DNA from: Thermoanaerobaculia bacterium
GTDB lineage: Bacteria; Acidobacteriota; Thermoanaerobaculia; Gp7-AA8
Assembly: GCA_017883235.1 (NCBI GenBank)
Contig: JADGNY010000039.1
Coordinates: forward strand, 1-49,897
Direction: 5' to 3'
DNA length: 49,897 nucleotides
Positions 1 through 49,897 of this stretch are shown piece by piece (the stretch's first letter is position 1; every line of letters begins with the position of its first letter). The notes beneath the pieces are model-generated. The model was given only the letters and a program-made list of their open reading frames with translations. It was not told the origin of the DNA and made no database searches. The position numbers were made by a program, and so were the translations under genes.

Positions 1-44
1 GGTCACGAACCCTGGACATCGATGGAGTATAGGTCCGCTTCTCC

Positions 45-72
45 TCAGGAACCTGAATTCGTCGGTTCCTGA
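45..72. repeat. Perfect 9-bp inverted repeat covering the stop codon of the ATPase gene
   Basis: TCAGGAACC (45-53) and GGTTCCTGA (64-72) are exact reverse complements around a 10-base loop containing GAATTC. The left arm contains the stop codon of the minus-strand ATPase gene. No T-run follows on the minus strand, so a classical terminator is not clear. It may be a processing hairpin or a protein site. Confidence 0.5.
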
Positions 73-1232
73 AGCGTGATCGTTTTCCCCGTGAAGGCCT
101 CGACCGACTCGCCGTTCACAAGCGGCCGGATCCAGAACGTTCGGTTCGGCAAGAGGGTGAGGTCGTAGGGCGGCAGGTCGGGCCGGAGTTCTTTAACGAG
201 CTTTCCGGCATCCACCGCTCCTACCCGGAAGACGACCAGCGTCCCGGCGTTCCCCAGTATTGCGGTGCGAATCTCCGGTTCGATCTGGTCCATGTACTGA
301 TTCGCGAGAACGAGTCCCACCCCGTACTTTCTGAGCTCCGCAAGCATGTTCGCAAGCGCGAGCGTCGTGAAGGTCTGGAACTCGTCCATGTAGATGAAGA
401 AGTCGCGCCGCTCCTTCTGCGGCATGTCGGCGCGCCCGAGGCCAGCAAGGCCGAGCGCAGTGACAAGGAGTCCGCCGAAGAGCATGGCGGGCGCCTCCCC
501 GATCTTGCCCTTCGAGAGGTTCACGAGGAGCACCTTGCCCTCATCCATCGCCGTCCGCGGATTGAAGGTGCTTTTCGAAACGGTCAGGATGCGGGAAACG
601 AAAGGATCGACAAGCAGGCTTCCGAGCTTGTTCTCAATCGGAGAGACCGCCTCCGCACGCTGGCGGCCGAGTTTCTCGAATTCTACGGTCCAGAAACGCT
701 TGACGTGCTCGTTCGTCGAACGCTCCGCCGCCTCCTTCCGGAAGTCTTTGTCGTGGAAGAGCCGCACCACGTCCGCGAGCGTCGCCTCCGGCTGCTCCAG
801 AAGAAGCAGGAGCGCGCTTCGGAGGATGTATTCGAGGCGGACGCCCCAGGCCTCGGAGAAAATCTTCTTGAGCGCTTCGACGATCCCGTTCGCCGCGACC
901 GAGCGCCGCAAGGGCGAGACGCCCTCAAGCGGATTGAATCCGAACTGCTGCGTCGGGTCTGGGACATCCAGATAGATGAGGTCCGGCTTGCGCGACTCCG
1001 GCATCCAGAGCGCGAGACGCTCCGCGAGGTCGCCGTGTGGATCGAAGAGAGCGAGCCCATGCCCGGCAAGGATGTCCTGGCGGATTATGCCTTCGAGGAG
1101 CGAAGACTTGCCCGTGCCGGTTTTCCCGATCACATACATGTGCGCGAGGCGGTCCGCGGGACGACTCCCGAAGTGACGCCGCATGTCGCGCCAGTACGTC
1201 TCTCCGATGAAAGTGAGCGGTTCTCCGCTCAT
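45..1232 (-). CDS. TraG/VirD4/HerA-type P-loop ATPase (probable coupling protein)
   Basis: This 395-aa protein is a probable DNA-pumping or type IV coupling ATPase that would act at the membrane in conjugative transfer. Walker A is GKTGTGKS at residues 36-43. It is followed by the LFDPHGD strand typical of the TraD/TraG/HerA group, and Walker B with its glutamate is FFIYMDEFQTF near residue 280. A sensor-like segment (GLVLANQYMDQ) and a VVFRVG strand follow, as in TraG C-terminal domains. There is no N-terminal membrane segment, so it is a soluble, short version of the family. The ATG overlaps the stop of the upstream AAA gene (1229-1232), so it is the third gene of the operon starting at 3554. 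The family assignment is firm, but the role in transfer rather than another DNA-translocation job is inferred from the neighbourhood. Confidence 0.8.
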   Translation of the reverse strand: MSGEPLTFIGETYWRDMRRHFGSRPADRLAHMYVIGKTGTGKSSLLEGIIRQDILAGHGLALFDPHGDLAERLALWMPESRKPDLIYLDVPDPTQQFGFNPLEGVSPLRRSVAANGIVEALKKIFSEAWGVRLEYILRSALLLLLEQPEATLADVVRLFHDKDFRKEAAERSTNEHVKRFWTVEFEKLGRQRAEAVSPIENKLGSLLVDPFVSRILTVSKSTFNPRTAMDEGKVLLVNLSKGKIGEAPAMLFGGLLVTALGLAGLGRADMPQKERRDFFIYMDEFQTFTTLALANMLAELRKYGVGLVLANQYMDQIEPEIRTAILGNAGTLVVFRVGAVDAGKLVKELRPDLPPYDLTLLPNRTFWIRPLVNGESVEAFTGKTITLQEPTNSGS

Positions 1233-2602
1233 GCGGCGGAGCTCTTGGTTTCGCCTTCCTTGACTGCAGGCGGTCCCGGATCATTCTTTTCCGCGGAGGT
1301 CAGGCCGTAGCGGGCGTAGAGCGCCGGCAGGCGCACTACATCTTCGGGCCGCAGCAGATACGTACCCGTCGACTTCGAAGGTCGAAGTCCGAGGCGGCGT
1401 CGCACGATGGAGCCGACCCAATGCGGCGTGATGCGGCGTTCGTATTCGTGGCCGTAGCGGGCGAGAAAAGCGGAGGTGATGTCCTGGATTGCGAGCCGCG
1501 CCTCGGGACCCTTCGCGACCAGTTCCCGGATGACGCCCAAGACCTGCGCCTCGGCGGATTCCGAACGTTCCTCTACAGCGTCCTCGTTCAACTTCCCGAG
1601 CAGACCGACGACACGGTCACGCGCAGACGCATCGTCGATCACCGAAACGAGAGGCCCGAAAATTTGTTGCAGCCTCGGCTCGAGATCGCGAGCGCCCGCG
1701 CGGTCGTACCGCCGCGCGTCCTTGAAGTGTCTCAGACGATAGAGGAGCAGTTGGTTGCGCAGGCTTCGGGCCTCCTCGTGGAACGAGTCGTCGAGATTCA
1801 GCGGAATCTCGCGTCGCAGCGAGCCGCCGCGCATGTCCTCGGTGACGCAGCGGCTCTCCAAGGCGCGGTCCTGGAAGAAGCCGCGGGTCGCCACGATCTT
1901 CGGCCCGAAGACGTGGTACGCCCGCGGGTCGAACTCTTTCTTCGGGGAGACTTCCGTGCGAAGGACGGGGAAGCCTCTCGCATTTCCATTGTTGAGGATC
2001 TTAACCACTTCGCTCTTTTCATCGCTCGCCCGGAAGTCTCCCTCGTCGAGGATGAGCGTCCCGCGGAAGGCGTCGAGGAGCCGGAAGAGCGGCGACACGG
2101 TACTGGCCGCTGAGGCGAAGATGGCGAAGCGGCAGAGCGAGCCTACCGCGAGGAGAAAGCGGGTCTTGCCGGTACCGTAGCCACCGCGAATACGGACATA
2201 AGGGACTTCGTGGAAGGCATCGTAGACCCAGGTGAAGAGGATGTAGTAGGTAGCGACCGTCTCAAAGTCTTCCGACATATCCACGTAGCGGTGCACGAAG
2301 TCCCGGATGCGGGAGATGAGGGCCGCCTCGTCGCCGTACTCGGTTGGTTCGGACGCGAAGAGCACCACCCCGTGCTTCACAAGGTTGTTGGTCGGTGAGT
2401 ACGGCACGAGGCGCTCCAGAGGAGAAAGAAGGACGCTCTCTTCGTAGCCCCAAGCATCCGCCGTACCGGAGACGAAGCGAGTTTTGCGCTCTACCGGGTC
2501 GTAGACCATCTCCACCAGCTCGCCGTTCGGAAGGATGGCGGAGGCGGTCGGTGTGACGGTTACCTTCTGCTCCGGCTTCTTCTCCGGTTCAGCCGGTGCC
2601 AT
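1229..2602 (-). CDS. AAA-type P-loop ATPase next to primase (replication helicase-like)
   Basis: This 457-aa protein has a Walker A motif in RGGYGTGKTRFL (about residues 139-150) and a Walker B motif TLILDEGDF near residue 185. It has no membrane segments or signal peptide. The C-terminal third (ITPHWVGSIVRRRLGLRPSK) looks like a winged-helix DNA-binding region. The overall design, an ATPase core with a C-terminal winged helix encoded directly after a primase, resembles plasmid and phage replication ATPases. I do not recognise a named family. The start at 2602 overlaps the primase stop by 14 bases and its end overlaps the TraG-like gene by 4, so the three are co-translated. The replicative helicase or loader role is inferred from position. 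Confidence 0.65.
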   Translation of the reverse strand: MAPAEPEKKPEQKVTVTPTASAILPNGELVEMVYDPVERKTRFVSGTADAWGYEESVLLSPLERLVPYSPTNNLVKHGVVLFASEPTEYGDEAALISRIRDFVHRYVDMSEDFETVATYYILFTWVYDAFHEVPYVRIRGGYGTGKTRFLLAVGSLCRFAIFASAASTVSPLFRLLDAFRGTLILDEGDFRASDEKSEVVKILNNGNARGFPVLRTEVSPKKEFDPRAYHVFGPKIVATRGFFQDRALESRCVTEDMRGGSLRREIPLNLDDSFHEEARSLRNQLLLYRLRHFKDARRYDRAGARDLEPRLQQIFGPLVSVIDDASARDRVVGLLGKLNEDAVEERSESAEAQVLGVIRELVAKGPEARLAIQDITSAFLARYGHEYERRITPHWVGSIVRRRLGLRPSKSTGTYLLRPEDVVRLPALYARYGLTSAEKNDPGPPAVKEGETKSSAA

Positions 2603-3554
2603 AGATTTCGTAGGTGAATTCGAAGCGCTCCAAGGCGTCGAGCGCCTGAGAGAACGTCATCGACTCTTTATCCATCAGGAACTGCACGACGTCGCCCTTG
2701 GCTCCGCAGCCAGAACAGGCGTAGGTGTTCGTCGCGGGATAGACGCTGAAAGAAAGCTCCCGATCGTCATGGAAGGGACAGTGCGCGACAAGCCGCTGGC
2801 CGCGCGCCTGGAGTGTGGCGTACTGCTCAACGATGTCGTGGAGCTTCACCCCTTTTCTAAGGCCTTCCGCGCGCTGCCGGATGGATTTGAGGAGCGGACG
2901 AAACTCGCGCACGGTGGGCGGCGTGTCGGAAGGGTCGTTCTCGTCCGACGAAGCGCTGGCCAACAGGATTTCGAAATCGAGTCTGGTTTTCTCCTGGAAG
3001 ACGAAGAAGTCGGTCACGTCGAGAGCGCAGGCAGGGAGCATCACGATTCTCGCGCGCGGCAGGATGCTTTGGACTTTCTTCGCCGCGATCTCGCCGACGC
3101 GATCGCGGTTGAAACAGACGTAGACGTGCTTGACCGCTTCGAAATACGGAGCCCATTCTTCAAGAAAGACGTCTGCGCCAGCCGTCGAAGTGACCGCGGT
3201 AAAGTCATTCGCTTCGAGGACGAGACGGTTGAACTCACCGTCGCAGATCACGACCCGATACGGTTTCCGGGCGAGCATTTCGGCGCCGTAGAGTTGCGCG
3301 TCGAGCTTCGGATCGGAGATCACCTCTGGAGTATCGGAGATGTCCGTAGGAGATTTCGCGTAGCGGAAGCCCAGCACTTGGCGCTTAGGGCCGAAGACGG
3401 GAATCGTGATCCGTTCGCCGTTCCAGCCGAGTAGATGGCGTTCGATGATCGTCGCCGGAATGCCTCGACCTTTGAGGTAGCTCCGGATCTCCTCCGGAAG
3501 GAAGTTGTGAAACTTCTCCGCGCGTACACGCGGCCAATTGATGATGTTTAACAT
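2589..3554 (-). CDS. Permuted DNA primase: Toprim domain followed by C-terminal CHC2 zinc finger
   Basis: This 321-aa protein carries the two hallmark parts of bacterial primases in reversed order. A catalytic-core-like N-terminus (LLGWNGERITIPVFG) leads to a Toprim domain with VVICDGEF (E107) and the acidic site FNRDRVG (residues 148-154), in which the first Asp of the usual DxD is Asn149. The CHC2 zinc finger is at the C-terminus: C259-P-F-H262 and C280-S-G-C283, with the typical GDVVQFLM continuation. In DnaG the finger comes first. The frame stays open to a GTG at 3644, but ATG 3554 begins the conserved region and is preferred. It heads the operon with the two ATPases and probably primes plasmid-like replication or transfer of the element. 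It could instead be a non-primase Toprim protein. Confidence 0.78.
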   Translation of the reverse strand: MLNIINWPRVRAEKFHNFLPEEIRSYLKGRGIPATIIERHLLGWNGERITIPVFGPKRQVLGFRYAKSPTDISDTPEVISDPKLDAQLYGAEMLARKPYRVVICDGEFNRLVLEANDFTAVTSTAGADVFLEEWAPYFEAVKHVYVCFNRDRVGEIAAKKVQSILPRARIVMLPACALDVTDFFVFQEKTRLDFEILLASASSDENDPSDTPPTVREFRPLLKSIRQRAEGLRKGVKLHDIVEQYATLQARGQRLVAHCPFHDDRELSFSVYPATNTYACSGCGAKGDVVQFLMDKESMTFSQALDALERFEFTYEIYGTG

Positions 3555-3682
3555 GCCGCTCAGCGTAGCGGGAGCAATCTCCGCGCGCGAGGGGGCAGAA
3601 ATACCGCGGCACGGTTCCTGTCCCACAGCAAGGTACTTGTGCACCCTCGCTTATACGGGTCGGTGCATTAAAGTGATTCGTT
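3555..3682. promoter_or_regulatory. Divergent intergenic region between primase operon and recombinase operon
   Basis: These 128 bases separate two operons pointing away from each other and must hold both promoters. I could not identify convincing -35/-10 pairs by eye, nor a clear Shine-Dalgarno before the ATG at 3683. Confidence 0.4.
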
Positions 3683-3910
3683 ATGCTCGACACCACTAAG
3701 ACCGCGCTTCGCGCGTTGCTTCCCGATGCCAATGAAACTGAGATCCAAGCCGCTGATGAGAGGTTTCGCCGATACTTTCAGCTCGCATTAGAGATCTCCC
3801 AAGCCGCCGACGAACACCTCTCGGGGGCAACTTTGACTCATTCGGATCAGGGAGGTAACGTGGAGCAGGGGCAGGTCGACCCCACACGAACCTTAACAAA
3901 CACCGGATGA
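3683..3910 (+). CDS. Small protein co-translated with the serine recombinase
   Basis: This 75-aa acidic, helix-rich protein (ADERFRRYFQLALEISQAAD) has no recognised domain. Its TGA overlaps the recombinase ATG as ATGA (3907-3910), so the two are translationally coupled. A small ORF in this position might be a regulatory subunit, a recombination directionality factor or simply a leader. None of these can be decided from sequence. The composition matches the neighbours and the frame is well used, which supports a real gene. Confidence 0.6.
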   Translation: MLDTTKTALRALLPDANETEIQAADERFRRYFQLALEISQAADEHLSGATLTHSDQGGNVEQGQVDPTRTLTNTG

Positions 3911-5469
3911 AGCAGCTTTTTGCTTACATCCGTGTCTCTGACCCGAAGCAAAAGACCGGAGTATCCCTCATCGAGCAACGGGCGATCATCGAACGTTACG
4001 CCGAGCGAATCGGCGCGGTCATCGTCGCTTGGTTCGAGGAGACCCGCACCGCCGCGAAAGCTGGCAGGCCAGTCTTCACGAAGATGCTCAGCCTCCTCAG
4101 GTCCGGCAAGGCCGAGGGCGTCATCATCCACAAGCTCGACCGCGGCACCAGGAACTACCGCGACTGGGCTGCGATCGACGAACTCCTTGATGCCGGCGTC
4201 GGCATCTATGTCGCGAACGACAACCTCGACCTCCGCACGCGCGGCGGCCGGCTCGCCGCCGACTTGCAGGTGGCGGTGGCAGTCGACTACATCAGGAACC
4301 TCCGCGAGGAGGCGCTGAAGGGAATCCATGGGCGCCTGAAGCAGGGCATCCTCCCGAATGCCGCCTCGGTCGGCTACCTGGACCGCGGCGCAGGCAATCC
4401 CAAGGAGATCGACTCCAAGAAGGGGCCGCTCGTGCGGCGTCTCTTCGACCTTTACGCCACCGGCGGCTATACCCTGCGCGAACTTGTCGAAGAGGGCAAG
4501 AAGATCGGCCTTCGGAATCGCAACGGCCACGCGTTCTGCCTCCAGCAGATCGACGATGTGCTCAGAAATCCCTTCTACATGGGCGTCATCCGTTCAAGGC
4601 GTTACGGGCTCTTTCCCGGCAGGCACCAACCTCTCGTGAGCGCCGCGCTCTTCGAGAGGGTGCACTCGGTTCTTTCCGGCCGATACGTCCGGCGCACGAA
4701 GCGGTTCTCGTTCCTCTTCAGGCGGTTCATCCGCTGCGAGACCTGCGGCCGGTCGCTATCCGGTTCCGAACGCAAGGGCCGCGTCTATTACCGGTGCCCT
4801 ACGATCGCCTGCCCCACCACTTCGTTGCGAGAAGATGCCATCGAAGAGGTTGTCAGGGAGGAACTCCGGAAGGTCACGCTCGGCAAAGAGGAGGCGGCTC
4901 TCCTCGATGCGGAACTCTCTGCAACACTTGCGGACGAGACGTCCCTCAGGGCTGCGAAACGCGCTGCGCTTCAGGAAACGCTCGCCACCACAAATGCCCG
5001 GCTCGCCCGACTGACGGATCTTCTCCTTGATAGCAAGATTGACGCTGCCGCCCATGACGAAAAACGCGCTGCGCTCATCATGGAACGCGAGGGGCTCACC
5101 CAGCAGATCGCCGAGATTGAGGCAGGAAACATCAACCTCCGCGCCGGCATCGCGAAAATGTTCGAACTGCTGGCATCCGCGGAAACGCTGTACGAATCGG
5201 CCGACCCTGAGAAAAAACGTCAATTGCTCGAAATCGTGACTTCGAACTGCACCGCACATGGGAAATCGCTAAGTTTTTCAATGCGGGAACCGTTTGCGAC
5301 GTTCGCAAAGCGTGATTCTGTCAAGAACGGTGGACAGTTCTATGACACGGTTCGGACTTTCTTGGCCGAGGCCCTGATTTCCTGGGCTAAGAACTGTCCC
5401 CGTGACCTAGCTGATGCTCTTCAGTCTATCAAGCTGGAGGGAGTCGTAAAGCTCCGGCACGTCGCCTAA
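3907..5469 (+). CDS. Large serine recombinase (site-specific integrase/resolvase)
   Basis: This 520-aa recombinase cuts and rejoins DNA at attachment sites through a 5' phosphoserine. The N-terminal resolvase domain has AYIRVSDPKQ with nucleophile Ser11 and the HKLDRGTRN active-site arginine region. The recombinase domain follows (LFDLYATGGYTLRELVEEG; IDDVLRNPFYMGVI). Next comes a zinc ribbon with CETCG and YYRCP..ACP cysteines near residues 278-299, then a long charged coiled coil (about 320-425). Length and domain order match phage- and ICE-type large serine recombinases. It is the second gene of a two-gene operon. It may mobilise this element or an inner cargo segment. The tRNA scar at 45335-45379 would more usually be the target of a tyrosine integrase, so the two may not be linked. 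Confidence 0.92.
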   Translation: MKQLFAYIRVSDPKQKTGVSLIEQRAIIERYAERIGAVIVAWFEETRTAAKAGRPVFTKMLSLLRSGKAEGVIIHKLDRGTRNYRDWAAIDELLDAGVGIYVANDNLDLRTRGGRLAADLQVAVAVDYIRNLREEALKGIHGRLKQGILPNAASVGYLDRGAGNPKEIDSKKGPLVRRLFDLYATGGYTLRELVEEGKKIGLRNRNGHAFCLQQIDDVLRNPFYMGVIRSRRYGLFPGRHQPLVSAALFERVHSVLSGRYVRRTKRFSFLFRRFIRCETCGRSLSGSERKGRVYYRCPTIACPTTSLREDAIEEVVREELRKVTLGKEEAALLDAELSATLADETSLRAAKRAALQETLATTNARLARLTDLLLDSKIDAAAHDEKRAALIMEREGLTQQIAEIEAGNINLRAGIAKMFELLASAETLYESADPEKKRQLLEIVTSNCTAHGKSLSFSMREPFATFAKRDSVKNGGQFYDTVRTFLAEALISWAKNCPRDLADALQSIKLEGVVKLRHVA

Positions 5470-5488
5470 ATCAGAGACACGGATACGA

Positions 5489-5510
5489 GGACCCGCCAAA
5501 CGGCGGGTCC
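5489..5510 (+). terminator. GC-rich hairpin after the recombinase gene
   Basis: GGACCCGCC (5489-5497) pairs perfectly with GGCGGGTCC (5502-5510) around AAAC, 20 bases past the recombinase stop. The following CTCCGTTTG is only weakly T-rich, so termination is likely but not certain. The hairpin could equally be part of a recombination site. Confidence 0.45.
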
Positions 5511-5518
5511 CTCCGTTT

Positions 5519-5552
5519 GAAGTCCCTGAAGTCCCTAAAGTCCCTGAAGTCC
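5519..5552. repeat. Tandem 9-base repeat (GAAGTCCCT), about four copies
   Basis: Units start at 5519, 5528, 5537 and 5546: GAAGTCCCT, GAAGTCCCT, AAAGTCCCT and a partial GAAGTCC. The array follows the hairpin and ends before the convergent GGCT-like gene. It may be an iteron-like protein site, part of the serine recombinase attachment site, or slippage. Confidence 0.75.
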
Positions 5553-5585
5553 GTCCAGGCATAGATTGGGGATGACCACTATCAA

Positions 5586-6041
5586 TCACTTTGCCCTCTT
5601 CTTATCCGAATCCGTACCGACCTCAATGATGTGCTGACGGTACGCCGCAGTAAGCCCGAATCTCTCAGCACCACCTACGATCAAGGCTAAGTAATCTTGG
5701 GTAGGCCGCAAGCTATCCGAGATTCGATCGCTGTTCGCAAAATACGTGACCGCCTCCACCATTCCGTCCTCCATAGTGACGCTCACGCTACCCCGATGAT
5801 AGCCCTTCTCGGAATCATCTAAACTGGTAAGCTGATCCGCTTCCATTGCAAACAGAACGCCTTCGACCGCTCCGCTTGTCGCTGCGACGAGATTCGCCTT
5901 CCCGCTACCGTTCTTACTTCGCTTGTTGAAGCAAAGCTGGAAGCCCGTAGCCAAGCCAACGCCGCGAACCTTCACCGCACCGACACGTCCGGTCAGTTGA
6001 TCCAAATCCATGTTGGAGCCGTACGCAAAATAGAGTGTCAT
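5586..6041 (-). CDS. Gamma-glutamylcyclotransferase-like (AIG2/GGCT fold) protein
   Basis: This 151-aa protein starts MTLYFAYGSNM, the glycine-rich YGSNM loop that defines the gamma-glutamylcyclotransferase/AIG2-like fold. The conserved acidic stretch DDSEKGYHRG near residue 75 carries the candidate catalytic glutamate. Known members release 5-oxoproline from gamma-glutamyl peptides or amines. The substrate here cannot be told. The frame extends to a GTG at 6053, but ATG 6041 gives the normal family N-terminus. It is the last gene of a minus-strand run with the zinc protein (62 bases upstream) and the SF2 helicase. An enzyme of small-molecule metabolism in a helicase-led accessory operon is unusual. 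Confidence 0.8.
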   Translation of the reverse strand: MTLYFAYGSNMDLDQLTGRVGAVKVRGVGLATGFQLCFNKRSKNGSGKANLVAATSGAVEGVLFAMEADQLTSLDDSEKGYHRGSVSVTMEDGMVEAVTYFANSDRISDSLRPTQDYLALIVGGAERFGLTAAYRQHIIEVGTDSDKKRAK

Positions 6042-6103
6042 AGCGTCTTGCACATTTCATACACCAGACCCTAGGTTCGCCGCGGCCGTGAGCACCGCGA
6101 TCA

Positions 6104-6319
6104 TTAAGCCAGCTCTTGGATTCTAGCCGCCAGCTTCTCGGCATCTCGCTGAAGAATCGCCCGCGCGCACGGCAAGCAATAACGAGCCCAACCTCGTCCC
6201 TTCTTGATATTCAAACGCTTCGCACCCTTCGGAATTCGGTGTGATTTGTTGCCCTGACAGTTATGGGAGTTCCCGGCAGTATCCAAGAAGGTTGTAATAA
6301 CCGTGGTTTTAACGCCCAT
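6104..6319 (-). CDS. Small Cys/His zinc-binding-like protein overlapping the helicase gene
   Basis: This basic 71-aa protein has a Cys-x5-His pair (C21, H27) and a Cys-x2-Cys pair (C48, C51, in YCLPCARAIL). The spacing suggests a treble-clef or PARP-finger-like zinc site that binds nucleic acid. Only the part from ATG 6319 is conserved-looking. The longer frame upstream is a shadow of the helicase gene. The start overlaps the helicase 3' end by 11 bases, so the two are probably co-translated. I know of similar short zinc-site proteins near accessory genes but no proven function. Confidence 0.6.
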   Translation of the reverse strand: MGVKTTVITTFLDTAGNSHNCQGNKSHRIPKGAKRLNIKKGRGWARYCLPCARAILQRDAEKLAARIQELA

Positions 6320-8120
6320 CGAAGAGTTCCTTGGACGCCTCCGCGACGATCTTGGCGAAGCCGTTTTCGATGGTGTCGAGTTGCGGTCGCGTAAGCTCAT
6401 CCCACTTGCCGCGCTTCCCTCCAACAAGGGCGCGAGCATGTCGGTTCAGCGCGGCGATCGCAACGACGAGGTTCGTCTGGTTGAGATGTTTCTTGTCGAG
6501 TTCATGCCCTTCCGGGTTCGCACTATTCTGCCTCAGCAACCGAAGAGCTTCGGTCCTGATCATCATCTGAACGGACTGACGCTTCGCCTGTCGCTGTCGG
6601 AGTTTTGTCGTCGGCACGGGCTCTAACTCTTCAAGTGCATCGCGAACCTCCTCCCCGGTGTAGCCCTTTTCTCTTAGAAGCCGAAGGGCGGCCAGCGCTT
6701 CTGAATCGTCCGCGATAAGCGGGATCTCTTCGATCTGGACCCCGGCCTGACTCCTCACATCCACCGACGTTTCATAGCGATCGGCGGACACTACTGGCTC
6801 GATCTCAAGTTCATCCGCTGAGGCGAAATCAAGATCCTCCATCGGCAGAAGCTGATCAAAGTATTCCTGATCCGCTTCGCTGTAGCTCTGAAAATCTTTC
6901 CACCGGCGCGCGATGTTTGCGCCGGCGTGAAATACGACGACGCCTTGATTCACGAGATCGCCGGGAGCATTCTGCTTCACGACCCGCATGATCCTGCCGA
7001 CGAACTGAATGAAGGGTGACAGGTTGCTAAAGATACTGAACACCGCGGCGACGGCGAGGTAGGGATGATCGAATCCTTCCGAGAGCTTGCGGACCTGCAC
7101 AATCACATCGAGCTCGTGATTGTCGAGCTTCTGTAGCACGCGCTTGTTTGCCTGTGCGTTCTCACGAGAGTGAACGTAATCAGCTCGTTGCCCTTTGCTC
7201 CTATAAGCTTCGACGATCTGGCGGCAGTGTTCGTAGTTGAGGGCCGACGCGATGACCTTAAGGCGTTGCTCACCGGAGGCGGCGCGTAGTTTCTGAAGCT
7301 CGCGGATCGAGGCGTCGACGATCGTGTTGAGCGTCGCGGTCGAGGTTACGATGCTCCGTCGGAAGTCAGCGTCCGTCTCGCCGAGTTGACGGACTTCGTC
7401 CAATGTAACGTCGATCTCGGCACCATCCTCTCGCCGTACATAGCGTAGAGTCCGGGGATTCAGCACGACCGCTTTCAGGCGCTTCACGTAACCCTCTTGG
7501 ATCGCGCGCGCGACTGGATAGGAATAGATGATTTGACCAGCCATCAACTGACCGTCCGCCCTTTGCGGTGTTGCGCTGAAGCTCACGATCTTGGCCGCGG
7601 GAAACTTCGCGCGTAGGACGTCCCAGCTATTCGCGACGTTGTGATGCCCTTCATCGAAGAGGATCAAGTCAAAATAGTCATCCGACAAACCGCTCAGCCA
7701 CTTGTTCTCAGTCCCTTGCAACTGGTGGATATTAGTGACGACGACGTGAGCCTCATCGAGATCGCCGCGATTGCTGCTGGTTCCGCGAATCTCCGCCGGC
7801 TCTGGATAGGGACCGCTAGCGAGGGCGCCTGACTTGCGATAGAACATCTCGGGATTAGTCGGATCGAAATCTTTCTGGAGCTGTTCGGCGATCGGAACGC
7901 CAGGTGCCACCACGAGGGTACGAGTCGATTCGAAGGCGAAAGGAGCGAGGGCGATGCAGCCCGACTTCCCGCAGCCGACCGGCAAAACGACGCCAACCTC
8001 GCGAGGTGCAGTGCCATCCTTCGCGTAGGCTGCCAATTCAGCGTATGCCTCTCGTTGCGGAGTTCGAAGACCAGGGTTGTCTTGAATACTGAGTTGTCGA
8101 TTCTTGAATGGGTTAGACAT
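6309..8120 (-). CDS. Superfamily 2 DEAD/DEAH helicase (type III restriction-like)
   Basis: This 603-aa protein has SF2 helicase motifs in order: Walker A PVGCGKS, motif Ia TLVVAPGVP, motif II LILFDEGHHN (DEGH box), motif III FSATPQR, and the C-terminal helicase half with VRKLSEGFDHPYL and QFVGRIMR. The C-terminal 170 residues are helical, with no nuclease motif that I can identify. ATG 8120 (MSNPFKNRQL) is chosen. The open frame to 8324 has no coding appearance, and ATG 8147 is a second option. It leads the operon with the zinc protein and the GGCT-like gene. Helicases of this type are usual parts of restriction and other defence systems, but the nuclease partner is missing here. That makes a defence role plausible but unproven. 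Confidence 0.85.
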   Translation of the reverse strand: MSNPFKNRQLSIQDNPGLRTPQREAYAELAAYAKDGTAPREVGVVLPVGCGKSGCIALAPFAFESTRTLVVAPGVPIAEQLQKDFDPTNPEMFYRKSGALASGPYPEPAEIRGTSSNRGDLDEAHVVVTNIHQLQGTENKWLSGLSDDYFDLILFDEGHHNVANSWDVLRAKFPAAKIVSFSATPQRADGQLMAGQIIYSYPVARAIQEGYVKRLKAVVLNPRTLRYVRREDGAEIDVTLDEVRQLGETDADFRRSIVTSTATLNTIVDASIRELQKLRAASGEQRLKVIASALNYEHCRQIVEAYRSKGQRADYVHSRENAQANKRVLQKLDNHELDVIVQVRKLSEGFDHPYLAVAAVFSIFSNLSPFIQFVGRIMRVVKQNAPGDLVNQGVVVFHAGANIARRWKDFQSYSEADQEYFDQLLPMEDLDFASADELEIEPVVSADRYETSVDVRSQAGVQIEEIPLIADDSEALAALRLLREKGYTGEEVRDALEELEPVPTTKLRQRQAKRQSVQMMIRTEALRLLRQNSANPEGHELDKKHLNQTNLVVAIAALNRHARALVGGKRGKWDELTRPQLDTIENGFAKIVAEASKELFDGR

Positions 8121-8329
8121 ATTCCAGGAAAATTTTAGCACTCTCATCGATTGAGTGCCAGCAAGAGCGCACGCTAGCCGTGCGGATAACTTGATTGCCC
8201 TTCCCACGGCTACCTTGTGTTGATTCTGCAGTGGCTCGCCGCCAGTCCGTCTGCGTCCACCTTTGACGCGGGTCTCCTGCGGTTCTAAGATGAAGGCGAA
8301 GTTTCCTCCTCCAAACACTCCCACCTTTC

Positions 8330-8692
8330 ATGCCTGAGTCCCTTCCCGCTGACTCCGCGGAGCCCCTCTCCGAAAGAGAACTCCGATCATTGATCGCCCG
8401 GCATCTCCCCGCCTGGCTGCAGGCCTGCGACGCCGACGATGGCGACTCTATCGTCCTCCATGAGGCCGCCTTTGGTACCTCCACCCACGAGCTCTTCCTC
8501 TTCGCGTGCGCGATCAAATATGCGGCGGCTAAGGGTAAGCATGTGCATGTGGCCGCTGGAAGCGGCAGGGCGAGACACGAGCCCGAGGCCGTTCTGAAGG
8601 CGCCGCTCGGAGCAGTCTATCGGGAGAACTCTGCCGGCAAGTACCGCAGGCTCACTCGCCGCAACCCGAAAAGAACGAAGCCAAAGAAGTAA
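8330..8692 (+). CDS. Hypothetical protein, 120 aa
   Basis: This small soluble protein has a compact core (SIVLHEAAFGTSTHELFLFA and AIKYAAAKGKHVHVAAGSG) and a very basic tail (RRLTRRNPKRTKPKK). It has no signal peptide or membrane segment and I do not recognise the family. It is transcribed away from the helicase operon, 209 bases from the helicase start. No clear Shine-Dalgarno precedes the ATG. The basic tail would suit nucleic-acid binding. Confidence 0.5.
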   Translation: MPESLPADSAEPLSERELRSLIARHLPAWLQACDADDGDSIVLHEAAFGTSTHELFLFACAIKYAAAKGKHVHVAAGSGRARHEPEAVLKAPLGAVYRENSAGKYRRLTRRNPKRTKPKK

Positions 8693-8773
8693 TTCTCGCC
8701 CATCGGCGCCTCGTCGTAGCCTTGAATCTCCATGTCCGATTGGTTAGCGCATCGCTGAACGAAGAGCCTGGCT

Positions 8774-9058
8774 GTGAATAACTGCGCAAGCCCTTCTTTC
8801 TACGCGGGCTTCGGGTTTGCGACCATCCAAACCGAGCCATTCATCGGGCCGGCAACGGCGGGCGTCCATGTGATCGCGCTCATCCCGAAAGAGCCGATGA
8901 CGGCTCTCGAATTGGCCTACTACGCTGCGCTGATCAACTACGCTTCGCGGCGACTCTCGTACGGGCGGCGTCCGATTCTTCGTCGCCTTGCGCGAGTGGA
9001 TTTGAACCGCTTCCCTCTTTCGACCACTGACGTTCGGAGCATCCAAACAGGAGTCTGA
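8774..9058 (+). pseudogene. Remnant of a restriction/modification target-recognition domain
   Basis: The 94 codons begin with GTG shortly after an in-frame TGA at 8756. They read GFATIQTEPFIGP, then YYAALINYASRRLSYGRRP and LARVDLNRFPL. This pattern (an Ile-Asn segment, then a SYGR(R/K) turn, then a short Arg-rich helix and an I/L-x-x-P strand) is typical of the C-terminal recognition region of type I/IIG-type N6 adenine methyltransferases. Everything N-terminal, including the catalytic NPPY part, is absent, so I read it as a decayed gene fragment. It could alternatively be a small stand-alone gene of unknown function. Confidence 0.45.
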
Positions 9059-9132
9059 GCGGAGAGCCACGGCGTGATGCGTTCGGTGTTCAAATGACGG
9101 CCTTGACTTTGCGGCTAGTCGAGTTACGGTTA

Positions 9133-9366
9133 ATGCCAATGCCACAGGATGAACTGATCACACACGAACAAGGCAACGACGAGGCTTGGATTTGTCTGTG
9201 CGGAAACAAACCGTCCGCGGATGGCTTTTACCCTTGCGACGAGAAAGGCAGTGAGATGGAACCTGTCAGTGGCTGGAAGGGACTCTACGTCTGCTTTCGA
9301 TGTGGAAGGATCATCGAGCAGGATTCGCTGCACGTCGTCGGACGAAGTCGGCATCCCATCGGCTAG
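9133..9366 (+). CDS. Small zinc-ribbon protein, 77 aa
   Basis: From ATG 9133 the product reads as a compact protein with two cysteine pairs, WICLCGN and YVCFRCGRII, separated by about 35 residues that include GFYPCDEKG. This is a classic zinc-ribbon layout. It ends in a short QDSLHVVGRS tail. Short proteins of this kind are common in accessory regions, and I know no proven function. The frame is open further 5' but that part is not conserved-looking. It is convergent with the Res gene, with only 34 bases between the stops. Confidence 0.65.
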   Translation: MPMPQDELITHEQGNDEAWICLCGNKPSADGFYPCDEKGSEMEPVSGWKGLYVCFRCGRIIEQDSLHVVGRSRHPIG

Positions 9367-9400
9367 AAAGCTTCTGGGCAACACCTTACGACACGCCCAT

Positions 9401-11935
9401 TCAATCGCCGGGCGCAGCGAGCCTAACGTCGAGCTCCGATCGGTAGCTCGGCAGGTTTCCATCACGTAGGTATTGGAAGTAGGCGCCGAAGTTCTTCGGC
9501 GTCACGAAGTTGAAGCAGTAACGCGTCGCTTCGCCACGAGCCGCGAGTTGCTGGTTCAACCGCTCGAAATGCGCGGTCCCATACTCTGCCTTCTTACGGT
9601 TCTCCTCGGAGGGGTCGCGCAACTCCTCGTCGCCTTTGACTTCGACAACTGAAGTGAGATGGCCGATTCGGATGAAGAAATCCGGACTGAACTTTCCTCG
9701 TTTCGGATGTTCACCCTTCTTCCATGCGTAATCGATCTCGTAGAAGCGAATCGGCGTCGACTTGATCCAAGCATCGATCGAGTTGATGTTCGCATCAGAC
9801 AACAGATGCGCAATGAAGCGCCTCTCGGTTTCGGCATCAGCAATCACGGCGTTGACGGGCGATTTCAAGTCGCGTGGATTTGCAATTTCGATCCTGCGAA
9901 AGAGCGCCCCAGGGTCGATCACCTCGTCGAAGAACTCCTGTTGCTCATCGCGGAGTGACGCGCGCGTTTCCCGCGTGAAAAAGAGCGTCTTGTCCCGACG
10001 GAGCTCGGCGGCGCTCACGCTTTCTGCCGGTCGATCGAGCGTCGTGATGCCGTACAAATCGGTAGCAACTGCCTTGTAGCGGACTGTTTCAGATGACTTC
10101 CTGCGCAGCGTTCCGAGGGACTGAAGAAACTTTTGCTTCGCGTCCTCCGTTGCAACATTCATACGCACTCGCTTCAACGACTTCTCCACGATCCTTTGAA
10201 GGACATCCACGGGGAACTTCGTCGTATACCTGCCTGGCGGCCATGCACTAGGATCTTCTGCGTCCTCGGCCTCTACGAGACGAGCGAACATTTCGGCCGC
10301 GACCTCCTCGACGGTGTACGTTTTATGACGAATCTTGGTCTGCCATTTGAATCGCTCACCCGAGTCGGCGCGCTCGAACACTGTCTCCACGGCCTCTGTT
10401 GCAAGTCCGGCGGGGAGATCGACGTAGCCTTTTGCAAACAGCTCGTATCCCCTTGCAGGCGATTTCTTAGCGAAGACCGCGTCGAGCCGGTAATGGATGT
10501 GATCAAGTGAGAAATGCAGCGGGTGACCGGCGATCACATCAGTGGTGATCCGCTTCTCGACCTCTAACATCTCATCGACAAGGCGACGGATGCGGCCGGC
10601 CCAGGCATCATGATTGAAAACAGTGACCGAGGGTTGCGCGCCGGTTTTCCAACTGTCTGGAACGCGCAATCCGCGGCCAAGAACCTGGGAAATTAGGAGC
10701 TTGCTGTTGAAGGCTCGTTCCTCGTGCGGAACAATCTGAAAGACGCGCTTTACGTCCCAGCCTTCGTTAAGCATCGACACGGAAACAATCCACTCGACTT
10801 TGCTCGTCGGCGCATCGACAGCGTCGAGCTTTTGAAGGTCCGCTGCGTCGCTATGAATTACCAGCACGCGCGCGGCTGCCTCGTCAGCTGACAGATCCGC
10901 GTATTCGATTAAGAATGCGCGAAGCTCGTCAGCAACGTCATCGCAGCGCGAGATCGACGGCGTCACGACGATGGTAAGCGGTAAGAGATGATGAGATTTG
11001 ACCCTCTTCTTAATGTCTTCGTGTCGCGCGAGAATTAGTTGCCATTTCTCGTCATGGCCATTCGTGGGTGGACCGTCCGTGACGTAGTCGACTTTCTTCA
11101 CATACCGTTGCTCCATCGCTTCTCTTAACGAGTAACGGTAGATGACATCAGCAAAATAGTCGTCGCCCACATAGCACGTGCCGGACACCCCAACGACATA
11201 GCGGAAACCATACGCCGGGTCGATGAGGAACTCTTTCCACTTCTTGGCCCGACCGGCTGACTCGTTGGCCACGTGGTGCGCCTCGTCGTTCAGGACGGCC
11301 GTACGTTCGCCCCGGCCGCGTAAGCTGTCACGAACCGACGACCCTACGTGCTCCAGAACGGCATGGTAGTTTTCGACGCAAATCGCGCCGTCGGTGATGG
11401 TCTCTCTAGCATTAATGATGGTCGGCGTCGTTATCTTTGCCTCCGCAGGCAACAGGTCGCGAAGCTCACGTTTGCCAGCGAGCTGCCGGAATTTCGTCAG
11501 GAGACCTGACTCAATTGTCGTTGACGGGCAAAGAACGAGTACTCGATCCACAGCTCCTTCGGCAAGGAGGATTGCAGCGATCCCGTACAGCACGTAACTC
11601 TTTCCAGTTCCCGTAGCGAGATCGATTGAGGCGGAAAGTTGCGCTGGTAGCTGGAGGTGACGCTCCATGTTCTGCCACGAGCCGTAGCGCTCCTGGAGGA
11701 CGTCGCTCTCATCAAAGTTTTCTTTGGCGAGATCCCGCAACGAGCCATACTCCCCGCTGAGGAGATATCGGAGCGAAGTGTGAATCGCGGCTTTCTGGTA
11801 TTCGCGATCGTCGCACAGCGCGTCGAGGAAAGGGTCGTAGCGCGACTCATCCCACACCGAACGGCTGACGCTCGGAGAAACCTTTAGAACAAGTTCCTCG
11901 TTGCGGAATTGTTTACTATCTGCACTACGCGGCAT
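9401..11935 (-). CDS. res: Type III-like restriction subunit Res (SF2 helicase with PD-(D/E)XK nuclease)
   Basis: This 844-aa protein is the probable cleavage subunit of the adjacent Mod. It is an ATP-dependent translocase or switch coupled to a nuclease. Walker A is DLATGTGKS (105-113) and motif II is VLNDEAHH near residue 210. Motif III-like GVSGTCY and the second RecA half (VSMLNEGWDV; QVLGRGLR) follow. The C-terminus has the nuclease core KFSPDFFIRIG then VVEVKGDEE, which is D...ExK. The start at 11935 overlaps the mod stop by 11 bases. The frame continues open to 12505 antisense to mod, but that part is a shadow. Compared with EcoP1 Res the layout is complete. Confidence 0.88.
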   Translation of the reverse strand: MPRSADSKQFRNEELVLKVSPSVSRSVWDESRYDPFLDALCDDREYQKAAIHTSLRYLLSGEYGSLRDLAKENFDESDVLQERYGSWQNMERHLQLPAQLSASIDLATGTGKSYVLYGIAAILLAEGAVDRVLVLCPSTTIESGLLTKFRQLAGKRELRDLLPAEAKITTPTIINARETITDGAICVENYHAVLEHVGSSVRDSLRGRGERTAVLNDEAHHVANESAGRAKKWKEFLIDPAYGFRYVVGVSGTCYVGDDYFADVIYRYSLREAMEQRYVKKVDYVTDGPPTNGHDEKWQLILARHEDIKKRVKSHHLLPLTIVVTPSISRCDDVADELRAFLIEYADLSADEAAARVLVIHSDAADLQKLDAVDAPTSKVEWIVSVSMLNEGWDVKRVFQIVPHEERAFNSKLLISQVLGRGLRVPDSWKTGAQPSVTVFNHDAWAGRIRRLVDEMLEVEKRITTDVIAGHPLHFSLDHIHYRLDAVFAKKSPARGYELFAKGYVDLPAGLATEAVETVFERADSGERFKWQTKIRHKTYTVEEVAAEMFARLVEAEDAEDPSAWPPGRYTTKFPVDVLQRIVEKSLKRVRMNVATEDAKQKFLQSLGTLRRKSSETVRYKAVATDLYGITTLDRPAESVSAAELRRDKTLFFTRETRASLRDEQQEFFDEVIDPGALFRRIEIANPRDLKSPVNAVIADAETERRFIAHLLSDANINSIDAWIKSTPIRFYEIDYAWKKGEHPKRGKFSPDFFIRIGHLTSVVEVKGDEELRDPSEENRKKAEYGTAHFERLNQQLAARGEATRYCFNFVTPKNFGAYFQYLRDGNLPSYRSELDVRLAAPGD

Positions 11936-13811
11936 GTTGACGACGATTACGCACGGTCCGCGCAGGTCCGCCCGACAGCAGACCGAATTTGTTTCTTGGA
12001 ATGATCTCGCGGGATTCGTTGCCGTAAATGTCGATGAAGACCGCCATGACCTGTTTTCCGATCGAATCAACAGGTATCGGCACCTCCCACGAAGCACGCT
12101 GCAGATCGTTCGCGAGATAGAACTTATCCAGGTCGAAGACCTCGCCGTCGTAGTCGAGGTCAAGCATGAGCATGGCGAATGTTTCGAGCCCGCCGGCAAC
12201 GTCGACGCCGTGCGTTCGAGTCGTGCTGGCGAACGATCGAATGCGCAGCACAGCTTCTCGGCCCGTTCCACCGGTCGTTTTCCGCGCGCTGGCGAGCCAC
12301 GCGACGCGCGGCGGCCGTATAAAATCGAAGCCGACGGCGTCCACGGTCGCGTTGATCGCACCCTCGTCGCGAGGCTGCTCAAGAGCTGTGAATGACCGCG
12401 TGTGTAGTTCGTTGATGATCGAGTACGGAATCCTGAGCGCGTAATAGCGGACGCCGTCAAAGTCGAGGTAGTCCTGTTGGAAGTCAAAACTGCCGCGCGG
12501 CGCAATCATGAAGAACCGCTTCCCGATTTGGTTGCCGATCGCCACGTGAAGGTCGCGTACAGTCTCCTCATCGATGCGCTTACCTGCCAGCTCGTCATGA
12601 TTGAAGACAAGCACGCTGCTGCCCTTGAGCTTTCCATCCAATTGCAGGCCAGCTATTTGGTGCGGTTCGTCCTTGCAGCCGAAGAGCTGGAGTGCGAAGA
12701 ACCGCCAGTCTTGCCACGGTAATTTGCGCAGGGAGGCAAAGTCGTAGAGACCGGCGTTGTAGAGCGTAAAGGCGGCGGGCCCTACTTGACGGCGCATTCC
12801 GTCGAGCGCGCCGCTGAGGTGAAGAAGGCGCTTTTGAATCGTGTAGATCGAAAGCTTTCCGCAGTCGACCGCAATCCATCGACGACTTAGCTTCTCGGCG
12901 GCGATGCACGTAGTTCCCGAGCCCGCAAAAGCATCGAGGACAAGGTCACCTTCGTTCGAAGACGCTCGAATAATCCTTTCAAGGAGAAGCTCAGGCTTCT
13001 GAGTTGGATACCCGGTGCGCTCCTTCGAGACATTGATCACTGCCGGGATCCTCCAATAGTCCTTCATGATCACATCTGCGTAGTACCGGCCTTGTTCGTC
13101 CTTTTGTTCGTTAAAGAATGGCTTGTCGTAGTACTCGCGTTCTTTTTGAACATTGAACAGCTTCTGTCGTGCGTTCTTCGCGTAGAATAGGATTGTGTCG
13201 TGTTTCCTGCTGAAACGGTCGCGGGAGGCACCGCCAGTCGCATAACACCATGCGATTTCGTTCATGAAGTTTTGCTCACCGAACACTTCATCCATAAGGA
13301 CCTTCACGTAGTGCGCCTTTTTGCCGTCGAGGTGAACGTAGATGCTCCCATCCTCCGACAAAAGCTCTCTCAGCATGACGAGGCGGTGACGCAAGAACTC
13401 GAGAAAAGCTGCGCCAGTGATGCGGTCCTGGTACGCCTGTTCATCGTGACTGCCCCGGAACTCCTTCTTGGTCGCAAACGGCGGATCGATGTATACGAGA
13501 CGCACGCCAGACGTGCCGTCGGCGTTACGCAACTCTCCGGCCTCCTTCATTTGGAGCAGCGTCTTCATCGCCTGAAGGTTATCGCCGAAAATCAACTTGT
13601 TGTGCCACCCCGTCCCTAGACCAAATGTGCTGACAGGTTGTAGAGGGACGGACATGATGTCAGCAAGGATTTCTTCCTCGCGCTCCTTTCCGTCGTAAAC
13701 CAACTCAGCCTCGCGCTTTTCAGGCGGAAAAAGAAAGCGCGCCCATTCGGCGGGCAGGCTTTCGCCGTGGCGGAGTGCGTCGATGACACGCTCCAGAAAT
13801 TTCTTATCCAT
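11925..13811 (-). CDS. mod: Type III-like DNA methyltransferase Mod
   Basis: This 628-aa enzyme would methylate adenine (or N4-cytosine) using S-adenosylmethionine and provide recognition for the R-M pair. Catalytic motif IV is DPPF (109-112, in LVYIDPPFATK) and the SAM-binding motif I is DAFAGSGTT (293-301). The catalytic motif precedes the SAM motif, as in beta-class Mod enzymes. The variable recognition region lies between and after them. ATG 13811 gives the normal N-terminus (MDKKFLERVIDALRHG). The frame to 13898 adds nothing recognisable. It is the first gene of a two-gene operon with res. No frameshift or phase-variable simple repeat is visible. Confidence 0.9.
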   Translation of the reverse strand: MDKKFLERVIDALRHGESLPAEWARFLFPPEKREAELVYDGKEREEEILADIMSVPLQPVSTFGLGTGWHNKLIFGDNLQAMKTLLQMKEAGELRNADGTSGVRLVYIDPPFATKKEFRGSHDEQAYQDRITGAAFLEFLRHRLVMLRELLSEDGSIYVHLDGKKAHYVKVLMDEVFGEQNFMNEIAWCYATGGASRDRFSRKHDTILFYAKNARQKLFNVQKEREYYDKPFFNEQKDEQGRYYADVIMKDYWRIPAVINVSKERTGYPTQKPELLLERIIRASSNEGDLVLDAFAGSGTTCIAAEKLSRRWIAVDCGKLSIYTIQKRLLHLSGALDGMRRQVGPAAFTLYNAGLYDFASLRKLPWQDWRFFALQLFGCKDEPHQIAGLQLDGKLKGSSVLVFNHDELAGKRIDEETVRDLHVAIGNQIGKRFFMIAPRGSFDFQQDYLDFDGVRYYALRIPYSIINELHTRSFTALEQPRDEGAINATVDAVGFDFIRPPRVAWLASARKTTGGTGREAVLRIRSFASTTRTHGVDVAGGLETFAMLMLDLDYDGEVFDLDKFYLANDLQRASWEVPIPVDSIGKQVMAVFIDIYGNESREIIPRNKFGLLSGGPARTVRNRRQHAA

Positions 13812-14438
13812 TAGTCGTTGATGGGAGTGTCGCGGCTTTGGTGTTGGTTCAATTGAACCGCGTATTGACCCATTTGGAAAGGCCCCGCCATTATCCACAG
13901 GCTACGGACGAATAATCGCTGGCCACGGTGTACAGCGTCCGCGTTGTGCGCCGGAGTTGGCTCGTTCCGAACCGGAGGGCTGGATGCCGCCTACGAGTAG
14001 GGCACGGTAGGTAATTTTGCCACGCCCCGGCAAAGGAGCTGGACCGGCGTTTACTCACCGGCGAGCCGGTCGGCCCGCCCTTTGTAGAGCCAACGTCGGG
14101 TCCGCATGCCTGAAATGAATGAGCCGCTTCGGCTAGAAGCGCCTTAGTGGGGCATGTTCTAACTGTTGGCGTTCAAGCACTTAACGGTCCGACCCTATTC
14201 ATACGCCTGCACACTGGAATACACCCGGAGTTCCGCCAGACCCATCTTGCGTTCGACAAGAGAGGTACGCCCGACGCTTGCGACGTCTTCTAAACTGTGA
14301 GAAAACGCTAGCCGGGCGAGGCCGCCACCGACTTTGGGTCTCGCTCCTGCCCAGCCGTATTGCGGTTTCACGATCCGTACCCTTCGCCATATCGCGAGCA
14401 GAATCGCTCTGATTGACCCCTTCGAAGGGTTGATTCCC
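13812..14438. other. Gene-poor stretch of about 630 bases with small inverted repeats
   Basis: I found no coding region that looks real on either strand here. It must contain the mod promoter at its left end. Short inverted repeats occur, for example ACCGGC/GCCGGT at 14057-14070 and a 12-base palindrome at 14418-14429. The segment could be a boundary between two insertions. Confidence 0.5.
14418..14429. repeat. 12-base palindrome CCCTTCGAAGGG
   Basis: This perfect palindrome lies 9 bases beyond the lipoprotein stop, within a longer imperfect dyad (TTGACCCCTTCGAAGGGTTGA). No T-run follows. It may be a weak transcript end or a protein site. Confidence 0.45.
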
Positions 14439-15179
14439 CTATCGCACGATGCGCCAACCGTCGTCATACCGCCGAAAGGTCGCGCTCTCGGTTCGCTGAC
14501 CAAAACAGCGGCCCTCCCCAAAAGGCGTGGGGCGCTTCACCAGGGTGAACTCGACAGTGGCGCTTGTGCCGTCCGACTCGGAAACGATGCCGGTCACCTC
14601 ACCGAGATCCTCGATGCAAAGCTTAACGTCAACCAGACCCCGATTTTCGCTAAGCTCATACTTCTTGCCCAGAGGTGTGAGTTCCACGTCGAAGTGATAG
14701 CCCCGCTCGTCGCGGCACCGGTTGTCTCCGGTCGATTCGGGACCGGGAGTGACCGACACCAATCCTCGCTTGACGTAATTCCCGAGCTCTCCGAAGAGTT
14801 TGGGCGGTGAGTCGCACCAGACACCATCGCCGATTCCAAAAGTATCACTACCGGCCCAAAGCGGATAACGCCCGAGTTTCACGAGAAGACGCTTAGCCTC
14901 TGCCCGCGTCAGTTGTTTGGGGGCGGCGGCCTTTGGAGCTTCAACCGCAACAGCAAGCACCGGAGTCAGAGCCGGACCACCATTCGCCCCGGCATCGGCG
15001 ATCTTCTCTTCTCCCATGCACCCGAAGAGCATGAGCGTTCCCGCCAGAACGACAGCGTTCGCGACGCCGAGTATGTGCGTCCTATCGCTGGCTTTGTCCC
15101 TCCGGCAAGATACCCAGCTTGGTTTGGAGTCACGCACGAAGTTCGACACTTCAGTATGAGCAGCAGATGTAGCTCGCAT
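14439..15179 (-). CDS. Probable lipoprotein of unknown function
   Basis: This 246-aa protein has a hydrophobic stretch followed by Cys (VVLAGTLMLFGC) at about residues 43-54, resembling a lipoprotein signal. The signal is preceded by an unusually long, basic N-terminus of about 35 residues. After it comes an Ala/Pro-rich linker, then a globular part with GDGVWCDSPP, NRCRDERGYHFDVELTPLG, LCIEDLGEVTGI and RCFGQRTESATFRRYDDGW. Several cysteines suggest disulphides outside the cytoplasm. A strong GAGGAG/AGAAGG ribosome site precedes ATG 15179. I do not recognise the family. It resembles small exported proteins with a repeated beta-strand core. No operon partner is visible. Confidence 0.65.
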   Translation of the reverse strand: MRATSAAHTEVSNFVRDSKPSWVSCRRDKASDRTHILGVANAVVLAGTLMLFGCMGEEKIADAGANGGPALTPVLAVAVEAPKAAAPKQLTRAEAKRLLVKLGRYPLWAGSDTFGIGDGVWCDSPPKLFGELGNYVKRGLVSVTPGPESTGDNRCRDERGYHFDVELTPLGKKYELSENRGLVDVKLCIEDLGEVTGIVSESDGTSATVEFTLVKRPTPFGEGRCFGQRTESATFRRYDDGWRIVR

Positions 15180-15340
15180 GGTCACCTTCTCTCCTCTTCT
15201 AGTTTCCTGGAATGATTGTGTATTCGTGCTTCGCCTTGGATCGCTCTGCAGCGTAGGAGTCGGAGCCTTTACAGGCTTGGCCAGCCGGCCTACAGTCAAA
15301 CGACCACCGGAACCGCGCAGAGCGCGCCCAGTTCACCAAA

Positions 15341-15994
15341 ATGGGCAAAAGCGTGAAGATGGCTCCCCGCAACGAGAAAACAACCAAAATGCGCCTCATC
15401 GAACCCTCTGCGAGCCGTCAGGTCGCCTACCTCGTGAAGTCGGAGGTAGAGCGGTTCTTCGACGTGATTCCAGCAACGAACGCGCGCGATCGCCTGCTCT
15501 TCGATGTCATCTATCGCTACGGCCTGCGTCGGAAGGAAGCCGCGGCCATTCGGCGTGAGCACCTGAGAGACGGCCGCATCTGGATCACGCGCGAGAAGGG
15601 CGGGATTTCCGGGGAGTACCGGATCCATCCCGCGACGCGTCGGCTACTCTGGACGTATCTCGCATCACTCGGCGAGGATGAGCGCCCGTACTTGTTCATC
15701 AGCCGGCAGAGCGGAAACCAGCCGATTTCACCCTCTACGATCTATGGACTCTTCCGGCGCTATGCCGGCGCAGCAGACCTGCCCGTGGACCGCCGTCACC
15801 CGCACGTTCTTCGGCACTCGATCGCTGTCCACCTCATGAACGCGGGGTGGGACGCGGCCGACGTCCAGGACTGGCTTGGCCACCGCGATATCGCGTCGAC
15901 GATGGTTTACGCGGCGGTCACGAACCGGCGCCGGGAGCAAAAGTACGAGGAGGCGCTTCTCTCCGACGAGATCGCTGCAAATAATGCGAGCTGA
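15341..15994 (+). CDS. Minimal tyrosine recombinase (XerC/D-like catalytic domain)
   Basis: This 217-aa protein contains all expected catalytic residues of tyrosine recombinases: Arg in YGLRRKEAAAI, Lys in ITREKGG, His-x-x-Arg in HVLRHS, the second His in LGHRDI and Tyr in STMVYAAV. What is short is the N-terminus. Only about 35 residues precede the catalytic domain, so the usual core-binding domain is absent. It may be a stand-alone element-encoded Xer-like enzyme or a truncated integrase. Start codons at 15341, 15359 and 15389 are all possible and none has a clear ribosome site. It lies divergent from the lipoprotein gene and probably resolves or mobilises DNA. Confidence 0.82.
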   Translation: MGKSVKMAPRNEKTTKMRLIEPSASRQVAYLVKSEVERFFDVIPATNARDRLLFDVIYRYGLRRKEAAAIRREHLRDGRIWITREKGGISGEYRIHPATRRLLWTYLASLGEDERPYLFISRQSGNQPISPSTIYGLFRRYAGAADLPVDRRHPHVLRHSIAVHLMNAGWDAADVQDWLGHRDIASTMVYAAVTNRRREQKYEEALLSDEIAANNAS

Positions 15995-16290
15995 CGCTCT
16001 TGCCCAAAAACGTCAAGTCAGATGATGATCCATGCCCCAACGCGACCTCAAGTGCGGCCGATGTCCCATGAGGGGAAGAGTCCGGATTGATCTTGGAGCG
16101 ACTATTGAGATCGACGATTCCTCCAGTCTTTTGAACCATCGCCAGTATTCTGACCAGCGAGGTCCACCGGTCACCACTCACCAGCTACGGATCCTTCGAT
16201 GATTTGGACAGCCACTCAGACGTCAGATTCGTCCGCACGGTTCCTGGAGGATCTGATTCAATAGGGCGAAATGGACCTGCGAGTGTTCTC
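15995..16290. other. Intergenic stretch upstream of the nuclease-helicase gene
   Basis: Almost 300 bases lie between the recombinase stop and the preferred start of the next gene. The downstream frame is open from 16204, but that part shows no conserved features. I see no repeats or clear promoter. Confidence 0.35.
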
Positions 16291-19200
16291 ATGCGCCTGA
16301 GCCGTGACGGATGGACGTTCTCTCCCACCGACGTTGCGACGTTCGTCCGTTGCCAGCACGCGATTCAGCTTCGCAGGCGGAGCCGCGAGGGCTCCCTCAA
16401 ACCACTAGCCGGCCCAAGCACTTCGCTTCGTTCCGAGATGCTCGCACGCCGGGGAGGTGAACACGAGGACGCATACGTCGAAGCTTTAAGAGCGCAGCAG
16501 AAGTCGATTGTCGAGATCTCACGGGATGACGACGATGCTAAGGCGAAGACCCTCGATGCCATGCGCGAAGGAGCGGACATCGTGGTTCAGGCTGCGCTCC
16601 AACACGAAGGGTGGTTGGGGTACGCGGATCTGATCGAGCGGGTGCCGCTTTCTTCGACATTCGGCGATTGGGGTTACGAGGTCGCCGACACGAAGCTCTC
16701 GATGTCGGTGCAGCCGTACTTCATCCTGCAGCTCGGGATCTATAGCGAGATCCTGGAGAGTCTTCAGGGGCCCGCACCTCAGTCGATGCACCTCATCCTC
16801 GGTGACGGAACGAGGCACACGTTCGCCTGCAATGACTACTCTGCGTACCTGGGCCGCGTTCGGAGCCGCTTCATGTCTGGCTTCAAGAGCGACGTCGCAA
16901 CTCTTCCGTATCCGGTAGATTACTGCGGTCTCTGCGAGTGGAACCGGCACTGCTGGCTGCATCTCGTAAAGCTCGACCACCTCAGCCTCGTTGCCAACAT
17001 CAATCGAGATCAGGTAAAGCGCCTTCAAACCGTTGGCATCGACACGCTCACCGCGCTCGGGCAGGCCAATCCAAAGGCCCTGATCCCCAAGCTCGCCGCT
17101 TCGACTTTCGAGCGCCTGCACCATCAGGCGCGACTGCAACTCGAGCATCGCCAGACGGGGAAGCATCGCTATGAGTTTCTCGATCCGGAGGAACGGCGCG
17201 GATTCCAGCTCCTTCCGACGCCATCAGCGGGCGATCTCTTCTTCGATGTCGAAGCCGATCCGTTTGAAGATCTCACGTATCTCTTCGGAGTCGCGTGGAA
17301 CGACGGAGACGAACAGCACTATCGAGCGTTCTGGGCGCACACGTCCGAGGAGGAGCGGCGAGCGTTCAAGGCGGTCGTCGATTTCATGCTGGAGATGCGT
17401 GCCGCATACCCCGAGGGGCACATCTATCACTACGGTGCGATCGAGGTCACGACCCTGAAGAAACTCATGGGGCAGTACGGCACTCGGGAGGAAGAGATCG
17501 ACAAGCTCCTCAAACAGGAGGCATTTGTCGACCTTCTCGGAGTCGTCCGACAGTCGCTCCGGATTTCTCACCCGAGCTACTCCCTCAAGAAAGTCGAGAC
17601 GTTCTACCGCGAACGCGAGTCAGACGGAGTCATCGACGCCGGCGGGGCGATCGTGGCCTACGAAAGCTGGCTGCAGGATCCTCAGCAGGAACGCCTCGAC
17701 GAGATCGAGTCCTACAACCGAGAAGACTGTCTATCAACGCTGGAACTGAGGACGTGGCTGATCGCGCGCAAGCGAGAGCTGGAAGCATCGCAAAATACGC
17801 AGCTGGCGTGGAAAGAGCCGCGTACCCCTGAGCCGACACGAGAAGAACTCGAGCAGGAGAGGCTGGAAACCGACCTTCTTTCCGGGCACCTCATCGCAGC
17901 TCTCCCGGAGAATCGGACAACGTGGGATGACGATCACCGAGCGCGATGGACGCTCGCAAACCTTATTCACTACCACCGGCGTGAAGACAGGCCCGATTGG
18001 TGGGCGTTCTTCGATCGCCTGAAGATGTCGCCGGAAGAACTGATCGACGATCGCGAGTCGATCGGAATGCTGACACCAACCGGAAGGACGCGACCCGTGG
18101 CCAAGTCAATCGCTACGGAGTTTGCGTTCGAACCCCAACAGCACAAACTCGAGCCGGGCGACGGTGTCGGCGATCCTCAACGCATCAACGAGAAGGGCTG
18201 GCCCGCGCCGGCTGGAATGGTCGAATCACTGGATAACGACGCGGGCCTCATCGAGCTGAAGACGGGCGAAGGCTTTTCAGCGGACGCCTTGCCCCGCGCA
18301 ATCGTTCCGGTCGGGTCAGTGGACAAAAAGAAGCTGCGGGCAGCCCTGCGACGCGTGGCGCAGGTGGTTCTCGACGAAGGACTCCACGGGACTTCATTTT
18401 CCGCTGCTCGCGACATCCTTCTCCGAAATGTTCCGAGAATCCTCGACCATTCACGGGGCGAGCGGCTCCATGGTGACCATGTCGAACTGGAGGCGGTGAA
18501 GTCAGTGGCGAGGCGTCTCGACGGCTCGTATCTCTTCATCCAGGGACCACCCGGGTCCGGCAAGACGTACGTCGGCGCAAGAATCATCGTCGACCTTGTT
18601 CACCGTGGATTCCGTGTTGGGATCTCGGCCAGCTCACACAAGGCGATCGAGAACATGCTTCATGAGGTCGAAAGTGTCGCGCTGGAAACCGGTGTCACCT
18701 TCCGCGGTCTGAAAATCTCCAGCGACAAATCACACTCTTTCGAGTCGAAGCTCGCCAATCCGAACATTTTCGACATCAAAGACAGTTTCCCGCGCGGGCA
18801 GAAGCCCGTTCCAACCGACCCTTCCATCCGGCTGGTAGCGGGAACGCAGTGGCTTTTTTCCTCGCCTGAGCACGCCCAGACGTTCGATGTTCTCGTCATC
18901 GACGAGGCCGGCCAGATGTCTCTCGCTGACGCTCTCGCCGCGGCGACCTCCGCAAAAAGCGTCATCCTCCTCGGCGACCCGCTGCAACTCGCGCAGGTCT
19001 CGCAAGGCATCCATCCCGACAACGGCGGCCTCTCCGTTCTGGAACACCTCCTCGGCAACGACAAGACCATTCCGCCCGAACGCGGAATCTTCCTTGAACG
19101 CACCTGGCGGATGCATCCCGATGTGTGCAAGTTCGTCTCCGAGGTCGTCTACGACAGCCGCCTGGAGTCGGAGGAGGGTTGTGCGAATCGGGAAGTCCGC

Positions 19201-19710
19201 GCGGCCTTCCTGAGCGGCACCGGCCTGCGTTACCGAGCAATCGAGCACGCGGGGAATTCAACGGACTCAATCGAGGAAGCCTCGTGGATTGCAGAGGCCA
19301 TCGCTGCGATGTTGCCAGGCGGCTCGTTCACGGACCGCGAAGGTAAAGAGCGAGGCCTTCGGTCGGACGATCTGATGGTGGTGACGCCGTACAACGCGCA
19401 GGTTCGGATGATCCAGAGCGAACTGCAGAAGCGCGGCCTGGTGGTTCGGGTCGGAACCGTCGACAAGTTTCAAGGCCAGGAAGCGCCGGTCATCTTCTTC
19501 AGCATGGCGACTTCGAGCGGCGAAGACATCCCACGCTCGCTCGAGTTTCTCTTCAGCCGCAACCGGCTCAACGTCGCGATCTCACGTGCGCAATGTCTCG
19601 CGGTCCTCGTCGCCAGCCCCAAGCTTCTCGACGTCGACTGCCACACGGTTGAACAGATGAAGCTTGTGAATGCACTTTGCCGGTTCGCTGAGATGGCGAC
19701 TCTCGTCTGA
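16291..19710 (+). CDS. TM0106-type RecB-like nuclease fused to RNase H-like and Dna2/Upf1-type helicase domains
   Basis: This is a three-part enzyme of 1139 aa. Domain 1 (1-250) is a Cas4/AddB-like nuclease with D113 in GYADLIERV, D133-T-K135, and the four-cysteine iron-sulphur pattern (C21 and CGLCEWNRHC). Domain 2 (about 310-480) is RNase H-like (LFFDVEADPFEDLTYLFG and YHYGAIEVTTLKKL). Domain 3 is an SF1 helicase with Walker A GPPGSGKT near residue 755, VLVIDEAGQM, and a C-terminal half with VGTVDKFQGQEAPVIF and NRLNVAISRA. The family is known as the TM0106 RecB-like putative nuclease. Its job in repair or defence is not firmly established. ATG 16291 is preferred to the earlier ATG 16204. 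Confidence 0.85.
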   Translation: MRLSRDGWTFSPTDVATFVRCQHAIQLRRRSREGSLKPLAGPSTSLRSEMLARRGGEHEDAYVEALRAQQKSIVEISRDDDDAKAKTLDAMREGADIVVQAALQHEGWLGYADLIERVPLSSTFGDWGYEVADTKLSMSVQPYFILQLGIYSEILESLQGPAPQSMHLILGDGTRHTFACNDYSAYLGRVRSRFMSGFKSDVATLPYPVDYCGLCEWNRHCWLHLVKLDHLSLVANINRDQVKRLQTVGIDTLTALGQANPKALIPKLAASTFERLHHQARLQLEHRQTGKHRYEFLDPEERRGFQLLPTPSAGDLFFDVEADPFEDLTYLFGVAWNDGDEQHYRAFWAHTSEEERRAFKAVVDFMLEMRAAYPEGHIYHYGAIEVTTLKKLMGQYGTREEEIDKLLKQEAFVDLLGVVRQSLRISHPSYSLKKVETFYRERESDGVIDAGGAIVAYESWLQDPQQERLDEIESYNREDCLSTLELRTWLIARKRELEASQNTQLAWKEPRTPEPTREELEQERLETDLLSGHLIAALPENRTTWDDDHRARWTLANLIHYHRREDRPDWWAFFDRLKMSPEELIDDRESIGMLTPTGRTRPVAKSIATEFAFEPQQHKLEPGDGVGDPQRINEKGWPAPAGMVESLDNDAGLIELKTGEGFSADALPRAIVPVGSVDKKKLRAALRRVAQVVLDEGLHGTSFSAARDILLRNVPRILDHSRGERLHGDHVELEAVKSVARRLDGSYLFIQGPPGSGKTYVGARIIVDLVHRGFRVGISASSHKAIENMLHEVESVALETGVTFRGLKISSDKSHSFESKLANPNIFDIKDSFPRGQKPVPTDPSIRLVAGTQWLFSSPEHAQTFDVLVIDEAGQMSLADALAAATSAKSVILLGDPLQLAQVSQGIHPDNGGLSVLEHLLGNDKTIPPERGIFLERTWRMHPDVCKFVSEVVYDSRLESEEGCANREVRAAFLSGTGLRYRAIEHAGNSTDSIEEASWIAEAIAAMLPGGSFTDREGKERGLRSDDLMVVTPYNAQVRMIQSELQKRGLVVRVGTVDKFQGQEAPVIFFSMATSSGEDIPRSLEFLFSRNRLNVAISRAQCLAVLVASPKLLDVDCHTVEQMKLVNALCRFAEMATLV

Positions 19711-19818
19711 GACGTGATGTCACCGCGACGGTCTGCCCCACTTAAAGGAAGACGTGTTTCTCGGCTTCGCCGCCCTCGGGCCCGGCTAGCGGCCAATCCT
19801 CCTTCTTTCAAGAGCTTC

Positions 19819-20226
19819 TCAGGGATGCAGACACCCTCTCGAAACAGCCTGACGTAGTAGAAGGGCGGCTTTAGCCTCGACTTCCTTCCTTCGCTCAATC
19901 GCTGTGAAATCCACTACCGCGTGCGCCGGATCTGAATACTCGTCGGGCGGGCTGGTCAGCGGATCACCATGCGCTTCTAAGCCAACGTCACGGCACTCAC
20001 CGACCGTAATTCCCCACACGCCAGCGGAGTCGAGTTGCCGCGTCTCCGTGTAAAGGGCGAATGCCTCAGATGCCTCACAGAGCGCCGACCTCGAGACAGA
20101 TAGTCGGCCAGCGTCCTTGGGAGTGGGTTTGAACGCCTGGCTCGTAGGCCTGCCGTCCCGAACAAACGTTGGATGGACCTGACGAAACAGCACTTCGTCA
20201 ATTGCCGTAAGAAGGGCTTCCGTCAT
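19819..20226 (-). CDS. Hypothetical 135-aa protein, partner of the 380-aa protein
   Basis: This small acidic protein has an ATG only 3 bases beyond the stop of the 380-aa gene, so the two form a pair. It has a mid-region GVWGITVGECRDVGL and an AHAVVDFTAI motif followed by a helical C-terminus (RRKEVEAKAALLLRQAVSRG). It has no signal or membrane segment. I recognise the style of these two-gene units in accessory DNA but know no function. It is the last gene of the minus-strand run that includes BREX. Confidence 0.6.
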   Translation of the reverse strand: MTEALLTAIDEVLFRQVHPTFVRDGRPTSQAFKPTPKDAGRLSVSRSALCEASEAFALYTETRQLDSAGVWGITVGECRDVGLEAHGDPLTSPPDEYSDPAHAVVDFTAIERRKEVEAKAALLLRQAVSRGCLHP

Positions 20227-20229
20227 TCG

Positions 20230-21372
20230 CTAACCCGCCGCCACGAAACGCTGCACGAACTTGCCGAGCTGACTTTCCGCCCCTGCCTCTTCAAATTGCA
20301 GCGTACTCTCATGAACCTGCTGGGATTCGGCGTGCACCGCAAGCACCTCCGCCGATTTGGTGGCCAGATCGAATGTTGCAACGATTTCCCATGCCGGCTG
20401 TGACCACTCTGCCCGAACGAGTCCTTCCGGGTCGGGATAAATGTACGGGGTCGGAAGCCCGAAGCTATCGATCACGTTCGTCAACAGCTTGCTAAGCCAA
20501 GCCAGCTGAGCAGAGTCGTAGCTCTTTCCGCCGCCGTCGAGCCAACCCGGGTGCAGCGATTCGAGCGTTTCGACCTGACCTTCAACGGGGGTCGAACACC
20601 CTCGTGACGATGGGACTGGTTCCTCACCCTCGTCAGCCAGGCGAACGTCGGTCGCGATCGCCACTCTCTGCAATGCTCCATCGGCATTGAACAGCCCAAC
20701 TCCGCGAACACGGATGACGGCCGATTCGTCAATCATCGATTGCATCGCGAGTGGAAAGAGGTGGGAGGGGGATCGAACGTCTACGCGAGCGCCGCCAGGG
20801 AGGCGAAGTGCGAACCCTTCGGTATCCTTGTCAGCGGAACGCACTTCCCCGAGCAGATCAACGGTGTCCTCGTACGACGCAGCGGACAACAGAAGAAGAT
20901 TCTTTCGAATTTGCCGGTCGTACTTTGCACCAACTCGTGTTCCTGGGGGCGCTACCACGACAGACTCGCCTTCTCGCAGACTGCGGCCGAATGCCGCAAA
21001 CTTTGGCAAAGCCGACCGCGGAAAGCTGGCGGGAAGCGTGCGACCAGCAGCAGCTGCTATACCTTGTTCGACGAGATCACGGGCATCAACGAAGACATCG
21101 GCGCCGTCTTGAAACAAATGGCCGCTCGGAAGTTCACGCGAGAGAATCGGAACGGCGCTTCCCTCTTCGACGTTTTCGAGAACGAGACGCAATTCGTCTT
21201 CGAATCCTTTAGGCACCCTCGTTCGCGCTGGATTCCGTTCCCGGAAGAGCGCTCGCGCAACCGTCATGATCAGCTCGCGATACGCGAGCAGCTCAGGAAG
21301 AACATCGACGGGCATCGCACCCTGAAACCGGGCGCCCTGAAACACGAGGGTTGCGAAGATGTCTCGATCCAT
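20230..21372 (-). CDS. Hypothetical 380-aa protein downstream of brxL
   Basis: This soluble protein has an N-terminal part MPVDVLPELLAYRELIMTV, a basic turn RTRVPKGFEDELRL, and EEGSAVPILSRE. It then has long beta-rich segments (VVVAPPGTRVGAKYDRQI; IRVRGVGLFN) and an acidic C-terminus (ESTLQFEEAGAESQLGKF). I do not recognise a catalytic motif. It starts 104 bases after brxL, and an inverted repeat sits between them. It is followed by the 135-aa gene after 3 bases. It may be a BREX accessory factor or an independent cargo pair, for example a toxin/antitoxin-like or defence unit. Confidence 0.65.
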   Translation of the reverse strand: MDRDIFATLVFQGARFQGAMPVDVLPELLAYRELIMTVARALFRERNPARTRVPKGFEDELRLVLENVEEGSAVPILSRELPSGHLFQDGADVFVDARDLVEQGIAAAAGRTLPASFPRSALPKFAAFGRSLREGESVVVAPPGTRVGAKYDRQIRKNLLLLSAASYEDTVDLLGEVRSADKDTEGFALRLPGGARVDVRSPSHLFPLAMQSMIDESAVIRVRGVGLFNADGALQRVAIATDVRLADEGEEPVPSSRGCSTPVEGQVETLESLHPGWLDGGGKSYDSAQLAWLSKLLTNVIDSFGLPTPYIYPDPEGLVRAEWSQPAWEIVATFDLATKSAEVLAVHAESQQVHESTLQFEEAGAESQLGKFVQRFVAAG

Positions 21373-21430
21373 TCTTGCGTTCTGCTACGGCTCTCACGAT
21401 TTGGACGACACGAGCCGATCAAGGTTCCTC

Positions 21431-21474
21431 TTGAACGGCCATCTTACACAGTTAGAAGTACTCAAGCCGTTCAA
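21431..21474. repeat. Inverted repeat between brxL and the 380-aa gene
   Basis: TTGAACGGC (21431-21439) and GCCGTTCAA (21466-21474) are perfect 9-bp arms around a 26-base spacer, starting 2 bases past the brxL stop. The loop is long for a terminator. It could be an RNA hairpin that sets relative expression, or an operator for the downstream pair. Confidence 0.5.
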
Positions 21475-21476
21475 AC

Positions 21477-23528
21477 TCACTGCACCCCAAGCGCCTTGAA
21501 CACCGCGTCCGTCGGGTCTGCGTAGAAGCTCGTCTGGAACTTCGCGAACAGCTCTCCCGGCACAGTTGGGATCGCTCCGACGCTCGCCATCGGCAGGAGT
21601 AGACGTTTCGCACCGGCGTCGAACGCAACCTGCAGCGCCTCGGCGAGGTTCTCGACCGGCACGATGTTGCCGCCGAGGCTCATCGTCCCCAGGACGACCA
21701 TCTGCTGCTGCACCGACTTGCCGAGGATGCCAGAACAGAGGGCGACGAAGGACGCAAGTGTCATCGACGTCGCCGCTCCCGTGTTGTGCAGCTCGACGAA
21801 GTGGAGGTGGTAGTCGTGATCCATCGGTTTGGCTGAGGCACTGATACGGTTCGTATTCGCCCGGAAGTAGTCGAAGCCGACCTTAACGCCTTCCTTCGCG
21901 GCGGAGCTCGAGCCGAGGCCCGAAGTCTTCAGTAATCCAGTGCCCGGGGTCAGCTGAGTCTCCAACCGGTAGAGTCCGAGGTGACCTCCGCTTCCCGTCG
22001 CAACGGTGTGGACCACGCCGGGATTCAGCGGGCTGTCGGGGATCAGCGAGCCTCCGCCCTGCTCTGGCAGAGTCGCAAACTTTTCCTCCATCGTGTCCTG
22101 ATCGATGTAGGAGAAGTGAACGTCGTAGAACTCCATCCCGCCGATCTTCTTGAGTTGCTCCTTGACTCGGCGACGCGCTTCGAGCGCGTACTCCAGGCAG
22201 CGGCGCACCGCCTCCTTGTCGTACTTTTCGTTCGGGTAAAGCAGCTTCAGGAGTCCGGACACCGTGTGCTTCACCGCGATCGTGTCCCGCTGGTTCAGAT
22301 CGCGGCCGAGCTTGAAGTACTTGTTGATCGCGTCACCGAAGGTTCGCTTCCGCATCTCACGCAGGAACTCGGCGAGGTAGTCGGTGATGAGGCCGTACCG
22401 GCTAGTGAAGAACTCCGGCCGCATCTTTGGAATCTCCCAACCGGGAATGTACGCATGGAACCGGTCGAAGAACGCCGAGTCGATCATCGCCTCGGGGAAC
22501 GGTGAGAGCAGATGGCTGGTCTTCACCAGCGTATCGACAGATGTGATGTTGCCGATGAAAACCATCGACGCGTACGCACTCGTCTGGTCGCGTCCGCGCG
22601 CGAAGGAACCTGACGCCATGTAGTCCTTCATGATCTGCACGCCGTCTTTGTCCTTGAAGCTGATCCCGGCGACCTCGTCGAAGGCAACGACGTCCCACAA
22701 CCCTACGAGCCCGACCGTCCGCCGCGCCATGTTGTAAAAGAGGTTCGCGACGGTAGTCTGCCCGCCGGAGATCAAGATGCTGTTCGGACTGATCTCCTTG
22801 TAGATGTGACTCTTGCCTGTGCTCTTCGGCCCCAGCTCGCAGACGTTGTAGTTGTTCTCAGCGAGGGGAACCATCCGGCAGAGGATGTGCCACTTTGTCC
22901 GCTGGTCGAATTGATCCGGTTCATACCCGCACGATCGCAGCAGCACATCGATCCACTGCTCCTCGGTGAAGTGCTCACGAGCCGCGAACAGCTCCTCCAT
23001 GTCCATGTTCGGCATCTGGATCGGCTTGACGTCTTCGATGAGAAACGGCGAGCCCTTCTGCCCTTCCTCGTAGAAGTAGCGCATCTGCACGATCGCCCAG
23101 ATCCCGCCGGCGAGGAGCTTCTCGTACTTCTTCACGAATGACGTCGAGATCTCCACACCCTTCGTCCCGAGGTTCGACAGCCACGCCTCGTAGACATCCC
23201 GTTTCTCGTTTAGCGTGACGGTGACCTTGTCGATCACCTTCAGCCCGCCACGTTCCCGGATGATCGACTTGATCTTCTCTGCCTCGTCGGTGCGGACGTA
23301 GTTCTCGGCCAGGATCTTCTTGACCGTTTTCATCCCCTCTTCGATGACGGCTGGATCATTCGAGGCGCAATAGCTCCCGAGGAGGTACTCCAGTACGTAG
23401 ACGGGGACGTTGGCCCCCTCCTTCAGCAGCTTGGTCAGATCCTTCCGCACGACCTTGCCGGCGAAGTGCTGGTTGAGCAGATCGTCGATCCCGCTCTCGA
23501 TGGGGTTCAGGTCAGAAATCGAAGTCAT
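21477..23528 (-). CDS. brxL: BREX type 1 Lon-like AAA+ protein BrxL
   Basis: This 683-aa protein is the ATP-dependent DNA-associated effector of type 1 BREX. The N-terminal region is as in BrxL (SGIDDLLNQHFAGKVVRKDL). Walker A is ELGPKSTGKSH near residue 235 and Walker B DVVAFDEVAGI lies about 60 residues on. The C-terminal 150 residues align with the Lon protease fold (LTLASF-like helix, VVLGTMSLGGNIVPVENLAEAL). There the Ser position is kept (GAATSM) but the Lys of the Lon dyad appears to be Ala (ENLAEA in place of GGLKEK). The first ATG is 23528, although TTG 23534 is also open. It overlaps pglZ by 17 bases. Confidence 0.95.
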   Translation of the reverse strand: MTSISDLNPIESGIDDLLNQHFAGKVVRKDLTKLLKEGANVPVYVLEYLLGSYCASNDPAVIEEGMKTVKKILAENYVRTDEAEKIKSIIRERGGLKVIDKVTVTLNEKRDVYEAWLSNLGTKGVEISTSFVKKYEKLLAGGIWAIVQMRYFYEEGQKGSPFLIEDVKPIQMPNMDMEELFAAREHFTEEQWIDVLLRSCGYEPDQFDQRTKWHILCRMVPLAENNYNVCELGPKSTGKSHIYKEISPNSILISGGQTTVANLFYNMARRTVGLVGLWDVVAFDEVAGISFKDKDGVQIMKDYMASGSFARGRDQTSAYASMVFIGNITSVDTLVKTSHLLSPFPEAMIDSAFFDRFHAYIPGWEIPKMRPEFFTSRYGLITDYLAEFLREMRKRTFGDAINKYFKLGRDLNQRDTIAVKHTVSGLLKLLYPNEKYDKEAVRRCLEYALEARRRVKEQLKKIGGMEFYDVHFSYIDQDTMEEKFATLPEQGGGSLIPDSPLNPGVVHTVATGSGGHLGLYRLETQLTPGTGLLKTSGLGSSSAAKEGVKVGFDYFRANTNRISASAKPMDHDYHLHFVELHNTGAATSMTLASFVALCSGILGKSVQQQMVVLGTMSLGGNIVPVENLAEALQVAFDAGAKRLLLPMASVGAIPTVPGELFAKFQTSFYADPTDAVFKALGVQ

Positions 23529-26130
23529 CGGCAATCGCCCTATCGATGATCACATCCACACTCTGTTGCTCGATGCCTGTATCGGCATCGCGAAGCACCA
23601 GTTTGTACGAAGCCTTCTTGTCGTATTCGCGGTCCTGAAGAGTGAGCATGACCCACTTCTGCCGCTCGTCCATCTTCTCAGACGTACTGTCGAACGTCAC
23701 CGTCTCTGATGACGATACCGCCTCGTCGCCGAGGAAGATCGCGATTTTCAGCTTTGCCGGCTTCGCACGATCGCTCACCGCTTCCGTCTGGATCAGGTTG
23801 AAGCGGTGCGTCGGCGTGGTGATCCGGTGGCGGCCTCCGAGAACCTGGACACCGACATTCCGGGTGCGGGTCTTCTCGCGCGTCTTCTTTTCCTTCAAAT
23901 GGCGGACGGTGATCACCGGAACGACGATCTCCTGCAACATCGCGCCGCCGTGCAGGAAGCGCGAACCACCAGTGAAATGGAAACGATTCGTGCCCTTCGG
24001 AATCCAGAACTCCATCCCACCAGCGGCACCGGCCGTGATCTCAGTTCGTCCGTGCCATGCCTGGTCGCCACCATCGGGAAGACCATGGCCGAGGAGGTAA
24101 CGCTTCTTCGGTTTCACGGTGCCGGGGGGATGATCGCCGAGCTTGCTCTTGTCCGTCTCATTCGGCGGAGTCTCGGTGAAAAGGAACCCGTGATCGGCGG
24201 TGACGACGACATAGTTGCCGTTGAGACTGTTCACGACGTAAGTGACGATCTCCACGAGATCAGTCACCGCCTTCGCTGCCGCATCGAACGTATCGGATTC
24301 GGTAGGCGCCTTGTCGCCGCGAGCGTCGATCTCGTCGTGATAGATGTAGACCACGCTCCGATCGGCGATGAGTTGTCGCCCCTCTTCCTTCTTCATGGCC
24401 AACAGCTCATCGGCTTTGATCGCCATTCCCTTCACGCCGGCGAGAACCCTACTTCGCTGATCGACGCCTGCCGTCCCCTGACCATCGACGACCACGTCGC
24501 CGTTCGGCTTGTACTCGAGCGTCCGATGAGGCAGGAGGCTGGCCATGCCGAGGGCGGTGTACGACGGGAGGACGCCGAGCATCGAGGAGAGCTCGGCCTC
24601 GAAACGATACGTGCCATTCAAGGCCGCGGTAACTTCGTGTGCGACCTCATACCGAAGTGCATCGCTGATGATGACGAACGCTCGGCGGTTCTCTCCCTCG
24701 GCAATCCACGGCTTCACCCGCCGATCGAAGAATCCGTACTGGTTCTGTATCCCGTCGATCGTCCAGTTTGACAGGAGCCGACCGCTGACAAACCGTCCCC
24801 ACGCCTGCGAGAGGTTCACCAGGTACCAGTTGCAATAGGCCGCCTCGATGTCCTCGCGGAGTGGCTTGAGGAGATCACTGGTTTGCGCACCCGCCACATC
24901 TGCAGACCAGCAGAAGCGACGGTAGAGTTGATCGAATCGAAAGAGATCGCTCTCGTACGCTCGATACATCGCCGTTGCGTCAGCGAACGCAAAGCCATCG
25001 CGGTAGGTGTTGCGAAGCGAGAAAAAATCGGCGGCCGCGGTGATCGCGTCGTAGACGGCGGAACGGGCCTTCCGCAACGACTCGGGGATTAACGATGATC
25101 CGATCCAATGGCCCGCCTGGCGCTGACTCGCGATCGAGCGGATTGCCTCAGCATCCACCGTATCAGCGGTGCTCCTCACTCGCTCCAGCAGCCCGCGGGC
25201 GATACTCTTTTCGACCTCCGCGAAGGTCATTACGTTGCGGAGCTGCTCGAAGCCACTCGCTTCAAGGATCGCCGGAAGCTGCAACAGCGTCGCGACCTCC
25301 GACGCCAGCGCGTTGTAACTCGATCCCTTGCTGCTGCTGTCACGCCACTGCCCGAGACAGACCATGGCGTTGGCGGCACCAGAACGGGGCAGAACGAGGT
25401 TCTGGAGCGACGCAGGCCCATCGTCAGGGAGCTGGCTAACAAGGTCCGACACAAGCAGGCGGACCAGCAAGTTGCGCAGTGTGGGCGCTTCCTCGGAATA
25501 GCCGAACTGCGCCTGCACCATCGACCAGAATGGTGTATCGAGCTCAAACCGTTCGATCAATTCCCAGGCCGGCGGCGCCACCTGCAGATCCATCTCTTCG
25601 GCTTCCGCGAGCGACTGGAAGAGCGTCGTGATGATATTGAAGATGTGGGGCTGTTCCGCTCGGGTGACGACGGCGAGCATCTTCCGATCGAGATCCAGCT
25701 CGGAGTCTTCGGGGGCGACGAGCTGCTTGAGCCTGCGAACGCGATCCTTGTTGTCGAAGAACTTCCGGCGAAGCGCGATGTGGGAGCGAAGATGTTGCTT
25801 ACGAAGCCCCAGCTCGTCGAGCAGAATCGAAGCACGGTCCGCGCGAAAGGGGCGGCTGTAGAGCCGGATGTCGAGCAACCAGTCGTTCTCGAATGGCGGC
25901 TCCTCGGCGGGCGAATAAAGGAGGTAGCGACCCGCGGGATCGTCGCGCTCCAGGCGGATCTTTGTTTCCAGCGGGGCGGCCTCGTCAAGGCGGACGATCG
26001 AAACGCTTTCGAGCGAAAGCTCGGAGAGTGTCTCACCGAACTCGCGCTCCGGATCATTCCAGAAGACAACCCTGACATCAGGCTCGCTGAAGATCCGACG
26101 GAGCTCCGCGTCGATCTGCCCGACATCCAT
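23512..26130 (-). CDS. pglZ: BREX type 1 alkaline phosphatase-fold protein PglZ
   Basis: This 872-aa protein is the signature component of BREX systems. Its alkaline-phosphatase-superfamily core shows AFVIISDALRYEVAHEV and VVVTADHGFLFTETPP. The N-terminal half is helical, as in PglZ type A. The substrate in BREX is not settled, although PglZ is essential for defence in studied systems. A GTG (26133) overlaps the pglX TGA, and an ATG three bases on (26130) shares its last base as TGATG. Either may be used, and ATG is listed here. It is positioned between pglX and brxL exactly as in canonical type 1 loci. Confidence 0.95.
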   Translation of the reverse strand: MDVGQIDAELRRIFSEPDVRVVFWNDPEREFGETLSELSLESVSIVRLDEAAPLETKIRLERDDPAGRYLLYSPAEEPPFENDWLLDIRLYSRPFRADRASILLDELGLRKQHLRSHIALRRKFFDNKDRVRRLKQLVAPEDSELDLDRKMLAVVTRAEQPHIFNIITTLFQSLAEAEEMDLQVAPPAWELIERFELDTPFWSMVQAQFGYSEEAPTLRNLLVRLLVSDLVSQLPDDGPASLQNLVLPRSGAANAMVCLGQWRDSSSKGSSYNALASEVATLLQLPAILEASGFEQLRNVMTFAEVEKSIARGLLERVRSTADTVDAEAIRSIASQRQAGHWIGSSLIPESLRKARSAVYDAITAAADFFSLRNTYRDGFAFADATAMYRAYESDLFRFDQLYRRFCWSADVAGAQTSDLLKPLREDIEAAYCNWYLVNLSQAWGRFVSGRLLSNWTIDGIQNQYGFFDRRVKPWIAEGENRRAFVIISDALRYEVAHEVTAALNGTYRFEAELSSMLGVLPSYTALGMASLLPHRTLEYKPNGDVVVDGQGTAGVDQRSRVLAGVKGMAIKADELLAMKKEEGRQLIADRSVVYIYHDEIDARGDKAPTESDTFDAAAKAVTDLVEIVTYVVNSLNGNYVVVTADHGFLFTETPPNETDKSKLGDHPPGTVKPKKRYLLGHGLPDGGDQAWHGRTEITAGAAGGMEFWIPKGTNRFHFTGGSRFLHGGAMLQEIVVPVITVRHLKEKKTREKTRTRNVGVQVLGGRHRITTPTHRFNLIQTEAVSDRAKPAKLKIAIFLGDEAVSSSETVTFDSTSEKMDERQKWVMLTLQDREYDKKASYKLVLRDADTGIEQQSVDVIIDRAIADDFDF

Positions 26131-29100
26131 CACTCTTCATCTCCGCCGGTCACCGTCTTCACTTCAGCGAGAAGGTCACCGAACTTGCCGTAGTTCACCT
26201 TCACACCGTCGTCGAGGTCGAGGGCGATCCGCATGTCGGCATAGTGCCGGAGCTTCTCGTCGAACTCCTGCAACTCGGGTCGCTGCTTGAGAAGCCGATC
26301 GCGCTCCTTCTCGAGCTTCTTCCGCTGCGCGGTGGAGTTGGTCTTCTCGATCTCCTCCCCGAGCCTTTCAATCCGCGAAGTGATCATGCCCTGAAGAGGG
26401 ACCACGTACTCCGTCCGCATCCGCGCAAGGGTGCCCTCGTTATATCGGTGAAGGTACACGAGCGCCTGGAACGCGCGCTGCTTCCCACTAGAGAAGAGCC
26501 AGTAGATGGGACGCTTCTTGTACGTCTGCAGGTGGTCCCTGAAAAAGTTGTCGGAAAGGTAGCGGCGCAGCGTCTCGCGGCTCGACTCGTTCTTCTTGGG
26601 CGACAGGTTGCCGGCCAGGAATGTTAGGTTCTCTTCGACGTGCGACTTATCCCACGCCACCGACATGAACTCGATGAGTCGATGGCAAGCGTCGTCATCG
26701 AACCAGTCGGTGTCGATCAGCGGAACAATTCCGTCTTGGTCGGCCGGGAAAGTGGCGTAGCGGCTGGGGTCGAAACCCTCGTTGCCGCTGTCGGCGTAGA
26801 TGAGGCCTGGCGCGTCAAGGGTGTAGCGGCCCATCATGCAGCCGATGGCGTAGGAGACCAGCTCCTGCATCGTATCCTCGCGGAAGCGGGTCCACTGCTC
26901 CTCCTCGGTGAGCTTGCCGCCGTAGCGGTAGGCAGGGTTCACCATGAGGGTGATTTGCGACAAAGGGACGTCTGGGATGAGCTCTTCGCCCAAGCCGTAG
27001 GCGTCGATGAAGAGGCGGTTGTTCTCCTCTTCGAGGCGCTTCGTCTCGGCGATGGTGTTGCGGTTCTGGGTGATCCAGGCGCTGTAGCCTGATTCGAGGA
27101 TGAGGGCGGGCTCGCCCGTCAGCAGGGGGAGGGAGTGGAAGTCCCAGGAGCGTTCGTAGGCGTTCCAGTCCTTTTGAGCCGTGGCGTATAGGCGCTGCAA
27201 CGTTTGCGACAGTGATCTTGACTCTAACAAAGAAATGTCGAGCGGGAGATTGCCGATGTTCCACGCTTGGAAATTGAGTGTAGGGTTGATGGCCCCAAGC
27301 GCAGCGCGAGTGATCTTGGAGTTCAGGAAGCCCGCAAGGAAAAGCGATTGTTCGACGGCACCCGGGAACGCGGCGGATCCCGCAGCGTCGAATAAGGACC
27401 CGCTCTCGGTCACACGCGCCGAGAAAAATGAACTTGAAATAGCGCTCCAGTTGACGTTCGGTCGGAAAATGTACTCATCATTAAACGCATGTGCCGGGAC
27501 GTTTCCATCAGGCCCACGAGTCGTACGCAACCGGTGCCCATCGTCTTCCCAGTCCACGACGTATTCGCGGTTGCCGAACCATTTTCGAAACTGCCCCCCC
27601 TTCTGATACGGGAACCATTTTCGCCGAGACAATCGCGCCTCATCTCGTGTCGTACAGCCAAATCCTGTGCGGGATTCTGCGACCTCAGGCCAAGTCCGCA
27701 CGAACTTTGCGTTGTCGCCTGTGATCATGCCGGCTCGCGGAGTGGCGACGCGATGTAGCGAGTCAAATTGTTCGAAGCTATCTCGCAGGTGCTGACTCAC
27801 CCAATAGGCCACTGGACTGCCCGGAATCTTATCGAACTCGCCTTGAGCAATCCTGGTCAGCCGATTGTTTCGAGTGGGAAACGCGCTCGGAATCCCTTGG
27901 CCATTCAGATCATCGACGGATGTGTACGAGTAATCGGCCAAGTACCCGGGCAGTTCTCGGTTGCGCAGAACTGTGGCCGCCGTACCAAAAGCGATTCCCA
28001 TCACGCCGTTCGCCATGTGGACCATCGTTCGGATGGTCTTCTCCCGAAGCAAGCGGACCCGCATCGCCTCAAGTGACGAAAGAAACATCCAGCTCTGCAT
28101 AGTGACCATGGCGTGGTGCCCAACCCCGTTTGCAAGTGAGAACCCGCGCTCAATAAAGCAGGCGGAAAGATCACTCTTCGCGTCTGGAAAGCGGTCGCTG
28201 GCGAACGCCTTCACCTCAGGGTTCATCATTCGGCCACCCATATACGGCGGATTCGCCACCACTGCGTCATACTGCCCTGCGAGTAGCTCCGCCTGCCGCG
28301 CTAGCGGCACAAATCGCTTCAGTGCCTCCGACACAAATAGGTCCTCGCTGGTCTCCCCGCTCAACTTCTTCATCGCGGGTAGCTTCTTTGCGAGTGCTTC
28401 CGGGACTTGGATCAACGACCCGAACGTCGTCGCGTGCTCCAACAGGCGCCTCAGCTCCGTGAGATCCCCCAGCTTCAGCCCGTAGTCGCCGAGCCCCACT
28501 CCCTTCGCCAATACCTCGGCGTCGAAAGCGGTGCTGTCCACCAGCGCCATCACATTGAGGTTCAGACCCCGCTCAAACAGCTGCCGGTCATCCGCCCGCG
28601 CCTTCATCATCAGCGCAAAGCCCGACAGCTGCGCGGCGCGCTCGTCGATGTCGAGGCCGAAGAGGTTCTTCTCGAGAATCAGCTGCGGGACGTCTCGCAG
28701 CCGGTAACCGCGCTCCAGGTAGATGGCTTTGAAGAGCTCATAGGCCTCCACCAGAATGTGCCCGGAGCCGCACGCCGGGTCGAGGAGAGTCAGCTCTTCG
28801 GGGTTGAGAGTCTTCGGCGTGATAGCCGCAAGCCGCGCGGTCACCTCGTCGGTCTGCTCGGCGGGCTCGATGTAGTACTCCATCTGCCCTTTTAGAGGCG
28901 ACTCCGGATAAGTCGCCAACCACTGCGCACCCAACGAATTCTGGACCATGTACTTCACGATCCAGTTAGGCGTGAAGAGCTGAGTCGCTGCCGGAATGTC
29001 TTCCGACTTGACCACCTTGCCGATGACCTGGTCCTTCTTCTCGCTGATGTAGAACTGGTAGAGCCAGCCGATGATCTCGATCTCTCCCCACAGCTCCTCA

Positions 29101-29690
29101 TCGATCTCTTCGACGAGCCTTCGGATCAGCGAGTCGGAATGCAGAAGGTTGGCGGGCAAGAGCAGCTCGGTCTCGTCACCGATCTTCTCGAACAGAAACG
29201 GCATCGCCTGGTGAAGCGCGTTGCACTGGGCGGTGAGGAGAAGCCGGTAGAGCTCCTCGTCCTTCGTGCCATCGAGTTTCAACTCCACGGCCTTGGCTCG
29301 GTCAAGACCAGGCAAGTCGATGTCTACAGCGTGGTCGAGGATCTCGGGACGTCCCGATCCGTCGGGATGACTCAACACCCGATAGCCGTGATCGAGATAT
29401 CCGTGCAGCTCCATGTAACGGAGCGCGACGAGGCGGTTGAACCAGGTGTACGCGATCGCTTCCATCGTCTGCACGAAGCCGTCGCGCTTTGCGCGCTGTT
29501 CGAGTCGTTCGCGTTTTGATGCGACCGATTTTGGATAGGCCCGTCCAGCAATGATGGCCACGTCCCCCTGTACGGTGACCGGATCGCTCCGCTGGGCCGT
29601 AAGGCCGTACAACGCGGCACGGTCAGTGACCGCCGCGATGAAGTCTGTGCGCGCCTGCGGCGCATAGCGCTTGATGTCGGCTGTGTTCAT
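26130..29690 (-). CDS. pglX: BREX type 1 adenine-specific DNA methyltransferase PglX
   Basis: This 1186-aa methyltransferase marks host DNA at the BREX recognition site, using S-adenosylmethionine. The N-terminus (YAPQARTDFIAAVTDR) is typical of BrxX/PglX. The SAM-binding motif region LLDPACGSGHILVEAY lies near residue 305 and the catalytic motif NPPYMGGRMMNP near residue 480. The C-terminal 700 residues hold recognition and helical domains. The gene has no visible frameshift or truncation, so modification is presumably functional. It starts 4 bases after brxC and overlaps pglZ. The adjacent TRD remnant at 8774-9058 is not part of it. Confidence 0.95.
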   Translation of the reverse strand: MNTADIKRYAPQARTDFIAAVTDRAALYGLTAQRSDPVTVQGDVAIIAGRAYPKSVASKRERLEQRAKRDGFVQTMEAIAYTWFNRLVALRYMELHGYLDHGYRVLSHPDGSGRPEILDHAVDIDLPGLDRAKAVELKLDGTKDEELYRLLLTAQCNALHQAMPFLFEKIGDETELLLPANLLHSDSLIRRLVEEIDEELWGEIEIIGWLYQFYISEKKDQVIGKVVKSEDIPAATQLFTPNWIVKYMVQNSLGAQWLATYPESPLKGQMEYYIEPAEQTDEVTARLAAITPKTLNPEELTLLDPACGSGHILVEAYELFKAIYLERGYRLRDVPQLILEKNLFGLDIDERAAQLSGFALMMKARADDRQLFERGLNLNVMALVDSTAFDAEVLAKGVGLGDYGLKLGDLTELRRLLEHATTFGSLIQVPEALAKKLPAMKKLSGETSEDLFVSEALKRFVPLARQAELLAGQYDAVVANPPYMGGRMMNPEVKAFASDRFPDAKSDLSACFIERGFSLANGVGHHAMVTMQSWMFLSSLEAMRVRLLREKTIRTMVHMANGVMGIAFGTAATVLRNRELPGYLADYSYTSVDDLNGQGIPSAFPTRNNRLTRIAQGEFDKIPGSPVAYWVSQHLRDSFEQFDSLHRVATPRAGMITGDNAKFVRTWPEVAESRTGFGCTTRDEARLSRRKWFPYQKGGQFRKWFGNREYVVDWEDDGHRLRTTRGPDGNVPAHAFNDEYIFRPNVNWSAISSSFFSARVTESGSLFDAAGSAAFPGAVEQSLFLAGFLNSKITRAALGAINPTLNFQAWNIGNLPLDISLLESRSLSQTLQRLYATAQKDWNAYERSWDFHSLPLLTGEPALILESGYSAWITQNRNTIAETKRLEEENNRLFIDAYGLGEELIPDVPLSQITLMVNPAYRYGGKLTEEEQWTRFREDTMQELVSYAIGCMMGRYTLDAPGLIYADSGNEGFDPSRYATFPADQDGIVPLIDTDWFDDDACHRLIEFMSVAWDKSHVEENLTFLAGNLSPKKNESSRETLRRYLSDNFFRDHLQTYKKRPIYWLFSSGKQRAFQALVYLHRYNEGTLARMRTEYVVPLQGMITSRIERLGEEIEKTNSTAQRKKLEKERDRLLKQRPELQEFDEKLRHYADMRIALDLDDGVKVNYGKFGDLLAEVKTVTGGDEE

Positions 29691-29694
29691 CGGC

Positions 29695-32600
29695 TTAACG
29701 GATCTCGATCCGTTCGTCGTTGGCGAGCGCCTGCTCCATGGCGGTGCGGAGGGTTTCGATGAACTCGTCGACGTCTGTACTGCTTTCGAGATAACCGCTC
29801 TTCACCATCATCGCCGGTTTGATGACGCGTGGCTTCTTGATGGTCAGCTTCGGTTCCGTTCCCGGTGTCGCCGCCGCGGCTTTCTCATCCAAGCATTTTT
29901 CGATCGCAACCAGCGCCTGATCCTTCAGCCGAACCGCCTCGCTCTCCGCCTGTACCAAGTGCGCAAGGCTCTGCTGCTTCTGCACGCTCTCGCGAAGCCG
30001 CTGCAACGGTCGGAGGATCGTCTCTCGAGTTGCCGCATCCAACGCCACGCGGTCCAGATCAGCACTGACAGCGGCAAGCTGCGCATCGATGGTTGCTGTC
30101 GCCGCCTGCCGCGCCGACGCCAGGAGCGACTCGTTCACTTTCTCGATCCGGCCGATGAGCCCATCCGTCTCCTGGATCACACCGTAAGGACTCGAGAGCT
30201 GCAAGATCTCCAAGGTCCGCCGTAGGGCACCAGCGGCATCGGCGTCGCGCTGCAGCTCCATATCGTTCAGCTTGAACCGATCCGCCGCGGCGTGGAGGCG
30301 CTCCCACGTCGGACGCTGATGCTCGTAGAAGTTCTGCAGGTCGCGGAAGTGGTCAGCCAACTCGAGCAATTCATTCCGGCGGTCGTTGAAGCGTTCGATG
30401 AATTTGCTGGTTTCCTCTGCCGCCACGATGGCCTTCAGAAGTGCAAGGCCATCGTCGATCTCCGCCGCGCCTGGGTACGTTCCTGTGTCTGCGAGGGACT
30501 TGTATTGAGCCAGCGCAGTTTTCCAGGACGAGCACCGATCGCGCAGGAACGAAACGATCGGATCCTCACCATCCGGCCCCATCTCGGAGAAGACATCCTT
30601 TCCGAGTTGCCTGGCCTTTTGCACGGCCTGCGGATCAGCGGTCCGGCGGCGCAGCACCGTGATCTTGCGCCATTGACTCTGCGTCGTGACTTGGTCGTAC
30701 ACCTTCTCATCGGCGATCTGTGTGTGGTTCAAAGCGAACCTGACTTCCCCTACCGCATGCAAGCGGGCGAGGAGGAGAAGTGTTTCCATCGGGGGCCAGC
30801 CATACGGCCGCGATGCAAAGCGCCCGTTCAGCAGGTCAAACAGCACGATCGGCCGACTTTGTCTGTCGCAGAGCTCCACGTAATTGCGCACCTCGGCGAT
30901 CGCCAGAGGGTTGCTCTCCGGCAGCGTCATGGCCATCTTCTGTTGGGCCACGTCACCACTGCGTAGGACCGCCTGGATCTCCTTGATGGCGCTGTCGCCG
31001 AGGAGCCGGTCGAGCAACTTCATCTTATGGAACGTGTTCTCGATCAGATACTCGAGTGCTTCGTCCAGCGCGGTGGTGGGAGTCGCGCTCTTGACTTGAA
31101 CGCGCTCTCCAGCAGCAAACCACCGCGAGCCGGTGAGGATCGTCCGCATCGTCTCCGTGAGATTTTCCCGGCGGATCCGGTTGTCCTCCGCGAGATCCTT
31201 ATGAATCCTGCGGGTGGTCGGCGCCAGAGTGCCGTCGTCTCGCGTACGCAGGTACTTGTCGGTCCGCAGCCATGCACGCAACTCGCGCTCTAACGTCGGG
31301 TGGTCATCCAATCGGATGACGACCTGGCCGTTCTCCTGGGAACTATCGAGGATGCATCGCGCATCGGTGTGGGTGTCGTAGTCTTCGGCGAGCGGCGTGA
31401 TCGCTGAGACAACCAGCGCTCCCTCTACGCGGTTCCCGACAGGATGAGAATCGCAGAACCGGTTGAACGGGAAATCCATCTTGTTCTTCAGGTAACGATG
31501 CTTCCTCTGATCGCGAAGGAGATCAACGAAGATGATCTCGCCGAGGAGCTTCTCTTCCTCCCCGCCGCCAAGCTCGATGTTCTTGATCTCGCGATTGATG
31601 TCCTGCTCCTCGTTGGAGAGGAAGAAGTAGTTGTCGCCACTTCTGCTGATGAGCGTTTCTTTCTCTAAGCGGCCGAGACTGGCCTCGATCTTTCGTCGAA
31701 GGGCGAGGCGATCTGCGTCGACCGAATCGAGGCAGAGGGTGACCAGGTTGTCGATGTTGCCTTTCATCTCGTCGACGTAGCGGATGAGGAAAAGCACGCG
31801 CAGGAGCTCGACGTCAAAGGCCAGTTCGAGCGCGGGATTGTCGGCAGCCTGCTTGATGGTCATCGAGACCGAGGTATCGAGGAAGCTCTCGATGGAGGGG
31901 TAGAAGCGGTAGAGGGGTACAGCGACTCCGACTTCTTCCTGTGCCACCGCCTTCGCCGCGGCCTGAAAGGCGTCCAGGAGCGAGCGTTCGCCGCGGGAGA
32001 GATGCAAACCAGTCGCGCCAGCTTTACGGATCGCTTCGAAGATCTTCTGGACGAGCTGGAACTGGTAAGGCACGAACGGGTAGTTCTGGGCAAACTCGGC
32101 CGCATCCTTCGTCTGTCGGAACGTCGTGCCAACGTTCTTGAACGTGAGCTGGTTCTTGATGATGTCGCCCTTGTCGCGCCAGATCTGCTCCAGCTCGTCG
32201 TTCACGTCGTCACGCTTCTTGAGCAGCCGCTCCTGAAGCACCTCATCGATGTTGGCGCTGGAGAGCGAAAGTCGCGTCTTGAAGCGCCCCTGGATCTTCG
32301 AAAAATCGTTCGCCCTGGTGCCTTGGATCTCACCGAGGACCGCGTCGATGTCCTCTTGCGAGGTGACGATGACCCACGCCCGCCCTTTGCACACGACACC
32401 GAGCTCCTCGACGAGCGTCTGCAGGCTGAGCATCAGATGCGTGTCGGTGCCGATGAACTGCCCAACCTCGTCGACGAGAAAGACGAGCCTGTGCTTAGGG
32501 CCACGCGCATCGAGATACTCCTTAGTCCACTGCGCAAACTTTTCGACGGTGAGGGTGAAACTCTCTTCGGCCCCATCAACCCACTTCTCGGCCGATTCCC

Positions 32601-33270
32601 GGCTCTGCCCGAGCGTCTTCGCCAGCGCTCCGACGACGTGGTCGCGGTTGAACTGGTAGGCGTCCCGCTCGTCGACCCACTGGGTGTGAGTCAAGTCGTG
32701 GTAGTAGTCCATGAAGAGTTGGTACTTCCCCTTGCCCGAGAGGTGGCGCTCCATATGAGCGATGTGCGGATAGTCCTCGCAGAACCCTTCGAGTTTGTTC
32801 AGGACGTTGAGGAAGACCGAGAGGATCGCTTCTCGTCCGGCCCCGGCCGGAACCTTACTTTCGATGTTGAAGAGAACGACATCGGACCGCGATCCAAGCG
32901 CACGCTGAACATCGCCCCGCAGCATGGCGTCTTTGATCTTTGGCTCGAGAAGCTGGAAGGCCAGTTTTCGGTTGCCTTCAAATGCATGCTCTCGATTCTC
33001 GAGTATGTATGACAGCACCTTGATCAGATGCGATTTGCCAGAGCCGAAGAAACCCGAGATCCAGACTCCGATCCTTCCAGCCGCGTCCGCGTCACCAGCG
33101 TTGTCCGCCGCGTATTGCGAGAAGAACTTTGTTAGGTGCTGGTTGAGCTCCCGCGTGATCACGAACTCATCGAGCTCCTGCCACACCGAGGCGTCGTCCA
33201 GCTGATCCGCTTTGACCACGCCATTGATGGGGCGGAAGATGCTCTTTTCGAAAAGGTTCTCGATTCGCAT
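29695..33270 (-). CDS. brxC: BREX P-loop ATPase BrxC
   Basis: This 1191-aa AAA+-type protein contains the BrxC N-terminus (MRIENLFEKSIFRPINGVVK) and Walker A GFFGSGKS (73-80). It has a Walker B-like LVFLVDEVGQFIGTD near residue 265. The long remainder is helical with a coiled coil around residues 560-640. BrxC is an essential core component of type 1 BREX, thought to be part of the complex that acts on DNA or chromatin. The start codon is ATG 33270. It lies 17 bases after brxB and 4 bases before pglX. Confidence 0.95.
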   Translation of the reverse strand: MRIENLFEKSIFRPINGVVKADQLDDASVWQELDEFVITRELNQHLTKFFSQYAADNAGDADAAGRIGVWISGFFGSGKSHLIKVLSYILENREHAFEGNRKLAFQLLEPKIKDAMLRGDVQRALGSRSDVVLFNIESKVPAGAGREAILSVFLNVLNKLEGFCEDYPHIAHMERHLSGKGKYQLFMDYYHDLTHTQWVDERDAYQFNRDHVVGALAKTLGQSRESAEKWVDGAEESFTLTVEKFAQWTKEYLDARGPKHRLVFLVDEVGQFIGTDTHLMLSLQTLVEELGVVCKGRAWVIVTSQEDIDAVLGEIQGTRANDFSKIQGRFKTRLSLSSANIDEVLQERLLKKRDDVNDELEQIWRDKGDIIKNQLTFKNVGTTFRQTKDAAEFAQNYPFVPYQFQLVQKIFEAIRKAGATGLHLSRGERSLLDAFQAAAKAVAQEEVGVAVPLYRFYPSIESFLDTSVSMTIKQAADNPALELAFDVELLRVLFLIRYVDEMKGNIDNLVTLCLDSVDADRLALRRKIEASLGRLEKETLISRSGDNYFFLSNEEQDINREIKNIELGGGEEEKLLGEIIFVDLLRDQRKHRYLKNKMDFPFNRFCDSHPVGNRVEGALVVSAITPLAEDYDTHTDARCILDSSQENGQVVIRLDDHPTLERELRAWLRTDKYLRTRDDGTLAPTTRRIHKDLAEDNRIRRENLTETMRTILTGSRWFAAGERVQVKSATPTTALDEALEYLIENTFHKMKLLDRLLGDSAIKEIQAVLRSGDVAQQKMAMTLPESNPLAIAEVRNYVELCDRQSRPIVLFDLLNGRFASRPYGWPPMETLLLLARLHAVGEVRFALNHTQIADEKVYDQVTTQSQWRKITVLRRRTADPQAVQKARQLGKDVFSEMGPDGEDPIVSFLRDRCSSWKTALAQYKSLADTGTYPGAAEIDDGLALLKAIVAAEETSKFIERFNDRRNELLELADHFRDLQNFYEHQRPTWERLHAAADRFKLNDMELQRDADAAGALRRTLEILQLSSPYGVIQETDGLIGRIEKVNESLLASARQAATATIDAQLAAVSADLDRVALDAATRETILRPLQRLRESVQKQQSLAHLVQAESEAVRLKDQALVAIEKCLDEKAAAATPGTEPKLTIKKPRVIKPAMMVKSGYLESSTDVDEFIETLRTAMEQALANDERIEIR

Positions 33271-33287
33271 GAAAAAGGGCCTCGCAG

Positions 33288-33896
33288 TCAGTCGATCAGT
33301 CGAAAGGCGCGGTAGTAGGGAACAGTCTTCTTCCGGCCATCGTCGGTAATGTCCCCGAGGGAGCTCTTGCCGAAGAGGCGGAGGGTCATCTTGTCGTATC
33401 TGCCGGGGTAAAAGAGGACGAGCGGAGTCTGACCCATCCTCGAATGCAGGTTATTGAGAAGCGTGTGTGTGCGCAGCATCGGGTAGACGCTCCCAACTCC
33501 CGATACGAGCACCAGATCTCGCTCCTTCGGCTCGACGATCTGCGCGAAGCGATCGGCGATCTTCTCCTCCTTGAGTGGTCCCTTCAGCGCTTTGTGAAGA
33601 GCGTCGTCGCCCTTCTCCTTCTGGATCTGGATGGCTTTCTCCAGCAAGTCTCTTTCGCGGAGAACATCGATCACGAAATCGAACAGGTTCACGTGCGCGA
33701 GCCGCAAACCCGGCTTGTGCTTCGGAATCTGGGTTATCAGGAACTTCACGTGTTCCCTGACAGTCAGCTCCTCTTCGGGCGGGTAGTCGAAGATATGGAA
33801 CGCGATCTCGTTTCCGAGACCGTGGCCCTTGAGAAATGCCTCCGACGTGATCTTGGGAAGGATGGCGTTTAGGCGCTCCGTCAACCGATCGGTCAA
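33288..33896 (-). CDS. brxB: BREX protein BrxB (DUF1788)
   Basis: This 202-aa protein has family features such as FHIFDYPPEEELTVREHVKFL, LFDFVIDVLRERDLLE and LVLVSGVGSVYPMLRTHTLL, and a C-terminal LVLFYPGRYD. The protein starts with TTG: the bases at 33896-33894 on the minus strand read TTG and overlap the brxA TGA. A good GAGGTGG ribosome site lies about 7 bases before it. The function in BREX is not settled, but it is a required core subunit in type 1. Length and N-terminus match the family. Confidence 0.93.
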   Translation of the reverse strand: MTDRLTERLNAILPKITSEAFLKGHGLGNEIAFHIFDYPPEEELTVREHVKFLITQIPKHKPGLRLAHVNLFDFVIDVLRERDLLEKAIQIQKEKGDDALHKALKGPLKEEKIADRFAQIVEPKERDLVLVSGVGSVYPMLRTHTLLNNLHSRMGQTPLVLFYPGRYDKMTLRLFGKSSLGDITDDGRKKTVPYYRAFRLID

Positions 33897-34531
33897 GGCG
33901 CCACCTCGATGCAGCGAAGAACGTAACGCTCATCGCGCTCTCTCAGGTATCGCAGTACCTCCGACGCGATGTGGACACGCTGAAGTTTGAGCGTACGCGT
34001 GCTTTGAATGTAGCCGGCCTGCGCGAGCATCTGAAAGACGGACGAGCGAAGACGTCTGACGGTTGATGGACTCCAGCGCGACATCGACACGTCACGGCTT
34101 CGGCACTCAGCAAGGTAGTTCTCCCACACGCGCTCCGAGAGAGCCGGAGTGAACGTCCGGTACTCCTCACGGACGACGGTGTCGAGGAAATCGCCGAGCA
34201 GCCGGCTGTGCTTCACAGCCGCAGCCAGGCACGCGTGTGTCGCAACGCCGCTTGATCCATCACGAACAAGTCGCCAGAGTTCCTCGTCTATCCCTTCGAG
34301 CCGCTGCCGGAGCAGACGCGCAAGCCGCACAGCCGTCGCAACGGAGCGCGCTTGCAGGACGTTGTCCCGCTCGATCGCAACCTTCCACTCCTGCGGACCC
34401 ACCTTCCGAAGGAGGAGGCCGGCGACGATTCTGCTCTCGGCAACCTTGAGCGAGCCAGCCGTGAGGTCGGCGCTGTACGGCTGAGTGATCTGCTCTCGTG
34501 ACGGAGAACGAGCTGGCGCTGAAGATCGCAT
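33893..34531 (-). CDS. brxA: BREX protein BrxA (DUF1819)
   Basis: This 212-aa protein belongs to the DUF1819 family. Its N-terminal segment YSADLTAGSLKVAESRIVAG and the helical core LLGDFLDTVVREEYRTFTP are typical. The C-terminal part SPSTVRRLRSSVFQMLAQAG resembles a winged-helix DNA-binding turn. Start ATG 34531 is chosen over a longer frame to 34570, since it gives the normal length. It is the first core BREX gene and its stop overlaps the TTG start of brxB. It lies 134 bases downstream of the nuclease-like gene. Confidence 0.9.
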   Translation of the reverse strand: MRSSAPARSPSREQITQPYSADLTAGSLKVAESRIVAGLLLRKVGPQEWKVAIERDNVLQARSVATAVRLARLLRQRLEGIDEELWRLVRDGSSGVATHACLAAAVKHSRLLGDFLDTVVREEYRTFTPALSERVWENYLAECRSRDVSMSRWSPSTVRRLRSSVFQMLAQAGYIQSTRTLKLQRVHIASEVLRYLRERDERYVLRCIEVAP

Positions 34532-34665
34532 ATCCCAGGGCGAGTCTATCGCCACGGGTGCCCAGAACATCCATTCCTGTCGTTTGCCACGGCGCGGGCG
34601 ATTCTGGCTGTCGACGCTGAACCCTCGGGACAGAACAGGTGGGCTGTCTCATGCCGCAAATCACA

Positions 34666-35214
34666 TCAGACGTTACGCTCGAGAAGTTTTGTGACGAAGG
34701 TAACGAGGTCGTTCTCGTAGCCGCGACCAGCAAACTTGCGCAGCCCGGTGGCGACCTCCATCGGCCCCACAAACACCCAACCTCTCTCCGAAAAGAGTGC
34801 ACGAAGCCTGGGCTCGTCGTTCGAATGCACGTTCCCGGCAACGAGAACAAGCCTAACCTCCGGGTCAGGACCCTGAAGGAGTCCCTCGCGGCGTAGCTGC
34901 GCAACAAGACAGGAGAGCACCATGACGCGTAGCTTCGAGCGATTGAAAAGCTTGAAGACGTCTTTCTTTACGTCTTCCTTCCCATGGAAGGCGGCGTGCC
35001 GGACACCCGAAGAATCAAGGTAGCTCTTGCACTCGATGACCAGAAGGACATTCGTCGCAGGTTTGTAGGCGATGACGTCCAGTTGAGGTCGCGGAATCGA
35101 ATGTTTCCCCACCGCAACTTTCTGCTCCTTCGTCAGTTCGACCGCGTAACCGATGCGTGTCCAATAACCTTGTACTTCAAAGAGGCGCGCAGCAATCTGT
35201 TCGAATGCATCCAT
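34666..35214 (-). CDS. PD-(D/E)XK nuclease-like protein upstream of brxA
   Basis: This 182-aa protein has the restriction-endonuclease-like core RPQLDVIAY (D46) and then LLVIECKSY (E61, C, K63), which is the D...ExK signature with the usual spacing of a beta hairpin. The rest has IEVQ-type strands and VRLVLVAGNV. The N-terminal helix (DAFEQIAARLFEVQGYWTR) is usual in such folds. It is on the same strand as the BREX operon, 134 bases before brxA, and looks like its first gene. It may be a nuclease effector or a nuclease-derived DNA-binding protein added to BREX. I do not recognise it as a standard BREX subunit. Confidence 0.7.
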   Translation of the reverse strand: MDAFEQIAARLFEVQGYWTRIGYAVELTKEQKVAVGKHSIPRPQLDVIAYKPATNVLLVIECKSYLDSSGVRHAAFHGKEDVKKDVFKLFNRSKLRVMVLSCLVAQLRREGLLQGPDPEVRLVLVAGNVHSNDEPRLRALFSERGWVFVGPMEVATGLRKFAGRGYENDLVTFVTKLLERNV

Positions 35215-35367
35215 GCCGGCATAATTCCCTAGAAGTCGGTTCGGAGCAATGTAAGCAGCCCGTTCTGCCTACCGTACGTTTTAGCGGCAAATACGTTTGA
35301 CGACTGGCTGAAGCGACCGGCGTTTGTAGGTCTCTTGCCCTCGATTCGCTCTGTACCCTGAACACGT
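35215..35367 (-). promoter_or_regulatory. Upstream region of the nuclease-BREX operon
   Basis: These 153 bases lie between the end of the replication-relaxation-like gene and the nuclease-like start. They probably hold the BREX promoter. A weak candidate on the minus strand is TTGCTC (35249-35244) and AATTAT (35226-35221) with a 17-base spacer. That would place the transcript start at the ATG (leaderless), and the match to consensus is poor. Confidence 0.3.
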
Positions 35368-36198
35368 CTACCGGATGAAGCTGAAGGTCGTCGCTAGCTC
35401 CGCTAGGCCAGGACGACCGGGCGCCTGCGGAAGCAACTCGACAATCACCGGCAGCGGTAACGGTTCTGCTCGGGTCCGCAACGCGTCGCGCCGGCGCAGG
35501 TTGTTCGTGAGCACCACGATCGCGCACGCAACGCCCCCCGCCCAAGACGAAAGCACATCGCAGAGCTTTTCGAGCTTCGGGAGAAAGATAGAGGCGAGAT
35601 TCTCTGAACCGCGGTCGATCTCGACGCCGAGAAGGAGTGCCGGTTGCTCAGGCGGCGAGACAAACGACGCCAGGACGTCGGGGATCGCTGCTGGCCGCGG
35701 CGTGAAGCGGCGCTGCAGCGCCCAAGCCGGCAGCAAGAGATCAGGTTTCCGCGCAGCTTGTCCCAGGATGACGAGCGTGTCGATGATCCAGAGCTGGTGT
35801 TCGATGTGGCCTTCCGCAATCGAATTGCGGAGCACGAAAAGCTCGTCGGCAGTGACCCCGTGTTGTAGGAGGTAAGAACGGCCGCGAGTCGTAAGCCTCA
35901 ACCTGTTGATCCCGATACCGCGCCATCGAGTCGTCGCGATAAGCTCGTGTTTCGTCGCGCGCTGAACAAACCGCGACACGACGACTTCGCTCACATCGCC
36001 GAAGACCTGCTCGTGCAGTTGGTACTGCGCCAGCTCGCCTGCATTCCCTATGAACCGGAGCGCCGCAAGATCACGGGGACTGAGAGCGCCGTTACGCGGA
36101 TCAGGGCCGCGGCGGGTGCGCTGCGCTTCTCGACTTGCTGAGTCTGGAGCGGCTTCCGAGTGGTTAGCCGCCGACGTTCCGCTCACCTGACCAGCCAT
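35368..36198 (-). CDS. Replication-relaxation-like winged-helix protein
   Basis: This 276-aa protein has an N-terminal low-complexity region, then a winged-helix segment: LSPRDLAALRFIGNAGEL, then HELIATTRWRGIGINRLRLT and TRGRSYLLQHGV. After this comes IEHQLWIIDTLVIL and a LLLGVEIDRGSE strand. This order is like the replication-relaxation (plasmid MobC-type regulator) family of plasmids and integrative elements, where it is thought to aid replication or relaxation. The last part, ELLPQAPGRPGLAEL, is not diagnostic. It is the last gene of the minus-strand transfer cluster and lies 219 bases beyond the small protein gene upstream. The family call is moderate. Confidence 0.55.
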   Translation of the reverse strand: MAGQVSGTSAANHSEAAPDSASREAQRTRRGPDPRNGALSPRDLAALRFIGNAGELAQYQLHEQVFGDVSEVVVSRFVQRATKHELIATTRWRGIGINRLRLTTRGRSYLLQHGVTADELFVLRNSIAEGHIEHQLWIIDTLVILGQAARKPDLLLPAWALQRRFTPRPAAIPDVLASFVSPPEQPALLLGVEIDRGSENLASIFLPKLEKLCDVLSSWAGGVACAIVVLTNNLRRRDALRTRAEPLPLPVIVELLPQAPGRPGLAELATTFSFIR

Positions 36199-36417
36199 GT
36201 CAGTCGTGAAACACCACGCCAGTTCGTTTCACGACGCTTGCTCGTTCTGAAAGCAGACTGCAGCACGGTCCCGCGGGTTTGGCGGGCGCGGTTCCGTTTC
36301 CTCGTGCCGGGCCGCTCGGCGAGGAGCGAAGAGCGGGGCGGCAACGAACGTTCGCGCGCCGGGCATCCCCGACGGGACCGTGTGCAGCTCGAGCGTTGGA
36401 GGTATGCGAGCATTTCG

Positions 36418-36723
36418 TTACTTCGTTGCGAGCAAAGGCAGCTGTGTGTGAGATGCGACTACGTCGTTGATGATGGGATCGATTCGCTCGATGAAGGCGC
36501 TCATCTGACTCAGATCAAGCGTTGCTTCGATCAAGAAGTGCGGAAACGGAACGAGCGGCCCGCCGTGATATGCACCGAGTTCTTTGTGGAAGTGGATGTT
36601 GAGGAAGGCGCCGAACTCCTCCTTGGCGACCTTTTCAACGTCGGCCCACGCCGAAGGTGAGATATCGAGCAGCTGTCCGTCTTCTGTTTCTGCAGAGATG
36701 GTGCGGTTAATGGTTGTGTTCAT
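36418..36723 (-). CDS. Small hypothetical protein, 101 aa
   Basis: This short protein runs from ATG 36723: an N-terminal strand region (ISAETEDGQLLDISPSAW), a mid part FGAFLNIHFHKELGAYHGG, and a C-terminal helix LSQMSAFIERIDPIINDVV. No cysteines, signal or membrane segment is present. The longer frame to 37206 is antisense or overlapping and does not look coding. It lies in the transfer cluster, separated by about 200 bases on both sides. I do not recognise the family. Confidence 0.6.
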   Translation of the reverse strand: MNTTINRTISAETEDGQLLDISPSAWADVEKVAKEEFGAFLNIHFHKELGAYHGGPLVPFPHFLIEATLDLSQMSAFIERIDPIINDVVASHTQLPLLATK

Positions 36724-36926
36724 GTGAGTGGATGGTGTTGATGAGTGATGCACAGCAGCTTGCCTCGGGTGCAACGGTAAGAAATGCGTCAGCCTCCTTT
36801 CGCTCAAGACGATGTTTGGGTTGAAGGACGCGCGGGCTGCTTGCCGGTGCGTCGGAGAAGTTCCGAAGGTGTCGGCCGATCGGATCGTCGAACCTTCAGA
36901 AGCGTGATGTAAACGAATCGCGAGCA

Positions 36927-37226
36927 TCAAAGCACCCTGATCGCTGCCGTGCAGCGGTCGCACGGGAACGCCTTCGTGACCTGCTTGCAGGTCGTGCAGT
37001 AGAGCCGCGATCCGAACTCGGCCATCCCACAGCGCCGGCAGAGCGCCAGGATGTCCAGCGGGTTCCTGAAGCCGCAGTGCGGACAGTCGATGAATCCCTT
37101 CCGGAGCTCTGACAGATTGAAGAGGGACTCCACCGCGCGCCGTAGCCATTTCGCTGCGTAGATCGGCAACGCGAGCACGTAGAGGAGCGCGAGCGTGACA
37201 TTCCACGCGATGGCCAGTTTCTTCAT
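36927..37226 (-). CDS. Small membrane-anchored protein with four CxxC zinc-ribbon motifs
   Basis: This 99-aa protein has one N-terminal membrane helix (LAIAWNVTLALLYVLALPI, about 4-22), followed by a basic stretch. It then has four cysteine pairs: CPHC, CRRC, CTTC and CDRC. These would form two zinc ribbons in the cytoplasm or periplasm. Its ATG overlaps the stop of the upstream ATPase (37223-37226), so the pair are co-translated. A role in binding the ATPase or DNA at the membrane is plausible but not shown. Confidence 0.65.
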   Translation of the reverse strand: MKKLAIAWNVTLALLYVLALPIYAAKWLRRAVESLFNLSELRKGFIDCPHCGFRNPLDILALCRRCGMAEFGSRLYCTTCKQVTKAFPCDRCTAAIRVL

Positions 37227-38896
37227 TCCCCCTCCGCGGTCGTGAAGTAGCGCTTCAGGTCGGCGAGGTTCGTTATCGACGGCTTGCGAGAAGCGCTCTT
37301 CTTTTCAGAAGGCGTTGCTTCGCCTTGCTCCACTACCAGCGCTTCCCACTCCGCGATGAGCTTCATCGCGGTCCCGGTCGGGAGCATCGACTTCGCGGCG
37401 ATCTGCCGGTTGAAGACATCGAGGAGCTCGTCCTCCGACACGCCGAGCGCGGCGCCGGGTTTCGGAACATCCGGCGCGCGTAGCGGCAACGCCGGATTTC
37501 CTTTGACGAGAAGGAGGTAGCGCTGCCGCGCGAGTCCTGCCATCTCCCGGAGGTATGCGTCCCTCTTTGCGCTCTCGGTGCGGCGGTCATCCGGTACGCC
37601 CACGACATGCGGCCAGAAGATCTGCGCGTCCTCGCGCGCCCGGAACCCCGCAATCCAGGTGGTATTCAGAAGCACCGTCCGCGCGACGTTCGCCGGCACC
37701 GCGTTCGAGAAATCCTGCGCCGTGAGGACGATGCCCATGTTCACGCTCCTCAAGGTGCGCAAGCCGGTTAGAAGCGTCTCCACATGGTCAGCATTCGCGT
37801 CCTCCAGGAACCGGACCGCTTCTTCGAGCACGAAGGATTTCGGGCGGCGCGGGTCGCGTCGTGGCGCGGCGCAGAGAACGTCCGTTGCCCGCCAGGCGGC
37901 GCGCTCGTAACCGAGGGCCTGCGGCAAGGTCGTCGTGCACGCCGTGTTCACGAGCGTGATCGGCGCTTCCTTCATGAGGCCGAGCTTGTCCATCGCCTCG
38001 GGGGGAATGTAGGAGGCGCGGAGTTCCGGGAAGCTGGTGCCGTACTGAACGCGGCGCAAAAAGCCGTCGCGGGTCTGCCGCGGCACCGTGAGATCGAAGT
38101 TCTCGAAGTAGTAGCGGACCTCGGGCTCGGCCACCCTCGTGAGGACGCCCTTGCGGAAGCCCGCGTCGTGCATGAACCGGACGGCGAAGCGGTAGCTCAA
38201 CGGGTACCGCAACTCGATCAAGAGCCAATCGAACATATAGAGGAGCTGCCGCATGGCGTCGGTGTAGGTCTGGGGGCTCGTGCGAGTGGTCACGTCAGCG
38301 CGCAGGTGCGCGAGGTACGCGTTCGAGATCTCCGTAAAGTGGTTGTCGAACGGCGTGAGCGGCGTGACCCGGTCGTGCGACCAGTCGATGACGCGCACGG
38401 ACCGTTCGAGGAGCTCGCGGCCGGCATCGTTCGCGTCGAGCCACAGGGCCGCCACGTACTTGCGGAACAAGTCGAACGTCTCAAACTTGGGATCGATAAG
38501 CTCCAGCTCGACGCCAACGTCAGCATGCCGGTGGGTGTCGAGGCGGAGGTCATCGATGACCTTACGAAGCGGCTCTAAGAGCAGCGCGATGAGGAGCCGC
38601 GATTTGCCGGCGCCGGTGGCGCCTAAGATCAAGGCGCTCATGAGGCCAAGCTCCCGACGCACGCTGACCTTGTCGCCCGAGGGCAGCGTACCGAACGTCA
38701 TGGGCTGCGGGCCGTCCATCCGTCGCGCTGCCGCGGTGTAGGCGGCAGCGGGTGTCGCCGACTCACCAACCATTCCGGCACGTTCGTTCCGCAGGGCTCG
38801 CGAGTAGGCAGTGTCCTTCCCGATCTTGAGCGCGAGATCGGTCCGGCCAACCGCAACCGCGGCGGAGGAGAACAAGGACTTGAGGATGCCGGCCAT
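37223..38896 (-). CDS. Second TraG/HerA-like P-loop ATPase (transfer ATPase)
   Basis: This 557-aa protein has Walker A GATGAGKS (92-99), ELELIDPKFETFDLF as the second strand, and Walker B FVLEEAVRFLED near residue 355. A sensor-like NMGIVLTAQDFSNAVP and the strand TTWIAGFRAREDAQIF complete the TraG/VirD4/HerA plan. The N-terminus has no obvious membrane helix. It differs from the 395-aa ATPase at 45-1232 by a long insert of about 150 residues between Walker A and B. Its start follows the small three-helix membrane protein by 3 bases, and its stop overlaps the zinc protein. It probably powers DNA or protein transfer. Confidence 0.72.
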   Translation of the reverse strand: MAGILKSLFSSAAVAVGRTDLALKIGKDTAYSRALRNERAGMVGESATPAAAYTAAARRMDGPQPMTFGTLPSGDKVSVRRELGLMSALILGATGAGKSRLLIALLLEPLRKVIDDLRLDTHRHADVGVELELIDPKFETFDLFRKYVAALWLDANDAGRELLERSVRVIDWSHDRVTPLTPFDNHFTEISNAYLAHLRADVTTRTSPQTYTDAMRQLLYMFDWLLIELRYPLSYRFAVRFMHDAGFRKGVLTRVAEPEVRYYFENFDLTVPRQTRDGFLRRVQYGTSFPELRASYIPPEAMDKLGLMKEAPITLVNTACTTTLPQALGYERAAWRATDVLCAAPRRDPRRPKSFVLEEAVRFLEDANADHVETLLTGLRTLRSVNMGIVLTAQDFSNAVPANVARTVLLNTTWIAGFRAREDAQIFWPHVVGVPDDRRTESAKRDAYLREMAGLARQRYLLLVKGNPALPLRAPDVPKPGAALGVSEDELLDVFNRQIAAKSMLPTGTAMKLIAEWEALVVEQGEATPSEKKSASRKPSITNLADLKRYFTTAEGE

Positions 38897-38899
38897 GAC

Positions 38900-39322
38900 T
38901 CACGATTCCTCTTCGTCGTCGAAGAGCGAGGGCGCGCTCTCGCCGTGCCGGTCACGCTCGACCGGCCGCTTGCCGGAGGAGCGCACCTGCCTCCACTCGC
39001 TCTCCCGGTCCTTCGGGCTCGTCGTGAGCCGTTTTCGGACGAGCAAGATCAGGTAGGCGATGGGCGCGAGAAGGGCCAGCGCGCCCACCACCTGAAGTAG
39101 CCCGCCGCCCGCCATCGAGCCTCCCGGCGTAACAAGGTGCGGCGAATCGTGCGCAAGGGCACGCACAAGATCGACGAACACGTACGGCGCGAACGCGACG
39201 AGCAAGAGAGCGCCGCTCATCCGCCGGAGCCTGCCCCCGACCTCCATCTTGCCAAGCGGCAAGGACACCATGAAGAGGACGCAGGCTCCGGCGATCGCGT
39301 AACAAATGAGAAGGTTCAGCAT
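38900..39322 (-). CDS. Small membrane protein with three predicted helices
   Basis: This 140-aa protein has hydrophobic segments LLICYAIAGACVLFMVSLPL, GALLLVAFAPYVFVDLV and VGALALLAPIAYLILLV, followed by a charged C-terminal tail ending in EEES. The tail is rich in Arg/Lys and Asp/Glu. The ATG at 39322 lies 7 bases after the stop of the 333-aa gene. It resembles no family that I know. Position suggests an inner-membrane part of the transfer apparatus. Confidence 0.65.
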   Translation of the reverse strand: MLNLLICYAIAGACVLFMVSLPLGKMEVGGRLRRMSGALLLVAFAPYVFVDLVRALAHDSPHLVTPGGSMAGGGLLQVVGALALLAPIAYLILLVRKRLTTSPKDRESEWRQVRSSGKRPVERDRHGESAPSLFDDEEES

Positions 39323-39329
39323 CGGAGTG

Positions 39330-40331
39330 TCAGTCCGTCGTGAAGACCGGCTGCGTGCGCGAAACGCTGTGGCGCTCCGCCCGCTGCAAGGCTTCTTGTG
39401 TTTCCCGCTCCGCCCGCTCCCGTCGCGCGACGTCTGCTGCCTCGTAGGCATTGGGATCGACCACGGCCGCGGCACGGACGGCGGGCTTGCCGTCCAAAGC
39501 GCGCATCCGTGCGATATGGAATCGGATACCGTCCGGCCCGATCTCCGCGACCGAGAAATCATGGCCGCGCGTGATCGGGTCGGTTGGGTGCTCGACGACA
39601 TCCCGCGCGAGAACCGATGGATCAGTCCAGCCGTCCGGGCTCTCGCGCATGAGGAGTGTCATGGTCGTCTGGCCGTCGGTCGTGACTTCGAAGGGATCGC
39701 TCTCGGGGCGGATTTTGGCGACGATCTTCGTGAGGTTCGCGTTCATGTGGTCCGCGAACCACTGCCGATATGTCGGCTCGATGGCGAGGTGTTCGGGCCG
39801 TCCCTCGGCGCCGAAGACGCGAGCGGCGCCGGAGCGGGCCGTCACCTGCGCAAGCCGGCGGAAGAATCGCGCGCCAACCTTCTGGTGCTCCTCGTCGCCC
39901 TGCTGCAAGACGGCGCGAAGGCCGAGGAGTTCCTCGTTCGGCAGGCGGATGAGGAAATAGATGAGGACTGGCCTCTCGGCGAGGACTGCGGTTTCGAGCG
40001 CAGTCGCGATCGCCTCCGGGTTGTCGACGCTCAAGATGAGCGGCAGGCGCTTGAACTCGCGCGAGGGCAGGATCTCCTCGACGCGCGCCTCGACGCCGCG
40101 GGCGGGAACCCCGCGGCTCGTCGCCTGACGGACGAGCGACGCCGCACGGTCCGGCACTGGGTCAACGTAGATCGGCGAGAGCGTGAAGCGGTTCGAGGCG
40201 CGGTTGAACTCTGCGAATGCGGGCTGCATGAGGCGCGCGCCGCGATTCGCGCCGGCGGTGAGTACTTCGACGCGCGCCCTCTGGGGCTGCGTTTCGTTTG
40301 AAGGGGTGCGGACAGGTGCGTTCGTTGGCAT
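39330..40331 (-). CDS. Hypothetical 333-aa protein of the transfer cluster
   Basis: This soluble protein starts at ATG 40331, preceded by AGGAGA about 7 bases upstream. Features are a Pro/Thr-rich N-terminus, then FTLSPIYVDPVPDRAASLV, VLIYFLIRLPNEELLGLRAV and FRRLAQVTARSGAARVFG. An ESPDGWTDPSVLARDVV segment follows, and the C-terminus is helical and charged (ARRERAERETQEALQRAERH). No Walker, signal or membrane motif is present. I do not recognise it. It lies 10 bases after the 285-aa membrane gene. Confidence 0.65.
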   Translation of the reverse strand: MPTNAPVRTPSNETQPQRARVEVLTAGANRGARLMQPAFAEFNRASNRFTLSPIYVDPVPDRAASLVRQATSRGVPARGVEARVEEILPSREFKRLPLILSVDNPEAIATALETAVLAERPVLIYFLIRLPNEELLGLRAVLQQGDEEHQKVGARFFRRLAQVTARSGAARVFGAEGRPEHLAIEPTYRQWFADHMNANLTKIVAKIRPESDPFEVTTDGQTTMTLLMRESPDGWTDPSVLARDVVEHPTDPITRGHDFSVAEIGPDGIRFHIARMRALDGKPAVRAAAVVDPNAYEAADVARRERAERETQEALQRAERHSVSRTQPVFTTD

Positions 40332-40341
40332 GGTTCGTCTC

Positions 40342-41199
40342 CTAGTGGCGGTCAGTTTGGTTGGTGGATTGAGAGGAAAAACGAGGTACGAGTGCAAGCG
40401 CGGTTGAAGGCTCATCGGGCGACTCCTCAAGGCCGAGTTCCGCGCGTGCTGCGCGGTATGCGACGTCGTAGATCGCGCGACGCCTTGCTGCCTCTTGCTG
40501 CCATCCGTCGCGGCGTTTGGCGAGACGCGTCACGAAGTGGGTCGCACCCGTCCGCGACGACGACGCTCGCTTGGTGCGGCGCCTGAGCTGACGTACGCGC
40601 CGCATGAGCGGCAACGCGGGCGCGAGGAGCCGCAGGATGTGCTCGGCCATGAGCGCCGGCCCAATGGTCACTGCGGTCATGATGACCGCGGTCGCGAAGC
40701 CAACCGCCTTCGAGCCTCCTTCGGCGGCGTTGTCGTCGACCCGGATGACCGAGAGTGCGGCGATCAAGACCCCGAGCGCCGCAATTGCCCCTATCGAGAG
40801 GAGGCGATTCGCGGTACGGGAGGCAAGCCACGCCGTGAAGAAGACGCAGACCGCGAGAGCCGAGCCGAAGATGATCCGCTCGGGATTTGCGAGCCCGATC
40901 GTCTTCATCAAAAAGACCGCGCCAGCCGCTTCGAGAAAGAGAAGAACGACGAGAAAGACGAGGAGGAGGTGCGCCGAGGGATGGTGCGCCAGCTCGTCCT
41001 CATCGCGTCGCATGTCCTCCGTGAGTTCCGCAATGGTCGGGTCTTGGAGATGGCTTCCGACGCTTGCGTGCTCAAGGTTCGCGACCGGATCAAACGACGG
41101 CTCTGGGCCCTGGCTCGCGACGACGTAGGAATCGGGTTGGTAGATGCCGCGCTCTGCATCTTCGCGAGCGCGGGCGATGACTGCTCTTCGAACGATCAT
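40342..41199 (-). CDS. Polytopic membrane protein, 285 aa, of the transfer cluster
   Basis: An N-terminal charged region of about 75 residues is followed by four hydrophobic segments: LLLVFLVVLLFLEAAGAVFL, IIFGSALAVCVFFTAWLA, IGAIAALGVLIAALSVI and AVIMTAVTIGPALMAEHIL. A very basic C-terminal domain then reads RVRQLRRRTKRASS. A good ribosome site (AAGGAG) lies before ATG 41199. Its start overlaps the stop of the lipoprotein gene by 4 bases. The layout would suit an inner-membrane assembly protein. Confidence 0.65.
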   Translation of the reverse strand: MIVRRAVIARAREDAERGIYQPDSYVVASQGPEPSFDPVANLEHASVGSHLQDPTIAELTEDMRRDEDELAHHPSAHLLLVFLVVLLFLEAAGAVFLMKTIGLANPERIIFGSALAVCVFFTAWLASRTANRLLSIGAIAALGVLIAALSVIRVDDNAAEGGSKAVGFATAVIMTAVTIGPALMAEHILRLLAPALPLMRRVRQLRRRTKRASSSRTGATHFVTRLAKRRDGWQQEAARRRAIYDVAYRAARAELGLEESPDEPSTALALVPRFSSQSTNQTDRH

Positions 41200-42017
41200 T
41201 GGTTGTTCTCCTTTTGGTTCTGTGGGACTTCATTTGAGATGGTGGGGGCGCCGTCCGTGACTTGGACATCGCGCGAACCGGCGGCCGTGAGCGCCGCCGC
41301 CCAGAGCGCGCGTACATCAATGGCTCGCGCTACGGTCATGGGGCAACGGCCGCCGTCCACGGGCGCAAGGTCGAGGAAGCACATCCGGACGTGGATGCCG
41401 GTGAGCGACGAGGGTCCCAACACGCGCTTGCGCTGGAGCGACTGCACGAACGCCGATGCACGAGGCAACTTCGCGCACTCGAAGTTCGCAAAGTCCGAGA
41501 CCTCGAGGCCATCGCTCAAGACCACGATCCAGCGTTCGGCCCCCTGCGGCGCGGTTGCCAAAGACACGCGGGTCACGGTCTCGGCGATCGGCGAGCGAGC
41601 CGCGTGGCAGCCGAGGCTCGGACGGGCCGCCAAGAGCGCATCGCGCAAACTCTTCGCGATCCAGCGCGATTCCGCATCGTTAACGGCGCGGCGTCCGGAT
41701 CGCTGCGGCTTCACGCTCGTCGCCGTCCACGCGATCCGCGTTCTCTCGACGGTAGAACCCTGCATCCAGAGACGGACGATGCTTCCCGGCCGTGACGATG
41801 CGACCGTAAGTGCGGGCCTCAACACGAGCGCAAGCGTCGATACCGAGCACGTCGAACCTCGGCTGCCATCGCAGACCACTTCGTCCACGAGCGGCGTTGG
41901 CGCCGGCGAATCGATGAGACCCATGTCAACTACGGTTCGCTTGCTCCAGTCGCAGCTCGCGGAGAGTCCTGCCAGAAGGGTGACAAGGAGAATGGCGACG
42001 AGACGGCGCGGCGTCAT
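41196..42017 (-). CDS. Probable lipoprotein with VWA-like core
   Basis: This 273-aa protein has an N-terminal signal MTPRRLVAILLVTLLAGL followed by SASC, an acceptable lipobox ending in Cys22. The middle contains RWIVVLSDGLEVSDFAN, the type of strand and SDG turn found in von Willebrand A domains, but a full MIDAS (DxSxS) is not evident. Several cysteines suggest an exported fold. A strong GGAGG ribosome site precedes ATG 42017. It overlaps neighbours at both ends by 4 bases (42014-42017 and 41196-41199). It could be an outer-membrane or surface part of the transfer machinery. Confidence 0.65.
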   Translation of the reverse strand: MTPRRLVAILLVTLLAGLSASCDWSKRTVVDMGLIDSPAPTPLVDEVVCDGSRGSTCSVSTLALVLRPALTVASSRPGSIVRLWMQGSTVERTRIAWTATSVKPQRSGRRAVNDAESRWIAKSLRDALLAARPSLGCHAARSPIAETVTRVSLATAPQGAERWIVVLSDGLEVSDFANFECAKLPRASAFVQSLQRKRVLGPSSLTGIHVRMCFLDLAPVDGGRCPMTVARAIDVRALWAAALTAAGSRDVQVTDGAPTISNEVPQNQKENNQ

Positions 42018-42229
42018 GCATCACCTCCCTTCCCCTCAGGCACGTTGCGAGTCCGGCGCTTCTTGCGCACGGGCTGCGGGGCCTGTGTGAGTAGGACTGC
42101 GACCAATCTCACGGTGATCGACCGAGCGCCGATGATCTGGGTGATGCAGTTCAGGCGGAGGGTATTGATCTCGGCACCGCTGTCGTCGCCGGCTTGCGGG
42201 TCGAGATTTACATCACGGTTGTCGTTCAT
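42014..42229 (-). CDS. Small hypothetical protein, 71 aa, first gene of the transfer cluster
   Basis: This short protein has an acidic N-terminus (DVNLDPQAGDDSGAEI) and a central hydrophobic/basic part (CITQIIGARSITVRLVAVLL). Its C-terminus is basic (RKKRRTRNV). An AGGAG ribosome site lies before ATG 42229. Its stop overlaps the lipoprotein start as ATGA, which supports translation. It is the promoter-proximal gene of the cluster, so it may be a regulator. Confidence 0.5.
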   Translation of the reverse strand: MNDNRDVNLDPQAGDDSGAEINTLRLNCITQIIGARSITVRLVAVLLTQAPQPVRKKRRTRNVPEGKGGDA

Positions 42230-42456
42230 TCCTTGCTCCTATCGTTCAATCGCTGCTTGCTGCCAGCGACCACCGACAAGTGCGCGCCGCGAACCACTTC
42301 CGGGCCAACTGCTAAACGGTTCGAAACGACCTTCGAAAAAGTTATTCGAGCGACTCAGCAGCCGTTAGCAGCACGCTCAGGCGCGCTGCACGCGATGGCG
42401 ACCAGAATGGCGGACTCGTGAGACGGCACTCATCGCTGCCATCCGGGGCCGCAGGC

Positions 42457-42486
42457 TTGATTTCCGGTTTGAACGCATCGTATGAT
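42457..42486 (+). promoter_or_regulatory. Sigma-70-type promoter for the XRE/ImmA operon
   Basis: TTGATT (42457-42462) and TATGAT (42481-42486) are separated by 18 bases. They match the TTGACA and TATAAT consensus at 4 of 6 and 5 of 6 positions. The transcript would start near 42493, about 38 bases before the GTG start. Confidence 0.6.
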
Positions 42487-42503
42487 GTCGCGAAACCGGA
42501 AAC

Positions 42504-42513
42504 GCAACGTTGC
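42504..42513. promoter_or_regulatory. Palindrome GCAACGTTGC in the leader, candidate operator
   Basis: This perfect 10-base palindrome lies between the predicted transcript start and the ribosome site GGGGGGAGG (42515-42523). It is well placed to be bound by the XRE domain of the second gene, but no second copy was noticed. Confidence 0.4.
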
Positions 42514-42530
42514 CGGGGGGAGGTTCAATA

Positions 42531-43178
42531 GTGCGTTTGACTCAACCCATGGAAGCCGGCGATCGACTTGAGCAGATCGGCCTTCTCCCCTATTCCGTTC
42601 TTCTCGATTCTCTGACGGCAGGCCAACAGATCCTCGCGACTTGCACGCTCGACGACCCTGCAAGTGCACGCGGCGTTTACGTGTGGGGAACGGTCACGAA
42701 AACGACGCGCCAGCTTGGGCGCAGCTTGGGATGGGAGCGGTGCGACACGGGCAATCTCAGCACCGTTCTCTCCCCGGACCAGCGGTTGCAGATCATGGTC
42801 GCGACGGGCGACGAAGCTACGGGCATCGTCGGCGCGACGCCCCGAACGAAATATCCGCGCGGTGCCGCGAGCATCCGGGCAATCAACGACAACCAGATGG
42901 CGCTGCCGACGCTGGAGCGCTTCTTCATCAAGAAGCAAAGCGTGGACCGCCCCGCCGGAGTGTTGACGTGGATCCTTCTTCATCGGCGCCTGCGTGACTC
43001 GGTGAGATGGGAGCTATCGTTGCCGAAGATGGTCGGGACGGACGGCATCATCTTGGAATGGGAAGAGCGGATCATCTTCGAGCCGGTGTCTTTTAACCCG
43101 ATTGACGACAACTTGCTCGGCAACGACTTCGACCACGATGGCGATGACTTCGATCCCACTGTGACGAGGAAACGGTGA
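42531..43178 (+). CDS. Hypothetical protein, first gene of the XRE/ImmA operon
   Basis: This 215-aa protein starts at a GTG (42531), set by the strong GGGGGGAGG ribosome site 7 bases before it. It reads MRLTQPMEAGDRLEQIGLLP. The product is soluble with segments YVWGTVTKTTRQLGRSLGW and VLTWILLHRRLRD, a WEERIIFEPVSFNP strand near the end, and an Asp-rich tail (DFDHDGDDFDP). I do not recognise the family. The GTG of the next gene overlaps its TGA (43175-43178), so the three-gene operon is translationally coupled. Confidence 0.6.
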   Translation: MRLTQPMEAGDRLEQIGLLPYSVLLDSLTAGQQILATCTLDDPASARGVYVWGTVTKTTRQLGRSLGWERCDTGNLSTVLSPDQRLQIMVATGDEATGIVGATPRTKYPRGAASIRAINDNQMALPTLERFFIKKQSVDRPAGVLTWILLHRRLRDSVRWELSLPKMVGTDGIILEWEERIIFEPVSFNPIDDNLLGNDFDHDGDDFDPTVTRKR

Positions 43179-44296
43179 CGGGTCGTGATCCAGGTACGTT
43201 CAATCCGCAGCGGCTGGAACTTGCTCGACGACGCCGCGGCCTTTCCATCATTGAATTTGCGCGGCTGATCGGTGTCACGACGCGGCAAGTCACGAATTAC
43301 GAGAACGGCTCTTCGGAGCCGAGTGCAACGACGTGGGAGAGCATCCTCGAAACCCTGGGGTTTCCGAAGGAGTTCTACTTCCGCCCGTCGTTGCTGAATC
43401 TCAGTGAGGAGAATGCGACCTTCCGCTCATTGCGACGGACTACTGCGACGCAGCGCGCGCAAGTGCTCGCCGCTGGTGCACTCGCTATGGAGTTGTCGTC
43501 ATGGATCGAAGACAAATTCAATCTACCGGCTGTCGATATTCCCGACCTGAGCGTGTACGCCGGGCAGCCGGAAGCGGCGGCGACGGCGCTGCGGGCGCAG
43601 TGGGGCCTCGGCGAGAGCCCGATATCGCACACGATCGGTCTGCTTGAAACGCACGGCGTTCGTGTGTTTTCGCTGGCGGAAGAGCTGCGCGAGGTCAATG
43701 CCTTTTCAGTCTGGGTCGGCTCTCGTCCGTTCGTCTTCTTGAACACGATGAAGTCGGCGGAAGCAAGTCGATTTGATGCGATGCACGAGCTGGCCCATCT
43801 CGCGATTCACCGCGAGACGGCGGACTCACGAGAGACTGAGGCCGAAGCGAACGCGTTCGCAGCGGCCGTGTTGATGCCCCAGGCCGATGTGCTGGCCGTG
43901 GCGCCGCGAAACGCGACTCTTCAGCACATCATCCGCCTGAAGAAGCGTTGGGGAGTTGCAGCATCCGCGCTTGCGCGGCGGCTTCACGACTTGCAGGTGA
44001 TCGGACCGTGGCCATACCGAACGTTGTGCATCGAACTAAACCGGCATGGCTTCAGAACGAACGAGCCTCATCCAATTCCTCAGCGCGAATCCTCACGAGT
44101 TTTGACGAAGGTGTTCAACGAGCTTCGGCAGGACCGCATCACGCTCGGCACCGTTGCGGAGGAGCTTGCAATCCCGAGGGCCGAGTTGCAGCGGCTGGTA
44201 TTTGGTTTGGCGATGATGGGCGTCAGCGGAGACGCTGGGCGGCGAATCGCGACATCGCGCGTACCGAGCACGCTCAGGCTCGTGGAAGACGAGTAA
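43175..44296 (+). CDS. XRE-family regulator fused to ImmA/IrrE-type metallopeptidase
   Basis: This 373-aa protein starts with GTG and has an N-terminal Cro/C1-type helix-turn-helix (LARRRRGLSIIEFARLIGV; TTRQVTNYENGSSEPS). It then has a metallopeptidase domain with the HELAH zinc motif (204-208) and the third-ligand stretch ETEAEANAFAAAVLMP. The C-terminal 110 residues form a separate helical domain. Related ImmA/IrrE enzymes cleave repressors or antitoxins when DNA is damaged or phage attacks. Here both functions are in one protein. It is the middle gene of a coupled operon. The target may be one of the two neighbours. Confidence 0.9.
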   Translation: MTGRDPGTFNPQRLELARRRRGLSIIEFARLIGVTTRQVTNYENGSSEPSATTWESILETLGFPKEFYFRPSLLNLSEENATFRSLRRTTATQRAQVLAAGALAMELSSWIEDKFNLPAVDIPDLSVYAGQPEAAATALRAQWGLGESPISHTIGLLETHGVRVFSLAEELREVNAFSVWVGSRPFVFLNTMKSAEASRFDAMHELAHLAIHRETADSRETEAEANAFAAAVLMPQADVLAVAPRNATLQHIIRLKKRWGVAASALARRLHDLQVIGPWPYRTLCIELNRHGFRTNEPHPIPQRESSRVLTKVFNELRQDRITLGTVAEELAIPRAELQRLVFGLAMMGVSGDAGRRIATSRVPSTLRLVEDE

Positions 44297-44307
44297 AGGG
44301 AGGTCTG

Positions 44308-45150
44308 ATGCTGCCCGGCACCGAGAACCGCTTCCTGGCGGCAACGGAAGAAGAGATCGAGCAGGATTTCCTCGCCGACTATGTCCGCTTCGCCGCGCAG
44401 ATCAACGCACACACGATCATCACCCTGCTAGGTGCGCTCCGCGAGGAGCGCGACGACCGTCGTCGCAAGATGCTTTGCACGGAATGCCTCCAGTTGTTTG
44501 TCACGAGCGTTGAAGACTTCGCCGGTTTGCTGCAGGCGATCGTTTTCCGGAAGAACGGCGCGCTGCTCCACGTGACGCTGACCGAGGGGCAAGGTCACGG
44601 CGCAACGGCATACCCGCGCACGTTAAAACGGCCTACGTCCGCGACGGAGCTGATGGACGAAGTAGGGTTCACCACGGTCAACGTCGGTCGGCTTCGCGAG
44701 CTTGGATACGAGATCACCGCCGAGACGTTCAACGACCCGTTTGCTGACTTCGCCGAGAGCATCAAGAACCTTGCGGACTACGCAGAACAATACAACGATG
44801 TGAAGAACCGTCTAAAACACGGCAAGTGCATCTTCGGTCTCGCGTTCGCCCTCGACGGAAGCGACGACATCGGCACCATCGAGACGCGAACGATCGATGA
44901 CCACGCATCGCGCGGTCTTGCGAAGACAACCATTTCACTCGAACAGGCGGAGGTGTCCAGCATCCTCATCTGCAAGATCGTGATCGTGTCGCTAGACCTT
45001 CTGGCTCTGTTCGCCGTGCATTATCACCCTGGGTTCGCGGAGGAATTCGTACACGACGTGCGCGATGAGGGAAAGCGCATCGCATCGCTCGCGCGCGCTG
45101 CCGGCTTGAAGTCGAAGGGGCTTACGAACCTGTTTGAAGGCGAGGAGTAA
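44308..45150 (+). CDS. Hypothetical protein, third gene of the XRE/ImmA operon
   Basis: This 280-aa protein starts at ATG 44308 with AAAGGGAGG just before it, 11 bases after the ImmA stop. It is mostly helical: EEIEQDFLADYVRFAAQINA, TECLQLFVTSVEDFAGLLQA, and DVKNRLKHGKCIFGLAFAL. A hydrophobic stretch ILICKIVIVSLDLLALFAVH follows, which may be a membrane segment or buried helix. No catalytic motif is recognised. The context with XRE/ImmA would suit a toxin-like effector or abortive-infection protein, but that is a guess. Confidence 0.65.
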   Translation: MLPGTENRFLAATEEEIEQDFLADYVRFAAQINAHTIITLLGALREERDDRRRKMLCTECLQLFVTSVEDFAGLLQAIVFRKNGALLHVTLTEGQGHGATAYPRTLKRPTSATELMDEVGFTTVNVGRLRELGYEITAETFNDPFADFAESIKNLADYAEQYNDVKNRLKHGKCIFGLAFALDGSDDIGTIETRTIDDHASRGLAKTTISLEQAEVSSILICKIVIVSLDLLALFAVHYHPGFAEEFVHDVRDEGKRIASLARAAGLKSKGLTNLFEGEE

Positions 45151-45334
45151 CTGAGTGCTCCCGAGTGACGGCAGAACGATACGGCGCTCGGCCAAAGCGC
45201 CGCATCAAGCGACTCAGACACGCGTCTAACGGGTGTCTAATTCAGCCGTTTTCGGACAGGTGCGGACAAGTCCAGACCGAGGTAACATGCTGAGGAAAGG
45301 AGATATCCGCGCATGTCCCGAGACAAACGCGGAG
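45151..45334. other. Right end of the element, non-coding, with hairpins
   Basis: No convincing gene is present between the last operon and the tRNA fragment. A hairpin CGGCGCT/AGCGCCG occupies 45182-45202 and could end the operon transcript, although no T-run follows. AGACAC...GTGTCT occurs soon after (around 45217-45238). These repeats may bind the recombinase or excisionase at the attachment site. Confidence 0.4.
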
Positions 45335-45379
45335 TTGTTAATCCGGTGGTCGGAGGTTCGAGTCCTCCCGCCACAGCCA
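45335..45379 (+). tRNA. 3' fragment of a tRNA-Asn(GUU)-like gene, candidate attachment site (attR)
   Basis: The sequence from the anticodon loop to the CCA end is intact: loop TTGTTAA with anticodon GTT (45337-45339), variable region, T-arm GGAGG-TTCGAGT-CCTCC (45352-45368), acceptor arm CGCCACA, discriminator G and CCA (45377-45379). The 5' half (acceptor TGTGGCG, D-arm) is absent. The anticodon stem 5' side (CGGAG) fails to pair with TCCGG. The antisense strand reads WREDSNLRPPD, a familiar artefact of tRNA 3' ends. It is therefore not a functional tRNA. Confidence 0.8.
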
Positions 45380-45823
45380 ATTTGCTTTCAGAGACTTAGG
45401 GAACCGCGACTCGTGAACCTCGGCGGATACGAGCCGGTCAGGAAGTGACTCACCCACGATCGCGTGCGGCCCCGCGACCACGACACCGGCAAGCCAGATA
45501 CCACACCGCGACCTTGTTTCGCATTGGCCTGGAAATGAACGCAAGCAGCACCTGATCGGAAGCAAATTCGCGACGCGCGTGAAACGCAGGGGGCGGCGTA
45601 CTCCGCCTTCAGAAATCGCGAGGTCGGAAGCCCGAACAAGGCACGTGTCGCGCTGGCGATGCAGTTGAAAAGCACCGCAGAACGGCTCAAGCGATACGAT
45701 GAATATCATTTCGTCATGTCCGACCGCTACGGAACGAAATGAGGCCGGAACAGCCCTCGGCGAGCGCGCCGAGGGCCAGAAGGAAGATCGTCAGGAGGCC
45801 AGACCACCCGGCGACTATCGCGC
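45380..45823. other. Flank downstream of the tRNA fragment, no clear gene
   Basis: No ORF here is convincing. A plus-strand frame ending at 45742 (NKARVALAMQLKSTAERLKR and DEYHFVMSDRYGTK) has some coding character but no start and no family. Frames on the minus strand here are antisense artefacts of the tRNA piece. Confidence 0.4.
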
Positions 45824-47491
45824 CTACTTGAAGCGAATCACGTAGTCGACATAGACGTTCACCGGTCGCGACTCGTTGTCGCCGCCGGTGAGTGTATGCG
45901 TATGCGCGCCGTCGGTGGACGTGGGACTCTCGGACGGGTTGTTCTCCGCGATGTCGTATCCAATCACCACGTCGATTTCGTGCGTGTCCGTGGGGATGTT
46001 CTGAATCACGTGCGTGTGGCTGCCGTCGGTGGACGTGGTGATAGCGGTGACGGGCGGACCGGTCAGCGACTTCACCTGCACCGTGCCGACCTTCGCCTGC
46101 CCTCCGGCACCCTGCACGAAGTAGCCGCGCAGGTCGGGGAGCAGGAACTGCAGCGGCACGCTGCCGTAGGTATCGCCGATCACGCTGTACAGCGCGGCAT
46201 ACTGCGGGTCGGAGATGGTGAGCTTCGCGCCGCTGCACGGCAGCCACCCTTGCCCGATGAGCGTGGCGAAATTGCCGAGATTCGTCGTGTCCGATCCGAT
46301 CGGGACGATCGAGCCGATGGGCGGCGCGGCGGCGAGATTGTCCGAGGCAATGAGCCAGTCCAGATAGACGTTCGCCGGACGCGTCTCGTGGTCGCCGCCA
46401 ATGATGGAGTGGGAGTGATCGCCGCCGGAGCTCGAGGCGACGACGTCGTCGGTCCAGTCCATGACGTTTTTCGCCAAGGGGCCGCTCGCCGACTCCGCCA
46501 CGTGGTGGTCCTGCTGTGGAATCAGGGCGATGTTGTGATTGTGCGCGCCGCCTGAGGCGATGAGCACGTTCGGCCCTTTGGCCATCGCATGAGACTGGCC
46601 GGACCCGACCGCGTCGCTGACTCCGCCTCCGGTGTCGGAGGCGAAGCGGCCGGCCGAATCCGGGTCGCGGCCGGTGGAGTGACTGGTGCCGCGCACGAAC
46701 TGGCCGCGCAGGTCCGGAACGTTGAACACGCTTACGCCGTCTCCACCGTAGTTGTAGGAGATGAGCGCGTTCAGGTTGGGAAAGCGCGTCGTGCCGTACG
46801 ACATGCCGTCGCAAGCGAGCCACTTCGCGGGCGGCACTGACAACGCTCCGCCGAAACCGACCATCGTGCCGGCCGGCAGCGTGCCGCCGACTTGGGACGG
46901 CTCGTTCGCTTTGATGATGAAGTACAGCGCCACGTTGATCGGCGACGTCGCGGCATCGAACCCGCTCACCGTGTGCGAGTGCGCGCCACCCGCGTCGGTG
47001 GTCGCCGGTGCGTTCCACCGGGCCATGTCGTAAGTGCTGCCGTTCCATGCCTGGTTCATGCTCGACGACAGGTGCGTGGTGTTGTGCGTATGAGTACCGC
47101 TCGATCCTACCGTGAACGGTTTTTCTGTCGGCAGCGCCGTGGCAGATGTCTGCAGCGAGCCGACCGCATTGCCGGCCGCGCCGCCGGGGTTGGCGGCCGC
47201 GCGCTGTCCCGAGTCGGGATCGCCTGCAGGCACCGTGCCGCTGCGGCCGCGTACGAAGCGGTCCCGCAGGTCGGGCACGTTGAAGCGCCCGCCGGCTGAC
47301 GACCCGTTGGCGGTCCCGATGGCGGCGAACAGCGCGGGAAAGTCGCTCTGTTTGTAGCCGGTGCCGTCGCACAACAGCCATCCGGCCGTCTTGACCTGAT
47401 CGTAAAGGTTGGACTGCGAGAGGTCTCCGCCGAAGCAGATGACCGAGCCGATGGGGAGAAGAGGGGGTGTTGTTCCGTCCATGATCTGCAT
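45824..47491 (-). CDS. Phage tail-collar (microcystin-dependent protein-like) protein with three modules
   Basis: This 555-aa protein contains three repeated tail-collar modules. Each begins with a G-x-(I/V)-x-G strand and contains a W(L)xCDG motif (GWLLCDGTGYKQSDFP, KWLACDGMSYGTTRFP and GWLPCSGAKLTISDPQ). Each closes with a (N/L)xPDLR-(D/G)-x-F(V)-x-G motif: FNVPDLRDRFVRG, FNVPDLRGQFVRG and FLLPDLRGYFVQG. Each is followed by a His-rich loop such as SGTHTHN or DGSHTHV. This is the phage tail-collar / MdpB family found in phage tails and in many bacteria outside prophages. ATG 47491 is used, with AAAGGA before it. GTG 47512 is an alternative. No phage structural neighbours are seen. Confidence 0.85.
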   Translation of the reverse strand: MQIMDGTTPPLLPIGSVICFGGDLSQSNLYDQVKTAGWLLCDGTGYKQSDFPALFAAIGTANGSSAGGRFNVPDLRDRFVRGRSGTVPAGDPDSGQRAAANPGGAAGNAVGSLQTSATALPTEKPFTVGSSGTHTHNTTHLSSSMNQAWNGSTYDMARWNAPATTDAGGAHSHTVSGFDAATSPINVALYFIIKANEPSQVGGTLPAGTMVGFGGALSVPPAKWLACDGMSYGTTRFPNLNALISYNYGGDGVSVFNVPDLRGQFVRGTSHSTGRDPDSAGRFASDTGGGVSDAVGSGQSHAMAKGPNVLIASGGAHNHNIALIPQQDHHVAESASGPLAKNVMDWTDDVVASSSGGDHSHSIIGGDHETRPANVYLDWLIASDNLAAAPPIGSIVPIGSDTTNLGNFATLIGQGWLPCSGAKLTISDPQYAALYSVIGDTYGSVPLQFLLPDLRGYFVQGAGGQAKVGTVQVKSLTGPPVTAITTSTDGSHTHVIQNIPTDTHEIDVVIGYDIAENNPSESPTSTDGAHTHTLTGGDNESRPVNVYVDYVIRFK

Positions 47492-47971
47492 AAAGTTTCC
47501 TTTCGTTGTCACGACTCGTAGTCCGGTGGCGATTGCCGTTTTTCCAGAGGGGCCGCGAAAAGTTTGGGTCGGCCGTTTGCGATGGATCGACGTGCGTCAC
47601 CTCGATCAGCTGTTGGATTTCCGCTCGATGAGGGCCTGGTCGAGTAGCGCCGCGCTGCGTCTCGATGACGCCGCGCGCATCTTCGAGATCCCGATCACGG
47701 CATCCGCGGGAGTTTCGCGGCACTCCTCCGAAACACATCAGGACGGAAACCGCGCCGATCGAGCGAGCTGGCGGCGCGAGATGGACCCGTCGCCTTCGAG
47801 CGGAATGGATTACCATCATGCGCCGAGTCCCTCGTGAAAGCTCCGGGTGTTGCTGGACCCGCAGATGGCGTTAGGGGCATCAGCCCTCGATCTCCTGTCG
47901 GCCTGCTGCTTCTGCAACTCTCGCCGCGAGTTCCTCCGGCTTCCCCAAGTGAAGCAGCAACCTCAGTGGCG
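47492..47971. other. Intergenic stretch of about 480 bases without a recognised gene
   Basis: The stretch between the collar gene and the gene ending at 47972 has open frames on both strands, as expected in GC-rich DNA. None shows a known motif or good start. It may hold the promoter of the collar gene at its left end. Confidence 0.4.
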
Positions 47972-49156
47972 TTACGTCGGCGGCGCACTCGCCCAGACCA
48001 CCACACAGAAATCCTTCTCCGAGCCGATCGCCGGAATGTGAGACAGGGGGATCACATTGCGGTCTGAGGCATAGAGCTCGATTGTGGTCGGCGAAGTGAT
48101 TGCCAGCCCCTTGCCCCAGCGGAACGAACTGTTAAGCACCTTGGTGCCGAGGATATTGAACAGCCAGTTCAAAGCCGGGCCCAGGACTGGGAACGGCAGG
48201 ATCGAGCTCATGTACTTCTCCAGGTCCGAAACGGTGTCGCTCAGGTCGGTGACCGGGAGGTTCACCTCGCCGACCTTGTTCAGCGCGGGGCTGGGCGACG
48301 GCCCCTCAACGTTGGTTACCTGGTAAAGGCAGGCCTTCGAGTTCGTTCCGTCATCGTCGGCGTTCATCGTAAGAAGGAAGATGCTGCCGTCGGCCTGCGT
48401 CAGCAGCGCCAGACCGGCGCCGGATTCAGCGAAGCTGTCGGTCTGAAAGATCTCATTGAATATCGCGTTCCCTTGAAAGCCGTCCTTCAGCAATTCGGGG
48501 AATTGCGATTGATAAAGCGTCAGCGTATTGCCGTTGACAGCGGCGATCAGGTAAAGGCCGCCGGTGGAATCCGTCATTTTGGTAAAGCCGACTCCGTTGA
48601 CACCCATTTGAGGGCGTTCGATCGTACCGATCAACGTGAACGCTCTGTTTACCGCGGCTTCGCCGATCCAGAGGATCTGGATCTCCGAGACATCAGACCC
48701 CGGCGAGCTGGCGGAAGCCTGGATGCCCAGCGCCATGAAGCTGCCGCAGGCCTGCACCGAACATGGGTGTGGCCAACCGGGATGGAGCGTATCGAACGTC
48801 GCTTCGGTCTTGGCCAGGCCGGGCCCGGGCAGGAAGTCGGCCACGATCGTCTGGCCGTTCAGCGTCGGCGTGATGTCGAGATTGGTGTGCGAGAAGATCA
48901 TCTTGTCGCCGTAGGACGCAATCCCCTTGAAGTGCGATTGAACCATCCCGGTGCACGATGTCGGTAAGGCGCTGCATTTGTAATATTTTCGATAACTTGG
49001 CGTGGTCGGAATGTTGTTGAACACGCTGACCACGTCGTTGAGTTGCAGGTTCGCTTCGACGATTTTCTCCATCTCGACCTGTTCGAGCGCGTCCGCGGCG
49101 CGGGTCGTATCACCCAGCGTGCGTTGGAGTACTTCGATGTCGTGGGTCTTGGACAC
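47972..49156 (-). CDS. Hypothetical protein, 394 aa (beta-rich, propeller-like)
   Basis: From GTG 49156, with the ribosome site AGGAGAGG about 5 bases before it, the product reads as a beta-rich repeat-like protein. Strand-and-turn units such as SEIQILWIGEAAVNRAF, FTKMTDSTGGLYLIAAVNG and LALLTQADGSIFLLTMNADD recur every 50-70 residues, as in a beta-propeller. It starts VSKTHDIEVLQRTL and has a region ALEQVEMEKIVEANLQLND. There is no signal peptide. The domain family is not recognised. It is not part of the element, and I infer no function. Confidence 0.65.
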   Translation of the reverse strand: MSKTHDIEVLQRTLGDTTRAADALEQVEMEKIVEANLQLNDVVSVFNNIPTTPSYRKYYKCSALPTSCTGMVQSHFKGIASYGDKMIFSHTNLDITPTLNGQTIVADFLPGPGLAKTEATFDTLHPGWPHPCSVQACGSFMALGIQASASSPGSDVSEIQILWIGEAAVNRAFTLIGTIERPQMGVNGVGFTKMTDSTGGLYLIAAVNGNTLTLYQSQFPELLKDGFQGNAIFNEIFQTDSFAESGAGLALLTQADGSIFLLTMNADDDGTNSKACLYQVTNVEGPSPSPALNKVGEVNLPVTDLSDTVSDLEKYMSSILPFPVLGPALNWLFNILGTKVLNSSFRWGKGLAITSPTTIELYASDRNVIPLSHIPAIGSEKDFCVVVWASAPPT

Positions 49157-49386
49157 TGGTCCTCTCCTATCCGTTGATGTGCCGGGCGTATCCGCCGACA
49201 TGTGTGTAGTCCGGGAGCGCGCGCTCGTTTTCCGGAACGCGAAAAAACAGACCCTGACAGGGACGATCGGGAGCGTCGTCATCGGTCCGGAAGCGCCCAA
49301 CCTCGATTTTTGATCGACCGCGCGCTCCGCCGATTGAGAAGGGCCCGACTTTGGGCTACTATCTTTCTTTCCCCACCCATTTCCAG

Positions 49387-49860
49387 ATGGACCCCCGCCA
49401 GCTCATCGAGCAGAACGTAGAGCTCATCGAACGACTCGTTCATCGCGCCTGCCGGCGTGTTGGCGTAACGGCGCGCGACGCCGGCGACGCTGCGTCGATG
49501 GTCAAGCTGGCACTTCTGGAAGACGACTACGCGATTCTCCGGCGATTCGAGGGCCGGTCGTCGCTGGCCACCTATCTCACGATTGTCATTCAACGGCTTT
49601 TATCCGATCAGCGCGAGCGGACGCATGGACGGTGGCGGGCGTCGGCGGAGGCTCACCGGCTCGGACGGCATGCTGTCCTCATTGAAGATCTCCTCGTCCG
49701 GCAGCACCGATCCATCGACGAAGTCATGCCGATGGTTCGCTCCGTCGATCCAGCGATCACGAGGAATGACGTCGCCGAGATCGCGAAGCGCATGCTAGAG
49801 GCATCCGAGGTGCCAGGCCTTCGATCTTCGCGTTCGTCAGCACCTCTCCACGCATGGTAG
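49387..49860 (+). CDS. Sigma-70-like factor, region 2 present, region 4 not evident
   Basis: This 157-aa protein from ATG 49387 has the sigma region-2 pattern LIEQNVELIERLVHRACRR and FEGRSSLATYLTIVIQRLL, with the FEGRSSLxTYL(T) helix that contacts core polymerase and the -10 element. The tail (DVAEIAKRMLEASEVPGL) ends in a Ser/Arg-rich run where region 4 would be expected. The gene stops at 49860, just before the window end. It may be a short sigma-like protein or a truncated or frameshifted ECF factor. TTG 49351 is an alternative start. Confidence 0.65.
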   Translation: MDPRQLIEQNVELIERLVHRACRRVGVTARDAGDAASMVKLALLEDDYAILRRFEGRSSLATYLTIVIQRLLSDQRERTHGRWRASAEAHRLGRHAVLIEDLLVRQHRSIDEVMPMVRSVDPAITRNDVAEIAKRMLEASEVPGLRSSRSSAPLHAW

Positions 49861-49897
49861 AGCAATCTTCCATTCCGAGGAGATTTTCGGCCCGTTG

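Follow-up and report, generated by a model that had tools for sequence, protein, structure and literature searches.

The window, by which we mean the whole 49,897-nucleotide stretch of Thermoanaerobaculia DNA analyzed here, comes from a contig that starts inside a module of three overlapping minus-strand genes. The first of these (2589-3554) codes for a DnaG-type primase of 321 amino acids with its two domains in reversed order, as recognized from the list of open reading frames, profile searches, an AlphaFold2 model and structure comparison. Its stop is overlapped by 14 nt by the start of a gene for a 457-residue ATPase (1229-2602), a putative replicative helicase with the Walker A motif GGYGTGKT and the Walker B motif LILDEGD, and the stop of this second gene is overlapped by 4 nt (ATGA) by a third (45-1232), coding for a 395-residue HerA/TrwB/coupling-protein-like ATPase (PF10412, E = 9e-10; phrog_5156, E = 1.8e-40). 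On the other side of the primase gene, and on the plus strand, is a gene for a large serine recombinase (3907-5469) with matches to PF00239, PF07508 and PF13408 (Resolvase, Recombinase and zinc ribbon). A search for iterons or repeats resembling an origin in the interval separating the recombinase gene from the primase gene found none.

A preliminary description of this DNA placed the Toprim domain of the primase before its CHC2 zinc finger, the opposite of DnaG, and the profiles, the AlphaFold2 model and the homologues all confirm that order. The zinc-binding domain is C-terminal (residues 220-314; 2613-2897, minus strand); it matches the Pfam profile PF01807 at residues 229-309 with an E value of 4.7e-23, well over the cut-off, and all four zinc ligands are retained. 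These ligands (C259, H262, C280 and C283), the FNRDRVG motif at residues 148-154 and the asparagine N149 are all where they had been reported. The RNA-polymerase domain (RPD), an abbreviated N-lobe plus Toprim, occupies residues 1-204 (2943-3554, minus strand). Its match to Toprim_3 (PF13362) is weak (residues 101-183, E = 1.1e-4, 23.0 bits against a cut-off of 27.2), and the phrog_47 DNA primase profile matches the whole protein with an E value of 1.2e-23, the better of its two stretches covering residues 20-182. The NCBIfam equivalog TIGR01391 (dnaG) also matches in two separate stretches, and with its order reversed and no C-terminal helicase-binding domain the protein scores 99.5 bits, below the cut-off of 283.6. 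The homologues share the reversed order, with neither an N-terminal finger nor a mis-joined gene among the findings, and the Toprim match, weak as it is to the Pfam profile, is not without significance.

The model, built with six homologues as input, has a mean pLDDT of 86. Residues 1-204 align to DnaG RPDs with Z scores of 18-23, including those of Aquifex (2au3, residues 97-352, Z 22.9) and E. coli (1dde, residues 115-370, Z 19.3), and residues 220-314 align to the DnaG zinc domain 1d0q (residues 2-95) with Z 13.2 and an rmsd of 2.0 Å. Because both domains are recovered by profile matches and by structural alignment, the reversal is not a chance arrangement, and the gene encodes a primase-type protein with reversed domain order. 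Of the features that mark DnaG-type primases it has the RPD, with N-lobe and Toprim fold, and the CHC2 domain, but the catalytic glutamate and DxD metal ligands, retained in the other reversed-order members, are not intact in it (D105, N109, N149).

Distribution and origin of the reversed order

In searches of 149 genomes from the class and 396 sampled across the phylum, the reversed order was found in five genomes besides that of the window, together with one IMG/VR contig, and the family is therefore sparse in the phylum. Four of the genomes carry full-length relatives with the same order: G001 (53% identity; L026, 14278-15252), G003 (50%; L028, 13158-14126), G033 (approximately 42%) and G355 (43%), the last from a different class of the same phylum. 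The fifth, G010, has a frameshifted copy next to a shortened ATPase gene, and it was for these reasons rejected as a natural two-gene version. A further genome, G011, contains only the first ~110 primase residues, which continue in frame into a Replic_Relax protein (L031, 7153-8268), reflecting either a deletion or an assembly join. The viral member, L066, is approximately 32% identical to the window primase; its zinc finger (gene at 1974-2849) has lost the histidine (CIFK in place of CPFH), and the gene is followed by one for an unrelated 440-residue P-loop ATPase, which is only 18% identical to that of the window and was therefore rejected as a homologue and dropped from the alignment.

Among named plasmids and phages no record reaches 80% coverage of the window primase as a query, patterns derived from close relatives found only ordinary DnaG-like matches in named bacterial genomes, and no earlier description of a reversed-order Toprim-CHC2 primase was found in the open-access literature. 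The window genome is a draft in 246 contigs, and faulty assembly or gene calling might be suspected; however, the order recurs with colinear matches in the five other genomes and the viral contig, and its bearers form a single clade, so that the chance of an artefact is negligible.

Reversed order appeared at first to be common among viruses, as tblastn spans covering residues 12-305 were obtained for many viral contigs, but inspection of the loci rejected this, and L157, L186, L187 and L205 were each found to have the standard order. At the 117 related viral loci, L066 is the only reversed case; finger and core are encoded by separate genes at 65, with the finger gene upstream, 31 have the standard order, and no finger was detected at 20. 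The separate CHC2 gene overlaps the start of a Toprim primase gene of ~220 codons in this common phage arrangement (L075-L144 from IMG/VR). Given these separate genes, finger and core can evidently do without fusion.

The seven reversed-order members form one branch (support 98/88) in a maximum-likelihood tree built from 47 catalytic domains, and by this tree the reversed form has a single origin in one ancestor. The sister of the clade is L068 (IMGVR_UViG_3300037484_000304), a phage-type protein whose single chain combines CHC2, Toprim and MCM domains (fork 88/85; 32.5% identity). The deeper fork joining the whole group with phrog_47-type primases is weak (83/60), and chromosomal DnaG proteins lie far from the reversed-order clade. 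For the five bacterial members, mean normalized alignment scores of the catalytic domain are likewise higher with the phage set (0.17-0.25) than with DnaG (0.08-0.11), whereas their fingers score 0.35-0.40 with DnaG and 0.14-0.18 with the phage set. The finger of L068 is itself DnaG-like, with a normalized score of 0.30, and a tree of zinc fingers, built to discriminate between chimera and permutation, gave no resolution in its branching. Since the catalytic core is nearest to phage primases and the finger nearest to chromosomal DnaG, the protein may be a fusion in reverse of two sources, a phage-type core and a DnaG-type finger, rather than a circular permutation. The initial designation 'permuted primase' thus captures the reversal, but permutation is perhaps the wrong word for a protein with parts of such different affinity.

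Active-site substitutions in the window copy

To place the catalytic residues we used an alignment of 125 relatives, comprising six reversed-order proteins, 50 viral proteins of standard order or without a finger, 43 viral proteins of the split type and 26 chromosomal DnaG proteins. The Toprim catalytic glutamate had been assigned to E107, but this residue aligns with the tyrosine of the DnaG 'EGYMD' motif, and the catalytic column is that of residue 105, which is aspartate in the window copy (D105; 3240-3242, minus strand) and glutamate in 124 of the 125 relatives. The replacement of the first aspartate of the DxD motif by asparagine (N149; 3108-3110, minus strand), where 123 of the 125 have aspartate and two have gaps, was correctly noted; it is not isolated, however, and three further changes found only in the window copy had been overlooked. 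These are D105, N109 (3228-3230, minus strand), at a Toprim column that is aspartate in 124 of 125 relatives, and E77 (3324-3326, minus strand), at a column that is lysine in all six of the other reversed-order proteins and in most of the relatives. The assignment of residue 77 is less certain than those of 105, 109 and 149: the HMMER alignment places it one motif away from the lysine of DnaG PKYL, and the 126-sequence multiple alignment favors the lysine column.

When only columns without variation among the five other reversed-order proteins are counted, the window copy is changed at four of the seven catalytic ones and at four of the remaining 56 (Fisher p = 0.0035); the catalytic set was drawn up with the first substitutions already known, and the p value is therefore indicative. 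There is also a three-residue deletion before DVTDFF, and the terminal branch of the window primase in the catalytic-domain tree (0.53) is longer than those of its nearest relatives (0.25-0.30). The window copy is, on this alignment, probably inactive as a primase, and the other reversed-order homologues look active. With three metal-site acids and a conserved lysine all changed, mutating Asn149 alone would be uninformative. The window genome has no second reversed-order copy and, apart from the host DnaG encoded on contig C190, no further CHC2 protein.

These changes could mean simply that the window copy is decaying, its catalysis lost as dispensable and the gene bound to vanish. The altered acids and lysine, the deletion and the long branch are all as expected of such a gene, and the frameshifted G010 member beside its curtailed ATPase gene provides an example from within the family. 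The reading frame nevertheless remains open, the zinc ligands and the fold are kept, the gene still overlaps that of the ATPase as the latter does its own neighbor, and the changes are clustered in the active site and not spread along the protein. Simple decay is thus a strong competitor, although we judge its probability to fall a little short of even.

Partner genes and the surrounding element

The ATPase encoded at 1229-2602 is 52-72% identical across five loci, and the core residues of its Walker A and B motifs are invariant in the five homologues. Searches of Pfam, PHROGs, NCBIfam and the PDB assigned it to no family or structure by sequence, and its AlphaFold2 model (pLDDT 49) was set aside. 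The best evidence for its role comes from a 17.6 kb Haladaptatus plasmid, where residues 445-637 of an 849-residue protein (L147, 2376-4925) are related to it; the N-terminal part of the same protein is an AEP primase with an NrS-1-type helix-bundle domain. This fusion to an unrelated primase suggests that the ATPase supplies the helicase function of a primase-helicase pair, and together with the Walker motifs and the gene order it makes the protein a putative helicase.

A serine recombinase gene adjoins the primase gene divergently in the window and at all four comparable loci (G001, G003, G033 and G355), and the set of recombinase, primase and ATPase is kept in the window genome (G000) and in these four, although their recombinases share just 27-46% identity with the window enzyme. 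The coupling-protein-like ATPase, 67-70% identical in two related elements, is found at three of the five compared loci (G000, G001 and G003). The preliminary description had proposed that the primase and two P-loop ATPases form an operon serving as the replication module of an element family; operon and element family both hold up, but only the 1229-2602 ATPase is a constant companion of the primase. We infer that the primase and this ATPase form the replication module of an element that integrates at specific sites.

A probable second core block lies at 35368-42017 on the minus strand and consists of a gene for a Replic_Relax protein (35368-36198; PF13814, E = 1.7e-5) and six further genes; it is identified by synteny, its gene order matching that of the G001 element (L027, 3181-9609). 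The six consecutive genes (36418-42017) are without a Pfam, NCBIfam or PHROG match, and the product of one is 65% identical over 550 residues to its counterpart in G001. A tyrosine-recombinase-like protein of 217 residues, resembling XerA/C (15341-15994), is 73% identical to one encoded near the related G001 element (L026, 2824-3474).

The coupling-like ATPase raises the alternative that the primase acts at transfer, priming the complementary strand of incoming single-stranded DNA in the recipient, in the manner of TraC of RP4 and Sog of R64. Priming of transferred strands is known for Toprim primases from conjugative elements (PMC5512222). TraC and Sog resemble the window primase as Toprim primases of elements with transfer functions. 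A TrwB/TraD-like ATPase gene downstream in the same operon at three loci would suit this role, as would a Replic_Relax block conserved in one related element. However, G033 and G355 have the recombinase, primase and ATPase genes without a coupling ATPase gene nearby, and no relaxase or mating-pair genes were recognized in the window, so that a role in transfer seems unlikely.

Between the two core blocks is a complete type I BREX system (21477-34570, minus strand; brxL, pglZ, pglX, brxC, brxB, brxA), and the window also encodes a type III-like restriction pair (9401-13898), formed by a ResIII helicase with an endonuclease domain and an N6/N4 methylase, as well as a separate ResIII/DEAD helicase (6309-8324). 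With such cargo the module itself might be thought to act in defence or in copy-number control, as has been described for the primase-polymerase of ICETh2 of Thermus (Ppol), which restricts the acquisition of foreign DNA and is dispensable for replication of its element (PMC7693054). The primase clade, however, lies near phage replication primases and not near known defence proteins, PADLOC matches arise only through the common zinc finger, and no BREX was seen in the sequence examined around related primase loci. We consider a defence or control function quite improbable.

Proposed role of the module

We favor with some confidence, short of strong, the view that the gene is the primase half of a primase-helicase module in a serine-recombinase element, and that the window copy probably no longer primes. 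Either the recombinase would excise the element or a single strand would be transferred through the coupling-protein system, after which the 1229-2602 ATPase would act as a ring helicase and unwind the element DNA. The zinc finger would bind the exposed template, potentially serving any adjacent core through a flexible link, and the Toprim core would synthesize short primers. In the window element, where the metal-binding residues are mostly lost, priming would instead fall to the host DnaG, and the reversed-order protein would be kept as a template-binding or helicase-binding subunit, or else represent an early stage of decay. Primase activity, helicase activity, replication of the element and use of host DnaG are all what we infer from the genes and their arrangement.

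Two features of this scheme have precedents. According to later accounts of Corn et al. 2005 (PMC6163395, PMC5429622), the DnaG zinc domain can work in trans on a neighboring subunit, which makes a C-terminal finger mechanistically workable. Loss of catalysis in one member is plausible by analogy, since SaPI primases contribute to replication and are not essential (PMC7581432), and loss of the ICETh2 primase leaves replication of the element intact, whereas the helicase seems to matter (PMC7693054). A more elaborate version, in which the lineage joined a phage-type core to a DnaG-type finger in reverse and paired it with a helicase used elsewhere by an AEP primase, the window primase now being a dead but retained helicase subunit, is offered tentatively as a whole and is on balance doubtful.

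In the usual descriptions of DnaG-type primases the zinc domain comes first. Bacterial DnaG (TIGR01391) has both domains of the window primase, an RPD with Toprim fold and a CHC2 zinc domain, but with the latter at the N-terminus and not the C-terminus; the window primase, only 321 residues long, also has an abbreviated N-lobe and no C-terminal helicase-binding domain. Its closest catalytic-domain relatives, the phage CHC2-Toprim-MCM primase-helicases (phrog_47; nearest L068), combine all parts in one protein of ~990 residues in the order CHC2, Toprim, MCM, whereas the window primase has the reverse order, and its partner ATPase is encoded by a separate, unrelated-looking gene. A functional parallel is provided by CCPol-MP/Cch2 of SCCmec and the Rep/primase of SaPI, which likewise set a primase beside an ATPase or helicase in an integrative element, with a large serine recombinase in the case of SCC (PMC7581432). 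The likeness is in how these systems work, as the SCC primase is an A-family polymerase complex and the SaPI primase an AEP, unlike the DnaG-type enzyme of the window. The Ppol-Hel pair of ICETh2 similarly has a primase gene followed by a helicase-like gene in an integrative element, but differs in that its Ppol belongs to the AEP primase-polymerases and its integrase to the tyrosine recombinases.

A family with the finger last offers a direct test of how much domain order and tethering matter to primase function, an idea that also suits the viral loci where finger and core are encoded apart (65 of 117). That the ATPase is paired with a DnaG-type primase here, and is fused elsewhere to one of archaeal type, points to primases having been swapped on a single helicase. 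Finally, the apparent loss of the active site in one member of the family would be a natural test of a non-catalytic role for a primase.
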